A stretch of 64,000 nt of DNA, taken from positions 53,501 through 117,500 of the forward strand of contig CAJHZI010000491.1 of the NCBI GenBank assembly GCA_905160935.1, written 5' to 3'. The notes under the pieces were generated by a model that was not told the origin of the DNA, did no database searches, and saw only the letters and a program-made list of their open reading frames with translations. This stretch comes from Enchytraeus crypticus. Its lineage: Eukaryota; Annelida; Clitellata; Enchytraeida; Enchytraeidae. Of the stretch, positions 1-64,000 are shown in pieces. How positions within the stretch are numbered: the first letter of the stretch is position 1; the number at the start of each line of letters is the position of its first letter. A program made the position numbers and the translations under genes.

Positions 1-217
1 GCACATAATCATCATCATCTTTTTTTTCTTGGATCCCAGATTAACTAGGGTCGGGAAAAACTATCCATTCGCTTTAGAAAATTATGTAGACAAATTTCTA
101 GAGCCTTGGCGCTCACCCATCGAAAGCCCTTTCCAATTTCACTCAGAGCTGTATTACCTTGTACGACACGTGAAGTTCACGGTCAGTCTATTTTCAACCT
201 GGACACAACACGAGCAA
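1..217 (-). mobile_element. Dispersed repeat G ((GAT)n-tailed, CCGTGTTGTG head)
   Basis: On the plus strand: (ATC)n, GATCCCAGATTAACTAGGGT, GGCGCTCACCCATCGAAAGC, TACGACACGTGAAGTTCACG, ending CACAACACGAG. Shares order with 12397-12680. The short ORF here has no gene support. Confidence 0.8.
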
Positions 218-289
218 ATGTCTTGCTAAATATATAATACATTATAGTTTAATCAAATATAATAATGTTATAAAATAAGAATTTATTAT

Positions 290-338
290 ACATATATATG
301 ATATATATATAATATTATATATATATTATATATATATC

Positions 339-427
<89 letters not shown>

Positions 428-430
428 GTA
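290..430 (+). repeat. (AT)n microsatellite
   Basis: Near-continuous AT dinucleotides upstream of the receptor exons. Confidence 0.97.
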
Positions 431-499
431 CATGTATATATGCTGTATGACTCATATACCCTTGTCTATCGATATGATCGATTTTCGAAGTCACAGCAG

Positions 500-749
500 A
501 AAAATAACTGATTGATTGTCTGATTTAGTCGTTGATTGATTGATTGAATGATTTGCAGACTGATTGATTGATTGGCAGACTGAGTGATTTAATGTATTCG
601 TTGAGTGATTGATTGATTGATCTGCTGAAGATTGATTGGCTGATTGAGTGACTAATTAGTTGATTGATTGATTGGCTGATTGATTGATTGATCTGCTGAC
701 GATTGATTGGCTGATTGAGTGAATAATTAGTTGATTGATTGATTGGCTG

Positions 750-789
<40 letters not shown>

Positions 790-975
790 CAGGACGAGAA
801 GAATCAGTTCATGGCGACGAATGTCTGGATGATGCAGGATTGATTGATTGACTTCTTTATTTATTGACTAATTGACTAATTGATTAATTAATTAATTAAT
901 TGATTGATTGATTGATTGATTGCTAGATTGATTGATTGATTGATTGATTAATTGATTGATTGATTGATTGATTGT
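500..975 (+). repeat. (TTGA)n-rich intronic tract
   Basis: Degenerate TGATTGAT repeats up to the acceptor of exon 978, with two related units (CTGCTGAAGATTGATTGGCT and CTGCTGACGATTGATTGGCT) about 75 bp apart. Confidence 0.92.
793..838 (+). pseudogene. Truncated copy of nAChR-like exon (978-1132) 5' edge
   Basis: 46 bases after a gcag acceptor, matching the first bases of the 978 exon with a short change (ATGGCG for ATGACA), then abruptly (ATTG)n. It cannot be a full exon. Confidence 0.9.
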
Positions 976-977
976 AG

Positions 978-1132
978 GACGAGAAGAATCAGTTCATGAC
1001 AACGAATGTCTGGATGATGCAGGAGTGGAGGGATAAGACTCTATCCTGGGACCCCACGAAACACGGGGGAGTCGAGATGCTCTATGTCCCAGCTATTGAC
1101 CTCTGGCTTCCTGACATTGTCCTATATAACAC
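978..1132 (+). CDS. nAChR-like exon: start of ligand-binding domain
   Basis: Phase 0 acceptor (attgtag) to donor (AACAC|gtaaga). Encodes [20 protein letters not shown] and then a segment ending PDIVLYNT, the classic loop region of nicotinic subunits. A 46-bp copy of its 5' edge lies at 793-838. Confidence 0.93.
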
Positions 1133-1259
1133 GTAAGATATATCTCACTCTCCATTGCTCCGATAGATTGAAAATGTAAGGTATAGATTTAGATTAATTT
1201 AATTTAAATGAATGATGCAAGTTATTATGCTAGTATATATAATAACTTAATTCATTTAC

Positions 1260-1290
<31 letters not shown>

Positions 1291-3014
1291 CATGTATATC
1301 TTAGTGCACTGCCTGCTGGCAGGTCCATGGTATATAACGCCTCTACGCATCGCTGTCTTCTTTTTTCCTCTTCATGTCCACATATGAGTGAATCTTTAAA
1401 TCATCTAACATTTCTAATGGATTAGTGTTGATTTTATCATTGTGATTTATGTATATCCAGCATGCTGCCAGACTAAGCTCTGCACGAACTAATTCCATTG
1501 GTTAGCGCGTTAACTAGCGTCATAAGCTCCTAACATGAATGAAATTTACCTTTTCCTAACATGCATTAAATTTACCTTTACCTAACATGAATGAAGTTTA
1601 CCTGTTTTCTGCTTCCTTGTTATCCAATCATACCGAAAAATACACCTGACCCACAAAATGGGACATCTGACGAATGGGTGAGTTTTTTGAGGAAAAATAT
1701 TTTGCGACAAAATACTTTTCCCCTCAAAACTTTCCCAGGTAATGAAAAGGTAACTTGAAAGGTAATGGGGACAAAACTTTTGTCATGGAGCTACAAGGTT
1801 TATCTGTGCCCTGTTATATTTAGACTACTCCCGAAGCGGTTTAATAAATCCGTTCAATTCATAAGAAATGACAATATTAAAGGTGCTAGAAGTCATTATG
1901 TATGACCAGTGTAATGTCTGAGTTTATGAATTTACAACAGAGCAGAAGGAACATACGAGCCGACCAATGGGACGAATGCCATCCTGATGAACACCGGTGA
2001 TATAAAATGGCATCCACCCGCCTCGTTCAAGGTCGGCTGTGTGATTGATGTTAAGTATTTCCCGTTTGACCAGCAGTACTGTCACTTTCTCTTCGGCTCC
2101 TGGACCTACAACAAAAAAGAGGTTCCGACAGACACACAGAGCACATTATTAGTTCTTATTCAAGTTCTTATGTTAAAACTAGTGCTGTGCTCGGGACACT
2201 GAAGTATAGATCAACCGCTAAATGCAAGTGTCGTCCCTTCGACTCTGCAAGAACTGAAAAAGGCAATGGGAATCACCTCAGAAGTCTTATTTTTCCAAGC
2301 TAGGGTACATAGGGTAAGACAAGGATATGATATAGCCATTTTATTAACTAGTTGACAAAGTCTATTTTCGCATCCCGACCCTGGTTAAACTGGGATTTAA
2401 GGAAAGAAGAAGAAGATGATGATGATGATGATGATGATAAATAACTAGTTGATCTATGGAGTCCTCTTAGATGGAGCGTGAAGGCAGGTCTTGAGCATAA
2501 TTCAGTGGATTCTGAGTAACTTGGACCTGCAACTTGGTAGAACACTAGAGAGATGGATTAAATTCTATAAATGGCTTATTGCATATCACTGGTTGATATT
2601 GATCGATTGAGATCTCTTATCACAGTTGATATTGATTAATTGAGATCTCTTATCATAGGTTGATATTGATTGATTGATCTCTCATATCACGGGTCGATAT
2701 TGAGTGATTGAGATCTCTTATCACAGTTGATATTGATTGATTGGTCTCTAATGTGATCACTATGGATTGATTGGACTCACAGGTTAATATTAATTGATTG
2801 GTCTCTCATGTGATCACTATTGATTGATTGGACTCACAGGTTGATATTGATTGATTGATTGGACTCGCAGGTTGATATCCAGCACGAGAAGCAGGTCTTC
2901 GAGTCCCAGACTGACATCCAGGAGGGCATTGACCTCTCAGAGTTCTACGAGAGTGTCGAGTGGGACATAATGGATGTGTCCGCCAAGCGAGAACTCCGGT
3001 CCTATGCTGGTGAG

Positions 3015-3111
<97 letters not shown>

Positions 3112-5814
3112 CCAGACAATCAATAAGTCAATCAATCAAGCAATAGACCAGACAGTAATAAGTCAATCAATCAATCAATAGACCAGACAATCAATAAGTC
3201 AATCAATCGATCAATAGACCAGACAATCAATAAGTCAATCAATCGATCAATAGACTAGACAATCTATAAGTCAATCAATCGATCAATAGACCAGACAATC
3301 TATAAGTCAATCAATCAATCAATAGACCAGGCAATCTATAAGTCAATCAATCAATCAATAGACCAGGCAATGGACAATAAGTCAATCAATCAATCAATAG
3401 ACTAGGCAATGGACAATAAGTCAATCAATCAATCAATAGACCAGACAATCAATAAGTCAATCAATCGATCAATAGACCAGACAATCAATAAGTCAATCAA
3501 TCGATCAATAGACTAGACAATCTATAAGTCAATCAATCGATCAATAGACCAGACAATCTATAAGTCAATCAATCAATCAATAGACCAGGCAATCTATAAG
3601 TCAATCAATCAATCAATAGACCAGGCAATGGACAATAAGTCAATCAATCAATCAATAGACTAGGCAATGGACAATAAGTCAATCAATCAATCAATGATCA
3701 GACAATCGATAAGTCAATCAATCAATCAATAGACCAGACAATCGACAAGTCAATCAATCAATATTGTTTAACTAATTATTATTGATTATTATTATTGAGT
3801 GCTACTGTCGTCCACGACAAACAGTAGCACAGTGACATAGCAACCAATCAATTGTGTGACCGCTTGCTCTAAACAGGTTCCACAGAAGAGTTTGTCCACT
3901 GGCAGCTTAATGTTGTGCTCAAACGCAAGTTTCTCTTCTACACAGTCAACCTCTTGATACCTCTCATCTCCCACGCTTTCATCACCATCCTCGTCTTCTA
4001 CATCCCTGCAGCCAGTACTGAGAAGATGTCCCTCAGCATCAACATCCTTCTCTCTCTCACCGTCTTCTTCCTCATGCTGGCTGAGATCATACCCACGACG
4101 TCGCTAGTGGTGCCTTTGCTCGGCAAGTATCTTATCTTCACCCTCATCCTCGTCTGTTCCTCGATCATCGTCACAGTCATCACCTACCAGGTCCACTTCA
4201 GGTCTTCGTCCACCCATTCCATGCCTGACTGGACCAGAAAGGTTTATATTAAAAAATTGTAATATATCTTTAGATTTTTATATTGTAGATACAAAAAGAA
4301 TAAGTATTAAATAATGGAAGGAAAAAGAGGCAGGGCAGGCTGAGATTAGGTTTGTTAGATGATATGCAGACCCACTCAAATGTGGAACTGAAAAGGAAGG
4401 CGAAAGACAGAGAAGAGGAGTCGTTATATGCCATGGACCTGCCAGTAGGCAGTGCACTAAGAGAATGGCAGGCTATAAATCTTTAGTAGTATTAGAAGTA
4501 ATAATAGTAGTAATAGTAGTAGTACATCTAGTATTATTTAGTAATATTAGAAGTAATAATAGTAGTAATAGTAGTAGTACATGTAGTATTATTTAGTAAT
4601 ATTAGAAGTAATAATAGTAGTAATAGTAGTAGTACATGTAGTATTATTTAGTAATAATAGAAGTAATAATAGTAGTAATAGTAGTAGTAGTACATGTAGT
4701 ATTATTTAGTAATATTAGAAGATTTTAGTTTAGATTCGATTTTAGAGTAGGTATAAGATTATTGACTAATCATTATTTTGAATTAGATATTTGGAGTTCA
4801 TATTTAGATTATTCGTAAGAGTGTTTTAGATATTAAAGGCAACCTCTATATATGCTTCCTCTACTCATAATTTATCTATCCAGATCTTCCTCTACACATT
4901 CTTTATCTTTAGATCTTCCTCTACACATTATTTATCTATCCAGATCTTCCTCTACTCATAATTTATCTATCCAGATCTTCCTCTACACATTCTTTATCTT
5001 TAGATCTTCCTCTACCCATTATCTATCTATCCAGATCTTCCTCTACCCATTATTTTGCTATCCAGATCTTCCTCTACACATTATTTATCTATCCAAATTT
5101 TCGTCTATTCATTATTTCTCTATCGAGAGATACCTCTACTCATTATCTATCCAGTTCTGCCTATATCACTATTTCTACTATTTCTATTCACTATTTCTAT
5201 TTCTATCACTGTCTATTTTATTATTTATTTATCTATTCATTATTTGTCAATCCAGATCTTCCTGTACTGGCTGCCCAAGTTCCTGATGATGAAGAGGCCT
5301 AAGATAGAGAACAGTCAGGATGTTCATCTCAAGTACATCAAACTTAAGCTCTGTGACTGTATCCGGTCTGACTCAGCCGAGGATGACAGTGATCAACGAC
5401 TGGTGGATGGTAGGTGTCTCCATCTCTATCTCTCTCTCTTTCTCTCTCTCTCTCTATCTCTCTCTCTTAGTGGATTGTAGGTGTCTCTATCTCGCTCACT
5501 GGCTTGTCTCTAGCGCTAGTGCTCTATCGGGTAGCAGATTTGAGACGTCATTTGTTGAAGTAATTCAGACGTGATATAATTAATATTGAATTGTTGTTGT
5601 TGTAGTTGTTGTTGTTGTTGTTGTAGGCGTTGCTCCACACAAGCGACAAAGAACCCAAGCAGTGTTGATGAACCTGTCTAATGAGCTGTATGAGGACACG
5701 AGGGCTATTAGACGCCTCAACCTCTCACCCGAGGTACAGAAAGCAATAGAGGGCGCTCTCTACATCGCCAACCATCTCAAGAAAGAGGACCAATTCCAGA
5801 GGGTTAATTCTCTC

Positions 5815-5852
<38 letters not shown>

Positions 5853-5983
5853 CTCAAGAAAGAGGACCAATTCCAGAGGGTTAGCTCTCTCTTCCACTCT
5901 CTATCTCTCTTTCTCTCTATTTAACTCTCTCAATTTGTCTCTATCTATTTATCTCTTTCTCTCGTCTCTCTATTTATCTGTCT

Positions 5984-6023
<40 letters not shown>

Positions 6024-6155
6024 ATATATATATATATAATATAATATATATATAGCATATATATGATATATATATATACATGTACTATATAGATATATAT
6101 ATATTTTATATAATTATATAGATATATATAATTATATATAATTATATATATATAC

Positions 6156-6223
<68 letters not shown>

Positions 6224-7109
6224 TATATGTATATATATATACACACACACACACATATATATATATCAATATGCTCCTCAACCAAATGGTCAGCCTTAGA
6301 CACGTATTTCTACTCACTGCCTAACCCTCTTCTAGAGCAGTCCACTGACCAACCAATTGTTAGCAAAGGATCTACTTTACAAATTAGTTAATTATTCAAT
6401 CTACATGTATATTTAAGAAAAACAATTGTTTGCGAGGTGATTTCGCAGTGCATTTCTCAGGCACTGCGTGATCTAAATTCAGGTTCTGTAAAATTCCCAC
6501 TAGGAAATGAAACAGTTGTTAATGAATGAATTTATCAGGTTTCGGCACCCCTTCTCCCACAGAATTCGATGTTAAGGATGTTAGACCATGCTTTATTCCA
6601 TTAATTTTAAACATTAAATGTGAAAGTAATTATTGCGCATAAATATTCACAGAAAGTATTGAAATACAAAATTTCAATACATCAAAGGAACAATTAGCAT
6701 TCTTCTTTTTATCGTGTCCTTATACAGCATTAATCCAGCGTCTGACACAAAATTTCTCGCCCGATCATTAAACTCTCTGAGATCCTCGCGCGTGACCCCA
6801 CCACCGGTCAAGTTGCAGTTCGTCAAATGGTCAATGTCCTCCTCCTCCAGGCCGCATTCACATACTGTAGAACCATTATAATAACCCCATCGGCTCAAGT
6901 AATTAGCATTACTTGGGGCGGATGGGCTTTTCAAATTGTTGTGTTTATTTCAGACAAAAGAAGACTGGAAGTACGTTGCCCTGGTCATAGACAGAATCTT
7001 TCTCTGGCTCTATGGAGCAATCTGTCTGTTCGGCACCATCATCATCCTCTGTGAGGCGCCCATGCTCTATGACAACAGCCAGCCCTTGAAACCAAAAACT
7101 CAAGTGTAA
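978..7109 (+). CDS. Nicotinic acetylcholine receptor-like subunit, non-alpha (5' partial gene)
   Basis: Ligand-gated cation channel subunit of the Cys-loop family; it would assemble as a pentamer in the plasma membrane. Exons 978-1132, 1941-2121, 2871-3009, 3877-4241, 5256-5409, 5627-5802 and 6954-7109 join in frame to 441 codons plus TAA. Seen in order: ligand-domain start [12 protein letters not shown], the 13-residue Cys loop ([15 protein letters not shown]), GSWTY, M1, M2 preceded by TEKM, M3, a cytoplasmic loop, M4 and a short tail. Loop C has no vicinal cysteine pair (the exon ends KRELRSYAG and continues STEEFVHW), so this is a non-alpha type subunit. The Glu before M2 fits cation selectivity. 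The signal peptide and first roughly 50 residues are missing: no exon was recognised in 1-977. It is convergent with the transporter gene that ends at 8565. Exact subtype cannot be told. Confidence 0.93.
1299..1430 (-). mobile_element. LINE 3' UTR fragment
   Basis: Reverse of the 11316 family: TTAGTGCACTGCCTGCTGGC, then CATGTCCACATATGAGTG. Confidence 0.8.
1941..2121 (+). CDS. nAChR-like exon: Cys loop
   Basis: Starts with the last base of the Thr codon shared with the previous exon and ends in KKE at phase 0. Holds the Cys loop [15 protein letters not shown] (13 residues between the cysteines) and GSWTY of loop B. Confidence 0.94.
2350..2445 (+). mobile_element. Dispersed repeat G, 3' end
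   Basis: CGCATCCCGACCCTGGTTAA then GGGATTTAAGGAAAG and (GATGAT)n. Confidence 0.72.
2586..2870 (+). repeat. Tandem copies of the acceptor edge of nAChR-like exon 2871
   Basis: About seven degenerate units each holding cacag/cgcag-like sequence followed by GTTGATATTGATTGATTG. The real exon begins GTTGATAT after ggactcgcag. Units differ by CT/AT spacers. Confidence 0.82.
2871..3009 (+). CDS. nAChR-like exon: loop C region without vicinal cysteines
   Basis: Begins [10 protein letters not shown] after ggactcgcag and ends SYAG at a gtgaga donor. Loop C cysteines are absent. The exon is flanked by (TTGA)n on the left and (CAAT)n on the right, which are complementary to each other. Confidence 0.93.
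3010..3112 (+). repeat. (CAAT)n microsatellite directly after the exon donor
   Basis: About 24 uninterrupted tetramers starting within 6 bp of the splice donor of exon 2871-3009. Confidence 0.97.
3113..3765 (+). repeat. Higher-order CAAT-based satellite (period 258 bp)
   Basis: Units of about 33-37 bp (AAGTCAATCAATC + AATAGACCAGACAATC variants) form a higher-order block that recurs at 258 bp: the same variant order starts at 3181 and 3439. Confidence 0.9.
3877..4241 (+). CDS. nAChR-like exon: M1-M3 pore segments
   Basis: 121 codons from [11 protein letters not shown] through M1 ([18 protein letters not shown]), M2 ([20 protein letters not shown]), and M3 ([19 protein letters not shown]), ending MPDWTRK at a gttta donor. 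Residues EKM precede M2. Confidence 0.95.
4295..4475 (+). mobile_element. LINE 3' UTR fragment (same family as 11316-11772)
   Basis: Shares GACCCACTCAAATGTGGA and TATGCCATGGACCTGCCAGT, ending GCAGTGCACTAAGAGA without a long (GA)n tail. Confidence 0.82.
4495..4720 (+). repeat. Tandem AGT/AAT-rich array, about 55-bp period
   Basis: AGTATTATTTAGTAATATTA recurs at about 4530, 4584 and 4640 with AGTAGTAAT spacers, four copies. Confidence 0.88.
4850..5250 (+). repeat. Tandem copies of the acceptor edge of nAChR-like exon 5256
   Basis: TATCCAG|ATCTTCCTCTAC or TTTAG|ATCTTCCTCTAC occurs at least seven times plus degenerate copies, about 30 bp apart. The true exon starts ATCTTCCTGTAC after aatccag. 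Confidence 0.93.
5256..5409 (+). CDS. nAChR-like exon: start of M3-M4 cytoplasmic loop
   Basis: [15 protein letters not shown] matches the conserved post-M3 amphipathic start (HxLPRxLxMxRP in relatives). Phase 0 in, phase 1 out (GTGGATG|gtaggt). Its acceptor and first 12 bases are tandemly copied in 4850-5250. Confidence 0.92.
5627..5802 (+). CDS. nAChR-like exon: MA helix before M4
   Basis: Encodes a loop ending [20 protein letters not shown] then KEDQFQR. The helix before M4 is family-typical. Donor read as AGG|gttaat, which gives phase 0 into the last exon. A copy of the 3' edge lies at 5853-5884. Confidence 0.91.
5853..5884 (+). repeat. Copy of the donor edge of nAChR-like exon 5627-5802
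   Basis: CTCAAGAAAGAGGACCAATT and CCAGAGGGTTA repeat the exon end and first intron bases, separated from the original by (CT)n. Confidence 0.93.
6020..6270 (+). repeat. (CT)n/(AT)n/(AC)n compound microsatellite
   Basis: Long AT dinucleotide tract between exons 6 and 7 of the receptor gene; ORFs here read IYIYIY and are not genes. Confidence 0.97.
6674..6945 (-). mobile_element. Jockey-type LINE reverse transcriptase C-terminal fragment
   Basis: Minus-strand ORF with [20 protein letters not shown], then [13 protein letters not shown]. LxRWG...CxCG...EdxxHhxxC is the C-terminal Cys/His motif found after the RT domain in jockey-like elements. No RT core remains. It ends only about 10-20 bp before the acceptor of the last receptor exon. 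Confidence 0.6.
6954..7109 (+). CDS. nAChR-like terminal exon: M4 and stop
   Basis: [20 protein letters not shown] is the signature pre-M4/M4 start; the tail ends KPKTQV and TAA at 7107-7109. Confidence 0.95.
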
Positions 7110-7294
7110 CACGCGCATCTGTAAAAGCAAAAGTCTTACCACAAAAGATTAGCTAATCCAACTAATCCTAGCTAATTTATCAAACAGGATTGAGACTAAA
7201 TCGTTCAAATGGAGAGATATTGAAATGGTAATCTTTTGTGGTAAGACAAAGTCTTTATATCTCATACAAACAGGGAACCTGACGTTAACACTAT

Positions 7295-7413
7295 GTTAAC
7301 GTCAGGTTCCTCACTCGAAAGCGATGTCAGTGACCCGGTGAGCCCAGGATTTGAACACCGCTCATACTGATCCGTAGTCAAATAACTTGCCTACATCGCC
7401 ACTGTCTCTAGCC
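7295..7413 (-). mobile_element. tRNA-derived SINE, family A
   Basis: Reverse-complement copy with B box (GGGTTCAAATCC, here altered) and 3' module GAGGAACCTGACGTTAAC. See 44322-44455 for a fuller copy. Confidence 0.82.
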
Positions 7414-7929
7414 AGTTATGTAATTAGATTTTATGGAATTCATTTTATGTATTCGAAGTAATGTAATGTAATGTAATGTAATTTTATGTATTCGAAGTAA
7501 TGTAATGTAAAGTACTTAGATTGTAACGTCCGTTTCGTTTTCTGCTGATGATATCAGGGACGTCTCGACAGTATAGAGACTGCATTAGGCGATCAGCCCA
7601 ACAACTGAAGGTATGAGCTTAGAGCAAGGGTGCGAGAGACGTTGTAACAACGAGGAACCTTTGCCTGTAACGACAGCGATATTAATTAGCTTTTTAAGCA
7701 TTTAATACCTTTTATATCAAATTATAATTTTTTATAAAACAAATGAATTGAAATCCTACTGCTAATAACTGACTCTAACTGACGCTACATAGCAGTCTTT
7801 CAGGTTGATTTTGAAAGTACCAGAGAAACAGAATCGAACATGCCATTAGTTAATATTAAATACTGAAGTAGATACTGACTGAACTTGTTAACATGCAAAT
7901 TTAAGTGTTGTGCTTCAGCATGTACCTGG

Positions 7930-7990
7930 AGTGTCCCTGGTAATATCCTTAGATGAGGAAACCGGCGTTAAAACTTTATTGTTATTTCTT
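7930..7990 (+). mobile_element. SINE 3' module with (ATT)-type tail
   Basis: GTGTCCCTGGTAATATCC, then GATGAGGAAACCGGCGTTAA and TTATTGTTATT. Confidence 0.7.
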
Positions 7991-8564
7991 AACTTAATGG
8001 CCCAATTAAAGCGATCATAAATGTCCACAAAATATCACTATCGTTATCATTATCGTTTGAAAATTATTACTATCATCACTATTATTGTTATATTCTATTT
8101 CTGCCATGTATTACAGCTTAAATTGAACTATACAGCAGTTACTTCACTACAAATATTTTATCGGATGATTTTAAAATTACGCATAGTCGGTTTTGTGATA
8201 ATTCATCGGCTAACCTTACACCAGTGTGATTCGTGTGGTTCATATTAATATCTGAACGGAATTCGGGATAGACAACGAATCTTGGTTGGCGTATCTTTCG
8301 TCGTAGAAGTTTTCAATGATTTCTCCCGTAGATACTACATACAGACATTGGCTTCATTTAGCGATGAGTCCTCTGCGATAAAATCTGAATTTACCGCATT
8401 CCTACTTTTCTAACTCCACTGCCAACTAACTCGTGTAAAACTAAATTCTTTACAGATTTTCTAAAATACACTCACTTCGCCATTTGTTGGTTGTTAGACC
8501 AGCTTTATAAGTATTCACACTGGTTAAAAGCAGTTAGAACTGTCTCAAAGAGGTCTAATCCGGT

Positions 8565-8777
8565 TTACGATAAAACAGTCTGTTCTAAGTCGGTTGAGAG
8601 TCTGACTTGACTTGATACTGGCGATGTGTAGTCGCCGATTAAAGGAGCCGTCGCGCTGTCGGTGGCTCCATTTCTGTCCTCTTCATATCCGGTTTTCTCC
8701 TCTAAACGTCTCTGGACTGGATCGAATGATTTACAGCAGAACTTTGTTGAGACGATGTAGAGGAAGAGGATTAAAGC
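8565..8777 (-). CDS. SLC18B1: SLC18B1-like exon 14: end of TM12 and C-terminal tail
   Basis: [20 protein letters not shown] followed by a charged tail containing [10 protein letters not shown] and ending LEQTVLS with TAA (8565-8567). The position of the acidic tail after TM12 resembles the human C-terminus. The acceptor side lies in a repeat array (8780-9435). Confidence 0.9.
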   Translation of the reverse strand, partial: ALILFLYIVSTKFCCKSFDPVQRRLEEKTGYEEDRNGATDSATAPLIGDYTSPVSSQVRLSTDLEQTVLS

Positions 8778-11700
8778 CTGCAGATAAACACAGGTATACA
8801 CATGTAAACACAGGTAAACAAGATATAAACTCAGATAAACACAGTTAAACACATGTAAACACAGTTAAACACACGTAAATACAGGTAAACACACGTAAAT
8901 ACAGGTAAACACCCTCTTTGGAAAACACAGGTAAACAAGATACGCACAGGTAAACACTATAAACAAGATAAACACAGAAAAACAGGGTCAATACAGATAA
9001 AGAGGATTAACGTAGATACATATGATAAGTACAGTTTAACAATATCAGCACAAATAAGCAAGATCATCTCAGATATACAATATAAACATAGATAAACAAA
9101 ATGATACAGGTAAACAAGATCAACATAGATAAACAAAATGACACAGATAAACAAGATCAACATGGATAAACAAAATGACACAGATAAACGAGATCAACGG
9201 AGATAAACAGAATGCACGCAGATAAACATGATCTACATTGATAAACAAAATGAACACGGATAAATGAGATCAACGGAGATAAACAGAATGCACGCAGATA
9301 AACATGATCTACATTGATAAACAAAATGAACACGAATAAACGAGATCAACGGAGATAAACAGAATGCACGCAGATAAACATGATCTACATTGATAAACAA
9401 AATGAACACGGATAAACGAGATCAACGGAGATAAAATCTTATTTTAGGTAAAGTCAAATTTTAGACAAAAGTCAAACAATTGAGAATTTAAAATTGTAGC
9501 AAGATATTCTTATAGAGCAATAGAGTGTCCTCTCGCGAACAGACTGTGAGTAAGAATATGTGACGTGGACCTGCCATTTGACAGAATTATAGAAAGAGAC
9601 GGAAAGATAGAAAATTAACTGTGCTTAACATGAATTAAAATCTCAAGTCCAACATCACCATCAGCGCGACAAAACTGAGGCTACTAAATCTGATGTTATA
9701 TGGACCTGGTTTACAACCTCATATGATAAATTGTTGAAGTACATATGATAAATTGTTGAACTACATCTAATATATATTTAGTTAATTACTATAGCAATCT
9801 TCTGTAAAGCAGTCTTTAAGACAATTTTCGGCTATGGCCCAACGATGTATGTTTTCGTTTAATCACCATCATACTATAAATTCTTGGCACGGGCGTATAG
9901 TCGGCCCCTGGAATATTAATAGTGTATCCGGTCTATTGTAAGAGACGTCCCTGACATTGCCCTATGGCGAGGAACCGGACGTTAAATTCTTATTGATTGA
10001 TTTGACTGATTACCCATTGGCTCTAATCGGGCAAAATGTCAACAAATAAGGAGTGAAGTGACTGCAACACTAAACGTAAACACGTGCGTAGGTAATGTGT
10101 GGAACAGAGAGAACAATTACTATTAATATTATTATTGTTATTAATATTATTATTATTATTATTATTAACAAAGTCAAAGGTAGTTTAGGGGCAGTACTCA
10201 CTGCGACAAGCTCTATGCAGCCAACCACTACGCAGGCTGATTCAAACTTTAAGGTCTCGTGCAAATAGCCTCCACCTAGCGGTCCCATACAGGCGCTGCT
10301 CGTATACAACAACAACAACATTAGACAGCGCCGTCTACAATGACATCAAGCACGTTCAACCAGTTAAATGGTGACGAAACGGAGAGAAATGAAGAAATAT
10401 AAATTTGAAATAAATCAACGCAATAATGAAAGTAACATTTAAAACTTTAGTCACCACTCGGTTACATAGGTTCACGAGTGCCGTCCATCAAATAGTGATC
10501 TGATCATTTTTAGGCTTTAATTATACCGATAAAACTATTTGAGATTAAGCTATAGATTTTCCATTTGGGAAAATCTTAAAGTAAACAACAATGGATGACA
10601 GAAAGATATACAATACTTTTTATTTAAAATATAAATAAACTATTAAAAAATAAAAAGGGGTATAATTACAGATAAGTCAGGGTCGAATATCTTATTATTT
10701 TGGGATTTAAATTTTTTGAGACGGTACATTTCATTCAGCTGAAGCTGTTTCATGCGTGATTGGCCACCAACCATTCGCTTATCACGAATCAATCACATAG
10801 CAGTATAATTAAGAAATTTGCGGAAAATATGTAAAATTAATGATAATTTAAAAAATTGAGAGAAAAGAATGAATAGCCTAAAGAGTAAAGAAATGAGCGA
10901 ATGCTGGAATATTACCCGAGTGAGAAGAATGAATTGAACACACCCGCAATTAACCCATATGTAGTCAGGTTATCTGGATAGCCTGAGTTCCTGCATCAAT
11001 CAATCAATCAGTTAAGTGATCAATCAATCAATCAACTAATCATTCAAACCAATTAATAATGTTCTCATCTCTTATACTACCAATGTATTAATTAGTCACT
11101 GGATTGAAAACATTAAATCGGGGCAATCGATGTATTCAAACGTTGTAACTAAATATCAATTGAAAAGTATAAAATAACTTACATACACGCATAAAGTTAA
11201 TTAATAAAATACATGTAGTTATTTAATTTCATTAAAAAATCAATCAACAAATGTAGAAATAAATTAAATCAGTGAACTTAATAAAAGTAAAGATAGACAA
11301 TTTCTATGCATGTAGATGAATAGTCTTTCTAGAGATAGCAGGGTTTGGACCAGGCTATTATATGGATGTGAAACATGGACCTTAAGGAAGGAAGATATTA
11401 GGAAACTGGAGGCATTGGAAATGTGGATTTGGAGAAAAATGGAGAGGATTAGCTGGACTCAAAAGGTTACAAATGAGGAAGTCCTGGAGAGAGTTGGCAC
11501 AGATAGACAGTTGATCAATGATTACGAAATAAGTAGAAAAGTTAGATAGGACACATTCAAAGGGGAACATCTACAAAAAGAGGTCAGAGAAGGTAGGTAG
11601 AATGAATGGAAAATGAGGCAGAGGCAGGCCGAAATTAGGAATGTTATATGATTTTAACGACCCACTCATATGTGGACATGAAGAGGAAAGCGGAAGACAG

Positions 11701-13870
11701 AGAAGAGTGAAGGCGTAATATACCATGGACCTGCCAGTAGACAGTGCACTAAGAGAGAGAGAGAGAGAGAGCAGGAATCAGGACAGTGACGTACATGGCG
11801 GCGTCAGCTATGACCGGGAAGGCAATGACCAGCGTTGCCACTCCGAACCCGACCAGCGTCATGCTGAATATTGGCAACCACAACATCGGCCTGCGAGGAA
11901 TAACAACTTCAAATAAAATAACAATATATTTGGAAGCTCAACAATGTTAATGAAATAATGAAGACAAAAATTTCAAAAATAAATCACATCCTGATTGCGC
12001 TCATCATGTACAGGTTAATTTTTTAGTATTTCATCGCCGCACGTGCGTGCTATAATAATCAGTGGTTGAAGTGAGGAAACTCAGTTCACTAGCTCTCATT
12101 ATTGCTTAAGTGCGTTCAACTGATAGAAGCCAAGTTAGATATACTAGGATCTCTGTATAATAGAAGGGAGGCCCAAAAATTGTTGGCAGTTCCACTAACT
12201 CCCAATTCCCACTTTTAACCACTGATTATAAAGCACTCTGCTACAGTTTTTCAGTTGCGCACTATGAAGTCGACAAATTATTAAAGCCTTGCTTTCACGT
12301 GTATGTGCGGGAAAAGAAGACGGAGCAGAAATGACGTCAGTAGAAATAAGACACCGGAGAGCTGATCCAGAACTGAGCTAAATAGATCAGAGAGAAGAAA
12401 TCATCATCATCATCTTCCCTTGAATCTCAGTTTAACAAGAGTCGGGATACGAGTAGACTGTCTCAAATCCTTTCTGTCCTACATCATATCATGAGTCAAT
12501 CACCTATTTGAGACTTTTCCATCCGTTTAAATTTTTGTAGCAAATTCTGGAGCCTAGACGCTCACCAACCGAATGCCCTTTCTGACGTTGGTATGGATCT
12601 TAGTGCTTTAGTCGCCTTCTACGACACGTGCAGTCACTGGTTCTTCAAACAACCCGGACACAACCCGGGGAATCAGAGAGACGAAATGAAGTAAAAGACT
12701 CCTAATTCAGCGTATTGTCAGCGTATATTTACTGTATGTGAAAGAACGGGGCTGGTCCCACGAAGAACATGGCAGTGCCTGCCATAGTGTAGCCCATGCA
12801 GATCAGAGCCCGCTTGTGCTCAGGCTGAAATAAAAGTACACAGTACTGAAATGCAATACGCAGACTTTCAAATATCAGCAAACACTTTAATAACATAATA
12901 TTATATTACATTTAGACATGAAACAAAAGAATGGTGAAAAGTAATTGAACAATGTCGAGAAACAAGATATGGACACGTAAAAAGTTTACAAGAGGACCGC
13001 AAGCGGATAACGGACAAGAATTGTGACTAACAATTGAATCAGGCGGAGTAATACTGACAGAGAACAGCATGAATCATCATTTAGCTATGACGTATAGTTT
13101 GCCCTTTCTCGACTGCTGGTACTTTGAAATCCTCTTCCTATTACAAGTTATATGAATTTCAATAACAACACCTATTTTACCAGCGGTACTTGAAAGTCGA
13201 CATTTACGCAACTAAGACGTTCTTGCAGTTTGGATGCGAGAGAGACCAATTACTCAGAATGCTTAGCGTAAAACTGACCAATAGCATCGTTTTATTCCAG
13301 TTTCCAAAATAATCCTGGTAAAGAAAGGGTTAAGCGAAACCAACGAATAATTAGTGGTTCAGTTTAGCAAAGTCATCCAAGTCCTAAGATAGTGTTGCAG
13401 TTTGTTGAGTAAGATAGAATATAGATAATTGCTGTAATGTTAAAATTTATACTGTAGTTGTAATTGAATAGTGTACAAAAACATTTTTAACTTTACCAGA
13501 TTCTAAACCATTGGGCCATATAGGACGACAATGGGTTACTAGTGGTTATCAACATATACATACGAATTTATCAGAAATCCACCCCCAGAGGGGGGCAGTG
13601 ATGGCGTAGACCCCCGGACCAACGAGAAACACGACCCCTATGATCACAGGCGTCAGGTGAAACTGTGCAATAGACCGTCAAAACATTTCACGTTATTACA
13701 TATATTACAACGAAATTTCTCTATGTTTTTGTGGAATTAGCTGCTGGTCAAGTTCTGTAAATATAAAGAACACCGGTCAACTTCTTACGACTTTATTGAT
13801 AAAATAATTTGGGGTATCAGTTATAAAAAACACCGTGTATATAAAGAGAGGGGAGATATAGAAGAGATAT

Positions 13871-13930
<60 letters not shown>

Positions 13931-15079
13931 AGGGACAGACAGATACACAGACAGACAGGGTGACAGAAATTGACATAAACAGAAAGAGAGAGACGCACGG
14001 TTCTGGTGAGGTAGTCAGCAAGGGTGACATCGAAGAAGCCTAGGGAGCCAGCCCCACAGAACAGACAGAAGCCGACTATAGGGATGATGGGTATCCTGAG
14101 TAGAGACAGCGCCGAGCCCTCGCCCGGTGTATTTCTTACTGCACACACGATCAGTACATCTTCACTACGTTCAGTACTAGTGTAGTTCATATCCAGTACT
14201 CTACGTTAAGTACTAGTGTAGTTTATATCCAGTACTCTACGTTGAGTACTAGTGTAGTTTATATCCAGTACTCTACGTTGAGTACTAGTGTAGTTTATAT
14301 CCAGTACTCTACGTTGAGTACTAGATACGGTGTACTTCCAGTACTCCACTTAAGTACTAGATGGGATTCATAATGTATATATATATATAATTATATATAT
14401 ACTTATATATATATAATTATATATATATATGATTATATTATTATATATTATATACGAAATATAAGTCATCTTTATATTATATATATATAAAGATGACTTA
14501 TATATATATATATTATATATATATATATATCTTTGTATATTATATATTATATATATATATCTTTATATATTATATATGTTATATATATATATATATACTT
14601 TTATATTATATATACATTATATATATATATATAGATATAATATAGAAGATATATATATATATCTATATATCTATTTATATATAATATATTATATATAATA
14701 TATATATATAAATATATATATATATAGCTATATATATATATGGAGAGAGAGAGAGAGAGAGTGAGAGTGATAGAAGACACATTGATGATATACGAAATAT
14801 AAGTCATCTTTACTGTGATCAATCAATCAATGCATTTATTGAGTTAACCAATTGAGTCAGCTACCTATTGAATGACTGATTATTATGAATTGATTGATCG
14901 GTTGCTTGAGTTAAGTGAGTTGATTGATTGATAGAGTTGTTGATCGAACCGTTCTGATGTGGAAGCAGAAAGGCGCTCAGTAACCCCACACAGACAACCA
15001 GACTCCCTAGAGACACGAAGGGCAGCTTGAAACCACCGAGCTGAGAAATAGTGTTACAAACATCATCAATGTGTCTTCT

Positions 15080-15140
<61 letters not shown>

Positions 15141-15862
15141 TGTATATATTATATATATATATATATATGTGTATACATATATATATATATATATATCAAG
15201 GCTGGCGGGGGGCTTTTTGGTTAAATTTTTCGCTCTCTCTCTCACTGATCTTTCTCTCACACGCTCTCTCTGTTTTCTTCTCACCTTTAACATGTCGAGA
15301 AACAGAAGTAAAATATCAAATAGTCCTTTTAAGAAAATTGTAGGGTGTGGAACGATTTTAAATTAAGGGAAGTATTTACTAGGTAAACAAAGTATAGTGA
15401 GATTTTCGAGGCAAGTTTAGTTCTTGATGCGCTATAAACTCATGAACAGAGATTCGCCTTTCAGCTCAATGAAGTGTAAGCTGTTGAACATTGCCCGTAC
15501 ATAGGCTTATAATGTATATGATATTAATTATTGTTGAGGTAATTGCTAAATGCCAAGGCGCCATTCATTGAAGGGGGATTCATTCATTGGAAGAGGATTA
15601 ATTCATTGAAGGGGGAGGGAATAAACCATCAGTTGATTTGCTTCGCTATGGTAGGAAATGCAGATTCGCTCATTCAAGAAGTCAAACTTTATTTGTGCAG
15701 TCATGGTTTGAACTTTTTTTACAGAACTGCAGATTCTAAAATAAATGTATGAAAGCGTTGTATGTTAGCTTGACTTATCACATACAGTATACGACAGTTT
15801 TGTATATTAGATTGATTTGTATCATGCAGTACATGAAAGTGTTGTATATTAGCTTGATTTAT

Positions 15863-15898
<36 letters not shown>

Positions 15899-16145
15899 AG
15901 AATTCGTTCACGGCAGGTTAGCCTATTAATGAAATATGTCACAGCATTGGTTACTTGATTGATAAACTGATTGATCTGTTGTATAACCTGAAAGAGAGCT
16001 CCACCTATGGGCGGCCCAACCATGAGACCTAAACCACTGAACAACTCTAGACTTCCCTGTGACAGTAGCATTTAAACACCATTTAAACAAGTACTGCTTA
16101 TATATACGTATATATAATGTATATATATATAATATATTATATACT

Positions 16146-16201
<56 letters not shown>

Positions 16202-16290
16202 CTTATCTTATATAGAACGTATAATTTGCATACAAATATTATATAAATGCGCCTATTTCTACTATATATACATGTACACATGTACATATA

Positions 16291-16333
<43 letters not shown>

Positions 16334-16335
16334 GC

Positions 16336-16387
<52 letters not shown>

Positions 16388-16678
16388 ATATCATCATCTT
16401 CCCTTGAATCCCAGTTTAACTAGGGTCGGGATACGAATAGACTGTCTCAAATCCTCTCTGTCCTACATCATATCATCAGTCAATCCCCTATTTGAGACTT
16501 TTTCATTCGTTTAAATTTTTGTAGCAAATTCTGGAGCCTAGGCGCTCACCAACCGAATGCTCTTTCTGACGTTGGTATGGATCTTAGTGCTTTAGTCGCC
16601 TTCTACGACACGTGCAGTCACCGGTTGGTCAATTCTTAAAACAACTCGGACACAACACGGGGATATATATATACAGTA

Positions 16679-16738
<60 letters not shown>

Positions 16739-17573
16739 TAATGCGTATATATATATATGTATATATACAGTATATGTACGTATATATAACATACGCATGT
16801 CTACATGCGCTTTGCGTGGGTGTTTGAGAGAGAGAGAGAGAGAGAGAGAGACAGAAAGAGACAGAGAGAGGAAGAGAGAGGAAGAGAGGGAGTGATTAGA
16901 GATAAATTTATGTTTTGCAGGTATATTATTGTTCGCCTCTATTACGCGTCAGGCTGGATTTTGTTAGAAATCAAGTCGATATTTTAGCTCTGACAATTTG
17001 AACCCATTGAGCTTATATTGAACCACAAACAATTCTCACTAATAAATTCATCAATGCGAATCCAGGAGAATGTACTGTGTGATTCTAATGCAGATGGTGC
17101 ATCGGTGTACATATTCATATTGTACTGCCGCTTAGTGAATAATGATTACTAACTCATAATTGATTAACAGCGAATACAAAACTTTGTTACATTCGTTAGT
17201 GCATAAAGAACTTGTTAAGCCAATATTTAGTTATTTGAAATGCTCTACTGCTCTCTATATCACAGAAATATAGTAACAGCGACAGATAGATGGGTGGAAT
17301 ACTAACGAACATTGCAGCGACGTTGTTTGGGAAGGTGTGAGCCATTATAGCAAAGCTGGCCGTAGAGAAAGCACTGGCTCCCAGAGCCTCGACGAACCTC
17401 ACCACGAAACACATGACGATGTAAACAGTGCCATCCGGCGAACCGTCCAAAAACCTGCAGTAAGTGGACGTGCACTACAAAATATCTTCTCAATATCAAT
17501 CTCTTTCCCTATCTCTCTCTATTTACCTATCTCTTGCTCTCTCTCTTCTCTCTCTAGCTCTCCCTCTCTCACA

Positions 17574-17610
<37 letters not shown>

Positions 17611-20600
17611 GCTCTCCCTCTCTCTCTCTCAGTGTACTGCCTAGTAGCATACAAGACTAAAATTGAAGTTCATGGCATTAATTTATTCAAATTAACTCAT
17701 TTTTGATTTTTCGTTTTTATCTCAACAATATAAAGCATTATTGAATGCATTAGACAGCTAAGATAAGAATACAGTAGGCTTTTTTTATTTTTAAGATAAA
17801 TCTTAAACCACAGTCTGCTAACTATTACAAAATACAAGTTTTTTCTTGCACTTTAGTCGCCAACCACTTGGTAGACAGAATACATTTTTCTTTAAATTAG
17901 TTCAGCGGAACTTTGACAGTTTGCGGAGAGCAATGAGTCGATGTACACTATCGTTCATTGTGTAAATCATTAACATCCGCACAAAGTATGAATTACAGCC
18001 ACGAGAAAACAATCATTCAAGAATAGATTCTTGAATTACTAATACAGGATAACTATTCAAAACGTTAAGTTTTAGAATACTTCGAAATTCGCGACTAAAA
18101 ACAAATAGATGATATTTTTGAGATGTTATTCATTTATTTAAATTTAAATTAAATTTAAATTTAAATCTTTGATTTAAATTTAAATTTAAATCAAATAATT
18201 CAACTGAAAGTGATCCAATGAAATATGATGCGATGCAATCAACTATTGAAATGAATGAACTTATTAAAGTAAATCTTGAAGTTACAAATGATAAAAATGG
18301 TCGATAAATGATTAACTTGATGAAATTATCACCGACTGGCGTAGAGTTTCTAGATAACAGGTTTGACTGCTAAGCCATAGATTCTAAACCTCAGTCCGTC
18401 TCTGACAATTCATCCTTAGAACGGATGCGGATCTTGTCTTTCTTTGCTTTTTTAATTATCGCCTTAATTCACCATCACCATCATCATCATCATCTACACT
18501 ATAATCCCGTTTAACCAGGTTCGGGAAACGAATAGCCCTTCTCCAATCCTCTCTGTCCCAAACAATATCACCTGTCAATCTCTTAATTTTTAAACAAATT
18601 TAAATTTCTGTATTAGGTATTGCCTTAATTCAGTTGCGGATGACGAAAGTAAACAAACCCGAAGAGTATGGCGCCCACGCCGCAGACAAACACCCCGGAC
18701 ACATAGAGAAACCGTGCACCGATAACTGTCATCTACACGTACAGCAACAACAGCAACAATATCACAATAACGATTTAAGTCAGTTTCTTATCTAATTGTG
18801 ATAGCAGATACGTCAAAAGAGGTAAAAATGCAAACTTACTGCCTGTGCTTGGTTAATATACAAATGTAATTACGTTGGACGTACGGTAATTAAATGCCGT
18901 GATACTATTGCGTTACTATTTAGTTGGTTGAAATGCTAGTCGCCTTCTACGACACGTGCAGTCACCGGTTGGTCAATTCTTAAAACAACCCGGACACAAC
19001 ACGGGGATATAAGTCATCTTTACTGTGATCAATCAATTAAATTGTAATATATAATTAAATTTATAATGCTTTATATTGTTGAGATTAAAACGAAAAATCA
19101 TAATGTAAATATATTGTAGTATATATTGGCTTAAAATTAAACGATTATGAAATGTTTGGATCCAAGATAAAGTGATTATAGAAGATCAGATAAACTTTTT
19201 TAAAATTGTAAATTTTTAAGAAATCATTTTAAATGATATTATAGCAGCTGCTGTTTTAGGCCTATTCATTTATTCCTTTATTGATTTCTTAGACATGATT
19301 AATCAATTCATTCATTTAGCCGACGTGATGAAAAACCATAAAAGAAATTAAATATGCGATATATTGATTGACTGATCAATTCATTGGTTGATTTACTTAT
19401 TATTGATCGATCGATCGAGTTGTGTTATTCACTGATTGTTTGTTCGTTTGTTTGCTGCTATATTTGTCTTTATATTCCTATTGTTTATTGATGGATTCAT
19501 TGATTACTGACGGCACTTACAAATGTTCCAAATATCGGAGCTGTTAGGAACAAAGTCATTTCAAATGAAGCGAATATAAGTCCAACGATCGTCGGACTGG
19601 CACCTTTCTTGTAAGCCTGCGCACAGCACAATATTGGTTCTATACTGTTATCGGTTATCCGTCTAAACGCTGTGGTGCAGAATTAAAACAGATTAGGAAT
19701 TTATAAAAGATTGATTGAAACCTTGTATCATGGGCCTGTCAAGTGGCAGAACTTCGGTTTCCTCACTCGAAAAGGATGTCAGTGACGGGCGAGCCCAGGA
19801 TTTGAACACCGCTCATACCGATCGGCGGGTGAGTACCTTACCGACATCGCCACTGGCTCCAGACGTGAAAACACGTTTTAAGAAAATAGTACTAGTTAGT
19901 AATTAAATCAGTTGAGAGAGGGAAGAAGAGAGAGAGAGAGACTAAAAGACTGGGAAAATGTGAAAAGGTGATAGAGAAATAGACACTCACACCGACAGAT
20001 ATATATAGAAACATCGAGATTCGAACCTCAGTGGAGAAGAATGGAGCTAAAAGGGAGTAGAATGCGCCCACACAGAAGTTGGTCAGACAGAATGTAACCA
20101 CGGTGAACTTCTCCTCACGGGTCATTGACCTAAGACTGATTGACCCTGACCCTGATGCTGTTATCTCGTCTATGACCTCTAAATCCTCGGCGACGAGGTC
20201 ACCAGGTTCACTCGGTGCTCTGCGGGCAGGTCGTTCCACTAGGCTAGAGTTGCTGCCGAAACTGGAGCGCCTTGCAACCGAGTAGAGGACCGCTGGAGAA
20301 CTAAGAACAAGAAGCGAGAAAATATGTACCCGTGTAAATTATATATCACCATCATCATCTTCCTCCTTTGAATACCAGTTTAACTTGAGTCGGGATACGA
20401 ATAGACTGTCTCAAATCCTCTCTGTCCCACATCATATCATCCATCAGTTATTATTCCATTCGTTTAAATTTTTGTAGCAATTTCTGGAGCCTAGGCGCGC
20501 ACCAACCGAACGCCATTTTCTGACGTTGGTGTGGATCTTAGTGCTTTAGTCGCCTTTTACGACAAGTGCAGCGCAGCAGTCACCGGTTGGTCAATTCTTA

Positions 20601-20635
20601 AATCAACCCGGACACAACACAGGGAAACTGTAAAT

Positions 20636-20687
<52 letters not shown>

Positions 20688-20715
20688 AAATGATATTTTT
20701 AATTTATATCTACTG

Positions 20716-20797
<82 letters not shown>

Positions 20798-20844
20798 CTA
20801 ATTATAATATATATAATTAGTTTATATCTACTGCATATAATATA

Positions 20845-20891
<47 letters not shown>

Positions 20892-23250
20892 ATTATAGGC
20901 CTATACATAAATATATTAATATATATTAAATATATACGTTATACATATGTAAGATTTTAGTATTTTAATGCGTATGAGTAGTGCAGTATGGAACACCAGG
21001 CCTCGTATACTTTCATATTAGAATAATCCCTCTGAAGCGACTATTACATTTCCTGACTCAGACGCGAGAGTCTATTTTATATAGCGCATAGATCGAATCA
21101 TCAAATACGCCATCTCTCAATCTGCTCACGGCTTCAGCGGTTACCAACAAAATTACCAGCTACATGCGTGAGAGCTACAGTACAGTTCAAACATCAACCA
21201 AACATCACAAGTCAAGTTCATGGCATTCAAGACATCACAGAGAAATGCTTTTAGTCACTATGGTAAGCGAAATATGATAGTAATATAACGTCATTTTATT
21301 ACACTAAAAAAAATCCAAAATTACTATTTCACCCTTTTTGGGTCCAGATTGCCGTAGCATAGACCAACAACGGAAAGTATGCGTAGTAAAAGGCGACAAA
21401 GCACTAAGATCCACACCAACGTCAGAAATGGCATTCTGTTGGTGAGCGCTTAGTCTACAGAAATTGCAACACACTTTTCTAATCCCGACCCTAATTAAAC
21501 CAGAATTCAAGGAAAGATAATGATGATGATATAAAATAAGTCTAAATTAGTTTTTAGTAAGTTTTTGTAGCAATTTCTGGAGCCTAGATGCTCATCAAAC
21601 GAATAGCCTTTCTGACGTTGGTTTGGATCTAGTTTTCACGTTGCCTTCTATGAGACGTGCATATTAGCACGGTTGTTCTATTCTTCAAGCAACCCGGACA
21701 CAACACGGGGAAAAATTGTGTAAAATAAATATGAATAAAACTGTCAAATAAATATGACTATAAATAGTGATGAATAATGAATAAGTCAAAATAATATAAA
21801 TGAATAGTATAAATGAATAATATAAATAAGTACTATTACTGTTGAATTGCTTACACTGTGGTAGAAATCATTCCCGTAGCTACAATATAATTTCATTTAT
21901 ATTATTCTAAAATCAATTTATATCGAAGAGAATAAAAGCAGTTTGCAGTAAAATAGATTATTAAAAATATACAGTAGTGTCAACTACTGCGCGAAACGTA
22001 AAATAAAATCTCTGAGCCCTAAACAAAATCAGTAACTAATACGAGCTTAAAGCTTGAGTTAAACTGGCTAACAATAGCTAATCTGAACTTAGATCCCAAT
22101 AATTGTGATCTATAATAATAGTTATTATTATTACAAGACGATCCACAGTTTGCAGGGCCTGTTAATATCTATTAGATAATTGGAATTTGGTTAAATTGGC
22201 TAGATTTAATTGTTGATGAGAAATATGTTGTAGTTAGACTACAATAGCATCGCGTAATTTATTCACCTACCTTTCTTCCTCATTCCCATTTGTTCATGAG
22301 CGACGGTTCTGCTGCGATAAAAAATCAGCTTTTCACTATAGTCTACAGGCCTATAGCCTACAAGCCGATAGGTTCATGTAGGCTAAGTAGAGATTAACGT
22401 CCATGTGTTAATTAGCTTGATAAATCATGAGTCCCTTATTCAGTGTACTGCCTAATAGCAGGTCCATCGAGAATAAGTCCTCTATATTACTGTTCTTTGG
22501 TTATATTTTCGTATTCTTACACACTTTTAAATATATTTTATGAATATTTCGCGTCTCAAGGGGTCCTCTAGCACTTACATCTTTCAGCAAACTAATCACT
22601 ATTAACTTTAATTAATGATTAACAGTGATTATTATTACTCACTGTTAGCTGATAATAAGCTAATGTTAACGTCAATTTCCTAACTCGAAAGCGATATCAG
22701 TAACGAGAGAGCTCAGAATTTGAACCCCGCACATTCTTATCCTCGGACGAATACCTTATCGACTTCGCCACTGGCTCCAGCTAGCTACGGATTTCATTTA
22801 ATTATATCGATTTTTTTTAAACTTCCGTTTAACGTGCCGTATATCCCTATTCGGGGTCGACACGGAGGGTTCTAGATAGGAAATGGAACATTAAGATCGC
22901 CTATCCATCGGCCTGAGACCACCAAGTGTACAAGACTAGGTTTTTATTCACCCCTCGAAAGAGAAAAATCCGCGTCTCTACGCAGCCTCGAACTAGCGAC
23001 CTCCCGTTCAACAAACTAGCTCTCTACCACTGAGTCGCAAGGCGTTTCTATTCACATAGAGGAAAAACTCATGTTTCATTTCACACATCGATTAACACAT
23101 TAAAAGTCAATGCATCATTCTAAAATATTTACATGATAATGCACCTTGTTAGCAGATGATTGACTGATTTATCGATCAAAGATCGGTCGACCCATTTACA
23201 GATAGTTAAAAAATAAATGAATTGATTGACTGACTGACTGACTGACTGAC

Positions 23251-23281
<31 letters not shown>

Positions 23282-24316
23282 CCGATTGATTGATTTATCA
23301 ATCAAAGATCGGTCGACTCATTAGAATATAGATAAATAGATAAATAGGTCGATTGACTGATTGATTGATTGACTGATTGATAGACTGACTGATTGATTGA
23401 CTGATTGGTTGATTGACTGACTGACTGACTAACTGACTAACTAACTGACTAACTGACTGATTGACTGACTGACTGACTTACTCATAGATTGAGTGATTGA
23501 TTGATTGATTTACTGACTGATTGGCTGATTTATTGACCGATTGGTTGATTGATTGATTGACTGACTGACTGATTTACTGATTGATAGATACCTTGGCTTT
23601 CTAAGTCTAAGGCTGCTCGTACGTCTTCTATATCTCTGCTCCCCTGCGGTAGCTCCTCCTGCCTCGGTGTCGGTGGCCCACTCGGAGAGGCTACCCCGGC
23701 TCTCAGAGTACCCCGTCCTCTCGCCCCTACCGAGCAGGCTCATCGCCTCCCCTCGGGCCCCAGGGCTTGACACTCCGCTCTCGCTCATCGGGGATCTCGC
23801 TGACGACCAGGAGTTGAAATGTGACCTCGGGGGGCGGGCCCCAGTGGTCGAGGGGTGGATGGGAGGGGTAGAATGAGGTACAGCCGATAGGGTTGACGTC
23901 GCGGTGTCATCTGGTGAGTGGAAATTGTTCTCGATGGAGTGGGAGGATGGGATTGGGTTAGAGGGAATGATCATTCCATTCTGTTTCAGGTTCGATGATT
24001 CTGATTCGACAGATTCTGCAGCAGCGGTATTTAAGTGCGACAAGTTATCATGAGACGACAAAACGGTAGTTAAGTGATCTTGGTGAGTATTCATCGATGT
24101 GGTAATAGGAGAATTAAATGTAGAAACAGTTGCAGTATGTTGACCTTCTGCTTCTGTTGTGGTCTCCTTCTGATACTTTCTTTCATAGTTGACTTCAGGT
24201 TCGAATCCCGACTTCGTAAGATCTAATCCGTTATGCCCATTGGCTGTTGAATATCCGTTCAGATTCTGATCACTGTACTGTCCGCCATTCGACCCGTTCA
24301 ATCTAAGATCGCTCAT
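8565..24316 (-). CDS. SLC18B1: SLC18B1-like MFS vesicular (polyamine) transporter, complete 14-exon gene
   Basis: Major facilitator antiporter related to human SLC18B1, described as a vesicular polyamine transporter; expected to use the proton gradient in vesicle membranes. Exons in transcript order: 24316-23592, 20270-20027, 19616-19521, 18732-18659, 17454-17307, 16056-15988, 15040-14950, 14138-13999, 13662-13564, 12824-12733, 11890-11795, 10990-10916, 10295-10202, 8777-8565. All phases agree, giving 2256 nt (751 aa). Matches include [81 protein letters not shown] and [14 protein letters not shown]. It exceeds the human protein by nearly 300 aa, almost all in the hydrophilic N-terminus of exon 1. 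Joining exon 1 to exon 2 is an inference from phase; everything from exon 2 on is firm. Confidence 0.92.
8780..9435 (+). repeat. Minisatellite abutting the acceptor of SLC18B1-like exon 14
   Basis: CAGATAAACA/CAGGTAAACA units; on the minus strand these repeat the exon's TTTATCTGCAG acceptor. The distal part has a 76-bp higher-order unit (AATGCACGCAG at 9211, 9287 and 9363). Confidence 0.9.
9940..10010 (+). mobile_element. SINE 3' module with TTGA-type tail
   Basis: GACGTCCCTGACATTGCCCT, then ATGGCGAGGAACCGGACG and TTAAATTCTTATTGATTGATT. Confidence 0.8.
10202..10295 (-). CDS. SLC18B1: SLC18B1-like exon 13: TM11-TM12
   Basis: [20 protein letters not shown] then [11 protein letters not shown], phase 0 into exon 14 via gtgagt. 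Confidence 0.93.
10916..10990 (-). CDS. SLC18B1: SLC18B1-like exon 12: TM11 start
   Basis: 75-nt exon (N)[17 protein letters not shown], then NSFFSLG; aligns without gaps to ENGFEEGLSTLGLVSGLFSA in the human protein. Acceptor gatgcag, donor CTCGG|gtaata; it restores phase between exons 11 and 13. Confidence 0.92.
11316..11772 (+). mobile_element. 3' end of a LINE (RT C-terminus, 3' UTR and (GA)n tail)
   Basis: Encodes [20 protein letters not shown], then [20 protein letters not shown] and VLERV, the usual post-RT segment of endonuclease/reverse transcriptase LINEs. The 3' UTR ends ATACCATGGACCTGCCAGTA then AGTGCACTAAGAGAGAGA. 5' truncated; it sits in the transporter gene's intron, just next to exon 11. 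Confidence 0.85.
11795..11890 (-). CDS. SLC18B1: SLC18B1-like exon 11: TM10
   Basis: [20 protein letters not shown] then [11 protein letters not shown] with donor AT|gtacgt. A LINE 3' end with its (GA)n tract lies about 20 bp beyond the donor (11316-11772). Confidence 0.9.
12397..12680 (-). mobile_element. Dispersed repeat G, near full length
   Basis: About 280 bp: (ATC)n, CTTGAATCTCAGTTTAACAA, GAGCCTAGACGCTCACCAAC, GACGTTGGTATGGATCTTAG, CGACACGTGCAGTCACTGGT, CACAACCCGGGGA. Its true 3' end is (GAT)n, so it reads as a retroposon on the minus strand; no clear A/B boxes. Confidence 0.83.
12733..12824 (-). CDS. SLC18B1: SLC18B1-like exon 10: TM9
   Basis: [20 protein letters not shown] then a segment ending APFFHI; matches the GNLITAGCYMLLGPVPILHI region. 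Donor CATACA|gtaaat, phase 2. Confidence 0.91.
13564..13662 (-). CDS. SLC18B1: SLC18B1-like exon 9: TM8 and SDK loop
   Basis: [20 protein letters not shown] then [13 protein letters not shown], 33 codons. Donor TTC|gtatgt is chosen because it keeps SDK and gives phase 0. Confidence 0.93.
13870..13930 (+). repeat. (GA)n microsatellite beside transporter exon 8
   Basis: GA tract about 70 bp beyond the exon 8 donor; ORFs reading SLSLSL here are artefacts. Confidence 0.95.
13999..14138 (-). CDS. SLC18B1: SLC18B1-like exon 8: central loop and TM7
   Basis: [17 protein letters not shown], then [20 protein letters not shown] and a segment ending DYLTRT; matches DPGEHSFWKLI...GFLDPTL. Confidence 0.93.
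14150..14355 (+). repeat. Minisatellite, about 37-bp period, upstream of transporter exon 8
   Basis: GTACTCTACGTTGAGTACTA and GTGTAGTTTATATCCA repeated about five times, starting about 20 bp from the exon. Confidence 0.92.
14370..14745 (+). repeat. Long AT-rich dinucleotide region
   Basis: Interrupted (AT)n with internal duplication of TATACGAAATATAAGTCATC (14453 and 14790 areas). Confidence 0.93.
14950..15040 (-). CDS. SLC18B1: SLC18B1-like exon 7: TM6
   Basis: [20 protein letters not shown] then [10 protein letters not shown], matching the VPFIVLG...YILPN segment. Phase 1 out. Confidence 0.92.
15080..15200 (+). repeat. (CT)n(AT)n compound microsatellite
   Basis: Between transporter exons 7 and 6. 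Confidence 0.95.
15988..16056 (-). CDS. SLC18B1: SLC18B1-like exon 6: TM5 motif C
   Basis: [20 protein letters not shown] then LFQ, 23 codons. GxxxGPPxGG is the antiporter motif of this transporter group. Confidence 0.95.
16100..16385 (+). repeat. (AT)n microsatellite
   Basis: Two long AT tracts separated by ACATGTACACATGTACATA; not coding. Confidence 0.95.
16388..16665 (-). mobile_element. Dispersed repeat G, near full length
   Basis: Same order as 12397-12680 with high identity; placed between two (AT)n tracts. Confidence 0.86.
16660..16875 (+). repeat. (AT)n and (GA)n microsatellites
   Basis: AT tract followed by GA tract after a repeat G copy. Confidence 0.95.
17307..17454 (-). CDS. 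SLC18B1: SLC18B1-like exon 5: TM4 region
   Basis: [19 protein letters not shown], then a segment ending [12 protein letters not shown]; near-colinear with the human protein. Confidence 0.95.
18125..18200. repeat. Perfect AATTT-based palindrome
   Basis: AATTTAAATTTAAATC-TTT-GATTTAAATTTAAATT can fold into a hairpin; not linked to any exon. Confidence 0.85.
18475..18625 (-). mobile_element. Dispersed repeat G, 3' part
   Basis: (ATC)n, ATCCCGTTTAACCAGGTTCG, CTCCAATCCTCTCTGTCCCA; truncated. Confidence 0.75.
18659..18732 (-). CDS. SLC18B1: SLC18B1-like exon 4: TM3
   Basis: [20 protein letters not shown] then AILF; aligns with IGAKFMFVAGMFVSGG. Donor TTCGG|gttt, phase 2. Confidence 0.91.
18935..19010 (-). 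mobile_element. Dispersed repeat G, 5' part
   Basis: GTCGCCTTCTACGACACGTG to CACAACACGGGGA. With the fragment at 18475-18625 it brackets transporter exon 4. Confidence 0.78.
19521..19616 (-). CDS. SLC18B1: SLC18B1-like exon 3: TM2
   Basis: [19 protein letters not shown] then an end at IFGTF; matches KKGASNTIIGMIF of the human protein. Phase 0 both sides. Confidence 0.93.
19750..19862 (-). mobile_element. tRNA-derived SINE, family A
   Basis: TTTCCTCACTCGAAAAGGAT ... GGATTTGAACACCGC ... CGACATCGCCACTGGCTCCAG; reverse complement has the A and B boxes. Confidence 0.85.
20027..20270 (-). CDS. SLC18B1: SLC18B1-like exon 2: tail of N-terminus and TM1
   Basis: Encodes [17 protein letters not shown], then an acidic stretch, then [20 protein letters not shown] and ending [11 protein letters not shown], matching the pre-TM1/TM1 of SLC18B1. 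Acceptor gttgcaag|GCGC is the one whose phase fits exon 1. The upstream acceptor ccag|CGGTCC (20284) would break the frame with exon 1. Confidence 0.88.
20345..20630 (-). mobile_element. Dispersed repeat G, near full length
   Basis: TTGAATACCAGTTTAACTTG ... CACCAACCGAACGCC ... CACAACACAGGGAA, followed by (AT)n. Confidence 0.85.
20640..20895 (+). repeat. (AT)n microsatellites
   Basis: Three AT tracts in transporter intron 1. Confidence 0.96.
21310..21535 (+). mobile_element. Dispersed repeat G, sense copy with (GAT)n tail
   Basis: GGCGACAAAGCACTAAGATC ... CTAATCCCGACCCTAATTAA ... AAGGAAAGATAATGATGATGA. Confidence 0.82.
21560..21715 (-). mobile_element. Dispersed repeat G, 5' half
   Basis: TTTTTGTAGCAATTTCTGGA ... 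GACGTTGGTTTGGATC ... CACAACACGGGGA. Confidence 0.8.
22440..22500 (-). mobile_element. LINE 3' end fragment
   Basis: CAGTGTACTGCCTAATAGCA and GGTCCATCGAGAATAAGTCC; diverged short copy. Confidence 0.65.
22659..22780 (-). mobile_element. tRNA-derived SINE, family A
   Basis: GCTAATGTTAACGTCAATTT ... GAATTTGAACCCCGC ... CGCCACTGGCTCCAG. Confidence 0.85.
22815..23042 (-). mobile_element. tRNA-derived SINE, family H
   Basis: Minus strand begins CCTTGCGACTCAGTGGTAGA (A-box region of a tRNA) and AGGTCGCTAGTTCGAGGC (B-box region), then a 150-bp body and GACCCCGAATAGGGATAT, GTTAAACGGAAG. A mature tRNA fold is not complete, so a SINE, not a tRNA gene. Confidence 0.72.
23215..23585 (+). repeat. TGAC/TGAT tetranucleotide tract directly after transporter exon 1 donor
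   Basis: Begins within 10 bp of the donor at 23591; on the minus strand it reads (AATC/AGTC)n. Confidence 0.93.
23592..24316 (-). CDS. SLC18B1: SLC18B1-like exon 1: long disordered N-terminus
   Basis: ATG at 24316-24314 opens 241 codons rich in Ser, Thr, Asn and Gly with no membrane segment, ending SSLRLRKP with two bases (AG) before a gtatct donor. It holds RS/RRTSS-type basic-Ser stretches that could be phosphorylation sites (inference). It could be a separate gene, but the phase-2 end fits the exon-2 acceptor used here. Confidence 0.72.
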
Positions 24317-25409
24317 ATTAAATGATGTGTTCTGAAGCTTCTAATTAGTTTGTAAAAGTTTTTAAAACCTGAAGTAATCCAATCAGTAACTGTTTGTCAG
24401 AATCTAAAGTAACTACTGCTTTAAAAAAGCTTATAAAAGGGTGTTAGAAAATTGAAAATATTAATAAAATTTATAATATAATTTAATAAAAGGGTATTAG
24501 AAAATTGAAAATATTAATAAAATTTATAATATAATTTATAAAAAATTTATTTACAATGCAATGTTGTTCACAAGCCTATGTTGTAATTATACGGCAAATA
24601 ACTGTTTCCCATAAGCCTATGATGCAGTGCCATTGCAACAGCTGCTGTATTTTATTTATAAAATAAAATAATTCTATTGATTGTAAACATTCGGCCTAAT
24701 TGCTAAACATTTAGGCATATTAACAATTAGCATTTTTGTGCTCAACCTTCTTTAACTTAAAATGAGTAAATCCAATAACTTTACAGAGATAGAGTTGTTG
24801 AAACACTGAATAAAGATTTCAGAATTTAAATAGTGAGAGTGAGATGAACCACATGTCAACTGCTCAACTAACACAACTCTCTGCTACCGGGTTAGTCGAA
24901 ACTTTACTCTCTACTGAATAAACTCGCGCTAATAAAGTCTTTTAATTCTGTTAACCGAGCTATATTGCGTAGTTCTTGATCTTTGTTCTTTATAGCTTGA
25001 CGTCTCTCTATGGCTTTCTCTCTATCTATCTATCTATCTGTTTTTCGATCTATCTGTCTCTCTCGCTCTTATTGTCTCTCTCTCTCTCTCTCTCATGTTA
25101 ATTCACTGCCATAATTTCCAGAAAGATCAAAGTTCGAGCGCTTTCTAGCAGCCTGTTGCTCTGATTTACAACCACTATACTGTATGGACGGGTGGCGGCA
25201 GAGTGAGAGACAATGCAAGAGGACCTGAATGCCGCAGCAGAGCCGCTAGATAGGCCTTCACGCTACCATCGTCCATGACATCAATATACGTATTGTCCAT
25301 CTCATCATCTCAAACCATTTAGAACAAACGAGCTGTCGTAAGCTGTGTCGGTTAAAAAGTTGGTTTTCATCACACCTAGGGTTCTTTACAAACGTGGTAT
25401 TTAAAAATA

Positions 25410-25475
25410 ATAATAATAAAGGTTTAACGTCGGTTTCCTTATACAAGGATGATGTCAGAGACGTCAATAAGAAAA
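25410..25475 (-). mobile_element. SINE 3' module with (ATT)n tail
   Basis: AATAATAATAAAGGTTTAAC then GTCGGTTTCCTTATACAAGG and GATGTCAGAGACGTC. Confidence 0.75.
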
Positions 25476-25499
25476 ATATTAACCATAGGAACTCAGTGG

Positions 25500-25855
25500 A
25501 ACACCAACAACCCCTCTGTATCGGATAAGATTAGCTGTGAGGATAGACAATACTATCTACACGCTGTAGTAGATAAAATTAGCTGTGATGATAGATAATA
25601 CTATCTACACGCTGTAGTAGATAAAATTAGCTGTGAGGATAGACAATACTATCTACACGCTGTAGTAGATAAAATTAGCTGTGAGGATAGACAATACTAT
25701 CTACACGCTGTAGTAGATAAAATTAGCTGTGAGGATAGACAATACTATCTACACGCTGTAGTAGATAAAATTAGCTGTGAGGATAGATAATACTATCTAT
25801 ACGTTGTAGTAGATAAGATTAGCTGTGAGGATAGATGGTACTTTCTATATTCATG
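25500..25855 (+). repeat. Minisatellite, 48-bp period, about seven copies
   Basis: AGATAAAATTAGCTGTGAGG and ATAGACAATACTATCTACAC units; AGATAAAATT starts at 25571 and 25619. Confidence 0.95.
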
Positions 25856-26249
25856 AAGCAACGTCACCCGTTCCAGTTTTTTTCAGCTTGTTTACGACGC
25901 TTGTAGAACGCAAGAACGTCGGGTTCAACAGCTGCAACAGAGGTCCAGAACAAAACAACAGACGACCCACAACTCTGGTTCTAGGCCGCCCGTGAAACTG
26001 TCAATCCATCAATCGTTTAGGTGCAGGAGAACTCGCTATTTATTATAATTCAAGGTTAATTAGGAGGGCCGAAATTGGAGAGGGGTTGAAATCTCCCCAT
26101 TCCTGATTCGAAATTTCTGCAGATAGTTTTTCAAGAATAGAATTCGATGGGATTTTTGTATCGTTATATTTCTATATTAACAGAATTCAAAAGATTGTGT
26201 TCTGCTATATTATATTCTTTGCGATGTTTTCTAATGAACAGTTTGGATG

Positions 26250-26335
26250 GCAGAGTTGAAGTATGCTAGCCTAGTAAGCAGGGGACCATTGCTTCAAATC
26301 CTCGCCGGACCGTTCATGGCTTTATCAATTTTCTT
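26250..26335 (+). mobile_element. tRNA-like SINE remnant
   Basis: GGCAGAGTTGAAGTATGCTA and TGCTTCAAATCCTCGCCGGA resemble A and B boxes; similar to 29680-29735 (CATCGGTTCGAATCTCAGTC). Confidence 0.5.
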
Positions 26336-27534
26336 AGAGGTGGCTAGATCAGCAGCTCCACCGGCAGTTACTTAAGTCGTATTCAGGTAGAAGTTTGCCA
26401 TAGTGTCAATGAGCGTGACGTCCCATACGGTACCTTTACCGTAGCACCAGTGCATTAAGATTATTCCGTCCGGGCGCTTGCCATCTGACCTAGACAACCC
26501 GCTTTATTATTATTTTTATTCTTATTACTTTAATTTTTTTTTTAATGCCCTGGGCTGTAGAGGGCCGTGGGCTAAAAAATAAGATAAAAGAGGCTTTATT
26601 TAATTAAAAGTTTTTTTTAAAAAGCGATTAAAATAATTCCTCTTTTAATAATTCTATAATAATATTTTAATAATAATTCCTTACTTTTATTATTTTTATT
26701 TTTATTACTTTTATTATTATGTTTTTGTTACTTTAATTAATAATAAAAATTTTATTTGCATTATTTTTAATATTATTGTTATTATTATTTATTTATTTAT
26801 AATTAGAAGTCAGGCAGCAAGGCCCACACAAAGCACACAAGACACACAGCACATTCATGACTATTATGATTATTACTAATGTTATTACTTTAACTAGTAA
26901 CATCGAAAATTCGAAATAGATGTCATAGTTAGCTTTAGAACCTTTAATAGACCTACGTTAACTGCATTTACTTTAGAAACAACTGGATCGACCTGTACAA
27001 ATAACGATCAAATAAGAAACAAACAGCTCAATAATTAAGTAGTACTAGACATAATCTTGTAAATTTATCATGTTAGTAATTATATCAGAAAATATGCTTT
27101 ATTGAAATGTTCTCATATTGTACAGTTGACATATAAAAGGTCAACTGTCCCCGATTCATCCCTAATGCTATGAGCAGATTAAGAAATGGACATTAAATAC
27201 TTGTAACGATAACAATAGTAATACAACTTTAAAAGAAAATCGAAGTGCACTGCAAATGAAAAACACAATAATCAGAATTTCATATAAGATGACAAAGGGT
27301 TCAATACAAAAGTTGTAAAGAAAAATTGTCAAATTCATACAAACAAATGGAGATACAATTCAACGCAAGATCTATGACATATACATGTTACCAGAGATTT
27401 GGGTTGAATGCGAAATTACAAGCACGCAAACAAATCAACGAAGACACAGGCTGAGGACAAAGTGCACAACAAGGCGGCATGGCAAGTACACAAAAACTCG
27501 CAAAGGGATGCACTCAAGGTTCAAAAGAGGCAAC

Positions 27535-27760
27535 TATTTGTTATAATAGTGTTATAGTTAGAGTATATATTAACTATTGTTATAACTATTAACTATTATA
27601 GTCAATAGTTATAATAGTGTTATAGTTAGAGTATATATTAACTATTGTTATAACTATTAACTATTATAGTCAATAGTTATAATAGTGTTATAGTTAGAGT
27701 ATATATTAACTATTGTTATAACTATTAACTATTATAGTTATAATAGTTAATAGAGTTAGT
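27535..27760 (+). repeat. Minisatellite, 68-bp period, three copies
   Basis: GTTATAGTTAGAGTATATAT starts at 27551, 27619 and 27687. Internally palindromic (TAACTATTA/TAATAGTTA). Confidence 0.95.
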
Positions 27761-28032
27761 GTTATAAACGTGTGACTGATGGAATACATGAGAATATGGT
27801 ACAGAGAGAATACGGGACAGCGAGGAGTGGAGAAGATCTATTTGTATCTCGATCCTAAAAAAATTAGGATAAAAGAGAAGATGGTGATGCTATAAATGAA
27901 GGGCTAATGTTTAGCATAAAAAGGAGCGAATGAGAAATAAAGGAAGATCGATACCATAGGAATGCAGGGCGTTGTAATCTGTAGTTCAAACGAGTCCGTG
28001 ACAACAATGTTAAGAGAAGAACCGAGGTTGTC

Positions 28033-28167
28033 AAAGCTGGTAAAGCTAAGGTTAACGTCAGTTTCCTCACTCGAAAGCGATGTCAGTGACGGGCGAGCCC
28101 AGGATTTGATCCCCGCACAAACTGATCCGCGGTCAAGTACCTTACCGACATCACCACAGGCTCCAGT
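28033..28167 (-). mobile_element. tRNA-derived SINE, family A
   Basis: AAAGCTAAGGTTAACGTCAG ... GGATTTGATCCCCGC ... ACCTTACCGACATCACCACA. Confidence 0.87.
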
Positions 28168-28466
28168 CACTGAAATGACGCCGTGGAGCAAGAATTATCC
28201 TGAAAGAGATGCTGATATACTGAGAGAACGGCATAGGAAAATCACTCCAGAGAAAGCTCTGTACCCCTCTCCCATCACCATCATTGACTTATGAAAAATA
28301 AAAGCCTTCGAGATGATAATAATTTGTGCGTTGCTCTGTTGCCCTCATTATCGAGTAAGAGCTTAAAATGGATGACATTTTTGTGTTTCAGACCCTAATC
28401 AGACTGAGCTCTGTAAATAGAGTTTGATGGGCAGGTCCAAGAATCGTCCGCAATTTTCTATTTTCT

Positions 28467-28532
<66 letters not shown>

Positions 28533-28597
28533 TAATACATATGGAGTATATACACACATATTTGCGTACAGAGAATAGAAAGCTAATAATAATAATA

Positions 28598-28690
28598 ACA
28601 CACATTATAGTGAAATGATCAACTACGTTGGTATCTATCACTTTTAATATCACATGTTAAATCCATTAGGCAATTTAGTTTAGCTAGATC
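28598..28690 (-). mobile_element. SINE family D tail fragment
   Basis: GTGAAATGATCAACTACGTT, CACATGTTAAATCCATTAGG. Confidence 0.68.
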
Positions 28691-28830
28691 TTAAATAGTG
28701 CAAATCCACTTTCCAGGAAAAGATCTTAGACAATGCAAGTTCATTGCCAAGAAAGACGATCATAAACAGTGCAAATCCACTCTCAACGAAAAAGATCTTA
28801 AACAGTGGATATAGGAAACAATGTCATTAT

Positions 28831-29421
28831 CAGTGGCGGATCCACGGGGGGGGCCATGGGGCCCGCGCCCCCCCCTCCTTAGGCCCGACGATAAAAAAAT
28901 TTAAACTATATTTTCATTGTTTCTATGCAATTTCTAGGTGTAAATATGTTTTAAGGGCGTTAGGGGGGTTGGGGGGGGGGGGGGGGGGGTACAAGAGGGA
29001 ACTCGATCAGTCCGACTACCTGGATTTTTTTCAAATATGGGCCCCAGTAGTAGGCCCATCTTCCACAAAAATTAGGTCACTTTTGCAATTGGTCCAGATC
29101 TGCTGAGTTTCTTCAGAGCCTCAGAGGTGAAAAAAATTAGCCTACTTTTTCCTAAACAAATGTAGGATTTTAGGCATTTTAGGTTTTCCTCTCACTTTAG
29201 TACGGGTATGATGGGGGGGGGGGGTAAGATACGGGGATATACTCACTCTATGAGCCGAGCGCAGTATGCTGAAAAATTTTGAGGAGCCCCCCCCACACAG
29301 CATTTTTTCTGGTTGTGTCACGTCACGTTTTTTCTGGTTGCGGCAAAATGTAAGCAAAAATGTGTACACTGTCCAAAAAAAATTTCGGGCCCCCCTTAAA
29401 AATTTCCTGGATCCGCCCCTG
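28831..29421. mobile_element. hAT-like non-autonomous DNA transposon (591 bp)
   Basis: Terminal inverted repeats CAGTGGCGGATCCA and TGGATCCGCCCCTG are flanked by identical 8-bp target duplications GTCATTAT (28823-28830 and 29422-29429), the hallmark of hAT elements. No transposase ORF. Interior has poly-G/poly-C runs, including about 19 G near 28971-28989. Confidence 0.9.
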
Positions 29422-29954
29422 GTCATTATTAAGCAAAACTTATGAGAACAGAGATTAGTAAGAGAGACATTATGCATTCTGTATGACTTACACCAATAAC
29501 ATCTGACTGACTTACACCTCATCATCATCATCATCATCGTCATCATCATCATCATCTGACTGACTTACAGAATACAGTATACATGTAATAAACATTTCTA
29601 TAGAAATAGTGAAATACCCATCAATGCAGACGATTTATCTAAAATAGTTGGACCCACAGATGACATCCTGCTTGTTTGAGAAGCAGAAGGTCATCGGTTC
29701 GAATCTCAGTCGGACCGTCTCTGACAGTATCCTTCGTAGCACAGAAACAGATGTTAAACTTAGATTTATAGTTTAAATAAACGATACAACTCACAAATCA
29801 GTCTCAAACCAACCTCTAGTTAATATTGAAAATGTTAAAACAGTATAACGTTCTCAATGAATCGGTGACGATTTAGTGTCTGTTACATAATCTCAACAAA
29901 GCATCACCAGTCAAACAGAGGACTTCATTAAATGTCGAGTAGCTATCGTTCAAT

Positions 29955-30205
29955 ACTCTCTCTCTCTCTCTTAGGGCACTGCCTACTGGCAGGTCCATGG
30001 TATATAACACCTCCACTCATCTCCTTCTTCCGTTTTCCCCTTCATGACCACATATGAGTGGATCTTTAAATCATCTATAACATTCCTTTTGATATACCAA
30101 TATTCTCGGGGAATTCTGCTCATGACAAGGTGGGCCCCCTGTGCCTTCCTCAGCTTCGACTAACCTTTACTAGGCAGGGGTGTCATTCTCAGAGAAACCA
30201 ATCCT
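29955..30205 (-). mobile_element. LINE 3' UTR fragment with (CT)n
   Basis: (CT)n then TTAGGGCACTGCCTACTGGC, CATATGAGTGGATCTTTAAA and a GCCTTCCTCAGCTTCGACTA segment also found in the 46070 copy. Confidence 0.82.
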
Positions 30206-30634
30206 GTTTACCTAATGTTCAATACATTTATTAAATTTTATCAATAAATCACTTATAGAGATGATAATAATAATAACAACACTTAGAGTGCTCCTGTCAT
30301 CAATGACAACATCGAGCACTATTGATATAGTAGAGATCTAGTGTTTTCTTCATCAGCATGCATACAGTGCTATTGCGAGTGTTTACCGTAATAACATAAT
30401 AACGAGAGCAAAAACGATGCAAGGTGTATGGTGAATGTTACAAAGCGACAAAGGAGCACGCACAGTGTGAGCATTGAATTGAGACTTTCTAGACGACAAA
30501 TTCTGCTTTTACAAATAAACAAACATACAACTTCAGGGCTAATAAACGAGAAATCATCTAATTGCGTGATCAACTCAATATCAATTAGAATGGACTTGAG
30601 ACTTCATCACAGTATAATCTGCCAGTCACAACTA

Positions 30635-31250
30635 ACTGCACCAGCTATCTACAGCAGCTGCCTACTGCACCAGCTATCTACAGCAGCTGACTACTGCACC
30701 AGCTATCTACAGTAGCTGCCAACTGCAGCAGCTATCTACAGCAGCTGACCACTGCACCAGCTATCTACAGCAGCTGGCTACTGCAGCAGCTATCTACAGC
30801 AGCTGACTACTACAGCAGCTATCTACAGCAGCTGTCTACTGCACCAGCTATCTACAGCAGCTGACTACTACAGCAGTTACAGCAGATAACTAGTAACTGC
30901 TACAGCAGCTATCTATAGCAGCTGACTACTACAGCAGTTATCTACAGCAGCTAACTACTGCACCAGCTATCTACAGCAGCTGACTACTACAGCAGTTACA
31001 GCATATTACTAGTAACTACTACAGCAGCTATCTACAGCAGCTAACTACTACAGCAGTTACAACAGATAACTAGTACCTACAGCAGCTGGCTACTACAGCA
31101 GTTACAGCAGATTACTAGTAACTACTACAGCAGCTAACTACTACAGCAGCCAAGCAGCTATCTACAGCAGCTAACTACTACAGCAGCTAACTACTACAGC
31201 AGTTACAGCAGATTACTAGTAACTACTACAGCAGCTATCTACAGCAGCTG
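30635..31250 (+). repeat. CAGCTATCTACAGCAGCTG minisatellite, about 30-bp units
   Basis: About 20 units of ACTRCWSCAGCTATCTACAG type; each is rich in the palindrome CAGCTG. Confidence 0.94.
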
Positions 31251-31609
31251 CATATTAACCTAAACAATTAAATATTCCGTCTATCGTTTACATCGCTTTG
31301 GGGTTAAGAAACCAGACGTTAAATCTTCACTATATTGCCAGATAACAACTGTCAGATTAAGTGTACATCACTATCAGATTATGCGACACAATCATATCTT
31401 ATATCAACACGCGGGTGCTTGAACAAACATAGACTATTTTATATGTGCAGCACACATGAGAACAATCCTACACACGTATATACATCATGTGACAACAGCT
31501 ACCACTAAACACACCATTCTCACTGACTAGCTCTCTAGATTCTATAACACAAGTGCACAATGATATCTACAGATTACTGATTCATTTTGTATCATCATCA
31601 TCATAATCA

Positions 31610-31610
31610 T

Positions 31611-31641
<31 letters not shown>

Positions 31642-31812
31642 TAATATATATATATATATATACAGTATATATATATACACACATGTATATATATACATGT
31701 GTATATATAAATATATATATATATAATATGCTACATGTTTATATATAAGTGTGTGTATATATATATATATATATAACAATGTATATATATATATAATAAT
31801 ATATATCTATAC

Positions 31813-31845
<33 letters not shown>

Positions 31846-31850
31846 ATGAG
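31610..31850 (+). repeat. (AT)n/(GT)n microsatellites
   Basis: AT tract with GTGTGTATATAT interruptions. Confidence 0.95.
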
Positions 31851-33038
31851 TTCCAGTAAGATTCCACTCTCTCCAGCTTAAGCGAATGGGTAAAGAATAA
31901 GAGTCTTCAAAAGAGACAATCTCACATGTGGATTGTACTTTGATACATATTTTAAATTCAATTAACCTTTTAAATAAAAATGGAAAAACTTATCCTACCC
32001 TCACAATAATTGGAAATTTAGATCGACAATATTCTATGGTAGGGATATCAATTCCTTTGCTTCCAGAAATTTGTCTATCCCCTTCACACACAAGGTAAAA
32101 CTGAAGATTTGATTGAACGGGGTTAGTGACATGGTGTCCCTGCATCCATACAAACTAAAGTAAGAATCTCAGAGTCAATCAATGCTACGCTTATGTGCAG
32201 TTTTGAGTACAATACGAACAATGAATACAAAAGAAAATGGTGAAATATCGATGTGAAAAAGCCAAAATTTACAAAATGAAAGATTCAGCATAATACGCAC
32301 GTTCTTGAAAAAATACCAAGTGTTGTTCCTGCTGATTAGTTGAACTGAGCAGTGAGAAATAGAAAACAGCAGCAAATGACTGTGCGTATATTAAGAATCG
32401 CTGTTCTGAGCTAACAGCAAGCATTATTATTGGTCAGCCGGATTAAAAACAGCTACATAATAACAAAAAGATAGTTTAAATATTGCCATTGGACATCTAA
32501 ATTATCAAACCAGAAAACATAATTTCAGCAGAAAATTCAAGAATTGTCACTGGACAGCTGAATTAACAAACCAGCAAAACAGAAATACCACGCGATAGAG
32601 CAAGTTTCGCCATTGGACAGTCTTATTTCATAAAATGACCAATGACAACAGAAGATTCCCATTTCTTAAATAAGCTCAGACTAGGTTAATGTTACCCTCC
32701 ACAGTTATTCATTACTACTGCCTAACGCTTCAGAGTCGTTGTTAAGAACATAAACATCTGCTGAATCTGTGATGTACGATGAGAGATTGATAGATTGATA
32801 AACTGAATGATTGAATGATTAAATGATTGATTGACTGATTGATTGATTGACTGATTGATTGATATACAGTGATTGAGTAACTTAAAATAGAAAATTTAAT
32901 CAAATTATCAACGTAATGACAAGATCTGATGCAGAACTGATTTCTAGATCATCGTGTCGTTGTTGCTACATAATGCGAGCTGCCATTTAACTGAGCATTG
33001 CGATTGGACGGTTTTTACGAGAGAACATGTAATAAGAA

Positions 33039-33142
33039 CTAGGTAGGCCTTGAGATGACGTCACGCTTAACGACCCACTCGGCTCTGGGATTGATGTGAT
33101 ACAGCGATAGCATGTTCGCTCCGGAGTCGAGCCTTCTCTCCC
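33039..33142 (-). CDS. ARHGAP18: RhoGAP terminal exon 16
   Basis: GERRLDSGANMLSLYHINPR then AEWVVKRDVISRPT and TAG at 33039-33041; matches the extreme C-terminus of ARHGAP18 (LYQLNPNAEWVIK). Confidence 0.95.
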
Positions 33143-36100
33143 CTGCATTGAAATTAAATAATCAATCAGGCAAATAAATTAATCAAAGGAATAAGCAATG
33201 CAAACATTAATCAGTTAATCACATCAATCAATGAAATCAGTAAAACCAATTAGTCATTAATTTAAATAAAGCAATCAATTCAATTACTCGACCACTAACC
33301 ATATAATCCATCAGCTTTCAAATCAAACAATCACATTAATTCGCAGCTCAAGTGCAAAGAACTCTGCCATTCAAGAGCTGAGCTATTAAAATAAAAAATT
33401 CATGCAGTTTGGTCTTCATTCTAGTATCCACGAAAGCTATCTCTTACAAGAACGCACACAACTTTAGGTGTATCCTATTTTCTGGTATCACAGATTCCAC
33501 ATTCTATAATTATGGCCATATTTACTAGTGAGATAATTCGTAGCTTAAATCTCAACAGTGGCGTAAACAACGGATTAGTCACAATTTGGTATTCTGTAAG
33601 CTTTAAATCATGGTTTAAAGTAAGGCGTAGATACGCCTCTATTTTCTGAGATTTACACCACGGAGTAACGTTATTTAAGACGTTTTGTTTACGAAACAAG
33701 CTGATTGGCCGATCAGCCTGAAGGAGGTCCAATCAGCTTGCTTCGAGCGCTGTCATTGGCTGAGCGCTGCAATTTTTAGCGGGTGGCCTTGAAGTAAATA
33801 ACAGCGCTACATTGCTAGTGAATACTGCTATTTCTGAATTGCAGTTTACTCACTGATCTGTGGTATAAGTTATCTGCGGATTTTGGCGAGTATAGTTACT
33901 ACCGGTATAAGTTCTACAAAAATGTCGATACCTATATTTCCTCCTATTTCATACAAATGAATTCCACCGGCTGATTCACTGGCCGTGTGTGCTAGACTGC
34001 CGGTGCTGCCGCCGCTGCCAGAATTCATATACGCGCTGCCATCTCGTGAATGAATCGAATATTTCCCTGTATTTTCCAAATCTTCGCCAGTAGCTAAACT
34101 GACGCTACTGCCATTCAATGCCGCTGATGCAGAGAGAGCCGAGTTAGCTGAAGTATTCAGCTGATCACCGGTAGTATCTCTGTCAAATACAAAATACAGA
34201 CATAAGCTATATAGCTGGATTGAGTGACTTGTACCTGACATAATTGTTCAGGAATTTTAATTCTTACATCTTGTTATATTTTAAGCAGTAAAGCTTGTAA
34301 TAAGTGCTGTATTGCACGCTGTTTGATTTATAGGAAGAAAATTTTCAATTATAGCGATGCCTTGATAGATTGCATTGTATTAAGCTTTGAGCACTAAACA
34401 TTTCACGGCCCATATAAGGCATCGTATGAGTCGAGTACGCAAAAAAGGAAGAGAATTGAGAAATCCCCTTAGAAGGCACGTCAATAGTCTCTCTCTCTCT
34501 CTCTTAGTTCACTGCATACTGGCAGGTCCATGATATATAAAACGCCTCCACTCATTTCTATCTTCTGCTTTCCTCTCTATGACCACATACGAGTGGATAT
34601 TTAAGTCATCTAACATTCCTTTTGTTATGCCATTATTCTTGGAAGGTCTCGAATGCCTCGAGGACCCTATTTTATGGGCCCATATGCCTTCCCCAGCTTC
34701 GATTAACATTTACAGGGTGCTAATACATTACATTACAATAGTCATTAATTGATAGAAATATCTACATGTATATTTTCTCTTATTTCACAAATACCTACGT
34801 AAGCTAGTATTTCCTCACATTAGATTGTAAAATAAGGAAGAGAGTCTAAGCGATACCTAAGGCTATCAGAGCCCTGATTTCCTCACATCAGGTTGTTACT
34901 GAGAAAGAGAGCCTAGGCGATACCTAAGGCTATCAGCGCCCTGATTTCCTCACATCAGGTTGTTGAATAAGAAGGAGAGTTTAGGCGATACCTAAGGATA
35001 TCAGAGCCCTGATTTCCTCACACCAGGTTGTTTAATAAGAAAGAGAGTATAGGAGATATCTAAGGCTATCAGAGCCCTAATTTCCTCACATCAGGTTGTT
35101 TAATAAGGTAGAGAGTTTAGGCGATACCTAAGGATATCAGAGCCCTGATTTCCTCACACCAGGTTGTTTAATAAGAAAGAGAGCCTAGGAGATAACTAAG
35201 GCTATCAGAGCCATAATTTCCTCACATCAGGTTGTTTAATAAGGTAGAGTCTAGGCGGTACCTAAGGCTATCAGAACCCTGAGGTGGCTCCACAAATCTC
35301 GCTAGCACATCTCCTGCTGTAAGATTGTCGTCGAGTTGTAAGGTCGTGTTGAACTTGGATAGCTGGGGTGCCGTGATCCTTATCATACCGGCCGTAGAGG
35401 TGAAGCTAGACACAGGAGCTTGTGCTGTCTGTAAGCATTGCACAGGCAGGCTTAATCAGTATGAGGTAGAGTAACTGTACGCCTTACAGTACAGCAGTAC
35501 AGTAGCACAGTAGCACAGTAGTACAGTAGTACAGTAGTACAGCAGTACAGTAGTACAGCAGTACAGCAGTACAGTAGTACAGCAGTACAGTAGTACAGCA
35601 GTACAGTAGTACAGTAGTACAGCAGTACAGCAGTACAGCAGTACAGCAGTACAGTAGTACAGTAGTACAGTAGTACAGCAGTACAGCAGTACAGCAGTAC
35701 AGTAGTACAGCAGTACAGCAGTACAGTAGTACAGTAGTACAGTAGTACAGCAGTACAGTAGTACAGCAGTACAGCAGTTAATATAGAGCTACTAAAAGCC
35801 ATTTATTTCCTAAATCTGAAAGAAAGGATCATTCAATCTTGTATAAATTTACAGGTGGCTAATTTGTCCAATGCAACAAGAATTCACAAGGCTAATTTGT
35901 TCAATAAATACAAAAATAATTCACATAAGTTCACTGACCTCTGCAGGTTTTGTTGAAGAATGTCGACCATTGCTGGAAGTTGTTGATTTCACTGACATGC
36001 CAAGAAATCGAGCCAGCTAGAATAAATAATAGTACAACATCTTAATTCAACTTACAATCGTGCGAGCTAGAACTAGTATTACAACATCTTAATTTAGTTG

Positions 36101-39100
36101 CGTAGAAAATATTAAGTTGAAAGTATTTTTTAAATATATGGCACTGATGAAAATATCATTCAAACATGTTTTGTTGTTAAGGTAGAAATTTGTGCTAATA
36201 AATTGAGGTTCTAAGCGAAAGCAAACGACTTTAGGCGCTAGGCAATGGCTCGATAAAACGATATTATTGCGAATTTCACGCGCTAGTCTGAAAACAAGAA
36301 TACTTTGACTACTTTGGACTGAATTTCTGGATTTTAGAATTTGCACCGTTTTTGGAACTTCTTTTTTTGCTCGCCGGCTTGATTTTGTCTCAATAGTGCT
36401 CGATGTTATCATTGATGACTGTAGCACTCTAATTGTTGTTATTATTGTTATTAGTCATAAATCCACAGTATACAAAAATAGACGTGCAGATGAACGGTTG
36501 AAGTTAAGGGAAATTAGAGTGAGCTAACTATCAATTTGACTATATCTATCAATTTTAATTTTAACATCCGTATTGACTCCGAATAGGGATATAGGCCTAC
36601 AGCATGCTAAATGGAAGAAGTATTTTAGATTTAAATTTACAGGGTGAGTAAAAAAAATGATAACACCTGCAAAAAGTTTGAATATCTCAGGCTATTGTTA
36701 TTATTTTCAAATAAAACTTTTACCAATTACTAAAGGACTAATTTCTGATGGGCTGGCCAATTGTTATCCATTTTGGTTCATAGATTGGCTAGTTATGCAA
36801 GTTTCAGCAGAGCAACCCCCCACTTTTACCTAAAAATGGCGTTTGCTACAACGGATAGGGCAGATTGCACTTCATTGACGAGAAGGTAAAGGTGAACTCT
36901 CAGTATTACGTCAACACTTTGCTTCCGGAACAGTTTGATGATTGCTATGCTCTTCTACCAAATGGTTTCATCTTTCAACAGAATGGTGCTCCGGCTCATG
37001 CATCTCGTCGTGCACAGGAATGGATCAGCGAGGGAAACTCGGATTTCATCGAGAAGAATGAATGGCCTCCAAACTCACCCGATCATAATCCTCTGGATTA
37101 CCATATCTGGGGAACCATGTTGCATCTCTATCAGAAACACCAGCCGAAGCATAAAAACAAGCCAGAACTGCAGGAGGTGCTTTACGCCATTTTTAGGTAA
37201 AAATGGGGGGTTGCTCTGCTGAAACTTGCATAACTAGCCAATCTATGTACCAAAATGGCTGACAGTTGGTCAGCCCATCAGAAAGTAGTCCCTTAGTAAT
37301 TCGTAAAAGTTTTATTTGAAAATATTAACAATAGCCTGAGATATTCAAACGTTTTGCAAGTGTTATCTTTTTTTTACTCACCCTGTATATATTTTACCTT
37401 TAGATTTATATACTGAAATGATTTGGCTACTTAAGTATTTCATCTATATATCGATCTCTATAGAACAGAGACTTTACTCCTGATCTATTCACTTGGGATT
37501 TAACAAAATAACATATTGCTAGATCTCATTCTCTGACACATAAAACAACGACCTGACCTCTCAGTACTTTAACAAACTAAACTGTCTCTATTTAGAGGCA
37601 GAGATTAACTTATTACTTTTATAATAATTACAGCAGAGATTCGTTTATTACTTGAAATCTGACATACCGCAGAAAACGTACAAACATACATGGAACAAAA
37701 AGCAAATAGAAAGTTCAATAATACCTAGATACCAAGAGTCAAGATAACGTTTCATAAAAGTCATTATACGATATCCTAATGATAAAATCTTAACACGAAG
37801 GGAGTGCGCTTAAGTGATATTTAAACTGGATGAACCCTCCCACTGAGCTTAAAATATCATAAATAAATCTTGCGTATATTTCAAAACAATCTAACAACCG
37901 CAGATAGGTTTCAATTCCAACATATATTATACAAGCAATCACAAAGAAATGAAGCAAACTTACCGCTCTGGCTTTTCTAGGTCGTTTTTCACTGTTTTGA
38001 TAGAGACCTCGTATTCTGAACAGCAGCAGCTCTGGTACCTACAACGTACACCATATCTACGAGGTAATTCAACAACTGAACTGTTAGATCCTCCATGCAC
38101 TGCAGCAAAACTACTAAGTAGTACTGTAATGTAATTGCTCGCACAGCAATTACGGGTGGATAACAAAGCTTATTATGATACTAAAATAGGTGATATTCCA
38201 AAATATTGCTTATTTATATTCATTATCAGCACCATATCATCATAAGATACCAGAAGCTTATTATCACAAGATTAGTAACTTATCACCACAAGATCCTATC
38301 AGTATCTTATCACACAATCATTCTCACATCATTAGGCAGACGTTCATTTTCTTACACAGCACCCACAGTCTGGAACTCATTACCTGCTAATATTCACTAT
38401 TGTTGGGCTCTTTCAACTTTCTCTAGTCAGCTTAAGACTTACCTTTTCCCACCGTAGACATAATCAATCTACCCTGACCATTTTTAATCACCGGACTGGC
38501 TTTCGTTTAGGACCTTACTTCACCTAGCACATTTATTTTGCAGATTGGTCTAGGTGAATTGATCAGTAGTGAGGTGTGCTGTGGGGATGTCCCTGACATC
38601 ATCCCTGGATGAGGAAACGGACGTTAGACCTTCAATATTATTATAACTATAACATCACACACAGACTCACCGCCCACAGAACTCTCTGATATTTGATAAT
38701 GAGCAGAACAACATTGGACGTCCTGGCTGCCACGCCTATCTCTACCTCTCTATCTACAGTGCTGCCACTGCGTGCTGGTCTCACGCAGAAGAGATTGGGC
38801 GCCATGATCATGGCAACGCTCTTCAGCGTCATCTTGTTGCTCTCGTTTGAGATAACTTGTTGCAGAAAGTTTAATATCAACTGTAAGATCAATCAACTGC
38901 AGCATCAATCGATCGATCGATTAATTATAGTATGATTATAATCTATCAACTAATCTTCTAAAAGCAATTAATTTGACATCGCCAAAGGCTGGAGCCAGTG
39001 GCGAGGTCGGTAAGATATTCGACCGCGGATCAGTACGTACAGGGTTCAAATCCTGGGCTCGCCCGTCACTGACATCACCTTCGAGTGAGGAAACTGATGC

Positions 39101-40127
39101 TAACATATGCCTTACCAGTTTTAATTATAATTATGAAATATTCAAACAGATAATTTATAGATTAGTCCTTTAAAACAGCTGTGGCCATTACATTACAATT
39201 ACATTACAATTATTACATTATAATTCCAGTAATTATTAATTAAATTAATTATTATTTAAATTAATTATTAATAAAATTAATTATTAATTAAATTAATTAT
39301 TAAAAAAATTAATTATTAATTAAATTAATTATTAATTATATTAATTAATTATATTAATTATAAATTAAATTAAATTAATTATTAATTCTTATTAAATTAA
39401 TGTAATTATATTAAGTTATTACATTACAATTATATCACAGGCTACTAGGCTATCCCCACTTCATTCAGTGCAAGCTGATGTTAGCCTAGAGAATTATGAA
39501 GATTTTTACCTCGAGAGTGTTTCTGTTAACAGGTGGCAGCAGCAGCATGAGTAGATTAAGAGCTTCCAACTTCTGTCGCAGCTCCTGCAGCTCTGGCAGT
39601 CAAATAATCTCAAAAATTATATCAAATAATCTCAAATAATCTCAAATTATATCAAATAATCTCAAATTATATCAAAGGAAATTAAATGATATCAGATTAT
39701 ACATACTTCGGAAAGATTATAAAGAAGTCGGTAAGATACTCGACCGCAGATCAGTATGTGCGGGGTTCAAATCCTGGGCTCGCCCGTCACTGACATTGCT
39801 TTCGAGTGAGGAAACTGACATTTACCTTAGCTTTACCAGCTTTTTTATATTAAATTAAATCAGATTATATCAAATTATGTCAAAGTTAATTAAATTATAT
39901 CAGATTATATCAAATTATATTAAATTATTCTAAATTATAGCAGGCTGCGCACTAAGAGAAAGAGAGAGAGAGAGAGAGAAGGAGAGAGAAAAATATGTGT
40001 TATTTGTGACATTCACTGTTATACAGAAAATGATCTAAATTGCCTAACAGTTTAGACAAGTGGTCTTAAAAGTGATAGATATCAACATAGTTGACCATTT
40101 CACTATAATTGCATGTTTACTGTTTAC

Positions 40128-40177
<50 letters not shown>

Positions 40178-40573
40178 AGAGAGGAGTGGAGAGAAGAGAG
40201 GAGAGTGGGAAGAGAGACTAACTATCGACTTGGAGGAAGGCCTCGAGGTACTCGGCTGTCAGTAGGGGAGCGGGCAGGTCTCGCAGCAGCTGTTTGAGCA
40301 GCCCAGCAGCGTCATGAGCGCTGATATCATCCAGCCTAAGCTCTCTGCCTCTCCTGTAGGCTGCGTCCAGTTCATGCTGCAGTGTCTGCCATACATCAAT
40401 ACATCAGCCAGTAAATATATCAAACGACAATCAATCAATCAATCAAAATATCAATCATTCAATATATCTCTCTCTCTCTTTATGCACTGCCTACTGGCAG
40501 GTCCATGGTATATAACGCCCCTTCTCATCTCTATCTTCCATCTTTCTCTTCATGTCCACATACGAGTAGATCA

Positions 40574-40653
<80 letters not shown>

Positions 40654-43600
40654 AATATATATATATATATTTATATTAATAAATCAATCAATCGATTAAT
40701 CGCTAAAACAATTAATTAAATAGATCACTCAAACAAACAAGTGCTAAGCACAATATAAGCCATATTCGGAGACTTAGCGTCTTAGGAGACCCCGTAATTC
40801 AAGAGCAGCCAATGAAAAACCACCTCAGAGGCCGTAGGAAGCCATAGGCTTCGGAAGGTAAAGCTTATGTTATAGTTTGGCAATGTAATGCCTCTGAGAC
40901 ATGACCAACCATATGCTTCTTTTGGTAATTTTGGCTGCAGCCCGTGGCGAAAAATTGGTAAGATACTCGACCACGGATTAGTATATGCGGGGATCAAATC
41001 CTGGACTCGCTCGTCACTGACATCGCTTTCGAGTGAGGAAATTGACGTTAACATTAGCTTTTGATTAAATCAGACTATATGAATAAGAATAAAACTGAAT
41101 ACAGATTAAGCGTCTCTTATTTCACAGAGTATTTTAGAAAAGGAGTAGAGAGAGAAAGCGAAAGAGAGAGAAAGAACAAGAACAAGAGCAAGAGTAAGAA
41201 AGATCAGTTCAAGGAACCTTCATCCTGGTAACAGATCCAGGCACCCTGAGCAATCCCTCTTCATCCAGGCCTGTCGACTCCAGGTGCTTTACCAGCTGAA
41301 CCAATCAAAACAAAGAACACAAGTGAAATTTAAAATAAAGTAAAGGTCCTGCTGACCTAAACATTGTAGAAATTTACAGTTCTTTTAGTTTTTTATAAGT
41401 CAATGTTATTAAAACATAAACTTTAAATCAAACTAATACAGGTAATTGTTTGCCCTAATTAAATCTATATTTTTCGACGTAAGCACATCACAACTCGTAG
41501 CCTGCAGCAAATAAGTAAAAGGTAAACACACATTATAGTGAAATGATCAACTATGTTGATATCTATCACGAGGGTTCAATTCACCTCAGGGTCTGTCACT
41601 TAAAACTTCATGACGTTACCCCTACTCTAGTAAGACATTCTATTATTCATTAGATATAAGCAGAAGATCGTCAAAACCTCCCAGAAGATGAGTGGAAGCC
41701 GCAGATGTGGAAACTTCTTCTGGTCATTCTCGAGCAATGTTTGTAGCGGTACGCCAAATAAACCAGAATCTAAATGACATCGTAAATACACAACATATCA
41801 ACCAATACATACTTACAAGTACCATATTCTACATGATGTTCTGAAATTTGAAAGAACCGTTATAAAGAAAAATAGAAATGAAATGAATAATAAAGATTTA
41901 TTGTCTGGTTTTGCATCAAAATACTATCAGGAATTACCAAAGTACTGGAGATTAAAAAATACTTTAGAAATTACAAGTTGATATATAAATTCAGACAATC
42001 TGTTCAAAGCTGGCCCAATTTTTGGTTAAAAATTGCATCATTCAATCTGAAAATTCTCAACCATTAAAGCTTCAGTCAGACAGTAACAGAAATTGATTCA
42101 TATTACGTAACATAGTGACTGTAAACCTGAGTTTCTAGATCTGCCGGGTTTCCCCGCGTAGTATATCAACAGCAAACCTGAGATTCTAGATCTGCTGGGG
42201 TTTCCCCGCGTAGTATATCAACAGCAAACCTGAGATTCTAGATCTGCTGGGTTTTCCCCGCGTCAGCGTCAAGCCGTGATAGTCGTAGAAGGACGTGAGC
42301 TCGATGAGAGCGAGAGTTCTGATCTTCTTCAGATCCTCCGCGCCCAGGTCAGTGGAGTACGTTATACCGTGACTTCCAGGACTCAGCATCAAGTCCTGCA
42401 GCAAGTAATAAAATACATAAATAACGATAAAATAATAAAATAAATAAATAACGGTAAAATAATTAAATAACGATAAAATACTAAAATAAATAAATAACGA
42501 TAAAATAAAAAATTAAGTAACGATAAAATGGTAAAATAAATAAATAACGATAAAATAATAAAATAAATAAATAACAATAAAAATAATAAATAAATAACAA
42601 TAAAATAATAAAATAAGAAAATAACAATAGAATGGTAAAATAAATAAAGATAAAATAATAAATAAATAACGATAAAATAATAAAATAAATAAATAATGAT
42701 AAAATAATAAAATAAATAAGAAATTTTTAAATTTTTATACCCTCCAACAGATGAACTCTAAGGTACTCGGTTTAGAACTAATTTTGTAATAACTTATTAT
42801 TACCAACTGACCGACCGACTGACTGATAGTCGTAGAACGACGTGAGCTCCATGAGAGCTAGGGTCCTGATCTTCTTCAGATCCTCCGCGCCCAGATCAGT
42901 GGAGTATGTTATCCTGTAACTTAATCTACCTATCTATCTTAACCTACCTAACGTTAGATTAGATACAAGCTTTATTGCTGACATAATTATCTAATGACAA
43001 CAGCAAACACCGTAGAAGTATTTAAAGACTGCGGAATAGGCTGCACAATATTGAATATCAACAAAGACCTATCAGTGGCAACGCGAAAACCACAGACTTA
43101 AAAATAATCACTTAATCACTCCTGTTTTCAAACACCGATAAACAAGAAGAAACAACAACTAACAGGAAGCGAGTTGCTGTCTGGCTCTGAGCCAGGAACA
43201 GTAATCAGCTGATCACTAAATCGCTGACTCATCGCTACACTGGCGCCCCCCATCAGAGTGGCTGCCCTACCCCCACGTGACTCTCTCCCACCCACCTCAC
43301 CAACAGTAGATCTGAACTTTAACGCCTCTACTCCCCCCGTCCTGCCTCGCATGCTGTCTACCGCAGTGCCTGAGTAAAAAAATAGAAGTAAACATGCATT
43401 GCAATGAAATGATCAACTATGTTGATATCTATCACTTTTTAACACCACATGTTTAAATCGTTAGGCAAATAAGTCCATTTTCCGTGTAACCAGTCCAGTG
43501 AATGTCCGAAATTTACTCTCAGATCAGCGCAGCTGGAATCAAACCCACAAGAGTTCAATTCACCTCAGGACACGTCATTTAAAACTTCACAATGTTAGCC

Positions 43601-46595
43601 CCACGCTATTGAGACATTTGAGTAAAAACAATCTTAAACTAATCACACTGATCACACATATGCACATAATAATAATAACAATTAGAATGTTACAGTCATC
43701 AATGACAACATCGAGCAATATTGAGACAAAATCAAGCCGGCGAGCAAAAAGAAGGTCCAAAAACGGTGCAAATTCCGAAATCAAGAAAATCAGTCCAAAG
43801 TAATCACAAAAATCACATGCTATAGAATGTCTCAATAGCGTGGTGGCTAGAGGTGTAGATAACGTCATGAATTTCTAAATGACGGACCCTGAGGTGAAAT
43901 GAACTCTCCTGGGTTCAAATCCAGCCACGCTGATCTGAGAATAAAATCTCCGACTTTCTCGGATATTACTAGAAGAAGTCTGGATACGCTGTACAGTGGA
44001 TTTACCAGTTTGAGGACTGCTCATGCTATACTCTCCCCTAGACCTCAGCAAGGAGGAGCGGTGAGATGATGGTTTTCCAGAAGATAACCCGGACGACGAC
44101 GACGATTCCTTTAATTTCTCATTCTTTGATGACCGACCACTGTTCTTTCTTGTAGAAGAATTTGACCCCTATCAAACAAAAATTTACAAAATCTTTAAAG
44201 AAACTAAATTAAAGCAAACCAGTAGTTTCATCTTCAAAGAGTACTGTTTATGTACCAAATATGCATATTTATTATTCCTTTATAATTTTTATTATTATTG
44301 TTATTCATCTTAATAATTGGCAGGAGCCAGTGGCGAAGTCGGTAAGATACTAGACAGCGGATCAGTAGGTGCAGGGTTCAAATCCTGGGCTCGCCCGACC
44401 CTACCATAGCTTTCGAGTGAGGAAACTGACGTTAACCTTAGCTTTTTAGCTTTTTTAAAAGCAGTACTCTACTCACCCGCTTGATTTTAAATAAATAAAT
44501 AAAAATATTTTAAATATTTTACATAAATAATAAATTTACAATTTATTTATTATCATTATTTCCATACTTTATACATTTAGTTTAGTAAAATTCTACAATA
44601 TAAATGAAGATTTAACGTCTGGTTCCTCACTAGAGGCTGATGTCAGGGACGTCTCAGGCAGAACATACAACTACGAGCAATCCATATAAATAGAACTCAA
44701 CTCATGGACTGAAAAGAAAATGAAAGCAATACCAGTGCAGCCCATTGGCCTAACATAAATGAAGAAGAGGAAAAGCAGACCTTTGGTCTAGCAGACAATT
44801 CCTGTGCCTCGGCACTACTGAACACATCTTTCACATGTGTTTTGTTCTGCTGCAGCTCCTGCCGCTGAAGCTGCTTTCTTCTCTTGCGCAGCGTAGAGTT
44901 AAGTGTCTCTATTTTCTTCTTAACGATGGCCGCCTCGGAGTTGGTCAGTTCGCATGTCTCCTTGTTAACAAAGTCATTCGTTAACAGTATGCCATCTGCA
45001 ATACAGCAAATTTTCTTTGTTTATAATAAATACAAAATAATAATATAATCAGGGACGTATAAAGCAGTACATACAACTACGAGCAATCCATATAAATAAA
45101 ACTCAACGCATGGACTGAAGAGAAAACGAAAGCAATACCAGTGCAATACAAAGTGCATATACACAAAGTGCATACACTGCAATACACAGTGCATTCACTG
45201 TTTTTTTTATATAACTGATGCCCCATATTTGTTTTACAATAAAGTCATAAGGAGTTGACCGATATTTTTGAAATTTATAGTACTTGACCAGCAGCCAATT
45301 CTACCAAACATAGCAAAATTGCGTTTGAATATCCTTAATAACATGAAAGTCATAGTTTTGCGAATATGAGTGGGGTCAGATAAGAAATTTCCAGTATAGG
45401 ATTACGGGCGTGTTTAATTCAGTGCAAAATTATCTCCATAAAATAATAGCGAACACGTCACATAAAATTTTTGCTAATGCTACTTTGAAGAGCAATCATT
45501 TCTTCTCAAAACAACGTAAAACAGGCTCTGATATGTTCTTAACTAGCAAAGTTATTGAGCTTTTAATACATGCATTGCATGAAGAGAATTAAGGAATATG
45601 TGATTTAAATTGTGGTGCTAGAGGACGCTGCTGCAGTAGCTGCGCTTCATCGTCTCACGGCAGATGAGCTCTCGTCTAGCACAAGTAGACCTGATGACCT
45701 AACGCATGCATTAAAAGTACATCGATCTATAGTTATACAGTACATAACAGTAGTGACAGAATAATAACCAACCTTTATATTTGGAGACTAGATGACCAAA
45801 TCCTGCGTCTTCCAACCAACCCATCTCTTGCTCTGCTTCTGAAATGATTATATATTTTTGCAATTTTATACACTAAAATAACAAAATTTAAAATTAACAT
45901 TTAAAATTTAACCAATGTTAGTACAGAATATGCGTTGAGAAAGGCATCAAAAACAATTAAAACAATTCATTCCATTACGAAACATTTAATTATATGGGTT
46001 TTTCTATCTATTGCATTATATTAATATAGTACACATAGTTATATTAACTTTTCTAATCTTTACAAGTAAGCAGGATCGTTTTCTCAGGGAATGATGCCAG
46101 TGCCCAGTTAATATTAGTCGAAGCTGAGGAAGGCATAGGGGACCACCATAAGCAGAATCTCCCAAGAATAATGGTATATCATGTTAGATGATTTAAACAT
46201 CCACTCGTATGTGGACATGAAGAGAAAATGGAAGACAGAGAAGAATGGAGGCGTTATATACCATGGACCTGCCAGTACGCAGTGCACTAAGAGAGAGAGA
46301 GAGCCTACAAACCATCAGGAGTTTTAGACAGTTCCTCATTGGACCGGTCTCTCGTTGTCTTCAGCTGCTCGATGTTCAACAGTTCACTGAAATAGTCGCT
46401 CAGCTCTCTGTCCCCACCGTCCGACACGGGAGCCTCTGCTGGTGCTAACGTTAAAGCAGCGGAGGCAGCTGTAGCAGATCTACCTTCTGCTGAAGCAGCA
46501 CCTGAAGCAGTCTGTGAGTCAGCAGCTATTGTTTCATTTGATCCAGCAGCGGTTGTTTGACCCACAGCAGTAATTCTAGCTGCCTTTGTTTTCAT
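33039..46595 (-). CDS. ARHGAP18: Rho GTPase-activating protein, ARHGAP18/28/40 (conundrum) family, 16 exons
   Basis: Speeds GTP hydrolysis by Rho at the cell cortex; Drosophila conundrum and human ARHGAP18 are the characterised relatives. Exons in order: 46595-46313, 45838-45773, 44995-44781, 44168-44006, 43369-43164, 42395-42230, 41769-41678, 41295-41218, 40385-40223, 39592-39510, 38880-38671, 38038-37964, 36016-35939, 35428-35262, 34179-33932, 33142-33039. Phases agree throughout (2397 nt, 798 aa). The family N-terminal motif (LSDYFSELLNIE), a coiled segment, a Ser-rich linker, the RhoGAP domain with Arg finger (EGLLRVPG), Lys (DAAGLLKQLLRDLP) and Asn (MIMAPNLF), and the conserved C-terminal block ending INPRAEWVVK are all present. 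The first ATG is at 46595; an upstream acceptor-like cag at 46612 leaves open an extra 5' exon. Symbol is given at family level. Confidence 0.93.
33932..34179 (-). CDS. ARHGAP18: RhoGAP exon 15
   Basis: Opens RDTTGDQLNTSANSALSASA, continues Ser/Gly-rich and ends GGIHLYEIGGNIG, which matches FLYEIGGNIG. The Ser-rich insert is longer than in the human protein. Confidence 0.93.
34488..34730 (-). mobile_element. LINE 3' UTR fragment with (CT)n
   Basis: (CT)n, CACTGCATACTGGCAGGTCC, CATACGAGTGGATATTTAAG and CCTTCCCCAGCTTCGATTAA. Lies in RhoGAP intron 14. Confidence 0.82.
34830..35261 (-). repeat. Six extra copies of the RhoGAP exon 14 donor edge (68-bp units)
   Basis: On the minus strand each unit reads GGCTCTGATAGCCTTAG|GT. 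Cores at 34857, 34924, 34992, 35060, 35128 and 35196 follow the true donor at 35262. Four of six keep GT; those at 35060 and 35196 have lost it. Confidence 0.93.
35262..35428 (-). CDS. ARHGAP18: RhoGAP exon 14
   Basis: TAQAPVSSFTSTAGMIRITA, then PQLSKFNTTLQLDDNLTAGD and VLARF; matches GVIRVQAPHLSK...ASDVLARF. The 3' edge with its donor is repeated six more times in the following intron. Confidence 0.94.
35490..35785 (+). repeat. GTACAGTA/GTACAGCA 9-bp satellite
   Basis: About 33 nonamers AGTACAGYA; the long minus-strand ORF (LLYYCTAVLLY) is only this repeat. Confidence 0.96.
35939..36016 (-). CDS. ARHGAP18: RhoGAP exon 13
   Basis: LARFLGMSVKSTTSSNGRHS then STKPAE. KARALARFLGM at the junction matches KRAMKKLLKKM; frame chosen from phase 0 on both sides. 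Confidence 0.83.
36290..36450 (+). mobile_element. Dispersed repeat F with (ATT)n tail
   Basis: TACTTTGGACTGAATTTCTG, TTGCACCGTTTTTGGAACTT, CTCGCCGGCTTGATTTTGTC, GATGACTGTAGCACTC then TTATTATTGTTATT. Related copies at 43665-43805 (-), 30280-30330 (-) and 56935-56985 (+). Confidence 0.75.
36640..37385 (+). mobile_element. Tc1/mariner-superfamily element with long TIRs (746 bp)
   Basis: TIR tips CAGGGTGAGTAAAAAAAATG and CTTTTTTTTACTCACCCTG inside a TA target duplication (36638-36639, 37386-37387). The inverted repeats extend roughly 190-200 bp on each side (for example GAATATCTCAGGCTATTGTT and its complement). Only the C-terminal half of a transposase is left in between. Confidence 0.92.
36865..37200 (+). 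pseudogene. Transposase remnant, DD37D-type, first visible catalytic Asp replaced
   Basis: 111-codon ORF with FQQNGAPAHASRRAQEWISE, then EWPPNSPDHNPLDYHIWG. The usual QDGAPAH Asp is Asn here, and 37 residues separate it from the Asp of NPLDY. The N-terminal DNA-binding part and first Asp are missing, so it cannot be active. Confidence 0.85.
37964..38038 (-). CDS. ARHGAP18: RhoGAP exon 12
   Basis: 75-nt phase-0 exon VPELLLFRIRGLYQNSEKRP then RKARA; aligns with IPKFIVNQVRKQNTENHKKD. Acceptor gttgtag, donor GCG|gtaagt. Confidence 0.9.
38580..38645 (+). mobile_element. SINE 3' module with (ATT)n tail
   Basis: GGGGATGTCCCTGACATCAT, CCCTGGATGAGGAAACGGAC, GTTAGACCTTCAATATTATT. Confidence 0.8.
38671..38880 (-). 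CDS. ARHGAP18: RhoGAP exon 11 (conserved Asn)
   Basis: 70 codons including SNESNKMTLKSVAMIMAPNL, then FCVRP, ending IIKYQRVLWA. The Asn in MAPNLF is the conserved GTPase-contact residue. Confidence 0.96.
38991..39125 (+). mobile_element. tRNA-derived SINE, family A
   Basis: GGAGCCAGTGGCGAGGTCGG (A box), GGGTTCAAATCCTGGGCTCG (B box), then GAGTGAGGAAACTGATGCTA. Confidence 0.88.
39195..39425 (+). repeat. ATTAATTA-rich tract
   Basis: Interrupted TTAATTAT/AATTAAAT units between two family A SINEs. Confidence 0.9.
39510..39592 (-). CDS. ARHGAP18: RhoGAP exon 10
   Basis: LQELRQKLEALNLLMLLLPP then VNRNTLE; matches QALNLLVILLPDANRDTL. Confidence 0.94.
39723..39847 (+). mobile_element. tRNA-derived SINE, family A, 5' truncated
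   Basis: GAAGTCGGTAAGATACTCGA, GGGGTTCAAATCCTGGGCTC, GAGTGAGGAAACTGACATTT. Confidence 0.85.
40025..40118 (+). mobile_element. SINE family D tail fragment
   Basis: CTAAATTGCCTAACAGTTTA, GTGATAGATATCAACATAGT, TTGACCATTTCACTATAATT. Confidence 0.7.
40128..40210 (+). repeat. (GA)n microsatellite at RhoGAP exon 9 donor side
   Basis: GA tract reaching within about 15 bp of the exon. Confidence 0.95.
40223..40385 (-). CDS. ARHGAP18: RhoGAP exon 9
   Basis: Includes DISAHDAAGLLKQLLRDLPA then PLLTAEYLEAF; Lys and the LRDLPxPLL motif are domain hallmarks. Donor GATA|gttagt. A (GA)n tract follows in the intron. Confidence 0.94.
40470..40572 (-). mobile_element. LINE 3' UTR fragment with (CT)n
   Basis: (CT)n, ATGCACTGCCTACTGGCAGG and CATGTCCACATACGAGTAGA, then a long (AT)n tract (40575-40670). 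Confidence 0.8.
40938..41062 (+). mobile_element. tRNA-derived SINE, family A
   Basis: GTGGCGAAAAATTGGTAAGA, GGGATCAAATCCTGGACTCG, GAGTGAGGAAATTGACGTTA. Confidence 0.83.
41218..41295 (-). CDS. ARHGAP18: RhoGAP exon 8 (arginine finger)
   Basis: LVKHLESTGLDEEGLLRVPG then SVTRMK. The Arg in GLLRVPG is the catalytic finger position of RhoGAP domains. Confidence 0.95.
41520..41640 (-). mobile_element. tRNA-derived SINE, family D fragment
   Basis: GTGAAATGATCAACTATGTT ... TTCAATTCACCTCAGGGTCT ... ACGTTACCCC. Confidence 0.72.
41678..41769 (-). CDS. ARHGAP18: RhoGAP exon 7
   Basis: DSGLFGVPLQTLLENDQKKF then PHLRLPLIFWE; matches DSGLFCVPLTALLEQDQRKV. Confidence 0.95.
42120..42229 (-). repeat. Two extra copies of the RhoGAP exon 6 donor edge (51-52 bp units)
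   Basis: Each has GGGGAAACCC, CAGCAGATCTAGAATCTCAG and GTTTGCTGTTGATATAC. ORF continues from exon 6 into the first copy but stops there. Confidence 0.94.
42230..42395 (-). CDS. ARHGAP18: RhoGAP exon 6 (pre-GAP helix)
   Basis: DLMLSPGSHGITYSTDLGAE then DLKKIRTLALIELTSFYDYH; matches IGDLAPQDMKKVCHLALIEL. Ends RSRIS with TCAG|gtttgc. Its 3' edge is present two more times downstream (42130-42229), and a diverged partial copy lies upstream (42822-42917). Confidence 0.94.
42415..42725 (+). repeat. AATAACGATAAAATAATAAA minisatellite
   Basis: A-rich 20-30 bp units beginning 12 bp upstream of RhoGAP exon 6 (transcript sense). Confidence 0.92.
42822..42917 (-). pseudogene. Diverged partial duplicate of RhoGAP exon 6
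   Basis: Minus strand encodes ITYSTDLGAEDLKKIRTLAL then MELTSFYDYQ, against ...LIELTSFYDYH in the exon. It lacks the first eight codons and the last part. A cag at its start would enter in the wrong frame, so it is probably a relic. Confidence 0.9.
43164..43369 (-). CDS. ARHGAP18: RhoGAP exon 5 (Gly/Arg/Ser-rich linker)
   Basis: Opens GTAVDSMRGRTGGVEALKF and ends SEPDSNSLP at CCT|gttagt. Phase 1 in, 0 out. No homology seen; assignment by phase, base composition and position. Confidence 0.8.
43385..43625 (-). mobile_element. tRNA-derived SINE, family D
   Basis: GAAATGATCAACTATGTTGA, CCACATGTTTAAATCGTTAG, CTCTCAGATCAGCGCAGCTG and a reversed B box (GGAATCAAACCC). Paired with an opposite-strand copy at 43820. 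Confidence 0.78.
43665..43805 (-). mobile_element. Dispersed repeat F
   Basis: AATAATAATAACAATTAGAA, GACAAAATCAAGCCGGCGAG, AAAAACGGTGCAAATTCCGA: reverse complement of the 36290 copy. Confidence 0.75.
43820..43995 (+). mobile_element. tRNA-derived SINE, family D
   Basis: GTGGTGGCTAGAGGTGTAGA, CTGGGTTCAAATCCAGCCAC (B box), GCTGATCTGAGAATAAAATC. Confidence 0.8.
44006..44168 (-). CDS. ARHGAP18: RhoGAP exon 4 (Ser-rich linker)
   Basis: GSNSSTRKNSGRSSKNEKLK, then SSSSSGLSSGKPSSHRSS and an end at SSPQT; low complexity. Supported by phase and splice sites rather than by homology. Confidence 0.82.
44322..44455 (+). mobile_element. tRNA-derived SINE, family A, fullest copy
   Basis: GGAGCCAGTGGCGAAGTCGG matches the RNA polymerase III A box (TGGCGAAGTCGG); GGTTCAAATCC matches the B box with one change. 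Then TCGAGTGAGGAAACTGACGT and TAACCTTAGCTTT. About 130 bp. Confidence 0.88.
44595..44665 (-). mobile_element. SINE 3' module
   Basis: GATTTAACGTCTGGTTCCTC, ACTAGAGGCTGATGTCAGGG, ACGTCTC. Confidence 0.72.
44781..44995 (-). CDS. ARHGAP18: RhoGAP exon 3 (coiled segment)
   Basis: Contains TNSEAAIVKKKIETLNSTLR, then KRRKQLQRQELQQNKTHVKD and VFSS; matches LTRTQAAAVQKRVETVSQTLR. Lys/Arg/Gln-rich, likely helical. Confidence 0.93.
45773..45838 (-). CDS. ARHGAP18: RhoGAP exon 2
   Basis: EAEQEMGWLEDAGFGHLVSK then YK; matches ELEEEWLKEAGLSNLF of the human protein. 66 nt. Confidence 0.92.
46070..46303 (+). mobile_element. LINE 3' UTR fragment with (GA)n tail beside RhoGAP exon 1
   Basis: GTCGAAGCTGAGGAAGGCAT ... 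GATGATTTAAACATCCACTC ... ATACCATGGACCTGCCAGTA then AAGAGAGAGAGAG. The tail stops about 10 bp from the exon-1 donor. Confidence 0.84.
46313..46595 (-). CDS. ARHGAP18: RhoGAP exon 1 (N-terminus)
   Basis: ATG at 46595 then an Ala/Ser/Thr-rich stretch and DRELSDYFSELLNIEQLK, matching DYWIELENIK of ARHGAP18. Donor GATG|gtttgt is only about 12 bp from the (GA)n end of a LINE fragment (46070-46303). Confidence 0.85.
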
Positions 46596-48339
46596 TCTTC
46601 TACAGTAGAATTCTGACAATTATTCATTTTTTTCATGCTATGTGCCTTAACTTCATCTTTGAACTCCTTCTAATTGGCTACTGAAACTCCGCTTAATCAA
46701 AAGATTCAAAATTAATTGTATAAATATTTTTTAAGCAGTTTAAATACTTTGCTGAAGATCATAAAAATAAATTGCAAGTATATAAAATGTATTGTTATAC
46801 TACAATGTGCCTGTGAACATAAGAACATTCCAAAAATTAAGCATAATATATAAATAACAGATGTATTTTTATATAATAGTGAACTATGGATAGTAACAAA
46901 AAGATTTAAAACATATATAACAGACATCTTTCACATGAAATAACTGAGAAATCTCTTCAACATACATTACCCATATCTGGTAAATAATGTTCGCATAAAA
47001 GAGAAAATAACAGATTCCTTGTAGTAAAGTTACAATATAAAAAAGATAGCTTGATAGGACGTATTTCAAATGAAGATCCTTCCATAATAAAAGCTCTAAT
47101 TTTAATACAGACTAATAATCAATAGGATGAAGAAAGAATTGGTAAAAATTACACCTTAAAGACATAATATAATTATGATATAGAAAGTAACATAATAAAC
47201 TCAGTCTTGCACCGGATGATATTTACGACATTGCACAGAATCGTGATCAGTGGGGCAGAGGGTTAGAGAGGCTCTATCGTAATGAATTAGGCCAAACAGA
47301 TACCAGTCTATTGTTTAATGTTGACAATATCAGTACACACGAAACTACCGAATTTCTAAAAGGCACTAATATACCGATCTTAAAAGTCTTACTAATCATC
47401 ATAATTAAAGCCAAGCTATATAAAGTTAATTATAATTTAATTTAATTTAATTTAATAGCGCACCTGGAACAGCCAGCAGGTAATTGCTAATTAGAATTAA
47501 TTGATAAACAAAACTTTGTTCTTGTTTGCATTCTTGCAAGATATTGGAATCTCTTATATTTTTGTTTGAAAAACAAGCAATTTAGTTTTCTTACCCAGTA
47601 TGTTATAATATTATATCGTAATATCTAGATCACTACACATGTAGATCTGTCAAACTAATTAACGTTCATCCATAAACCCATGGTCTACCTGTCTGGTCAC
47701 CTCAGAGTCCATATTCAAGTACAAGGAATTATAGCTAGGTTGGAATACTAAATGAGACACTAAAGTAATTAGAGCAAAGTGAGATGACAGATATAACAGA
47801 TGTGGTGTTGACTTTCAGATCCGCAAATTAGACCGAAAGACATATTTCGACATTTCTAAACAATCAGAACCATATGATATAAAGGAATAGCCTATGAAGG
47901 CATAGGCTTGCAATACGATTCAACAAGTGAACTAATTTCAAAAGGTGTAGAATTAAGTTCCTCAAATTATAAGCGTCAAAAGAAGTTACAATTGGGCCTC
48001 AACACACATTTAGACTTGTAATTAAATACAATAATTACAATTATAATTCTTCGAGGCGAGTGGTCTAATAATGGGGCTGCAGTATTGCACCAGAATATAA
48101 ACTATTTTTATGTCGTCCATGATATTAATTTTACGTTTTGTTGTTGTTCTTACTTGTTGGACGTGGTGGGTGTCTTGCTGCTGGCTTGAGGTAGGCCTAC
48201 GTCACAGCATTAACTAGGCTAAAAAGTCTCGTGACGAAGAAGCCAACATGCCTGATTGCAGTCTCCAATAGGCTACCAGTGGTTCTCAAACCTTTTTATA
48301 ATGTGGAACGCAATTTTTCCCTGCCGACACTGCAAAACA

Positions 48340-48536
48340 TTTATTTTTCTGTCTGTATGGCGCCGTACAGACCGAGATCTGAGTGTCTTTCAGGCTTCGT
48401 CACTGACTGGGCTCGCTATAGATCTCATTGGCCGCAGTTGTGGAGGTCTGGCCCTGCGGGGTCAGCTGCGGTGGGATTTTGGCCGCAGCGAAGGAGTAGA
48501 GACTGTGGCGGCGTTATCTGGACTCTATCTGCGTGA
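48340..48536 (+). other. Possible noncoding first exon
   Basis: GC-richer segment ending GGACTCTATCTGC|GTGAGT, a strong donor. CCGCAGCGAAGGAG is shared with 51106-51125. Could be a 5' UTR exon of INTS13 or a lncRNA; no protein match. Confidence 0.35.
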
Positions 48537-48944
48537 GTAATATATTCTGTTCTGACTACTAGCATACTACTTAGGCCTAATAATGATATAATTAAATCTG
48601 CGTAGATAGTTTATTCAGTTTCGACTTATATAATAATAGACTACATGTGCAGTTTATAACAATAGTACAATAAATTAGTCTACATTGTATATTTTACTAA
48701 ATTACTCGCGTTAAAACGAAAATTGCGGTTCGTTGTTTTCGTGTAGCCTACCTTTAACAATGAATTAAATTTTATTAAAGCGATAAATCTCATAATCAGC
48801 TGTATAACTGTTATCATTTGTAATTTGTTAATAAATTTGTAACTCGTTAGTAGGCCTTTCTCATAATCAACTTTATTAACGTTATCATTTTTAATTTGTT
48901 AACTTGTCGTATCTTGAGGCGCTTACATCTCTCTCTATCTCTCT

Positions 48945-49210
48945 CTCTCTCCCCCCCCCCTCTCTCTCTCTTAGTGCACTGCCTACAGGCAGGCCCATGG
49001 TATATTGCGCCTCCACACTTGTCTTCCGCTTTTCTCATCATGTCCATATATGAGTGAATCTTTAAATCATGAAGATATGATTTCAAATCTCAGCCTGCCT
49101 CTGTCTCTATTTTTTCCATTCTGCCTTCTATGACCTCTTAAGTAAATTTCCTCTCCCGCTCCCTTTGGAATTTTTCCTATCCAACTCTTCTCCCTATTTC
49201 TTTATACATT
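48945..49210 (-). mobile_element. LINE 3' UTR fragment with (CT)n
   Basis: (CT)n with a poly-C run, TTAGTGCACTGCCTACAGGC and CATGTCCATATATGAGTGAA; the far part resembles the coding-proximal region of the 11316 copy (CTCTTAAGT, CATTCTGCC). Confidence 0.75.
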
Positions 49211-50299
49211 TATCCCCTCTCAATATTGTTATAAAAAACGGATATACCCTGAAAGCCGGCATAGGTTCATTATCCTGACTATTTGGACTATGTGTCCATT
49301 AAAAGGAAATATTCAATTGAGAGTCGAGACTCATTGGCCTGCATCGGGGATACGTTTTGGTATTATTTTAAAGAGTTATTTCCATAATTATCAGAAGTGA
49401 TATATGAAAGTGATTGCGTTCAATATTCTAGTTATACACGTTTACCTTCTTTATTTTTTTATGTTGATTTATGTTGTGTTTGGTTTGCATTATGTGTTTC
49501 ATACTGCCATGAATTTGGTGAATAAAAATGATCAATAAGCTTAAGCTTTCATGCTTAAGAAGTATTCATTAACTTTTTGATCCCATTTAAAGAGGATACA
49601 TTGGTTGTTCTTAGTTATCGTCTACTAGGCTATATGGTTTAATTATAGCAGTTTATTAAGTTTCAATTTTGAACTATTTAAGTGCTACTCTATGTTACTC
49701 TATAGCTCTCCGTGTTTCTCTGTAGTAATTCCCTGAAGCTCAGATTTAGGCCTATTGGCAGAAGCAATATTCTCTTTTTAAATTCCTGTTGCTATTATTT
49801 CAAACTATATCAATTGTTAATCCTTTTACTTGTATTATTGCATGTTTATTCAGTTTGCCTAGTTATTTTTCAATGGTATGACTTAGGGGTGGTCAACTTG
49901 TATGGTTACCTCTTACGACCTGTTAGTGTATGTCGCTGTATATTGAGTGTATTGAAATAAACATAGTTCTCTCTCTCTCTAATCTAATCTACTATATCTA
50001 CTATACCATTGATGGTTTTACTTGATTTCGCTACTTTTAACGTAACTCTAAGATACTGCACATATTAAATTATCTTTTCGCAGTGTGCTAGTAACAACTA
50101 ACAATGGTATATTGTTTTTATATTTGCTGCTAAATAGAAGAAGAAAGAAGATGGTCTGGAGCAGTCAGGAGGATCTTCTCAGGATGACCTCGCAGAATCT
50201 TCTGCGTGGTCGTGGTATATATGTAGTGATAAATTGCATGTTATAGTTAAGATATTAGTTAAGATTTGGTTAAGTTACTGAATCTTCTGGAGATTCAGC

Positions 50300-50580
50300 A
50301 TTGATATTGATTGCCTAACTAACTAACTTGTTTTAATTGTCTGTTTTACTCGCAGCAAAGAAGAAGCATCTAAAGAAGAAATAGTAGGTTTCATGTAAAG
50401 GTTTTCTATTAATATTACTATTTATTGGCTGACTAACTAACTTTTTTGATTGTCTATTTTACTCGCAGCAAAGAAGAGGCATCTAAAGAAGGGTTCGTGT
50501 AAACGTTTCTATTTATCTTACTATCGATTTGGTATTGACTGACTAACTAACTTGTATTTTGTCTGTTTTCCCGCAGCTCT
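50300..50580 (+). repeat. Three tandem units each with branch-point-like CTAAC, pyrimidine tract and CAG
   Basis: ACTAACTAAC...TGTTTTACTCGCAG ends at 50355, 50468 and 50576; the first two are followed by CAAAGAAGAAGCATCTAAAG or a near copy. A similar TTTATTTTCTCGCAG ends at 51820. Confidence 0.8.
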
Positions 50581-51299
50581 CTGGATGGTTCTTTGGTTCT
50601 TTGGCTTTTAGGTCATAGGTTTTTGAGGTTTATGATGTTTGGGTTTTTGGGTTTTCAGACATTGGAGGGATCTCGTCTGACAATATAGGGACGCCTTATT
50701 GCTTGATTGGATTTCTTAGGTGTCGCACGCATGGGCAGCATAGTGGTTTTAGGAGAATGGGGCGCCCCCTGGTTCAGAAGGGCTACCGGTAGCCCTCCTG
50801 CACCAGGGGGACCCCAGCCTCCCAATGACTGGTGTCCATGCGTGTGGTGACGGCTGAGGCACCACCTCCTCGTGGTCGTCGCTGGGCGCCCCTGCATCCT
50901 CGAGGCGTCAGAGTGGCCGCACTGGCCCCTCTGAACTCGTCAGGTTGTGAGGCGGCGAAGAGTGCCTCTTTAAAAACTTTTGTAACTGATATTAGTACAA
51001 AAATTCATCGCATATTCAAGTGACTCTATGTAATATATGGTATTTATTGCTTTGCTTTAAGATTCTATTGCTTCAGTGTAGATCCCCCCAGGATCAGACA
51101 CGGTGGTGACGCTGCCGCAGCGAAGGAGAATAGGCAGGGGCAGCGTTACTTCTACACGCTATGAGTAAGTAAAATATTATTGATGGTTTTATTTGATTTT
51201 GCTACTTTTTAATATATCGCATGTCAAGTTTGATTTAATTTTATTATATACTCGTGCTAAATAACGCGATGCAGAAGAAAGGTGATTAGGATTCTTCTG

Positions 51300-51560
51300 G
51301 AGTCAAATGATCAGTTGTCAGGATCTCAGTCAGGAGAAGAGAGTCGGATGATCAGATGTCGGAATCTCAGTCGGGATCGAGGAGAGTCGGATGATCAGAT
51401 GTCGGAATCTCAGTCGGGATCGAGGAGAGTCAGATGATCAGTGTCAGAATCTCAGTCGATCAAGATAAGTCAGATAATCAGTGTCGGGATCTCTGTCAGG
51501 AAGAGTCAAGATGACCAGTGTCGGGATCTCAGTCAGGAGGAGTCAGATGAGATGATCAGT
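51300..51560 (+). repeat. GATCAG/GAATCTCAG minisatellite
   Basis: About six units of GAGTCGGATGATCAGATGTC and GGAATCTCAGTCGGGA, 40-50 bp. Confidence 0.93.
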
Positions 51561-52949
51561 TTGATTCGTCTATCATCACATCTCTTTGGGCGCAGGGGGA
51601 GGATTTCGAAAATCTTTTTAAATACTGTTATAGGGTTTAATATTTTTTGCATATTACAAATATTGTTATGTTAACATTATATTATTGACATCTTGCACTC
51701 TGATCTGATATCGGCCGTGCTAGCTGATCTGAAAAATCTTAAATAGAGATCATAGCCGACAAGTTTCTTCACGATAAGAGCTAAAAATGTAACTGCTATT
51801 TATTGTTTATTTTCTCGCAGGACAAAAAATGCCGATTTATTCAGGCTTGGTAACTTTCTCTATTGATTATACAGTTAATCAATGTTAAAATCCAGAAAAC
51901 AAGTCAAGAAGAAAATAGATTATCGTTTAGTGCGTAAATGCGCTGGACTAGAGTAGTTTAGGGAGTAAAATCTCAGACATTCACTGGACTGGTCTGTTAT
52001 TAGACTGCTAACAAGGAGTATCGAGTAGCTAAACATTTGGTATTGAGACACTAGATAGCATCATAAATGAATATTTGACTATAGTATGTGTTGAACTTTG
52101 ACGCTTGATACAGAAAATCGTCAATGAATTTGTTTTAAATAAAGAAAAGAAGTTTTGTCTTTGTTTTGTTTATAGAAGGAACTGAAATAAGAGTAAATAT
52201 CAAATATAAATTCGCCGATTTTATTTCTGTAATTTATGCTTTTGTATATTAAAATGATTTGATAAATTGATTTTATAAATTTTTGGTAAATACTAAGTTA
52301 AAGGATATTTTAAAACGAACTGCTCTATTTCGTTTACCGAACCATATTTTTCTACATTTGATGGTTCCTTTGCCAATACTGCTATGATATTACTCTGTAA
52401 TTCCTTAATAGTGTTTCAAGACACATATTACTTTTATCCTTTTTATGTTCTTCTAAGAGCTTTCTATCGGCTAATAAATGTACTCCGTCACGAATATTCT
52501 GCCGTTTTAAAACTCTGTTGATCTTATTGATAACTAATCTTAATTATGAATTGGCTCAGAAAGTCTTGGACTACATGTACTGTTACTTAACTGGTCTGTG
52601 TCAGGAAGCGCTAGATGCTCGTTAAATATGCCTCTGACTACAAAATTAAAACAAAAATGTGTCTTTATTTCATTAGAAGACAAATGATTTTGATAGCTTA
52701 TTGTCTATCGTTCAAAGAGTTTTGACATACTGACTGGAATATTGATGTATAACTAAATCCTAGCTACTATATTTGTCGGTACTCATCTTGTTTTAATGAT
52801 TTGATCTATATTCCTAACTTTAAAATCGTCGAGTCAATATCCAGTTGGAATGCAATGCTAACGTATAATATTTGTTGAATTCAGTTTTCAAGCGCTGGCT
52901 AGCAACACAAAAAAATTCAACGGCTGCCTGTTGACTATGTGAACTAAGC

Positions 52950-53171
52950 ATGGCATTCAGTAGCAGTCATAAGACGGTATTTGTTCTGGATAGAAGTCCG
53001 TATTTTCTAGACTCATGCCGACAACCGATTGATTTTGAGGGCTTGATGAAAGTCAAGGCTCCCGGCCTGCCCTATATCCCGCCCATTTGTAAGTCGCTGT
53101 GGACCTGTAACATAGAAGCTGTTCTGGAGTATGTGAGGATTGTCTACGATCTCTTCCCTGCTGATAAACTG
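52950..53171 (+). CDS. INTS13: INTS13 exon 1 (start codon)
   Basis: [20 protein letters not shown], then a segment with [20 protein letters not shown] and end ADKL; starts at the first in-frame ATG and is colinear with the human start. Confidence 0.95.
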
Positions 53172-55771
53172 GTAACTATTCGCATAGAAGTTTTCCAAGT
53201 TGAATGTATTGTGTAATGTTTAGACGTGGGAGCTCTAACTATTTTTAACAGATATAACATCGGCGATAAGCTGTCGTGAGACGTGGGAGCTCTAACTATA
53301 TTTAACAGATATAACCTCGGCGGTAAGCTGTCGTGAGGTCATCGTCCTTTCCTATTCGATTTAGTCTCCATTAATTTCTCAGTTACTTTGAAACCTTCTG
53401 TCTCAGTTACCTAGTATCATGCTAATTACTAATAGTTGCTAATAATTAATAATGGTTTGTTAGATAGTTTGGCTAATCATACCAGTCCTAGACTTCGCTG
53501 CATTATTTATTTTTCCAGATTCCAGGATTTGAGTTGTGGATCTTCAGTGACGAATACAATGCAGATCTACTGGGCTATATAAATATTTTTCCTGTATGAA
53601 AGTCATATGACATTACTGAATTTGTTTGCTAAATGGCTAAAGACATGACTGATGCATCAAGAACTCAAAGTCTGCTGTCTCACTTCTTAAGAGCACTCTT
53701 TAGAAAAACAAGTTAATCCCTTCACAAAATCTATGCCTTATCCATACCTTATGTAGCCTATTGCTTGGGAAAAGTATGGCTTCTGAGGTAGTTTACCGTT
53801 GCCTTCCTCAGTTAGATGGATTAATTACCATTTAGTCCTGGAGAAAATATTTCATGGTGAGGTGGATCCCCTCTTTCCATCCTCAGCTCCTGCCTTTAGT
53901 TGCCTCTTACGTACACGTGGCGGATTGTTTGCAGTTGCCCTATTCTGCAGTGGTCCAACCACACCCGACCACAACACGGGGAACATATTGTTGTACTTAT
54001 TGTTTGTTTATTCAGATTCAGATACTCGTAAGTGATGTGAACGATCAAGCTCTGAACAGCTGGAGTGGAGATCAACAAAATCTGTCGCTGGTTTTTATCA
54101 ACAGTCTCGTTGTATCTCGTCAGCACTAATTCCATCTCTTCAGCATATATCTGATTCTAATTACTTACGATACTATTATATTTCCATTAAATGCGTCTAT
54201 GTTAGACGACTACATTTAATGAACCTGTTAATAATTTAGTGCTGAACGATAGTTTTATTTGATGTTTCATTGATTGTTTGATTGAATGATCCATTGATTG
54301 ATTAATATATTGATTTATTGATTGATTGGGTGTTCTATTGACTGATTTATTGAGTGATCAGTGGATTAATTTACTAATTGATCCATTAATTGATTGATCA
54401 ATTGATTGATTGATTTGCTGGATTAATTGATTGCTTGATTGAATGATTGATTGAATGATAAATTGATTGTTTGATTTGCTGGATTAATTGATTGCTTGAT
54501 TGAATGATTGATTGAATGATAAATTGATTGTTTGATTGATTGTTTGATTGATCAGTTGATTGACTGACTGATTGATTGATTGATTGATTCAGCTGATGAC
54601 TCGCCTTGCTGAACTGCCTCAGATAGTGAGAGACAAGGCAACGCTGGACGAGTGTAACTTGATGAGAGGAATAGCAAAAGGTGCAGAGATACTCACACAC
54701 ACGTCTAGTAAACAGAGAGAGCTAGCACTTGCAGGCACTAAGGTCATCAATAGAGGGCGCGTCGTAGTACTGTCTGCGTTCAATGGGTATGTGTGCCATC
54801 ACTAACCTGTAGATAGTCATCTCATTTCATATATGATTGGAAACCTTTACCAGAGAGAGAGAGAGATATGTGTTTATTTCAGCATCAACACCCAATCACT
54901 GACAATTACAAATAGAAGTAAACATTTAAATGAAATAAAGAAATTCCCAGAAACACTGGATAGCAAACCGTCTGTAAAAACTAGAACAATGGCTGTCAGG
55001 GAAGATGATACAAATCTTATCTAGCTGACCACCATCAAAATAAGCATCTTCAAGCCTTACTTGCTTGTTTGTTTGTCTGCATGAACGTTCTATAATTTGT
55101 ATAATCTGTGCTGAGATGAAAGATTAAACTGTTTGTAGTTTTGTAAGAATAACTGTTTGAAACGAAAGGAAAAGGAAAAAAGCCCTAACCCCATTGCTAA
55201 TATATAATACTCCTCAGTGACGGCAATCCTAGGATTTACCTGCGTTTGAATCTATTCAAGCGAAAAAACATTTTAAATTTAAAAAGAGTTACAATGGGAG
55301 CAGGTTGTGCAATTTTTCTTCATTATTCCACCTTTTACAGAGTTGCTAATGCAGCACTTTAAGTAATTAATAGGACTGGCGCAATTTTGATTGGCTCCAG
55401 CCAGTTTTACTTTGCTCACACATTGCTGAATTGGATTACGTACACAGTATTGTGCTCTTTATTCTGTTTTTTTAAAAAAAAATTTAATAGGCCTGTCACT
55501 TTATTTCTATCCATAACACTACCAATGATAGGCATCTATCGAAATGCATTTGTATTGTACTAGCGAGCCGTCGATAAATCAGCTGGAGGAGAGGATGCAC
55601 AACGTGATTAGTCAGTGTAATCGTGAGGCAGCTATGGCGACCGATCTCTCGCTGATGCCCATCGACGAGTGTGACCTTGTTCTCGTGGATATAACAACAG
55701 TGGGGCTGCCAAACAACGTCTCCGTCAGACAGAGGAGACAGGTGTGTGGAGAATATCATACTTACTGTCTG

Positions 55772-55803
<32 letters not shown>

Positions 55804-58800
55804 GTGGACTGCGTACTAGCTGGTCCATGGTATCTCCTCTATGTAAATAAAAATTCATTATGTGTAATACTAATAAAAAAGGTTTAACGTCCGTTTCCTC
55901 ATCCAGGGATTATATCAGGGACGTCCCCACAGCACACATCAATACAAATCAATTCGCCCAAACCAATCTGCAAAAGAAATGTGCTGAGGAGAAGTATGGT
56001 ACACATAAGGAACGATGGGGAAGAAGAATTCTGAAGTTATATAGAATCTACTGTTGAACTCTAATATGAAATATTGATATTTGGTTACTTTAAAGTTATA
56101 CATGTAGAATTTACTGTTGCACTCCAGTTTGAAATATTGATCGTATTTTCCGCCTTGTAATGAATTCATATTGTGTAATGAAGTTTTATTTATTTGCAGT
56201 TTAACTCTGTAGAAAGCAAAATTCATAGCTAGGTCAATTTTGCTGTTCTTGCTTATGCCACATTGCAGTTATCTGTTCCACAAGCTTTTGTATTCTCCAG
56301 AAAAATATTTTGAAATATATGCTCCAATTCATGAAGTTTTAAATGACAGATCTCGAGGTGAATTGAACCCTCATGGGTTCGAATCGCAACCGCGCTGATC
56401 TGAGAGTAAAATCTCGGACATTCACTGGACTATTTGTATGGAAAAAGGTCTAAATTATCTAACTGTTTAAACATGTGATATTAAAAAGTGATATCAACAT
56501 AATTGATCATTTCACTATAATATGTGTTTACTTGTTTTTGTGTATGTATTACTAGTTCTGACGCCTTGATTTTTTGATGTTTTGGAGAACTGTGCAGGGT
56601 ATCTGATGTTGTGTGATGCTAATAAACTTTAAATCTGTTTTGATCGATTGTTTATTTCGTATATAATTAAATCCTCTGATAGGAAGGCTCAATATTGTAT
56701 ATCAGTTTGCACTCGTGCTAATTGTTTGATTTATTGATTGATCGCACAACCAATCAGCTGTCGCCGTTACTCTCCAGCGAGGTTCACGTCAGCCAATCAG
56801 GAAGCTTCGTTGCCATACAGCTTGTTGAGCTGGCCATCAAGCACTATCATCTCTCATCGACCACTGTCACTGGAATACCCATGAAGGTTCTCTGTGCTCT
56901 GCTAGTCATCTATGGGCTTTTATAAATTTTTTGTTTGGGCTGATTTTCTGGATTTTGGAATTTGCACCGTTTTTACGTAGGATCCAGTCATTCTATGACT
57001 TGTAATAGACACTTAAATGTTGATAATGAGATAGTCACAAGGTTAGCTACGTGACTAAGATCGTGACTTGTTAGTTAACTGTAACTGTGTGTCTCTTTCC
57101 TCGTATAAGTCTTGATTTTATTGATTTTTAGAGAACGTAGAGTAGGCTATTAGTCAAATGAATCTTGCACGTCACTTTTGTCAATTTTACTGTTGCTGTT
57201 AGCTTTTGGTGAAGTGGGGGTATTATTATATAATTTTTGTTGAGTTTATATATACTAATAATAATAATAAATTGTTTAATATATTCTTATTTCCTTTGTT
57301 TGCTCTTGTTGTATCATTTGTTGTTATAGCTGTTGCTGTTCTGCTTATTGTTGTTGTTGTTCTAGGAGGAACAGAACGCGAGTTCTTCGGCTAACTATGA
57401 CGTAGAATTGTTGCACCCTGCTGCGGCACATAATGATCTCTTCAAATCTGGTACGAATAAAAATTAATAAAAAGACATAATTTAAATAATATGAAAAGCA
57501 AATGTCACAGTTATAACAGCAACTATAATAATTAATTTATCATTTTAAATATTAATATACTAATTTATAGTTTTAGTTAAGTATATTATAATAGAAAATA
57601 TAATAATTTATAATTTTTAAAATTAATAAATAGTAATTTATTCTGTAGAAGTCGTGTTATACATTACTATTGATAAATCAACGCCCAGGTTCTGATGTTG
57701 TCTGTTGTGAATTGAAAGCATGTGTTATTGGGTTTATGTTGTTGTTGTTGTTGTGTTATTGTTGCAGGGCAACAGAGTGGATTGATGATGTGTTTGTGTA
57801 TTGTTTTATATATGTTGTTGTTGTTGTTGTAACAGGTCAACACAGTGGATTGATGATGCCCAGTAAGGAAGGTCTATACAGCCCAACAGTGACACTCAAA
57901 TGGTGCACACCCAAGTCGACAGCTGTGGGTGAGACAACAGTTTACTGCGTTGCTCGAGGAATTTGTGTTGTTGTAACATCTTTTATAATTTGTTATAATT
58001 TAAACTAGATACTCTAATGAAGATTATGCTAGTGTGAGCATTTGTGAAAATGTCCTTCAGCGAAGCTCATAGAAAAGTGCCACTGTTTAGCCTGTAGTGT
58101 TACTGAGCTTTAAATTTGCCAATATCGACGTCCCTGACATCATCCTTGTATGAGGTAATGGACGTTAAGCCATTATTAATGTTATTATTATATCTGAACT
58201 CGTCATATCTGTATTAGCTGAAAGAGAACAATGGTAGATTGATTGATTGATTGTGTAGGTTCAGAGCTGGTTCTGATCATTTTTATTGGTTTGATTGATT
58301 GGCTGATTGGTTTGAATTTTGTCATTGATTGATTAATAGATGATTGATTGATTAATAGATGATTGATGGATTGATTGTTAACAGAACTACATCCCTGCAC
58401 TTCAGCCTATCGTGTCACGCCTGTAGATGTCATCAGTCGTCCTTCCTCTTGTCTCACCAACTTCCTTCTCAACGGTATCTCTCCCTCTTTTCTCTGACTT
58501 GTTCCTCCCACGGAAGATCTATTTTTCTGACATATTTTATGAGTTGGTTGATGATGATGCTTGTATGTATGTGTGTATATCTGTGTGTATATATCGTGCC
58601 TTTGTACCTATGTTTAGGAAAGGCAATTGATTGAGTAATCACATAAATTCAACCATATCTCGCATGTTTCTCTGTGTATGTCTGTGTGTATGTATGGTTG
58701 TATGTGTAGGTAGATCAGTTATGTTAGAGCAACCACGTAAGAACTCAACTAAGCTTATATCTCACATGTTTCTCTGTGTATGTCTATATGTATGTGTGCG

Positions 58801-59457
58801 TGTATGTGTAGGTAGATCAGTTATGTTAGAGCAACCACGTAAGAACTCAACTAAGCTTATATCTCACATGTTTCTCTATGTATGTCTATATGTATGTGTG
58901 CCTGTATGTGTAGGTAGATCAGTAATGTTAGAGCAACTACGTAAGAACTCCACCAAGCTCATATCCCGCATGTTTCTCTGTGTATGTCTATATGTATGTG
59001 GGATTGTATGTGTAGGTAGATCAGTTATGTTAGAGCAACCCCGTAAGAACTCGACCAAGCTCATATCTCACATGTTTCTCTGTGTATGTCTATATGTATG
59101 TGGGATTGTATGTGTAGGTAGATCAGTTATGTTAGAGCAACCCCGTAAGAACTCGACCAAGCTCATATCTCACATGTTTCTCTGTGTATGTCTATATGTA
59201 TGTGGGATTGTATGTGTAGGTAGATCAGTTATGTTAGAGCAACCCCGTAAGAACTCGACCAAGCTCATATCTCACATGTTGACGAGCCACGCGGGAGAGA
59301 TCTATCTGCACGTGCTGGCTACAGCCAGATCTATTCTAGAGGATGTTCCGTCAATAAGTGAGGGTGTGGGGGGCAGGGTGACAGACTATAGGATTCCCGT
59401 ATGTGTATATCTCTCTCTCTACCTCTCTATATATCTATCTATTTATCTCTCTACCTA

Positions 59458-59511
<54 letters not shown>

Positions 59512-62500
59512 TGCTATATTTAAAGTATATATCTCGGTCAAAGTGGGTATCTAGTAGTGAAGTTATCTCTGATTTTTTTTGTCTTTGCTGTCTTTAAACT
59601 TTGACTTGCATATTTGTATTCAATCAATCAATAAGAATTAACGTTCGGTTCCTCGCCTTATGTACATGTGCCTCGTATTGGTATGATGACACAGTTGGTA
59701 GCGCAATGACTTGATAAACAGGTTGTCGCAGATTTGAAATCCTGCAGGTCTCTCTCCATCATCGTCTGCTTCGTGAGCTCTAAACTTGACTGTTCTATAT
59801 TGCTTTTATTATTTTATTTCTTTCTCTTGTATTTGCCGTGTAGGAGTTTGCTGAGCTGATCAAAGCTAACAAGTTGGCGCCTGTTCCACCAGAGGTCTCT
59901 GATAAAGATCATCATCTACCAATAGAAAGAGGTCAGTGTGTGTGTGTGTGTGTGCGTATGTGTGTGTGTATTCGTATGCCTTTTGCAGCTATGTGTGTAG
60001 AGCTTGCCTATATATAGTTATAATAATGTGTGTCTTGACTATTACATGCGTGTCTTGCCTATAATAGTTATAACAGTGTGGTCAGCTTTATGCGCTTCTG
60101 ACAACTCTTTCAGGTGAGGAACTGACATCAAATCTTATTTGCATTGGTAAGGCTAATGTTAACGTCAGTTTTCTCACTCGAAAGCGATGTCAGTGACGGG
60201 CGAGCCCAGGATTTGAACACCGCATATACTGATCCGTGGTCGAGTGTCTGACCGACATCGCCACTGGTTTCAACCAGTGTCTGCAGATACTCTGTGCAGA
60301 TACTCGATGCAGATACTCGGTGCAGATACTCGGTGCAGATACTCGGACATGCCATGTGGCTTGACTCAGTATTTGACAAGATAGTATCAGACGGGTGCAG
60401 GTTCAAATCCTGGGCTCGCCCGTCACTGACATCGCTTTCGAGTGAGGAAACTGACGCTAACGTTAGCTTTACCAGCTTTACAGTTAAAATAAAAAATCAG
60501 ATTTTACAAGATAGTAGACTTCAACTGTAATTACAGTATTGAGTTGACTTCTTTGTTTTATCGAGACCACGGTGGTTGTTGTGTAAGAGATGTATTATTT
60601 TATGCTGTGATTTTATTAGCTTTGATATGAAATTGATTCTAATTGATTACAATTGATGCAATGATAGTCTTGCCTTTTATATAGCAATTATTAGTTTAGT
60701 AATTATATTATTATTATTATTTTTATCATCATCATCATCTTCCCTTAAATCCTAGTTTAATCAGGCTCGTCATACAACGAGACTTTCTCCAGTCCAGTCC
60801 TCATAAATTATTATTATTATTACTATTTTTATAAATTATTATTATTATTACTATTTTTATAAATTATTATTATTACTATTTTTATAAATTATTATTATTA
60901 CTATTTTTATAAATTATTATTATTATTACTATTCTTATAAATTATTATTATTATTACTATTTTTATAAATTATTCTTATTATTATTATTTTTATAAATTA
61001 TTATTATTATTACTATTTTTATAAATTATTATTATTATTATTTTTATAAGTATCTTAATTTTTATTTAACTAAAATTATTTTGTAACGTATGTAGCAAGA
61101 AATAGAATTGAGAGAATGACCAGAGTCTGTCCATTGACCATCAGCGATACCGTTCTCTTCAACCTCTCCTCTGTATGTATGCCTTGTTGTTGTTGTTGTT
61201 GTTGTTCGTCCTCTTAAATCTCTCCTCTGTATGTATGCCACGTTGTTGTTGTTGCTGCTATAATCGACAAATAATTGCGAATACAGATATATCAACAGTT
61301 CAAAGAGTGATCAACATATGTAGCAACAACAGAAAATAAAATTTGCTCGCTACGGCCATCAGAGAGGGCACTAAACTACCCTATCGAGCTGACCACCACA
61401 GTAAACAGTAGAGTACTGTACAGTTCAATTCAGTACAATACAATTCTGTACAGTGAAGCTTTAACATCAGGTTTTACATCTGAATGCTACGACTTGTTGC
61501 TGCTGTCTATCAACCGTTGACGTCCCTGACGTTGCCTTGTGGCGAGGCACCGGACTTTAAATTCTTATTGATATGATTGATTGATTGATGTATGAGCACT
61601 TTACTTGCTGTATGTCACGGAGTCTGGATTGATTGATTGATTGATTTTATTGATTGATTGATATGAGCGAGCACTTGTATGTCACAGAGTCTAGAGCCTC
61701 TGCCCTCTCTCATCATAAAGACTCAGCTGACTGATCCCGAGGTGCTTGAGTGCAAGAAGGTCATCTACCACTTGGTGGGTATGGAGAGTCGTAACGAGCC
61801 GACCTTGACCTCAGCACTGCGGAGCAAGGGCCCCATGAAGAGGTTAGTAGTGTGGTGTAATATCTAGTAGATGAAATAGAATTTAGGAAATTCTATACTA
61901 GCCAGAATTAACTTGCAATTTCTTTGAATGTTCATTTTAATATGTCGTTTAATAAACTTTATCGTAGTTGAATGGCAATTTAAATTTATTTATGCATTTT
62001 ATTTATTTTCCTCATTTTAATTTATTCATGTGATTTTTATGACTTTATCATCATCGTCTATTCATCACTACTGTGGCATTTACTGGCGACGTCCCTGACA
62101 TCATCCCTGGATAAGGAAACGGACGTTAAACCTTTATTATTATTATTATTATTATTATTATTTAGCATAAAGCGGCGCTGTCTTAAATTCACTTAGTGAC
62201 TGAAACTGATACGTGATATTTTCTACTTGAAGCTGCCTTTCTGATTGACTGAGTGAGTGAGTGAGTGATTAATTGATGATTTATGACTTGATGGCATTAT
62301 TAAATATGATCAGTCAAGTTGGTTGCAGAACAATGCAGCTGTTGCCTTTGACAGCTCTACCAATTGTTATCAAACGTTTTTTTGCTGTTAATTAGTTGAC
62401 TAATGAATTTGTTGATTGATTGATGTATTTATTTGATTGAATTTTAAACTGGTTGATTAATTAACGAATTGTTTTATCGATTTATAGAGTGATTAATAAA

Positions 62501-63409
62501 TTGATTGATTTATGAATTGAATGATTGATAGAGACGAGTTGTACAGACAGATGTGGGCAGAGTTTGAGCGGTACATACGAGCATACTCGCAGACATCCAC
62601 GCAGCATGGCAAAGTGCTCGACTGTCTGCTCGAGTGCAAGAAACCCAGCGGCTCCAGTTCAAATCTCAGCACAGACGAACCCATCCAGAACGTTATCAGT
62701 ATTAAAGAGGAGACCAACTCGGCTACTGATAGCCTGTGAGATTTTACTCTTCTTTTGTTCAGATAGAAGTAGTAAATATGATGTGTTTGATTCCATGCTG
62801 TTTGATCGACTTCTTGATGTACTGATTAACTAATTGATTGATTAGTATTTTAAACATATCTGTCGTGTTCAGATAATTGTTAATTGTTAACGGGTAATTG
62901 TAAAAAAGTTAATTGTAAATGGGATTTAACACTCATATTGAAATTTTAAATTATTTTCTTGAAATCTACAAACATTATACTTAATTTCAGCCGATCATTA
63001 GTTATACTATAGACGTTGTAGAATATATAAATAATGTAATAAATGTAATACACTATATGTGGTCAACTTTGAAGTTCAGTTTCCAAGACACTTTTAAACG
63101 GATGTCTGTGTTTATTGGATTGGCTCATAGTGATGTGTGCTGTGGGGACGTCAGTGACATCATCCTTTGATGAGGAAACAGACGTTATACCTTTATTATT
63201 GTTATTATTATTATAGATGTCTGTAGATGTTTTCATAATGTGTCGTGTTGTTTTTGTTGTATATTTTAAGTTTATCTTGTTGTTGTTGTTCTGTATTTTA
63301 AGTTTATCGAAGTTGGACAGTGACAGACCAGAGAGGGGAATGAAGAGAGAACTGGAAACAAGCCTTGAAGATCAGCCTGAGCTCAAGAAATTTAAATTCA
63401 ACGGCGCCG
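52950..63409 (+). CDS. INTS13: Integrator complex subunit 13 / asunder (3' partial gene, 14 exons)
   Basis: Nuclear subunit of Integrator, which cleaves snRNA and other short RNAs; the Drosophila orthologue asunder also affects dynein at the nuclear envelope. Exons: 52950-53171, 54016-54090, 54593-54786, 55564-55741, 56758-56886, 57366-57450, 57836-57928, 58385-58474, 59220-59398, 59844-59931, 61096-61172, 61688-61842, 62532-62735, 63321-63409. Phases agree (619 codons plus one base). Landmarks: ATG then [109 protein letters not shown]. The remaining C-terminus (human protein about 706 aa) lies past the window. The exon 9 acceptor is multiplied six-fold. Confidence 0.96.
53221..53337 (+). repeat. 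58-bp tandem duplication in INTS13 intron 1
   Basis: AGACGTGGGAGCTCTAACTA and TTTAACAGATATAAC recur; the second copy carries GGCG|GTAAGC, the first GGCGATAAGC. Confidence 0.93.
53870..53985 (-). mobile_element. Dispersed repeat G, diverged 5' part
   Basis: GCCTCTTACGTACACGTGGC ... ACCACAACACGGGGA. Confidence 0.65.
54016..54090 (+). CDS. INTS13: INTS13 exon 2
   Basis: [20 protein letters not shown] then QNLSL. Acceptor ttattcag|ATTCAG chosen because it aligns gaplessly with KLVNFIVSDSGAHVLNSW. Donor CTG|gttttt is weak but gives the right phase. Confidence 0.88.
54245..54590 (+). repeat. (TTGA)n-rich tract up to INTS13 exon 3
   Basis: Includes a tandem pair of about 65 bp (GCTGGATTAATTGATTGCTT at 54418 and 54479). 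Confidence 0.92.
54593..54786 (+). CDS. INTS13: INTS13 exon 3
   Basis: [20 protein letters not shown] at the start; ends [13 protein letters not shown]. Preceded by (TTGA)n right up to the acceptor. Confidence 0.93.
55564..55741 (+). CDS. INTS13: INTS13 exon 4
   Basis: [20 protein letters not shown], then a segment ending VSVRQRRQ; contains [10 protein letters not shown], matching IQKCELVLI. A (CT)n tract and LINE end follow 40 bp downstream. Confidence 0.93.
55770..55842 (-). mobile_element. LINE 3' tip with (CT)n
   Basis: (CT)n then GTAGTGGACTGCGTACTAGC and TGGTCCATGGTAT; within INTS13 intron 4. Confidence 0.7.
55868..55940 (-). mobile_element. SINE 3' module with (ATT)-like tail
   Basis: AATAAAAAAGGTTTAACGTC, CGTTTCCTCATCCAGGGATT, ATATCAGGGACGTCCCC. 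Confidence 0.76.
56335..56535 (+). mobile_element. tRNA-derived SINE, family D
   Basis: CATGGGTTCGAATCGCAACC (B box), GATCTGAGAGTAAAATCTCG, GTGATATCAACATAATTGAT. In INTS13 intron 4. Confidence 0.8.
56758..56886 (+). CDS. INTS13: INTS13 exon 5
   Basis: [20 protein letters not shown] then a segment ending [10 protein letters not shown]; 43 codons, phase 0 both sides. Confidence 0.95.
57366..57450 (+). CDS. INTS13: INTS13 exon 6
   Basis: [20 protein letters not shown] then AHNDLFKS; near-identical to [20 protein letters not shown]. Confidence 0.95.
57768..57790 (+). repeat. Mini-copy of INTS13 exon 7 acceptor edge
   Basis: GTTGCAG|GGCAACAGAGTGGATTGATG against AACAG|GTCAACACAGTGGATTGATG, linked by (GTT)n. 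Confidence 0.9.
57836..57928 (+). CDS. INTS13: INTS13 exon 7
   Basis: [20 protein letters not shown] then [12 protein letters not shown] 23-bp copy of its 5' edge, with a cag acceptor, sits at 57768-57790. Confidence 0.93.
58125..58192 (+). mobile_element. SINE 3' module with (ATT)n tail
   Basis: CGACGTCCCTGACATCATCC, TGTATGAGGTAATGGACGTT, then ATTATTAATGTTATTATTAT. Confidence 0.78.
58385..58474 (+). CDS. INTS13: INTS13 exon 8
   Basis: [20 protein letters not shown] then [10 protein letters not shown]; donor AACG|gtatct, phase 1. Confidence 0.95.
58649..59219 (+). repeat. INTS13: In-frame tandem array of INTS13 exon 9 acceptor plus first 20 codons (102-bp unit)
   Basis: Five full units start at 58710, 58812, 58914, 59016 and 59118, before the exon at 59220, all exactly 102 bp apart, with a partial unit at 58649. 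Each has TATGTGTAG|GTAGATCAG. The frame [20 protein letters not shown] plus 14 Cys/Val-rich residues ([14 protein letters not shown] in the last three) is open throughout. Confidence 0.96.
59220..59398 (+). CDS. INTS13: INTS13 exon 9 (basal form, last of six acceptors)
   Basis: [20 protein letters not shown] then [20 protein letters not shown] and an end at [10 protein letters not shown]. Start is set by homology. Five further acceptors at 58710, 58812, 58914, 59016 and 59118 would give longer in-frame forms. Confidence 0.94.
59465..59512 (+). repeat. (TC)n microsatellite
   Basis: CT tract in INTS13 intron 9. Confidence 0.96.
59622..59668 (-). mobile_element. SINE 3' module with TTGA-type tail
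   Basis: CAATCAATCAATAAGAATTA then ACGTTCGGTTCCTCGCC. Confidence 0.72.
59844..59931 (+). CDS. INTS13: INTS13 exon 10
   Basis: [20 protein letters not shown] then KDHHLPIER; matches FGEFMRENRLTPFLDP. Confidence 0.92.
60146..60277 (-). mobile_element. tRNA-derived SINE, family A
   Basis: AGGCTAATGTTAACGTCAGT ... GGATTTGAACACCGC ... CGACATCGCCACTGG. Confidence 0.86.
60391..60480 (+). mobile_element. tRNA-derived SINE, family A, 5' truncated
   Basis: GCAGGTTCAAATCCTGGGCT to GAAACTGACGCTAACGTTAG. Inverted relative to the copy at 60146, 110 bp away. Confidence 0.85.
60725..60800 (-). mobile_element. Dispersed repeat G, 3' part
   Basis: (ATC)n, CTTAAATCCTAGTTTAATCA, GGCTCGTCATACAACGAGAC; followed by an ATT-rich minisatellite. 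Confidence 0.68.
60800..61060 (+). repeat. ATTATTACTATTTTTATAA minisatellite
   Basis: About ten 23-29 bp units, ending about 35 bp before INTS13 exon 11. Confidence 0.94.
61096..61172 (+). CDS. INTS13: INTS13 exon 11
   Basis: [20 protein letters not shown] then LFNLSS; matches AKDQLEKHTRYWPMIISQTT. Its donor region is copied at 61219-61239. Confidence 0.9.
61219..61239 (+). repeat. Copy of INTS13 exon 11 donor edge
   Basis: CTCTCCTCTGTATGTATGCC recurs 56 bp after the original (61163), with (GTT)n between. Confidence 0.9.
61515..61592 (+). mobile_element. SINE 3' module with TTGA-type tail
   Basis: TTGACGTCCCTGACGTTGCC, TTGTGGCGAGGCACCGGACT, then TTATTGATATGATTGATTGA. Confidence 0.8.
61590..61628 (+). 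repeat. Copy of INTS13 exon 12 acceptor edge
   Basis: TGAGCACTTTACTTGCTGTA and TGTCACGGAGTCTGG parallel GAGCACTTGTATGTCACAG|AGTCTAG, linked by TTGA repeats. Confidence 0.85.
61688..61842 (+). CDS. INTS13: INTS13 exon 12
   Basis: [20 protein letters not shown] then [18 protein letters not shown]; matches SLTEEDVLNCQKTIYNLVDM. A copy of the acceptor edge lies about 60-70 bp upstream. Confidence 0.94.
62090..62163 (+). mobile_element. SINE 3' module with (ATT)n tail
   Basis: GCGACGTCCCTGACATCATC, CCTGGATAAGGAAACGGACG, TTAAACCTTTATTATTATTA. Confidence 0.82.
62532..62735 (+). CDS. INTS13: INTS13 exon 13
   Basis: [20 protein letters not shown] at the start, then [14 protein letters not shown] and an acidic/Ser linker ending SATDSL. 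The human counterpart reads DEQYRIMWNELE. Confidence 0.94.
63135..63215 (+). mobile_element. SINE 3' module with (ATT)n tail
   Basis: GTGCTGTGGGGACGTCAGTG, ACATCATCCTTTGATGAGGA, then GTTATACCTTTATTATTG. Confidence 0.8.
63321..63409 (+). CDS. INTS13: INTS13 exon 14 (last in window)
   Basis: [20 protein letters not shown] then LKKFKFNGA. Acceptor gttggacag|TGACAG is required by phase 2; donor GCCG|gtaagc leads beyond the window. Confidence 0.87.
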
Positions 63410-63512
63410 GTAAGCTTATGAGAGCTGCTGTTTTCTGCGTGAGTGGCTATTTACGCGTAATTAAATAGGATGAAATTAAATGTCTCACAATGTTTCTGTG
63501 TCATGTAACTTA

Positions 63513-63582
63513 TTTCAATCAATCAATAAGAATTTAACGTCCGGTTCCTCGCCATAAGGCAATATCAGGGCCGTCAAATTTC
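63513..63582 (-). mobile_element. SINE 3' module with TTGA-type tail
   Basis: CAATCAATCAATAAGAATTT, AACGTCCGGTTCCTCGCCAT, AAGGCAATATCAGGGCCGTC. Confidence 0.8.
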
Positions 63583-64000
63583 ATGATATTTCAAATTATC
63601 GCGAGTTTACTCTGTTTGCCTGTATATGTATTCACGCTTAACCCGACCTCAAAAGTTACGAAAATAAGTCTTAGAAGAGAACTCTATTCCAAGTAATGAT
63701 CACCAGTAATAGAGCAGTTTGGATAATGACTGTTTAGGACATGGTTTACATCGCCTTGTAGACTTCGATGTCATTAATTTTAAACTGTGGTAACTTGAGG
63801 TCGATGTTGTTGTATAAGTTACTAGTATTCTTGAGCCTCTTCCTAATGTCAGATCAGAAGTGTTAAGTCTATGAACCTATGAAACGATCAGTGCTAAAAG
63901 AAGAATTAAGATTCAAGTTTTTTGTTTGTTCAATGACAATTATTATCGATTCATTGATTGATTGATTGATTGAGAGATTGCTTTATTTATTGATTGATGG

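What the first reader, a model, noticed from the sequence alone, without database searches (positions are those of the whole stretch)
58649..59398. INTS13 exon 9: six identical acceptors in a 102-bp, in-frame, open array
The exon's acceptor and first 20 codons are repeated five more times upstream with an exact 102-bp (34-codon) period, and the span 58710-59398 has no stop. Joining exon 8 (phase 1) to any acceptor stays in frame, so one locus could encode INTS13 with 0 to 5 inserted 34-residue repeats, each carrying a hydrophobic Cys/Val-rich stretch made from what is otherwise intron. The last three units are the same, which suggests recent homogenisation. Preservation of frame and acceptor in all units is striking for intronic DNA, but copies are young enough that chance cannot be excluded.
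Basis: partly seen in the sequence, partly recalled or inferred. Interest (0 to 1): 0.9.

Follow-up and report, generated by a model that had tools for sequence, protein, structure and literature searches.

The report
Minisatellite straddling an INTS13 splice junction
A short stretch covering the end of an intron and the start of an exon of the animal gene INTS13 has been copied six times in a row, leaving six look-alike splice sites; it is real, but it looks like one of several chance duplications of splice junctions in this repeat-rich stretch rather than a device for making longer proteins.

Summary
INTS13 exon 9 (59220-59398) is preceded by five further copies of its acceptor and first 61 nt, each followed by 41 nt of intron; period exactly 102 bp, exon starts 58710, 58812, 58914, 59016, 59118, 59220. 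Joining exon 8 to any of the six stays open, 625 to 795 residues. A decayed older copy lies upstream, with 8 nt of gaps and a stop. Seven of 44 junctions tested in two genes carry a local junction-spanning copy, plus one microsatellite case; only this one is in frame and open, about what chance gives. Lack of stops is unremarkable (P 0.55). Exon-derived codons vary mostly synonymously (7:2), intron-derived ones only non-synonymously (0:5), as if constraint comes from the real exon. None of 184 relatives has a second copy. The six acceptors score alike, so in-frame alternative splicing is plausible but untested. Best reading: a minisatellite across a splice junction. A functional isoform ladder is not excluded but lacks evidence.

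The parts
58385..58474 (+). INTS13 exon 8, ends phase 1 (..CTTCTCAACG|gtatct)
   Evidence: gene model
58475..59219 (+). INTS13 intron 8 if the last acceptor is used; contains the array
58610..58709 (+). decayed unit 0: 3' part (58654-58709) clear, 5' part (58610-58653) weak, 8 nt of gaps; weak acceptor before 58618 leads to a stop
   Evidence: (p 0.0005 for the exon part, 0.013 for its first 46 nt against unit 1, 0.57 against unit 3)
58710..58811 (+). unit 1: acceptor before 58710, 61 nt exon copy + 41 nt intron copy
58812..58913 (+). unit 2, exon part identical to unit 1
58914..59015 (+). unit 3, P to L and H to R changes in the exon part; intron part as in units 4, 5
59016..59117 (+). unit 4
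59118..59219 (+). unit 5, identical to unit 4
59220..59398 (+). INTS13 exon 9 proper; its first 61 nt are unit 6 (identical to units 4 and 5)
57746..57790 (+). comparator: junction-spanning copy of the exon 7 acceptor (exon start 57768; real 57836; spacing 68; stop at residue 316)
61207..61251 (+). comparator: junction-spanning copy of the exon 11 donor (copy ends 61228; real 61172; spacing 56; stop at residue 485)
61609..61628 (+). comparator: decayed copy of the exon 12 acceptor (AG lost), spacing 67; copied exon part only 8 nt, so not seen by the exon-only test
   Evidence: p 0.003; p 0.83
63251..63276 (+). comparator: copy of the exon 14 acceptor (exon start 63271; real 63303; spacing 32; stop at residue 600); copied exon part only 6 nt, so not seen by the exon-only test
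   Evidence: p 0.003; p 0.78; TRF 32 bp
42123..42263 (-). comparator: 52-bp array, exon end plus donor CTCAG|GTTT at 0, +52 and +103 nt from the real exon end 42230 of an ARHGAP18/28-like gene; both further donors lead to a stop
34809..35282 (-). comparator: 68-bp x 7 array of the donor CCTTAG|GTACCG of another exon of the same gene (real exon end 35262); six copies 66 to 405 nt on, four with AG|GT intact; reading on meets a stop for all six

Best explanation
This is a minisatellite that happens to straddle the intron 8 / exon 9 junction of INTS13 in an unidentified animal whose DNA here is rich in tandem repeats. A tandem duplication copied 41 nt of intron end with its acceptor and 61 nt of exon start; unequal exchange or gene conversion then expanded the copies and keeps the exon-side units identical, while the far end decays (shown: the anatomy, the decayed unit and the gradient of divergence; inferred: the exchange). 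Normal INTS13 needs the last acceptor (59220), because relatives read across this junction without an insert. The upstream acceptors are about as good by score, so some in-frame longer products may well be made (inferred, untested). Frame and openness were not selected as a protein module: they are about what chance gives, and the constraint visible in the exon-derived parts is most simply borrowed from the real exon.
For: Array anatomy. Decayed unit 0. 19.4% of the window lies in tandem arrays; of 40 TRF rows with period 25 or more (some rows overlap), 14 have a period divisible by 3 and 10 have no indels. Junction-spanning local copies at 7 of 44 junctions of two genes, not counting one microsatellite case; only the exon 9 copies are in frame and open, the copies at exon 7, 11 and 14 and in both ARHGAP arrays lead to stops, and the exon 12 copy has lost its AG. 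P(no stop given 14 events) 0.55; intronic 42-mers open 40%. Synonymous:non-synonymous 7:2 in exon-derived against 0:5 in intron-derived codons, one-sided Fisher p 0.010, or 0.045 if three clustered intron changes count as one (0:3). 0 of 184 relatives carry a second copy of the exon start; 0 of 120 have any insertion in the surrounding 68 residues, all aligned in full.
Against: The 7:2 synonymous bias in the exon-derived parts is too strong for neutral drift of all copies (p 0.0009); it fits copying from the real exon but would also fit some translation of the copies. Synonymous sites differ more than intron sites (7 of about 14 against 5 of 41, p 0.007), which a simple clock does not explain. 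The decayed unit matches unit 1 but not unit 3 in its first 46 nt. No RNA, population or same-species data were available.
Confidence: 0.74

Rival explanations
1. A functional ladder of acceptors: alternative splicing inserts 0 to 5 hydrophobic 34-residue repeats in INTS13, and frame, acceptors and exon codons are kept by selection for these isoforms.
For: All six joins are open; acceptor scores 3.8-5.6 are like the real one at 4.5; exon-derived codons change 7 synonymous to 2 non-synonymous; in a model of a 54%-identical relative the insertion point falls in a loop between helix 349-356 and strand 361-364, block pLDDT 69-72.
Against: Intron-derived residues vary freely, R/P/I, V/G, C/Y; oldest unit decayed; 0 of 184 relatives have a second copy; repeated membrane-like hydrophobic stretches are unlikely in a subunit of a nuclear complex (general knowledge); the six other junction duplications are out of frame, closed by stops or decayed.
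Confidence: 0.1
2. Self-correcting array: each unit carries AG|GT and may act as acceptor and donor, so a join to an upstream acceptor is respliced in steps of 102 nt until the last unit, as in the dual-specific splice-site arrays of UBC and VCX3A. This would explain why an array in a conserved gene is tolerated.
For: Every unit has TAG|GTAGAT; all three multi-copy junction arrays found carry AG|GT against 13 of 44 junctions overall (hypergeometric p 0.022, post hoc); published precedent and the proposal that such expansions are less harmful because they can be spliced out (PMC10809524: abstract, passages, sections 8 and 9 seen).
Against: As a donor AG|GTAGAT scores 1.7, below the 22 donors scored (2.6 to 9.9), and ranks 63-68 of 108 GT sites in 58475-59399. 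The paper says such sites tend to be weak, so this is not decisive.
Confidence: 0.09
3. Assembly artefact or collapsed or expanded repeat: the true unit number differs or the array is not real.
For: Identical units 4 and 5 are the kind of sequence that short reads misassemble (general knowledge).
Against: Units 1 to 3 differ from unit 5 at 7, 8 and 6 sites; total length about 627 bp; similar arrays elsewhere in the window. Reads were not available.
Confidence: 0.05

Closest known systems
Tandem arrays of dual-specific splice sites in human UBC and VCX3A (Duan et al. 2024, PMC10809524; abstract, passages and sections 8 and 9 seen)
   Same: tandem units each with an AG|GT splice motif; in UBC as here the unit length is divisible by 3, so any choice of site keeps the frame
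   Different: UBC units are wholly coding and each makes a ubiquitin; here each unit is 60% exon start and 40% intron, and the AG|GT is a poor donor by local scoring; no RNA evidence
Intron gain by tandem genomic duplication (potato RdRp case, PMC4974935, seen only as a search listing with the start of its abstract; the AGGT model is otherwise recalled)
   Same: tandem duplication across a splice motif
   Different: here an existing intron-exon junction was multiplied; no new intron is shown
Other junction-spanning duplications in this window (exons 7, 11, 12, 14 of INTS13; two donor arrays in an ARHGAP18/28-like gene)
   Same: local tandem copies spanning a junction, same sequence background
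   Different: not both in frame and open, or splice site decayed

Membership tests
INTS13 (Integrator subunit 13 / Asunder, PF10221) | sequence homology over the conserved region | tested here: met
   PDB human INTS13 E = 9e-168 over residues 3-560; PF10221
Tandem repeat (minisatellite) | head-to-tail copies of one unit | tested here: met
   TRF period 102, 6.1 copies
Dual-specific splice-site tandem array | AG|GT core in every unit | tested here: met
Dual-specific splice-site tandem array | each site is used both as 5' and as 3' splice site in RNA | not testable with these tools
   no RNA data; donor score 1.7, lower than the 22 donors scored in the two genes
Functional alternative-acceptor ladder | coding constraint over the whole inserted peptide | tested here: not met
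   intron-derived codons 0 synonymous, 5 non-synonymous; small numbers
Functional alternative-acceptor ladder | isoforms present in RNA or protein | not testable with these tools
   no same-species sequence among the hits (best identity 54% among 120 listed of 1031; at most 80% over 26% of the query among 64)
Functional alternative-acceptor ladder | insert or second exon copy found in relatives | tested here: not met
   0 of 184; relatives are distant

The most novel reading that the evidence does not exclude
A six-rung, in-frame ladder of equal splice acceptors that grows and shrinks by unequal exchange, so that a single locus makes INTS13 with 0 to 5 extra 34-residue hydrophobic repeats, or is kept harmless by stepwise resplicing at AG|GT in every unit.
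Probability: 0.14. Interest if true: 0.8.

Novelty: new member of a known kind. Interest (0 to 1): 0.36.

Why it matters
Six nearly identical acceptors at fixed spacing in one intron are a natural experiment on how the spliceosome chooses among equal 3' splice sites, and on how genomes tolerate repeat expansion across splice junctions. The two genes examined suggest that junction duplications may be frequent in this genome, which would make the question testable genome-wide.

Tried and rejected
Stop depletion: rejected as evidence (P of no stop 0.55). Indel depletion: rejected (10 of 40 TRF rows with period 25 or more have no indels). Frame selection across junction duplicates: rejected (only exon 9 of seven is in frame and open). 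A first reading that the 68-bp ARHGAP array is simply out of frame was wrong: its six copies lie 66, 134, 202, 270, 338 and 405 nt on, three of them multiples of 3, but a stop closes all. Dual-specific resplicing: kept as a rival, weakened by donor scores. Acceptor scores do not single out the real site: the best-scoring AG in intron 8 is another one 9 nt inside each exon copy (6.6 in units 1, 2, 4 and 5, 6.0 in unit 3), so the matrix, from few sites, is a rough guide. Enrichment of duplications at junctions over intronic positions: 8 of 44 against 87 of 1000, p 0.04 (the eight include the exon 3 microsatellite, and the control hits cluster in 26 bins of 300 nt); an earlier control on INTS13 alone gave 19 of 400 intronic and 0 of 400 exon-interior positions. 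I make no strong claim from this. The exon-only test of INTS13 found only exons 7, 9 and 11 at its lowest p (0.005); exons 12 and 14 appear only in the junction-spanning test. Weak matches left out because they do not span the junction: exon 8 acceptor p 0.035 and exon 12 donor p 0.015, exon 8 acceptor and exon 10 donor p 0.017. The exon 3 acceptor match (p 0.003) is an ATTG microsatellite and was left out of the seven. The decayed unit's first 46 nt match unit 1 (p 0.013) but not unit 3 (p 0.57); it was not used in the codon counts. The repeat ORF also gave a sub-threshold Pfam match to MFS_MOT1 (27.2 bits, cut-off 30), put down to its hydrophobic repeats. Literature: searches listed no paper on an INTS13 acceptor array; apart from PMC10809524 (outline, abstract, passages, sections 8 and 9) I saw only listings with starts of abstracts. 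Pfam scans of 32.7-37.7, 40-45 and 45-50 kb in six frames found only the ARHGAP-like gene; the rest of the window was not scanned in this way. The organism was not identified.

Full report
What is there. INTS13 lies on the + strand from 52950 to beyond 63409 in 14 recognisable exons; the translated model (625 residues) matches human INTS13 in the PDB with E = 9e-168 over residues 3-560. Exon 8 ends at 58474 in phase 1, exon 9 is 59220-59398. Upstream of exon 9 its acceptor and first 61 nt are repeated five more times with a period of exactly 102 bp. Every one of the six joins from exon 8 is open and in frame, giving 625 to 795 residues.

The older end. Unit 0 (58610-58709) is a decayed copy. 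Its intron half is clear (in the TRF array from 58654). Its exon half aligns to unit 1 with 8 nt of gaps; p 0.0005 for the exon part including the 15 nt already in the array, 0.013 for the first 46 nt alone, and not significant against unit 3 (0.57). Its acceptor before 58618 scores -0.5 against 3.8 to 5.6 for the intact ones, and joining exon 8 to it gives a stop at residue 361. Measured against unit 5, divergence runs from decayed (unit 0) through 7 and 8 differences (units 1, 2) and 6 (unit 3) to none (unit 4, and the exon part of unit 6).

Is the frame special? Period divisible by 3 has a prior of one third, and 14 of 40 TRF rows with period 25 or more in this window meet it; 10 of 40 have no indels (some rows overlap). 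Intronic 42-mers of this gene (intron 8 left out) are open in a given frame 40% of the time, and 11 of 36 frames of the 3' ends of the other introns are open. With 14 substitution events and 4.2% of changes making a stop, no stop is expected 55% of the time.

Other junctions. I tested 26 junctions of INTS13 and 18 of an ARHGAP18/28-like gene on the minus strand (identity) for local copies that span the junction. Seven carry one at the smallest p obtainable (0.003): exon 7, 9, 12 and 14 acceptors and exon 11 donor of INTS13, and two donors of the ARHGAP-like gene, which lie in arrays of period 52 (three donors) and 68 (seven). An eighth (exon 3 acceptor) is only an ATTG microsatellite. For exons 12 and 14 the copied exon part is short (8 and 6 nt) and the exon-only test does not see it. 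Spacings are 68, 67, 32 and 56 at exons 7, 12, 14 and 11, 52 and 103 in the first ARHGAP array, and 66 to 405 in the second, three of six copies at multiples of 3. Using the copies at exons 7, 14 and 11 gives stops at residues 316, 600 and 485 of 625, and both ARHGAP arrays are closed by stops; the exon 12 copy has lost its AG. With 7 duplications, a prior of 1/3 and 0.40 openness, about 0.9 in-frame open cases are expected (my arithmetic); one is seen. Junctions are hit somewhat more often than random intronic positions (8 of 44 against 87 of 1000, p 0.04), which I regard as weak. Some ARHGAP exon ends rest on splice signals and phase, not on homology; the 52-bp case is supported by a protein alignment across the joint that is gapless for two of the four relatives shown and has one 1-residue gap for the other two.

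Coding signal. Among units 1-6 the exon-derived codons differ by 7 synonymous and 2 non-synonymous events (p 0.0009 against 23% synonymous expected), while the intron-derived codons of units 1-5 differ by 0 synonymous and 5 non-synonymous (one-sided Fisher p 0.010, or 0.045 for 0:3, if the clustered changes count as one). Constraint thus follows the exon boundary. The simplest cause is that copies are made from, or converted by, the real exon; a translated repeat module should be constrained throughout. The numbers are small, and the excess of synonymous over intronic change (p 0.007) remains unexplained.

Relatives. All 120 best-listed INTS13 homologs align over the 68 residues around the junction with no insertion; of 184 homologs from two searches none has a second copy of the exon start (best chance score 35 against 100 for a true copy). 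About nine of the 64 partial proteins begin exon 9 at the same residue after intron-like sequence, by eye, so the intron position appears old. No sequence of this species was found (best identity 54% among the 120 listed of 1031). A model of relative P0001 (mean pLDDT 67) puts the insertion point in a loop between a helix (349-356) and a strand (361-364) at block pLDDT 69-72, so structure alone does not forbid an insert.

How it likely works. By score the six acceptors are about equal, and the matrix does not single out the real one, so the sequence does not say which is used. From recalled work on duplicated splice sites (no call), the site nearest the donor can win, and then inserts would be common; this is the main open point. 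Published arrays of AG|GT sites in UBC show that tandem splice sites can be used stochastically, and the authors propose that extra units are tolerated because they can be spliced out (PMC10809524). Here the AG|GT is a poor donor (1.7 against 2.6-9.9), so I do not file the array under that family.

Verdict. A real, well-described minisatellite across a splice junction, one of several such duplications in the window, with possible but unproven alternative splicing.

Noticed in passing
window 33066-45838, minus strand: An ARHGAP18/28-like RhoGAP gene with two arrays of duplicated donor sites (period 52 at 42123-42263; period 68 at 34809-35282).
   Followed up: partly
window 42817-42912, minus strand: A second, truncated copy of the ARHGAP exon at 42230-42395 (ITYSTDLGAEDLKKIRTLA..), about 540 bp upstream in gene orientation; a decayed or alternative exon.
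   Followed up: no
window 25524-25835: 48-bp array, 6.5 copies, 96% matches, period divisible by 3; by eye mostly open with stops in some units; not scanned for genes.
   Followed up: no
window, e.g. 58122-58170, 62080-62140, 63140-63180, 25420-25470: A short dispersed sequence (GACGTCCCTGACATCATCC..GAGGAAACGGACGTTAAACC) recurs on both strands, SINE-like by eye.
   Followed up: no
window 53222-53337: A 57-bp duplication inside INTS13 intron 1, entirely intronic by the gene model.
   Followed up: no
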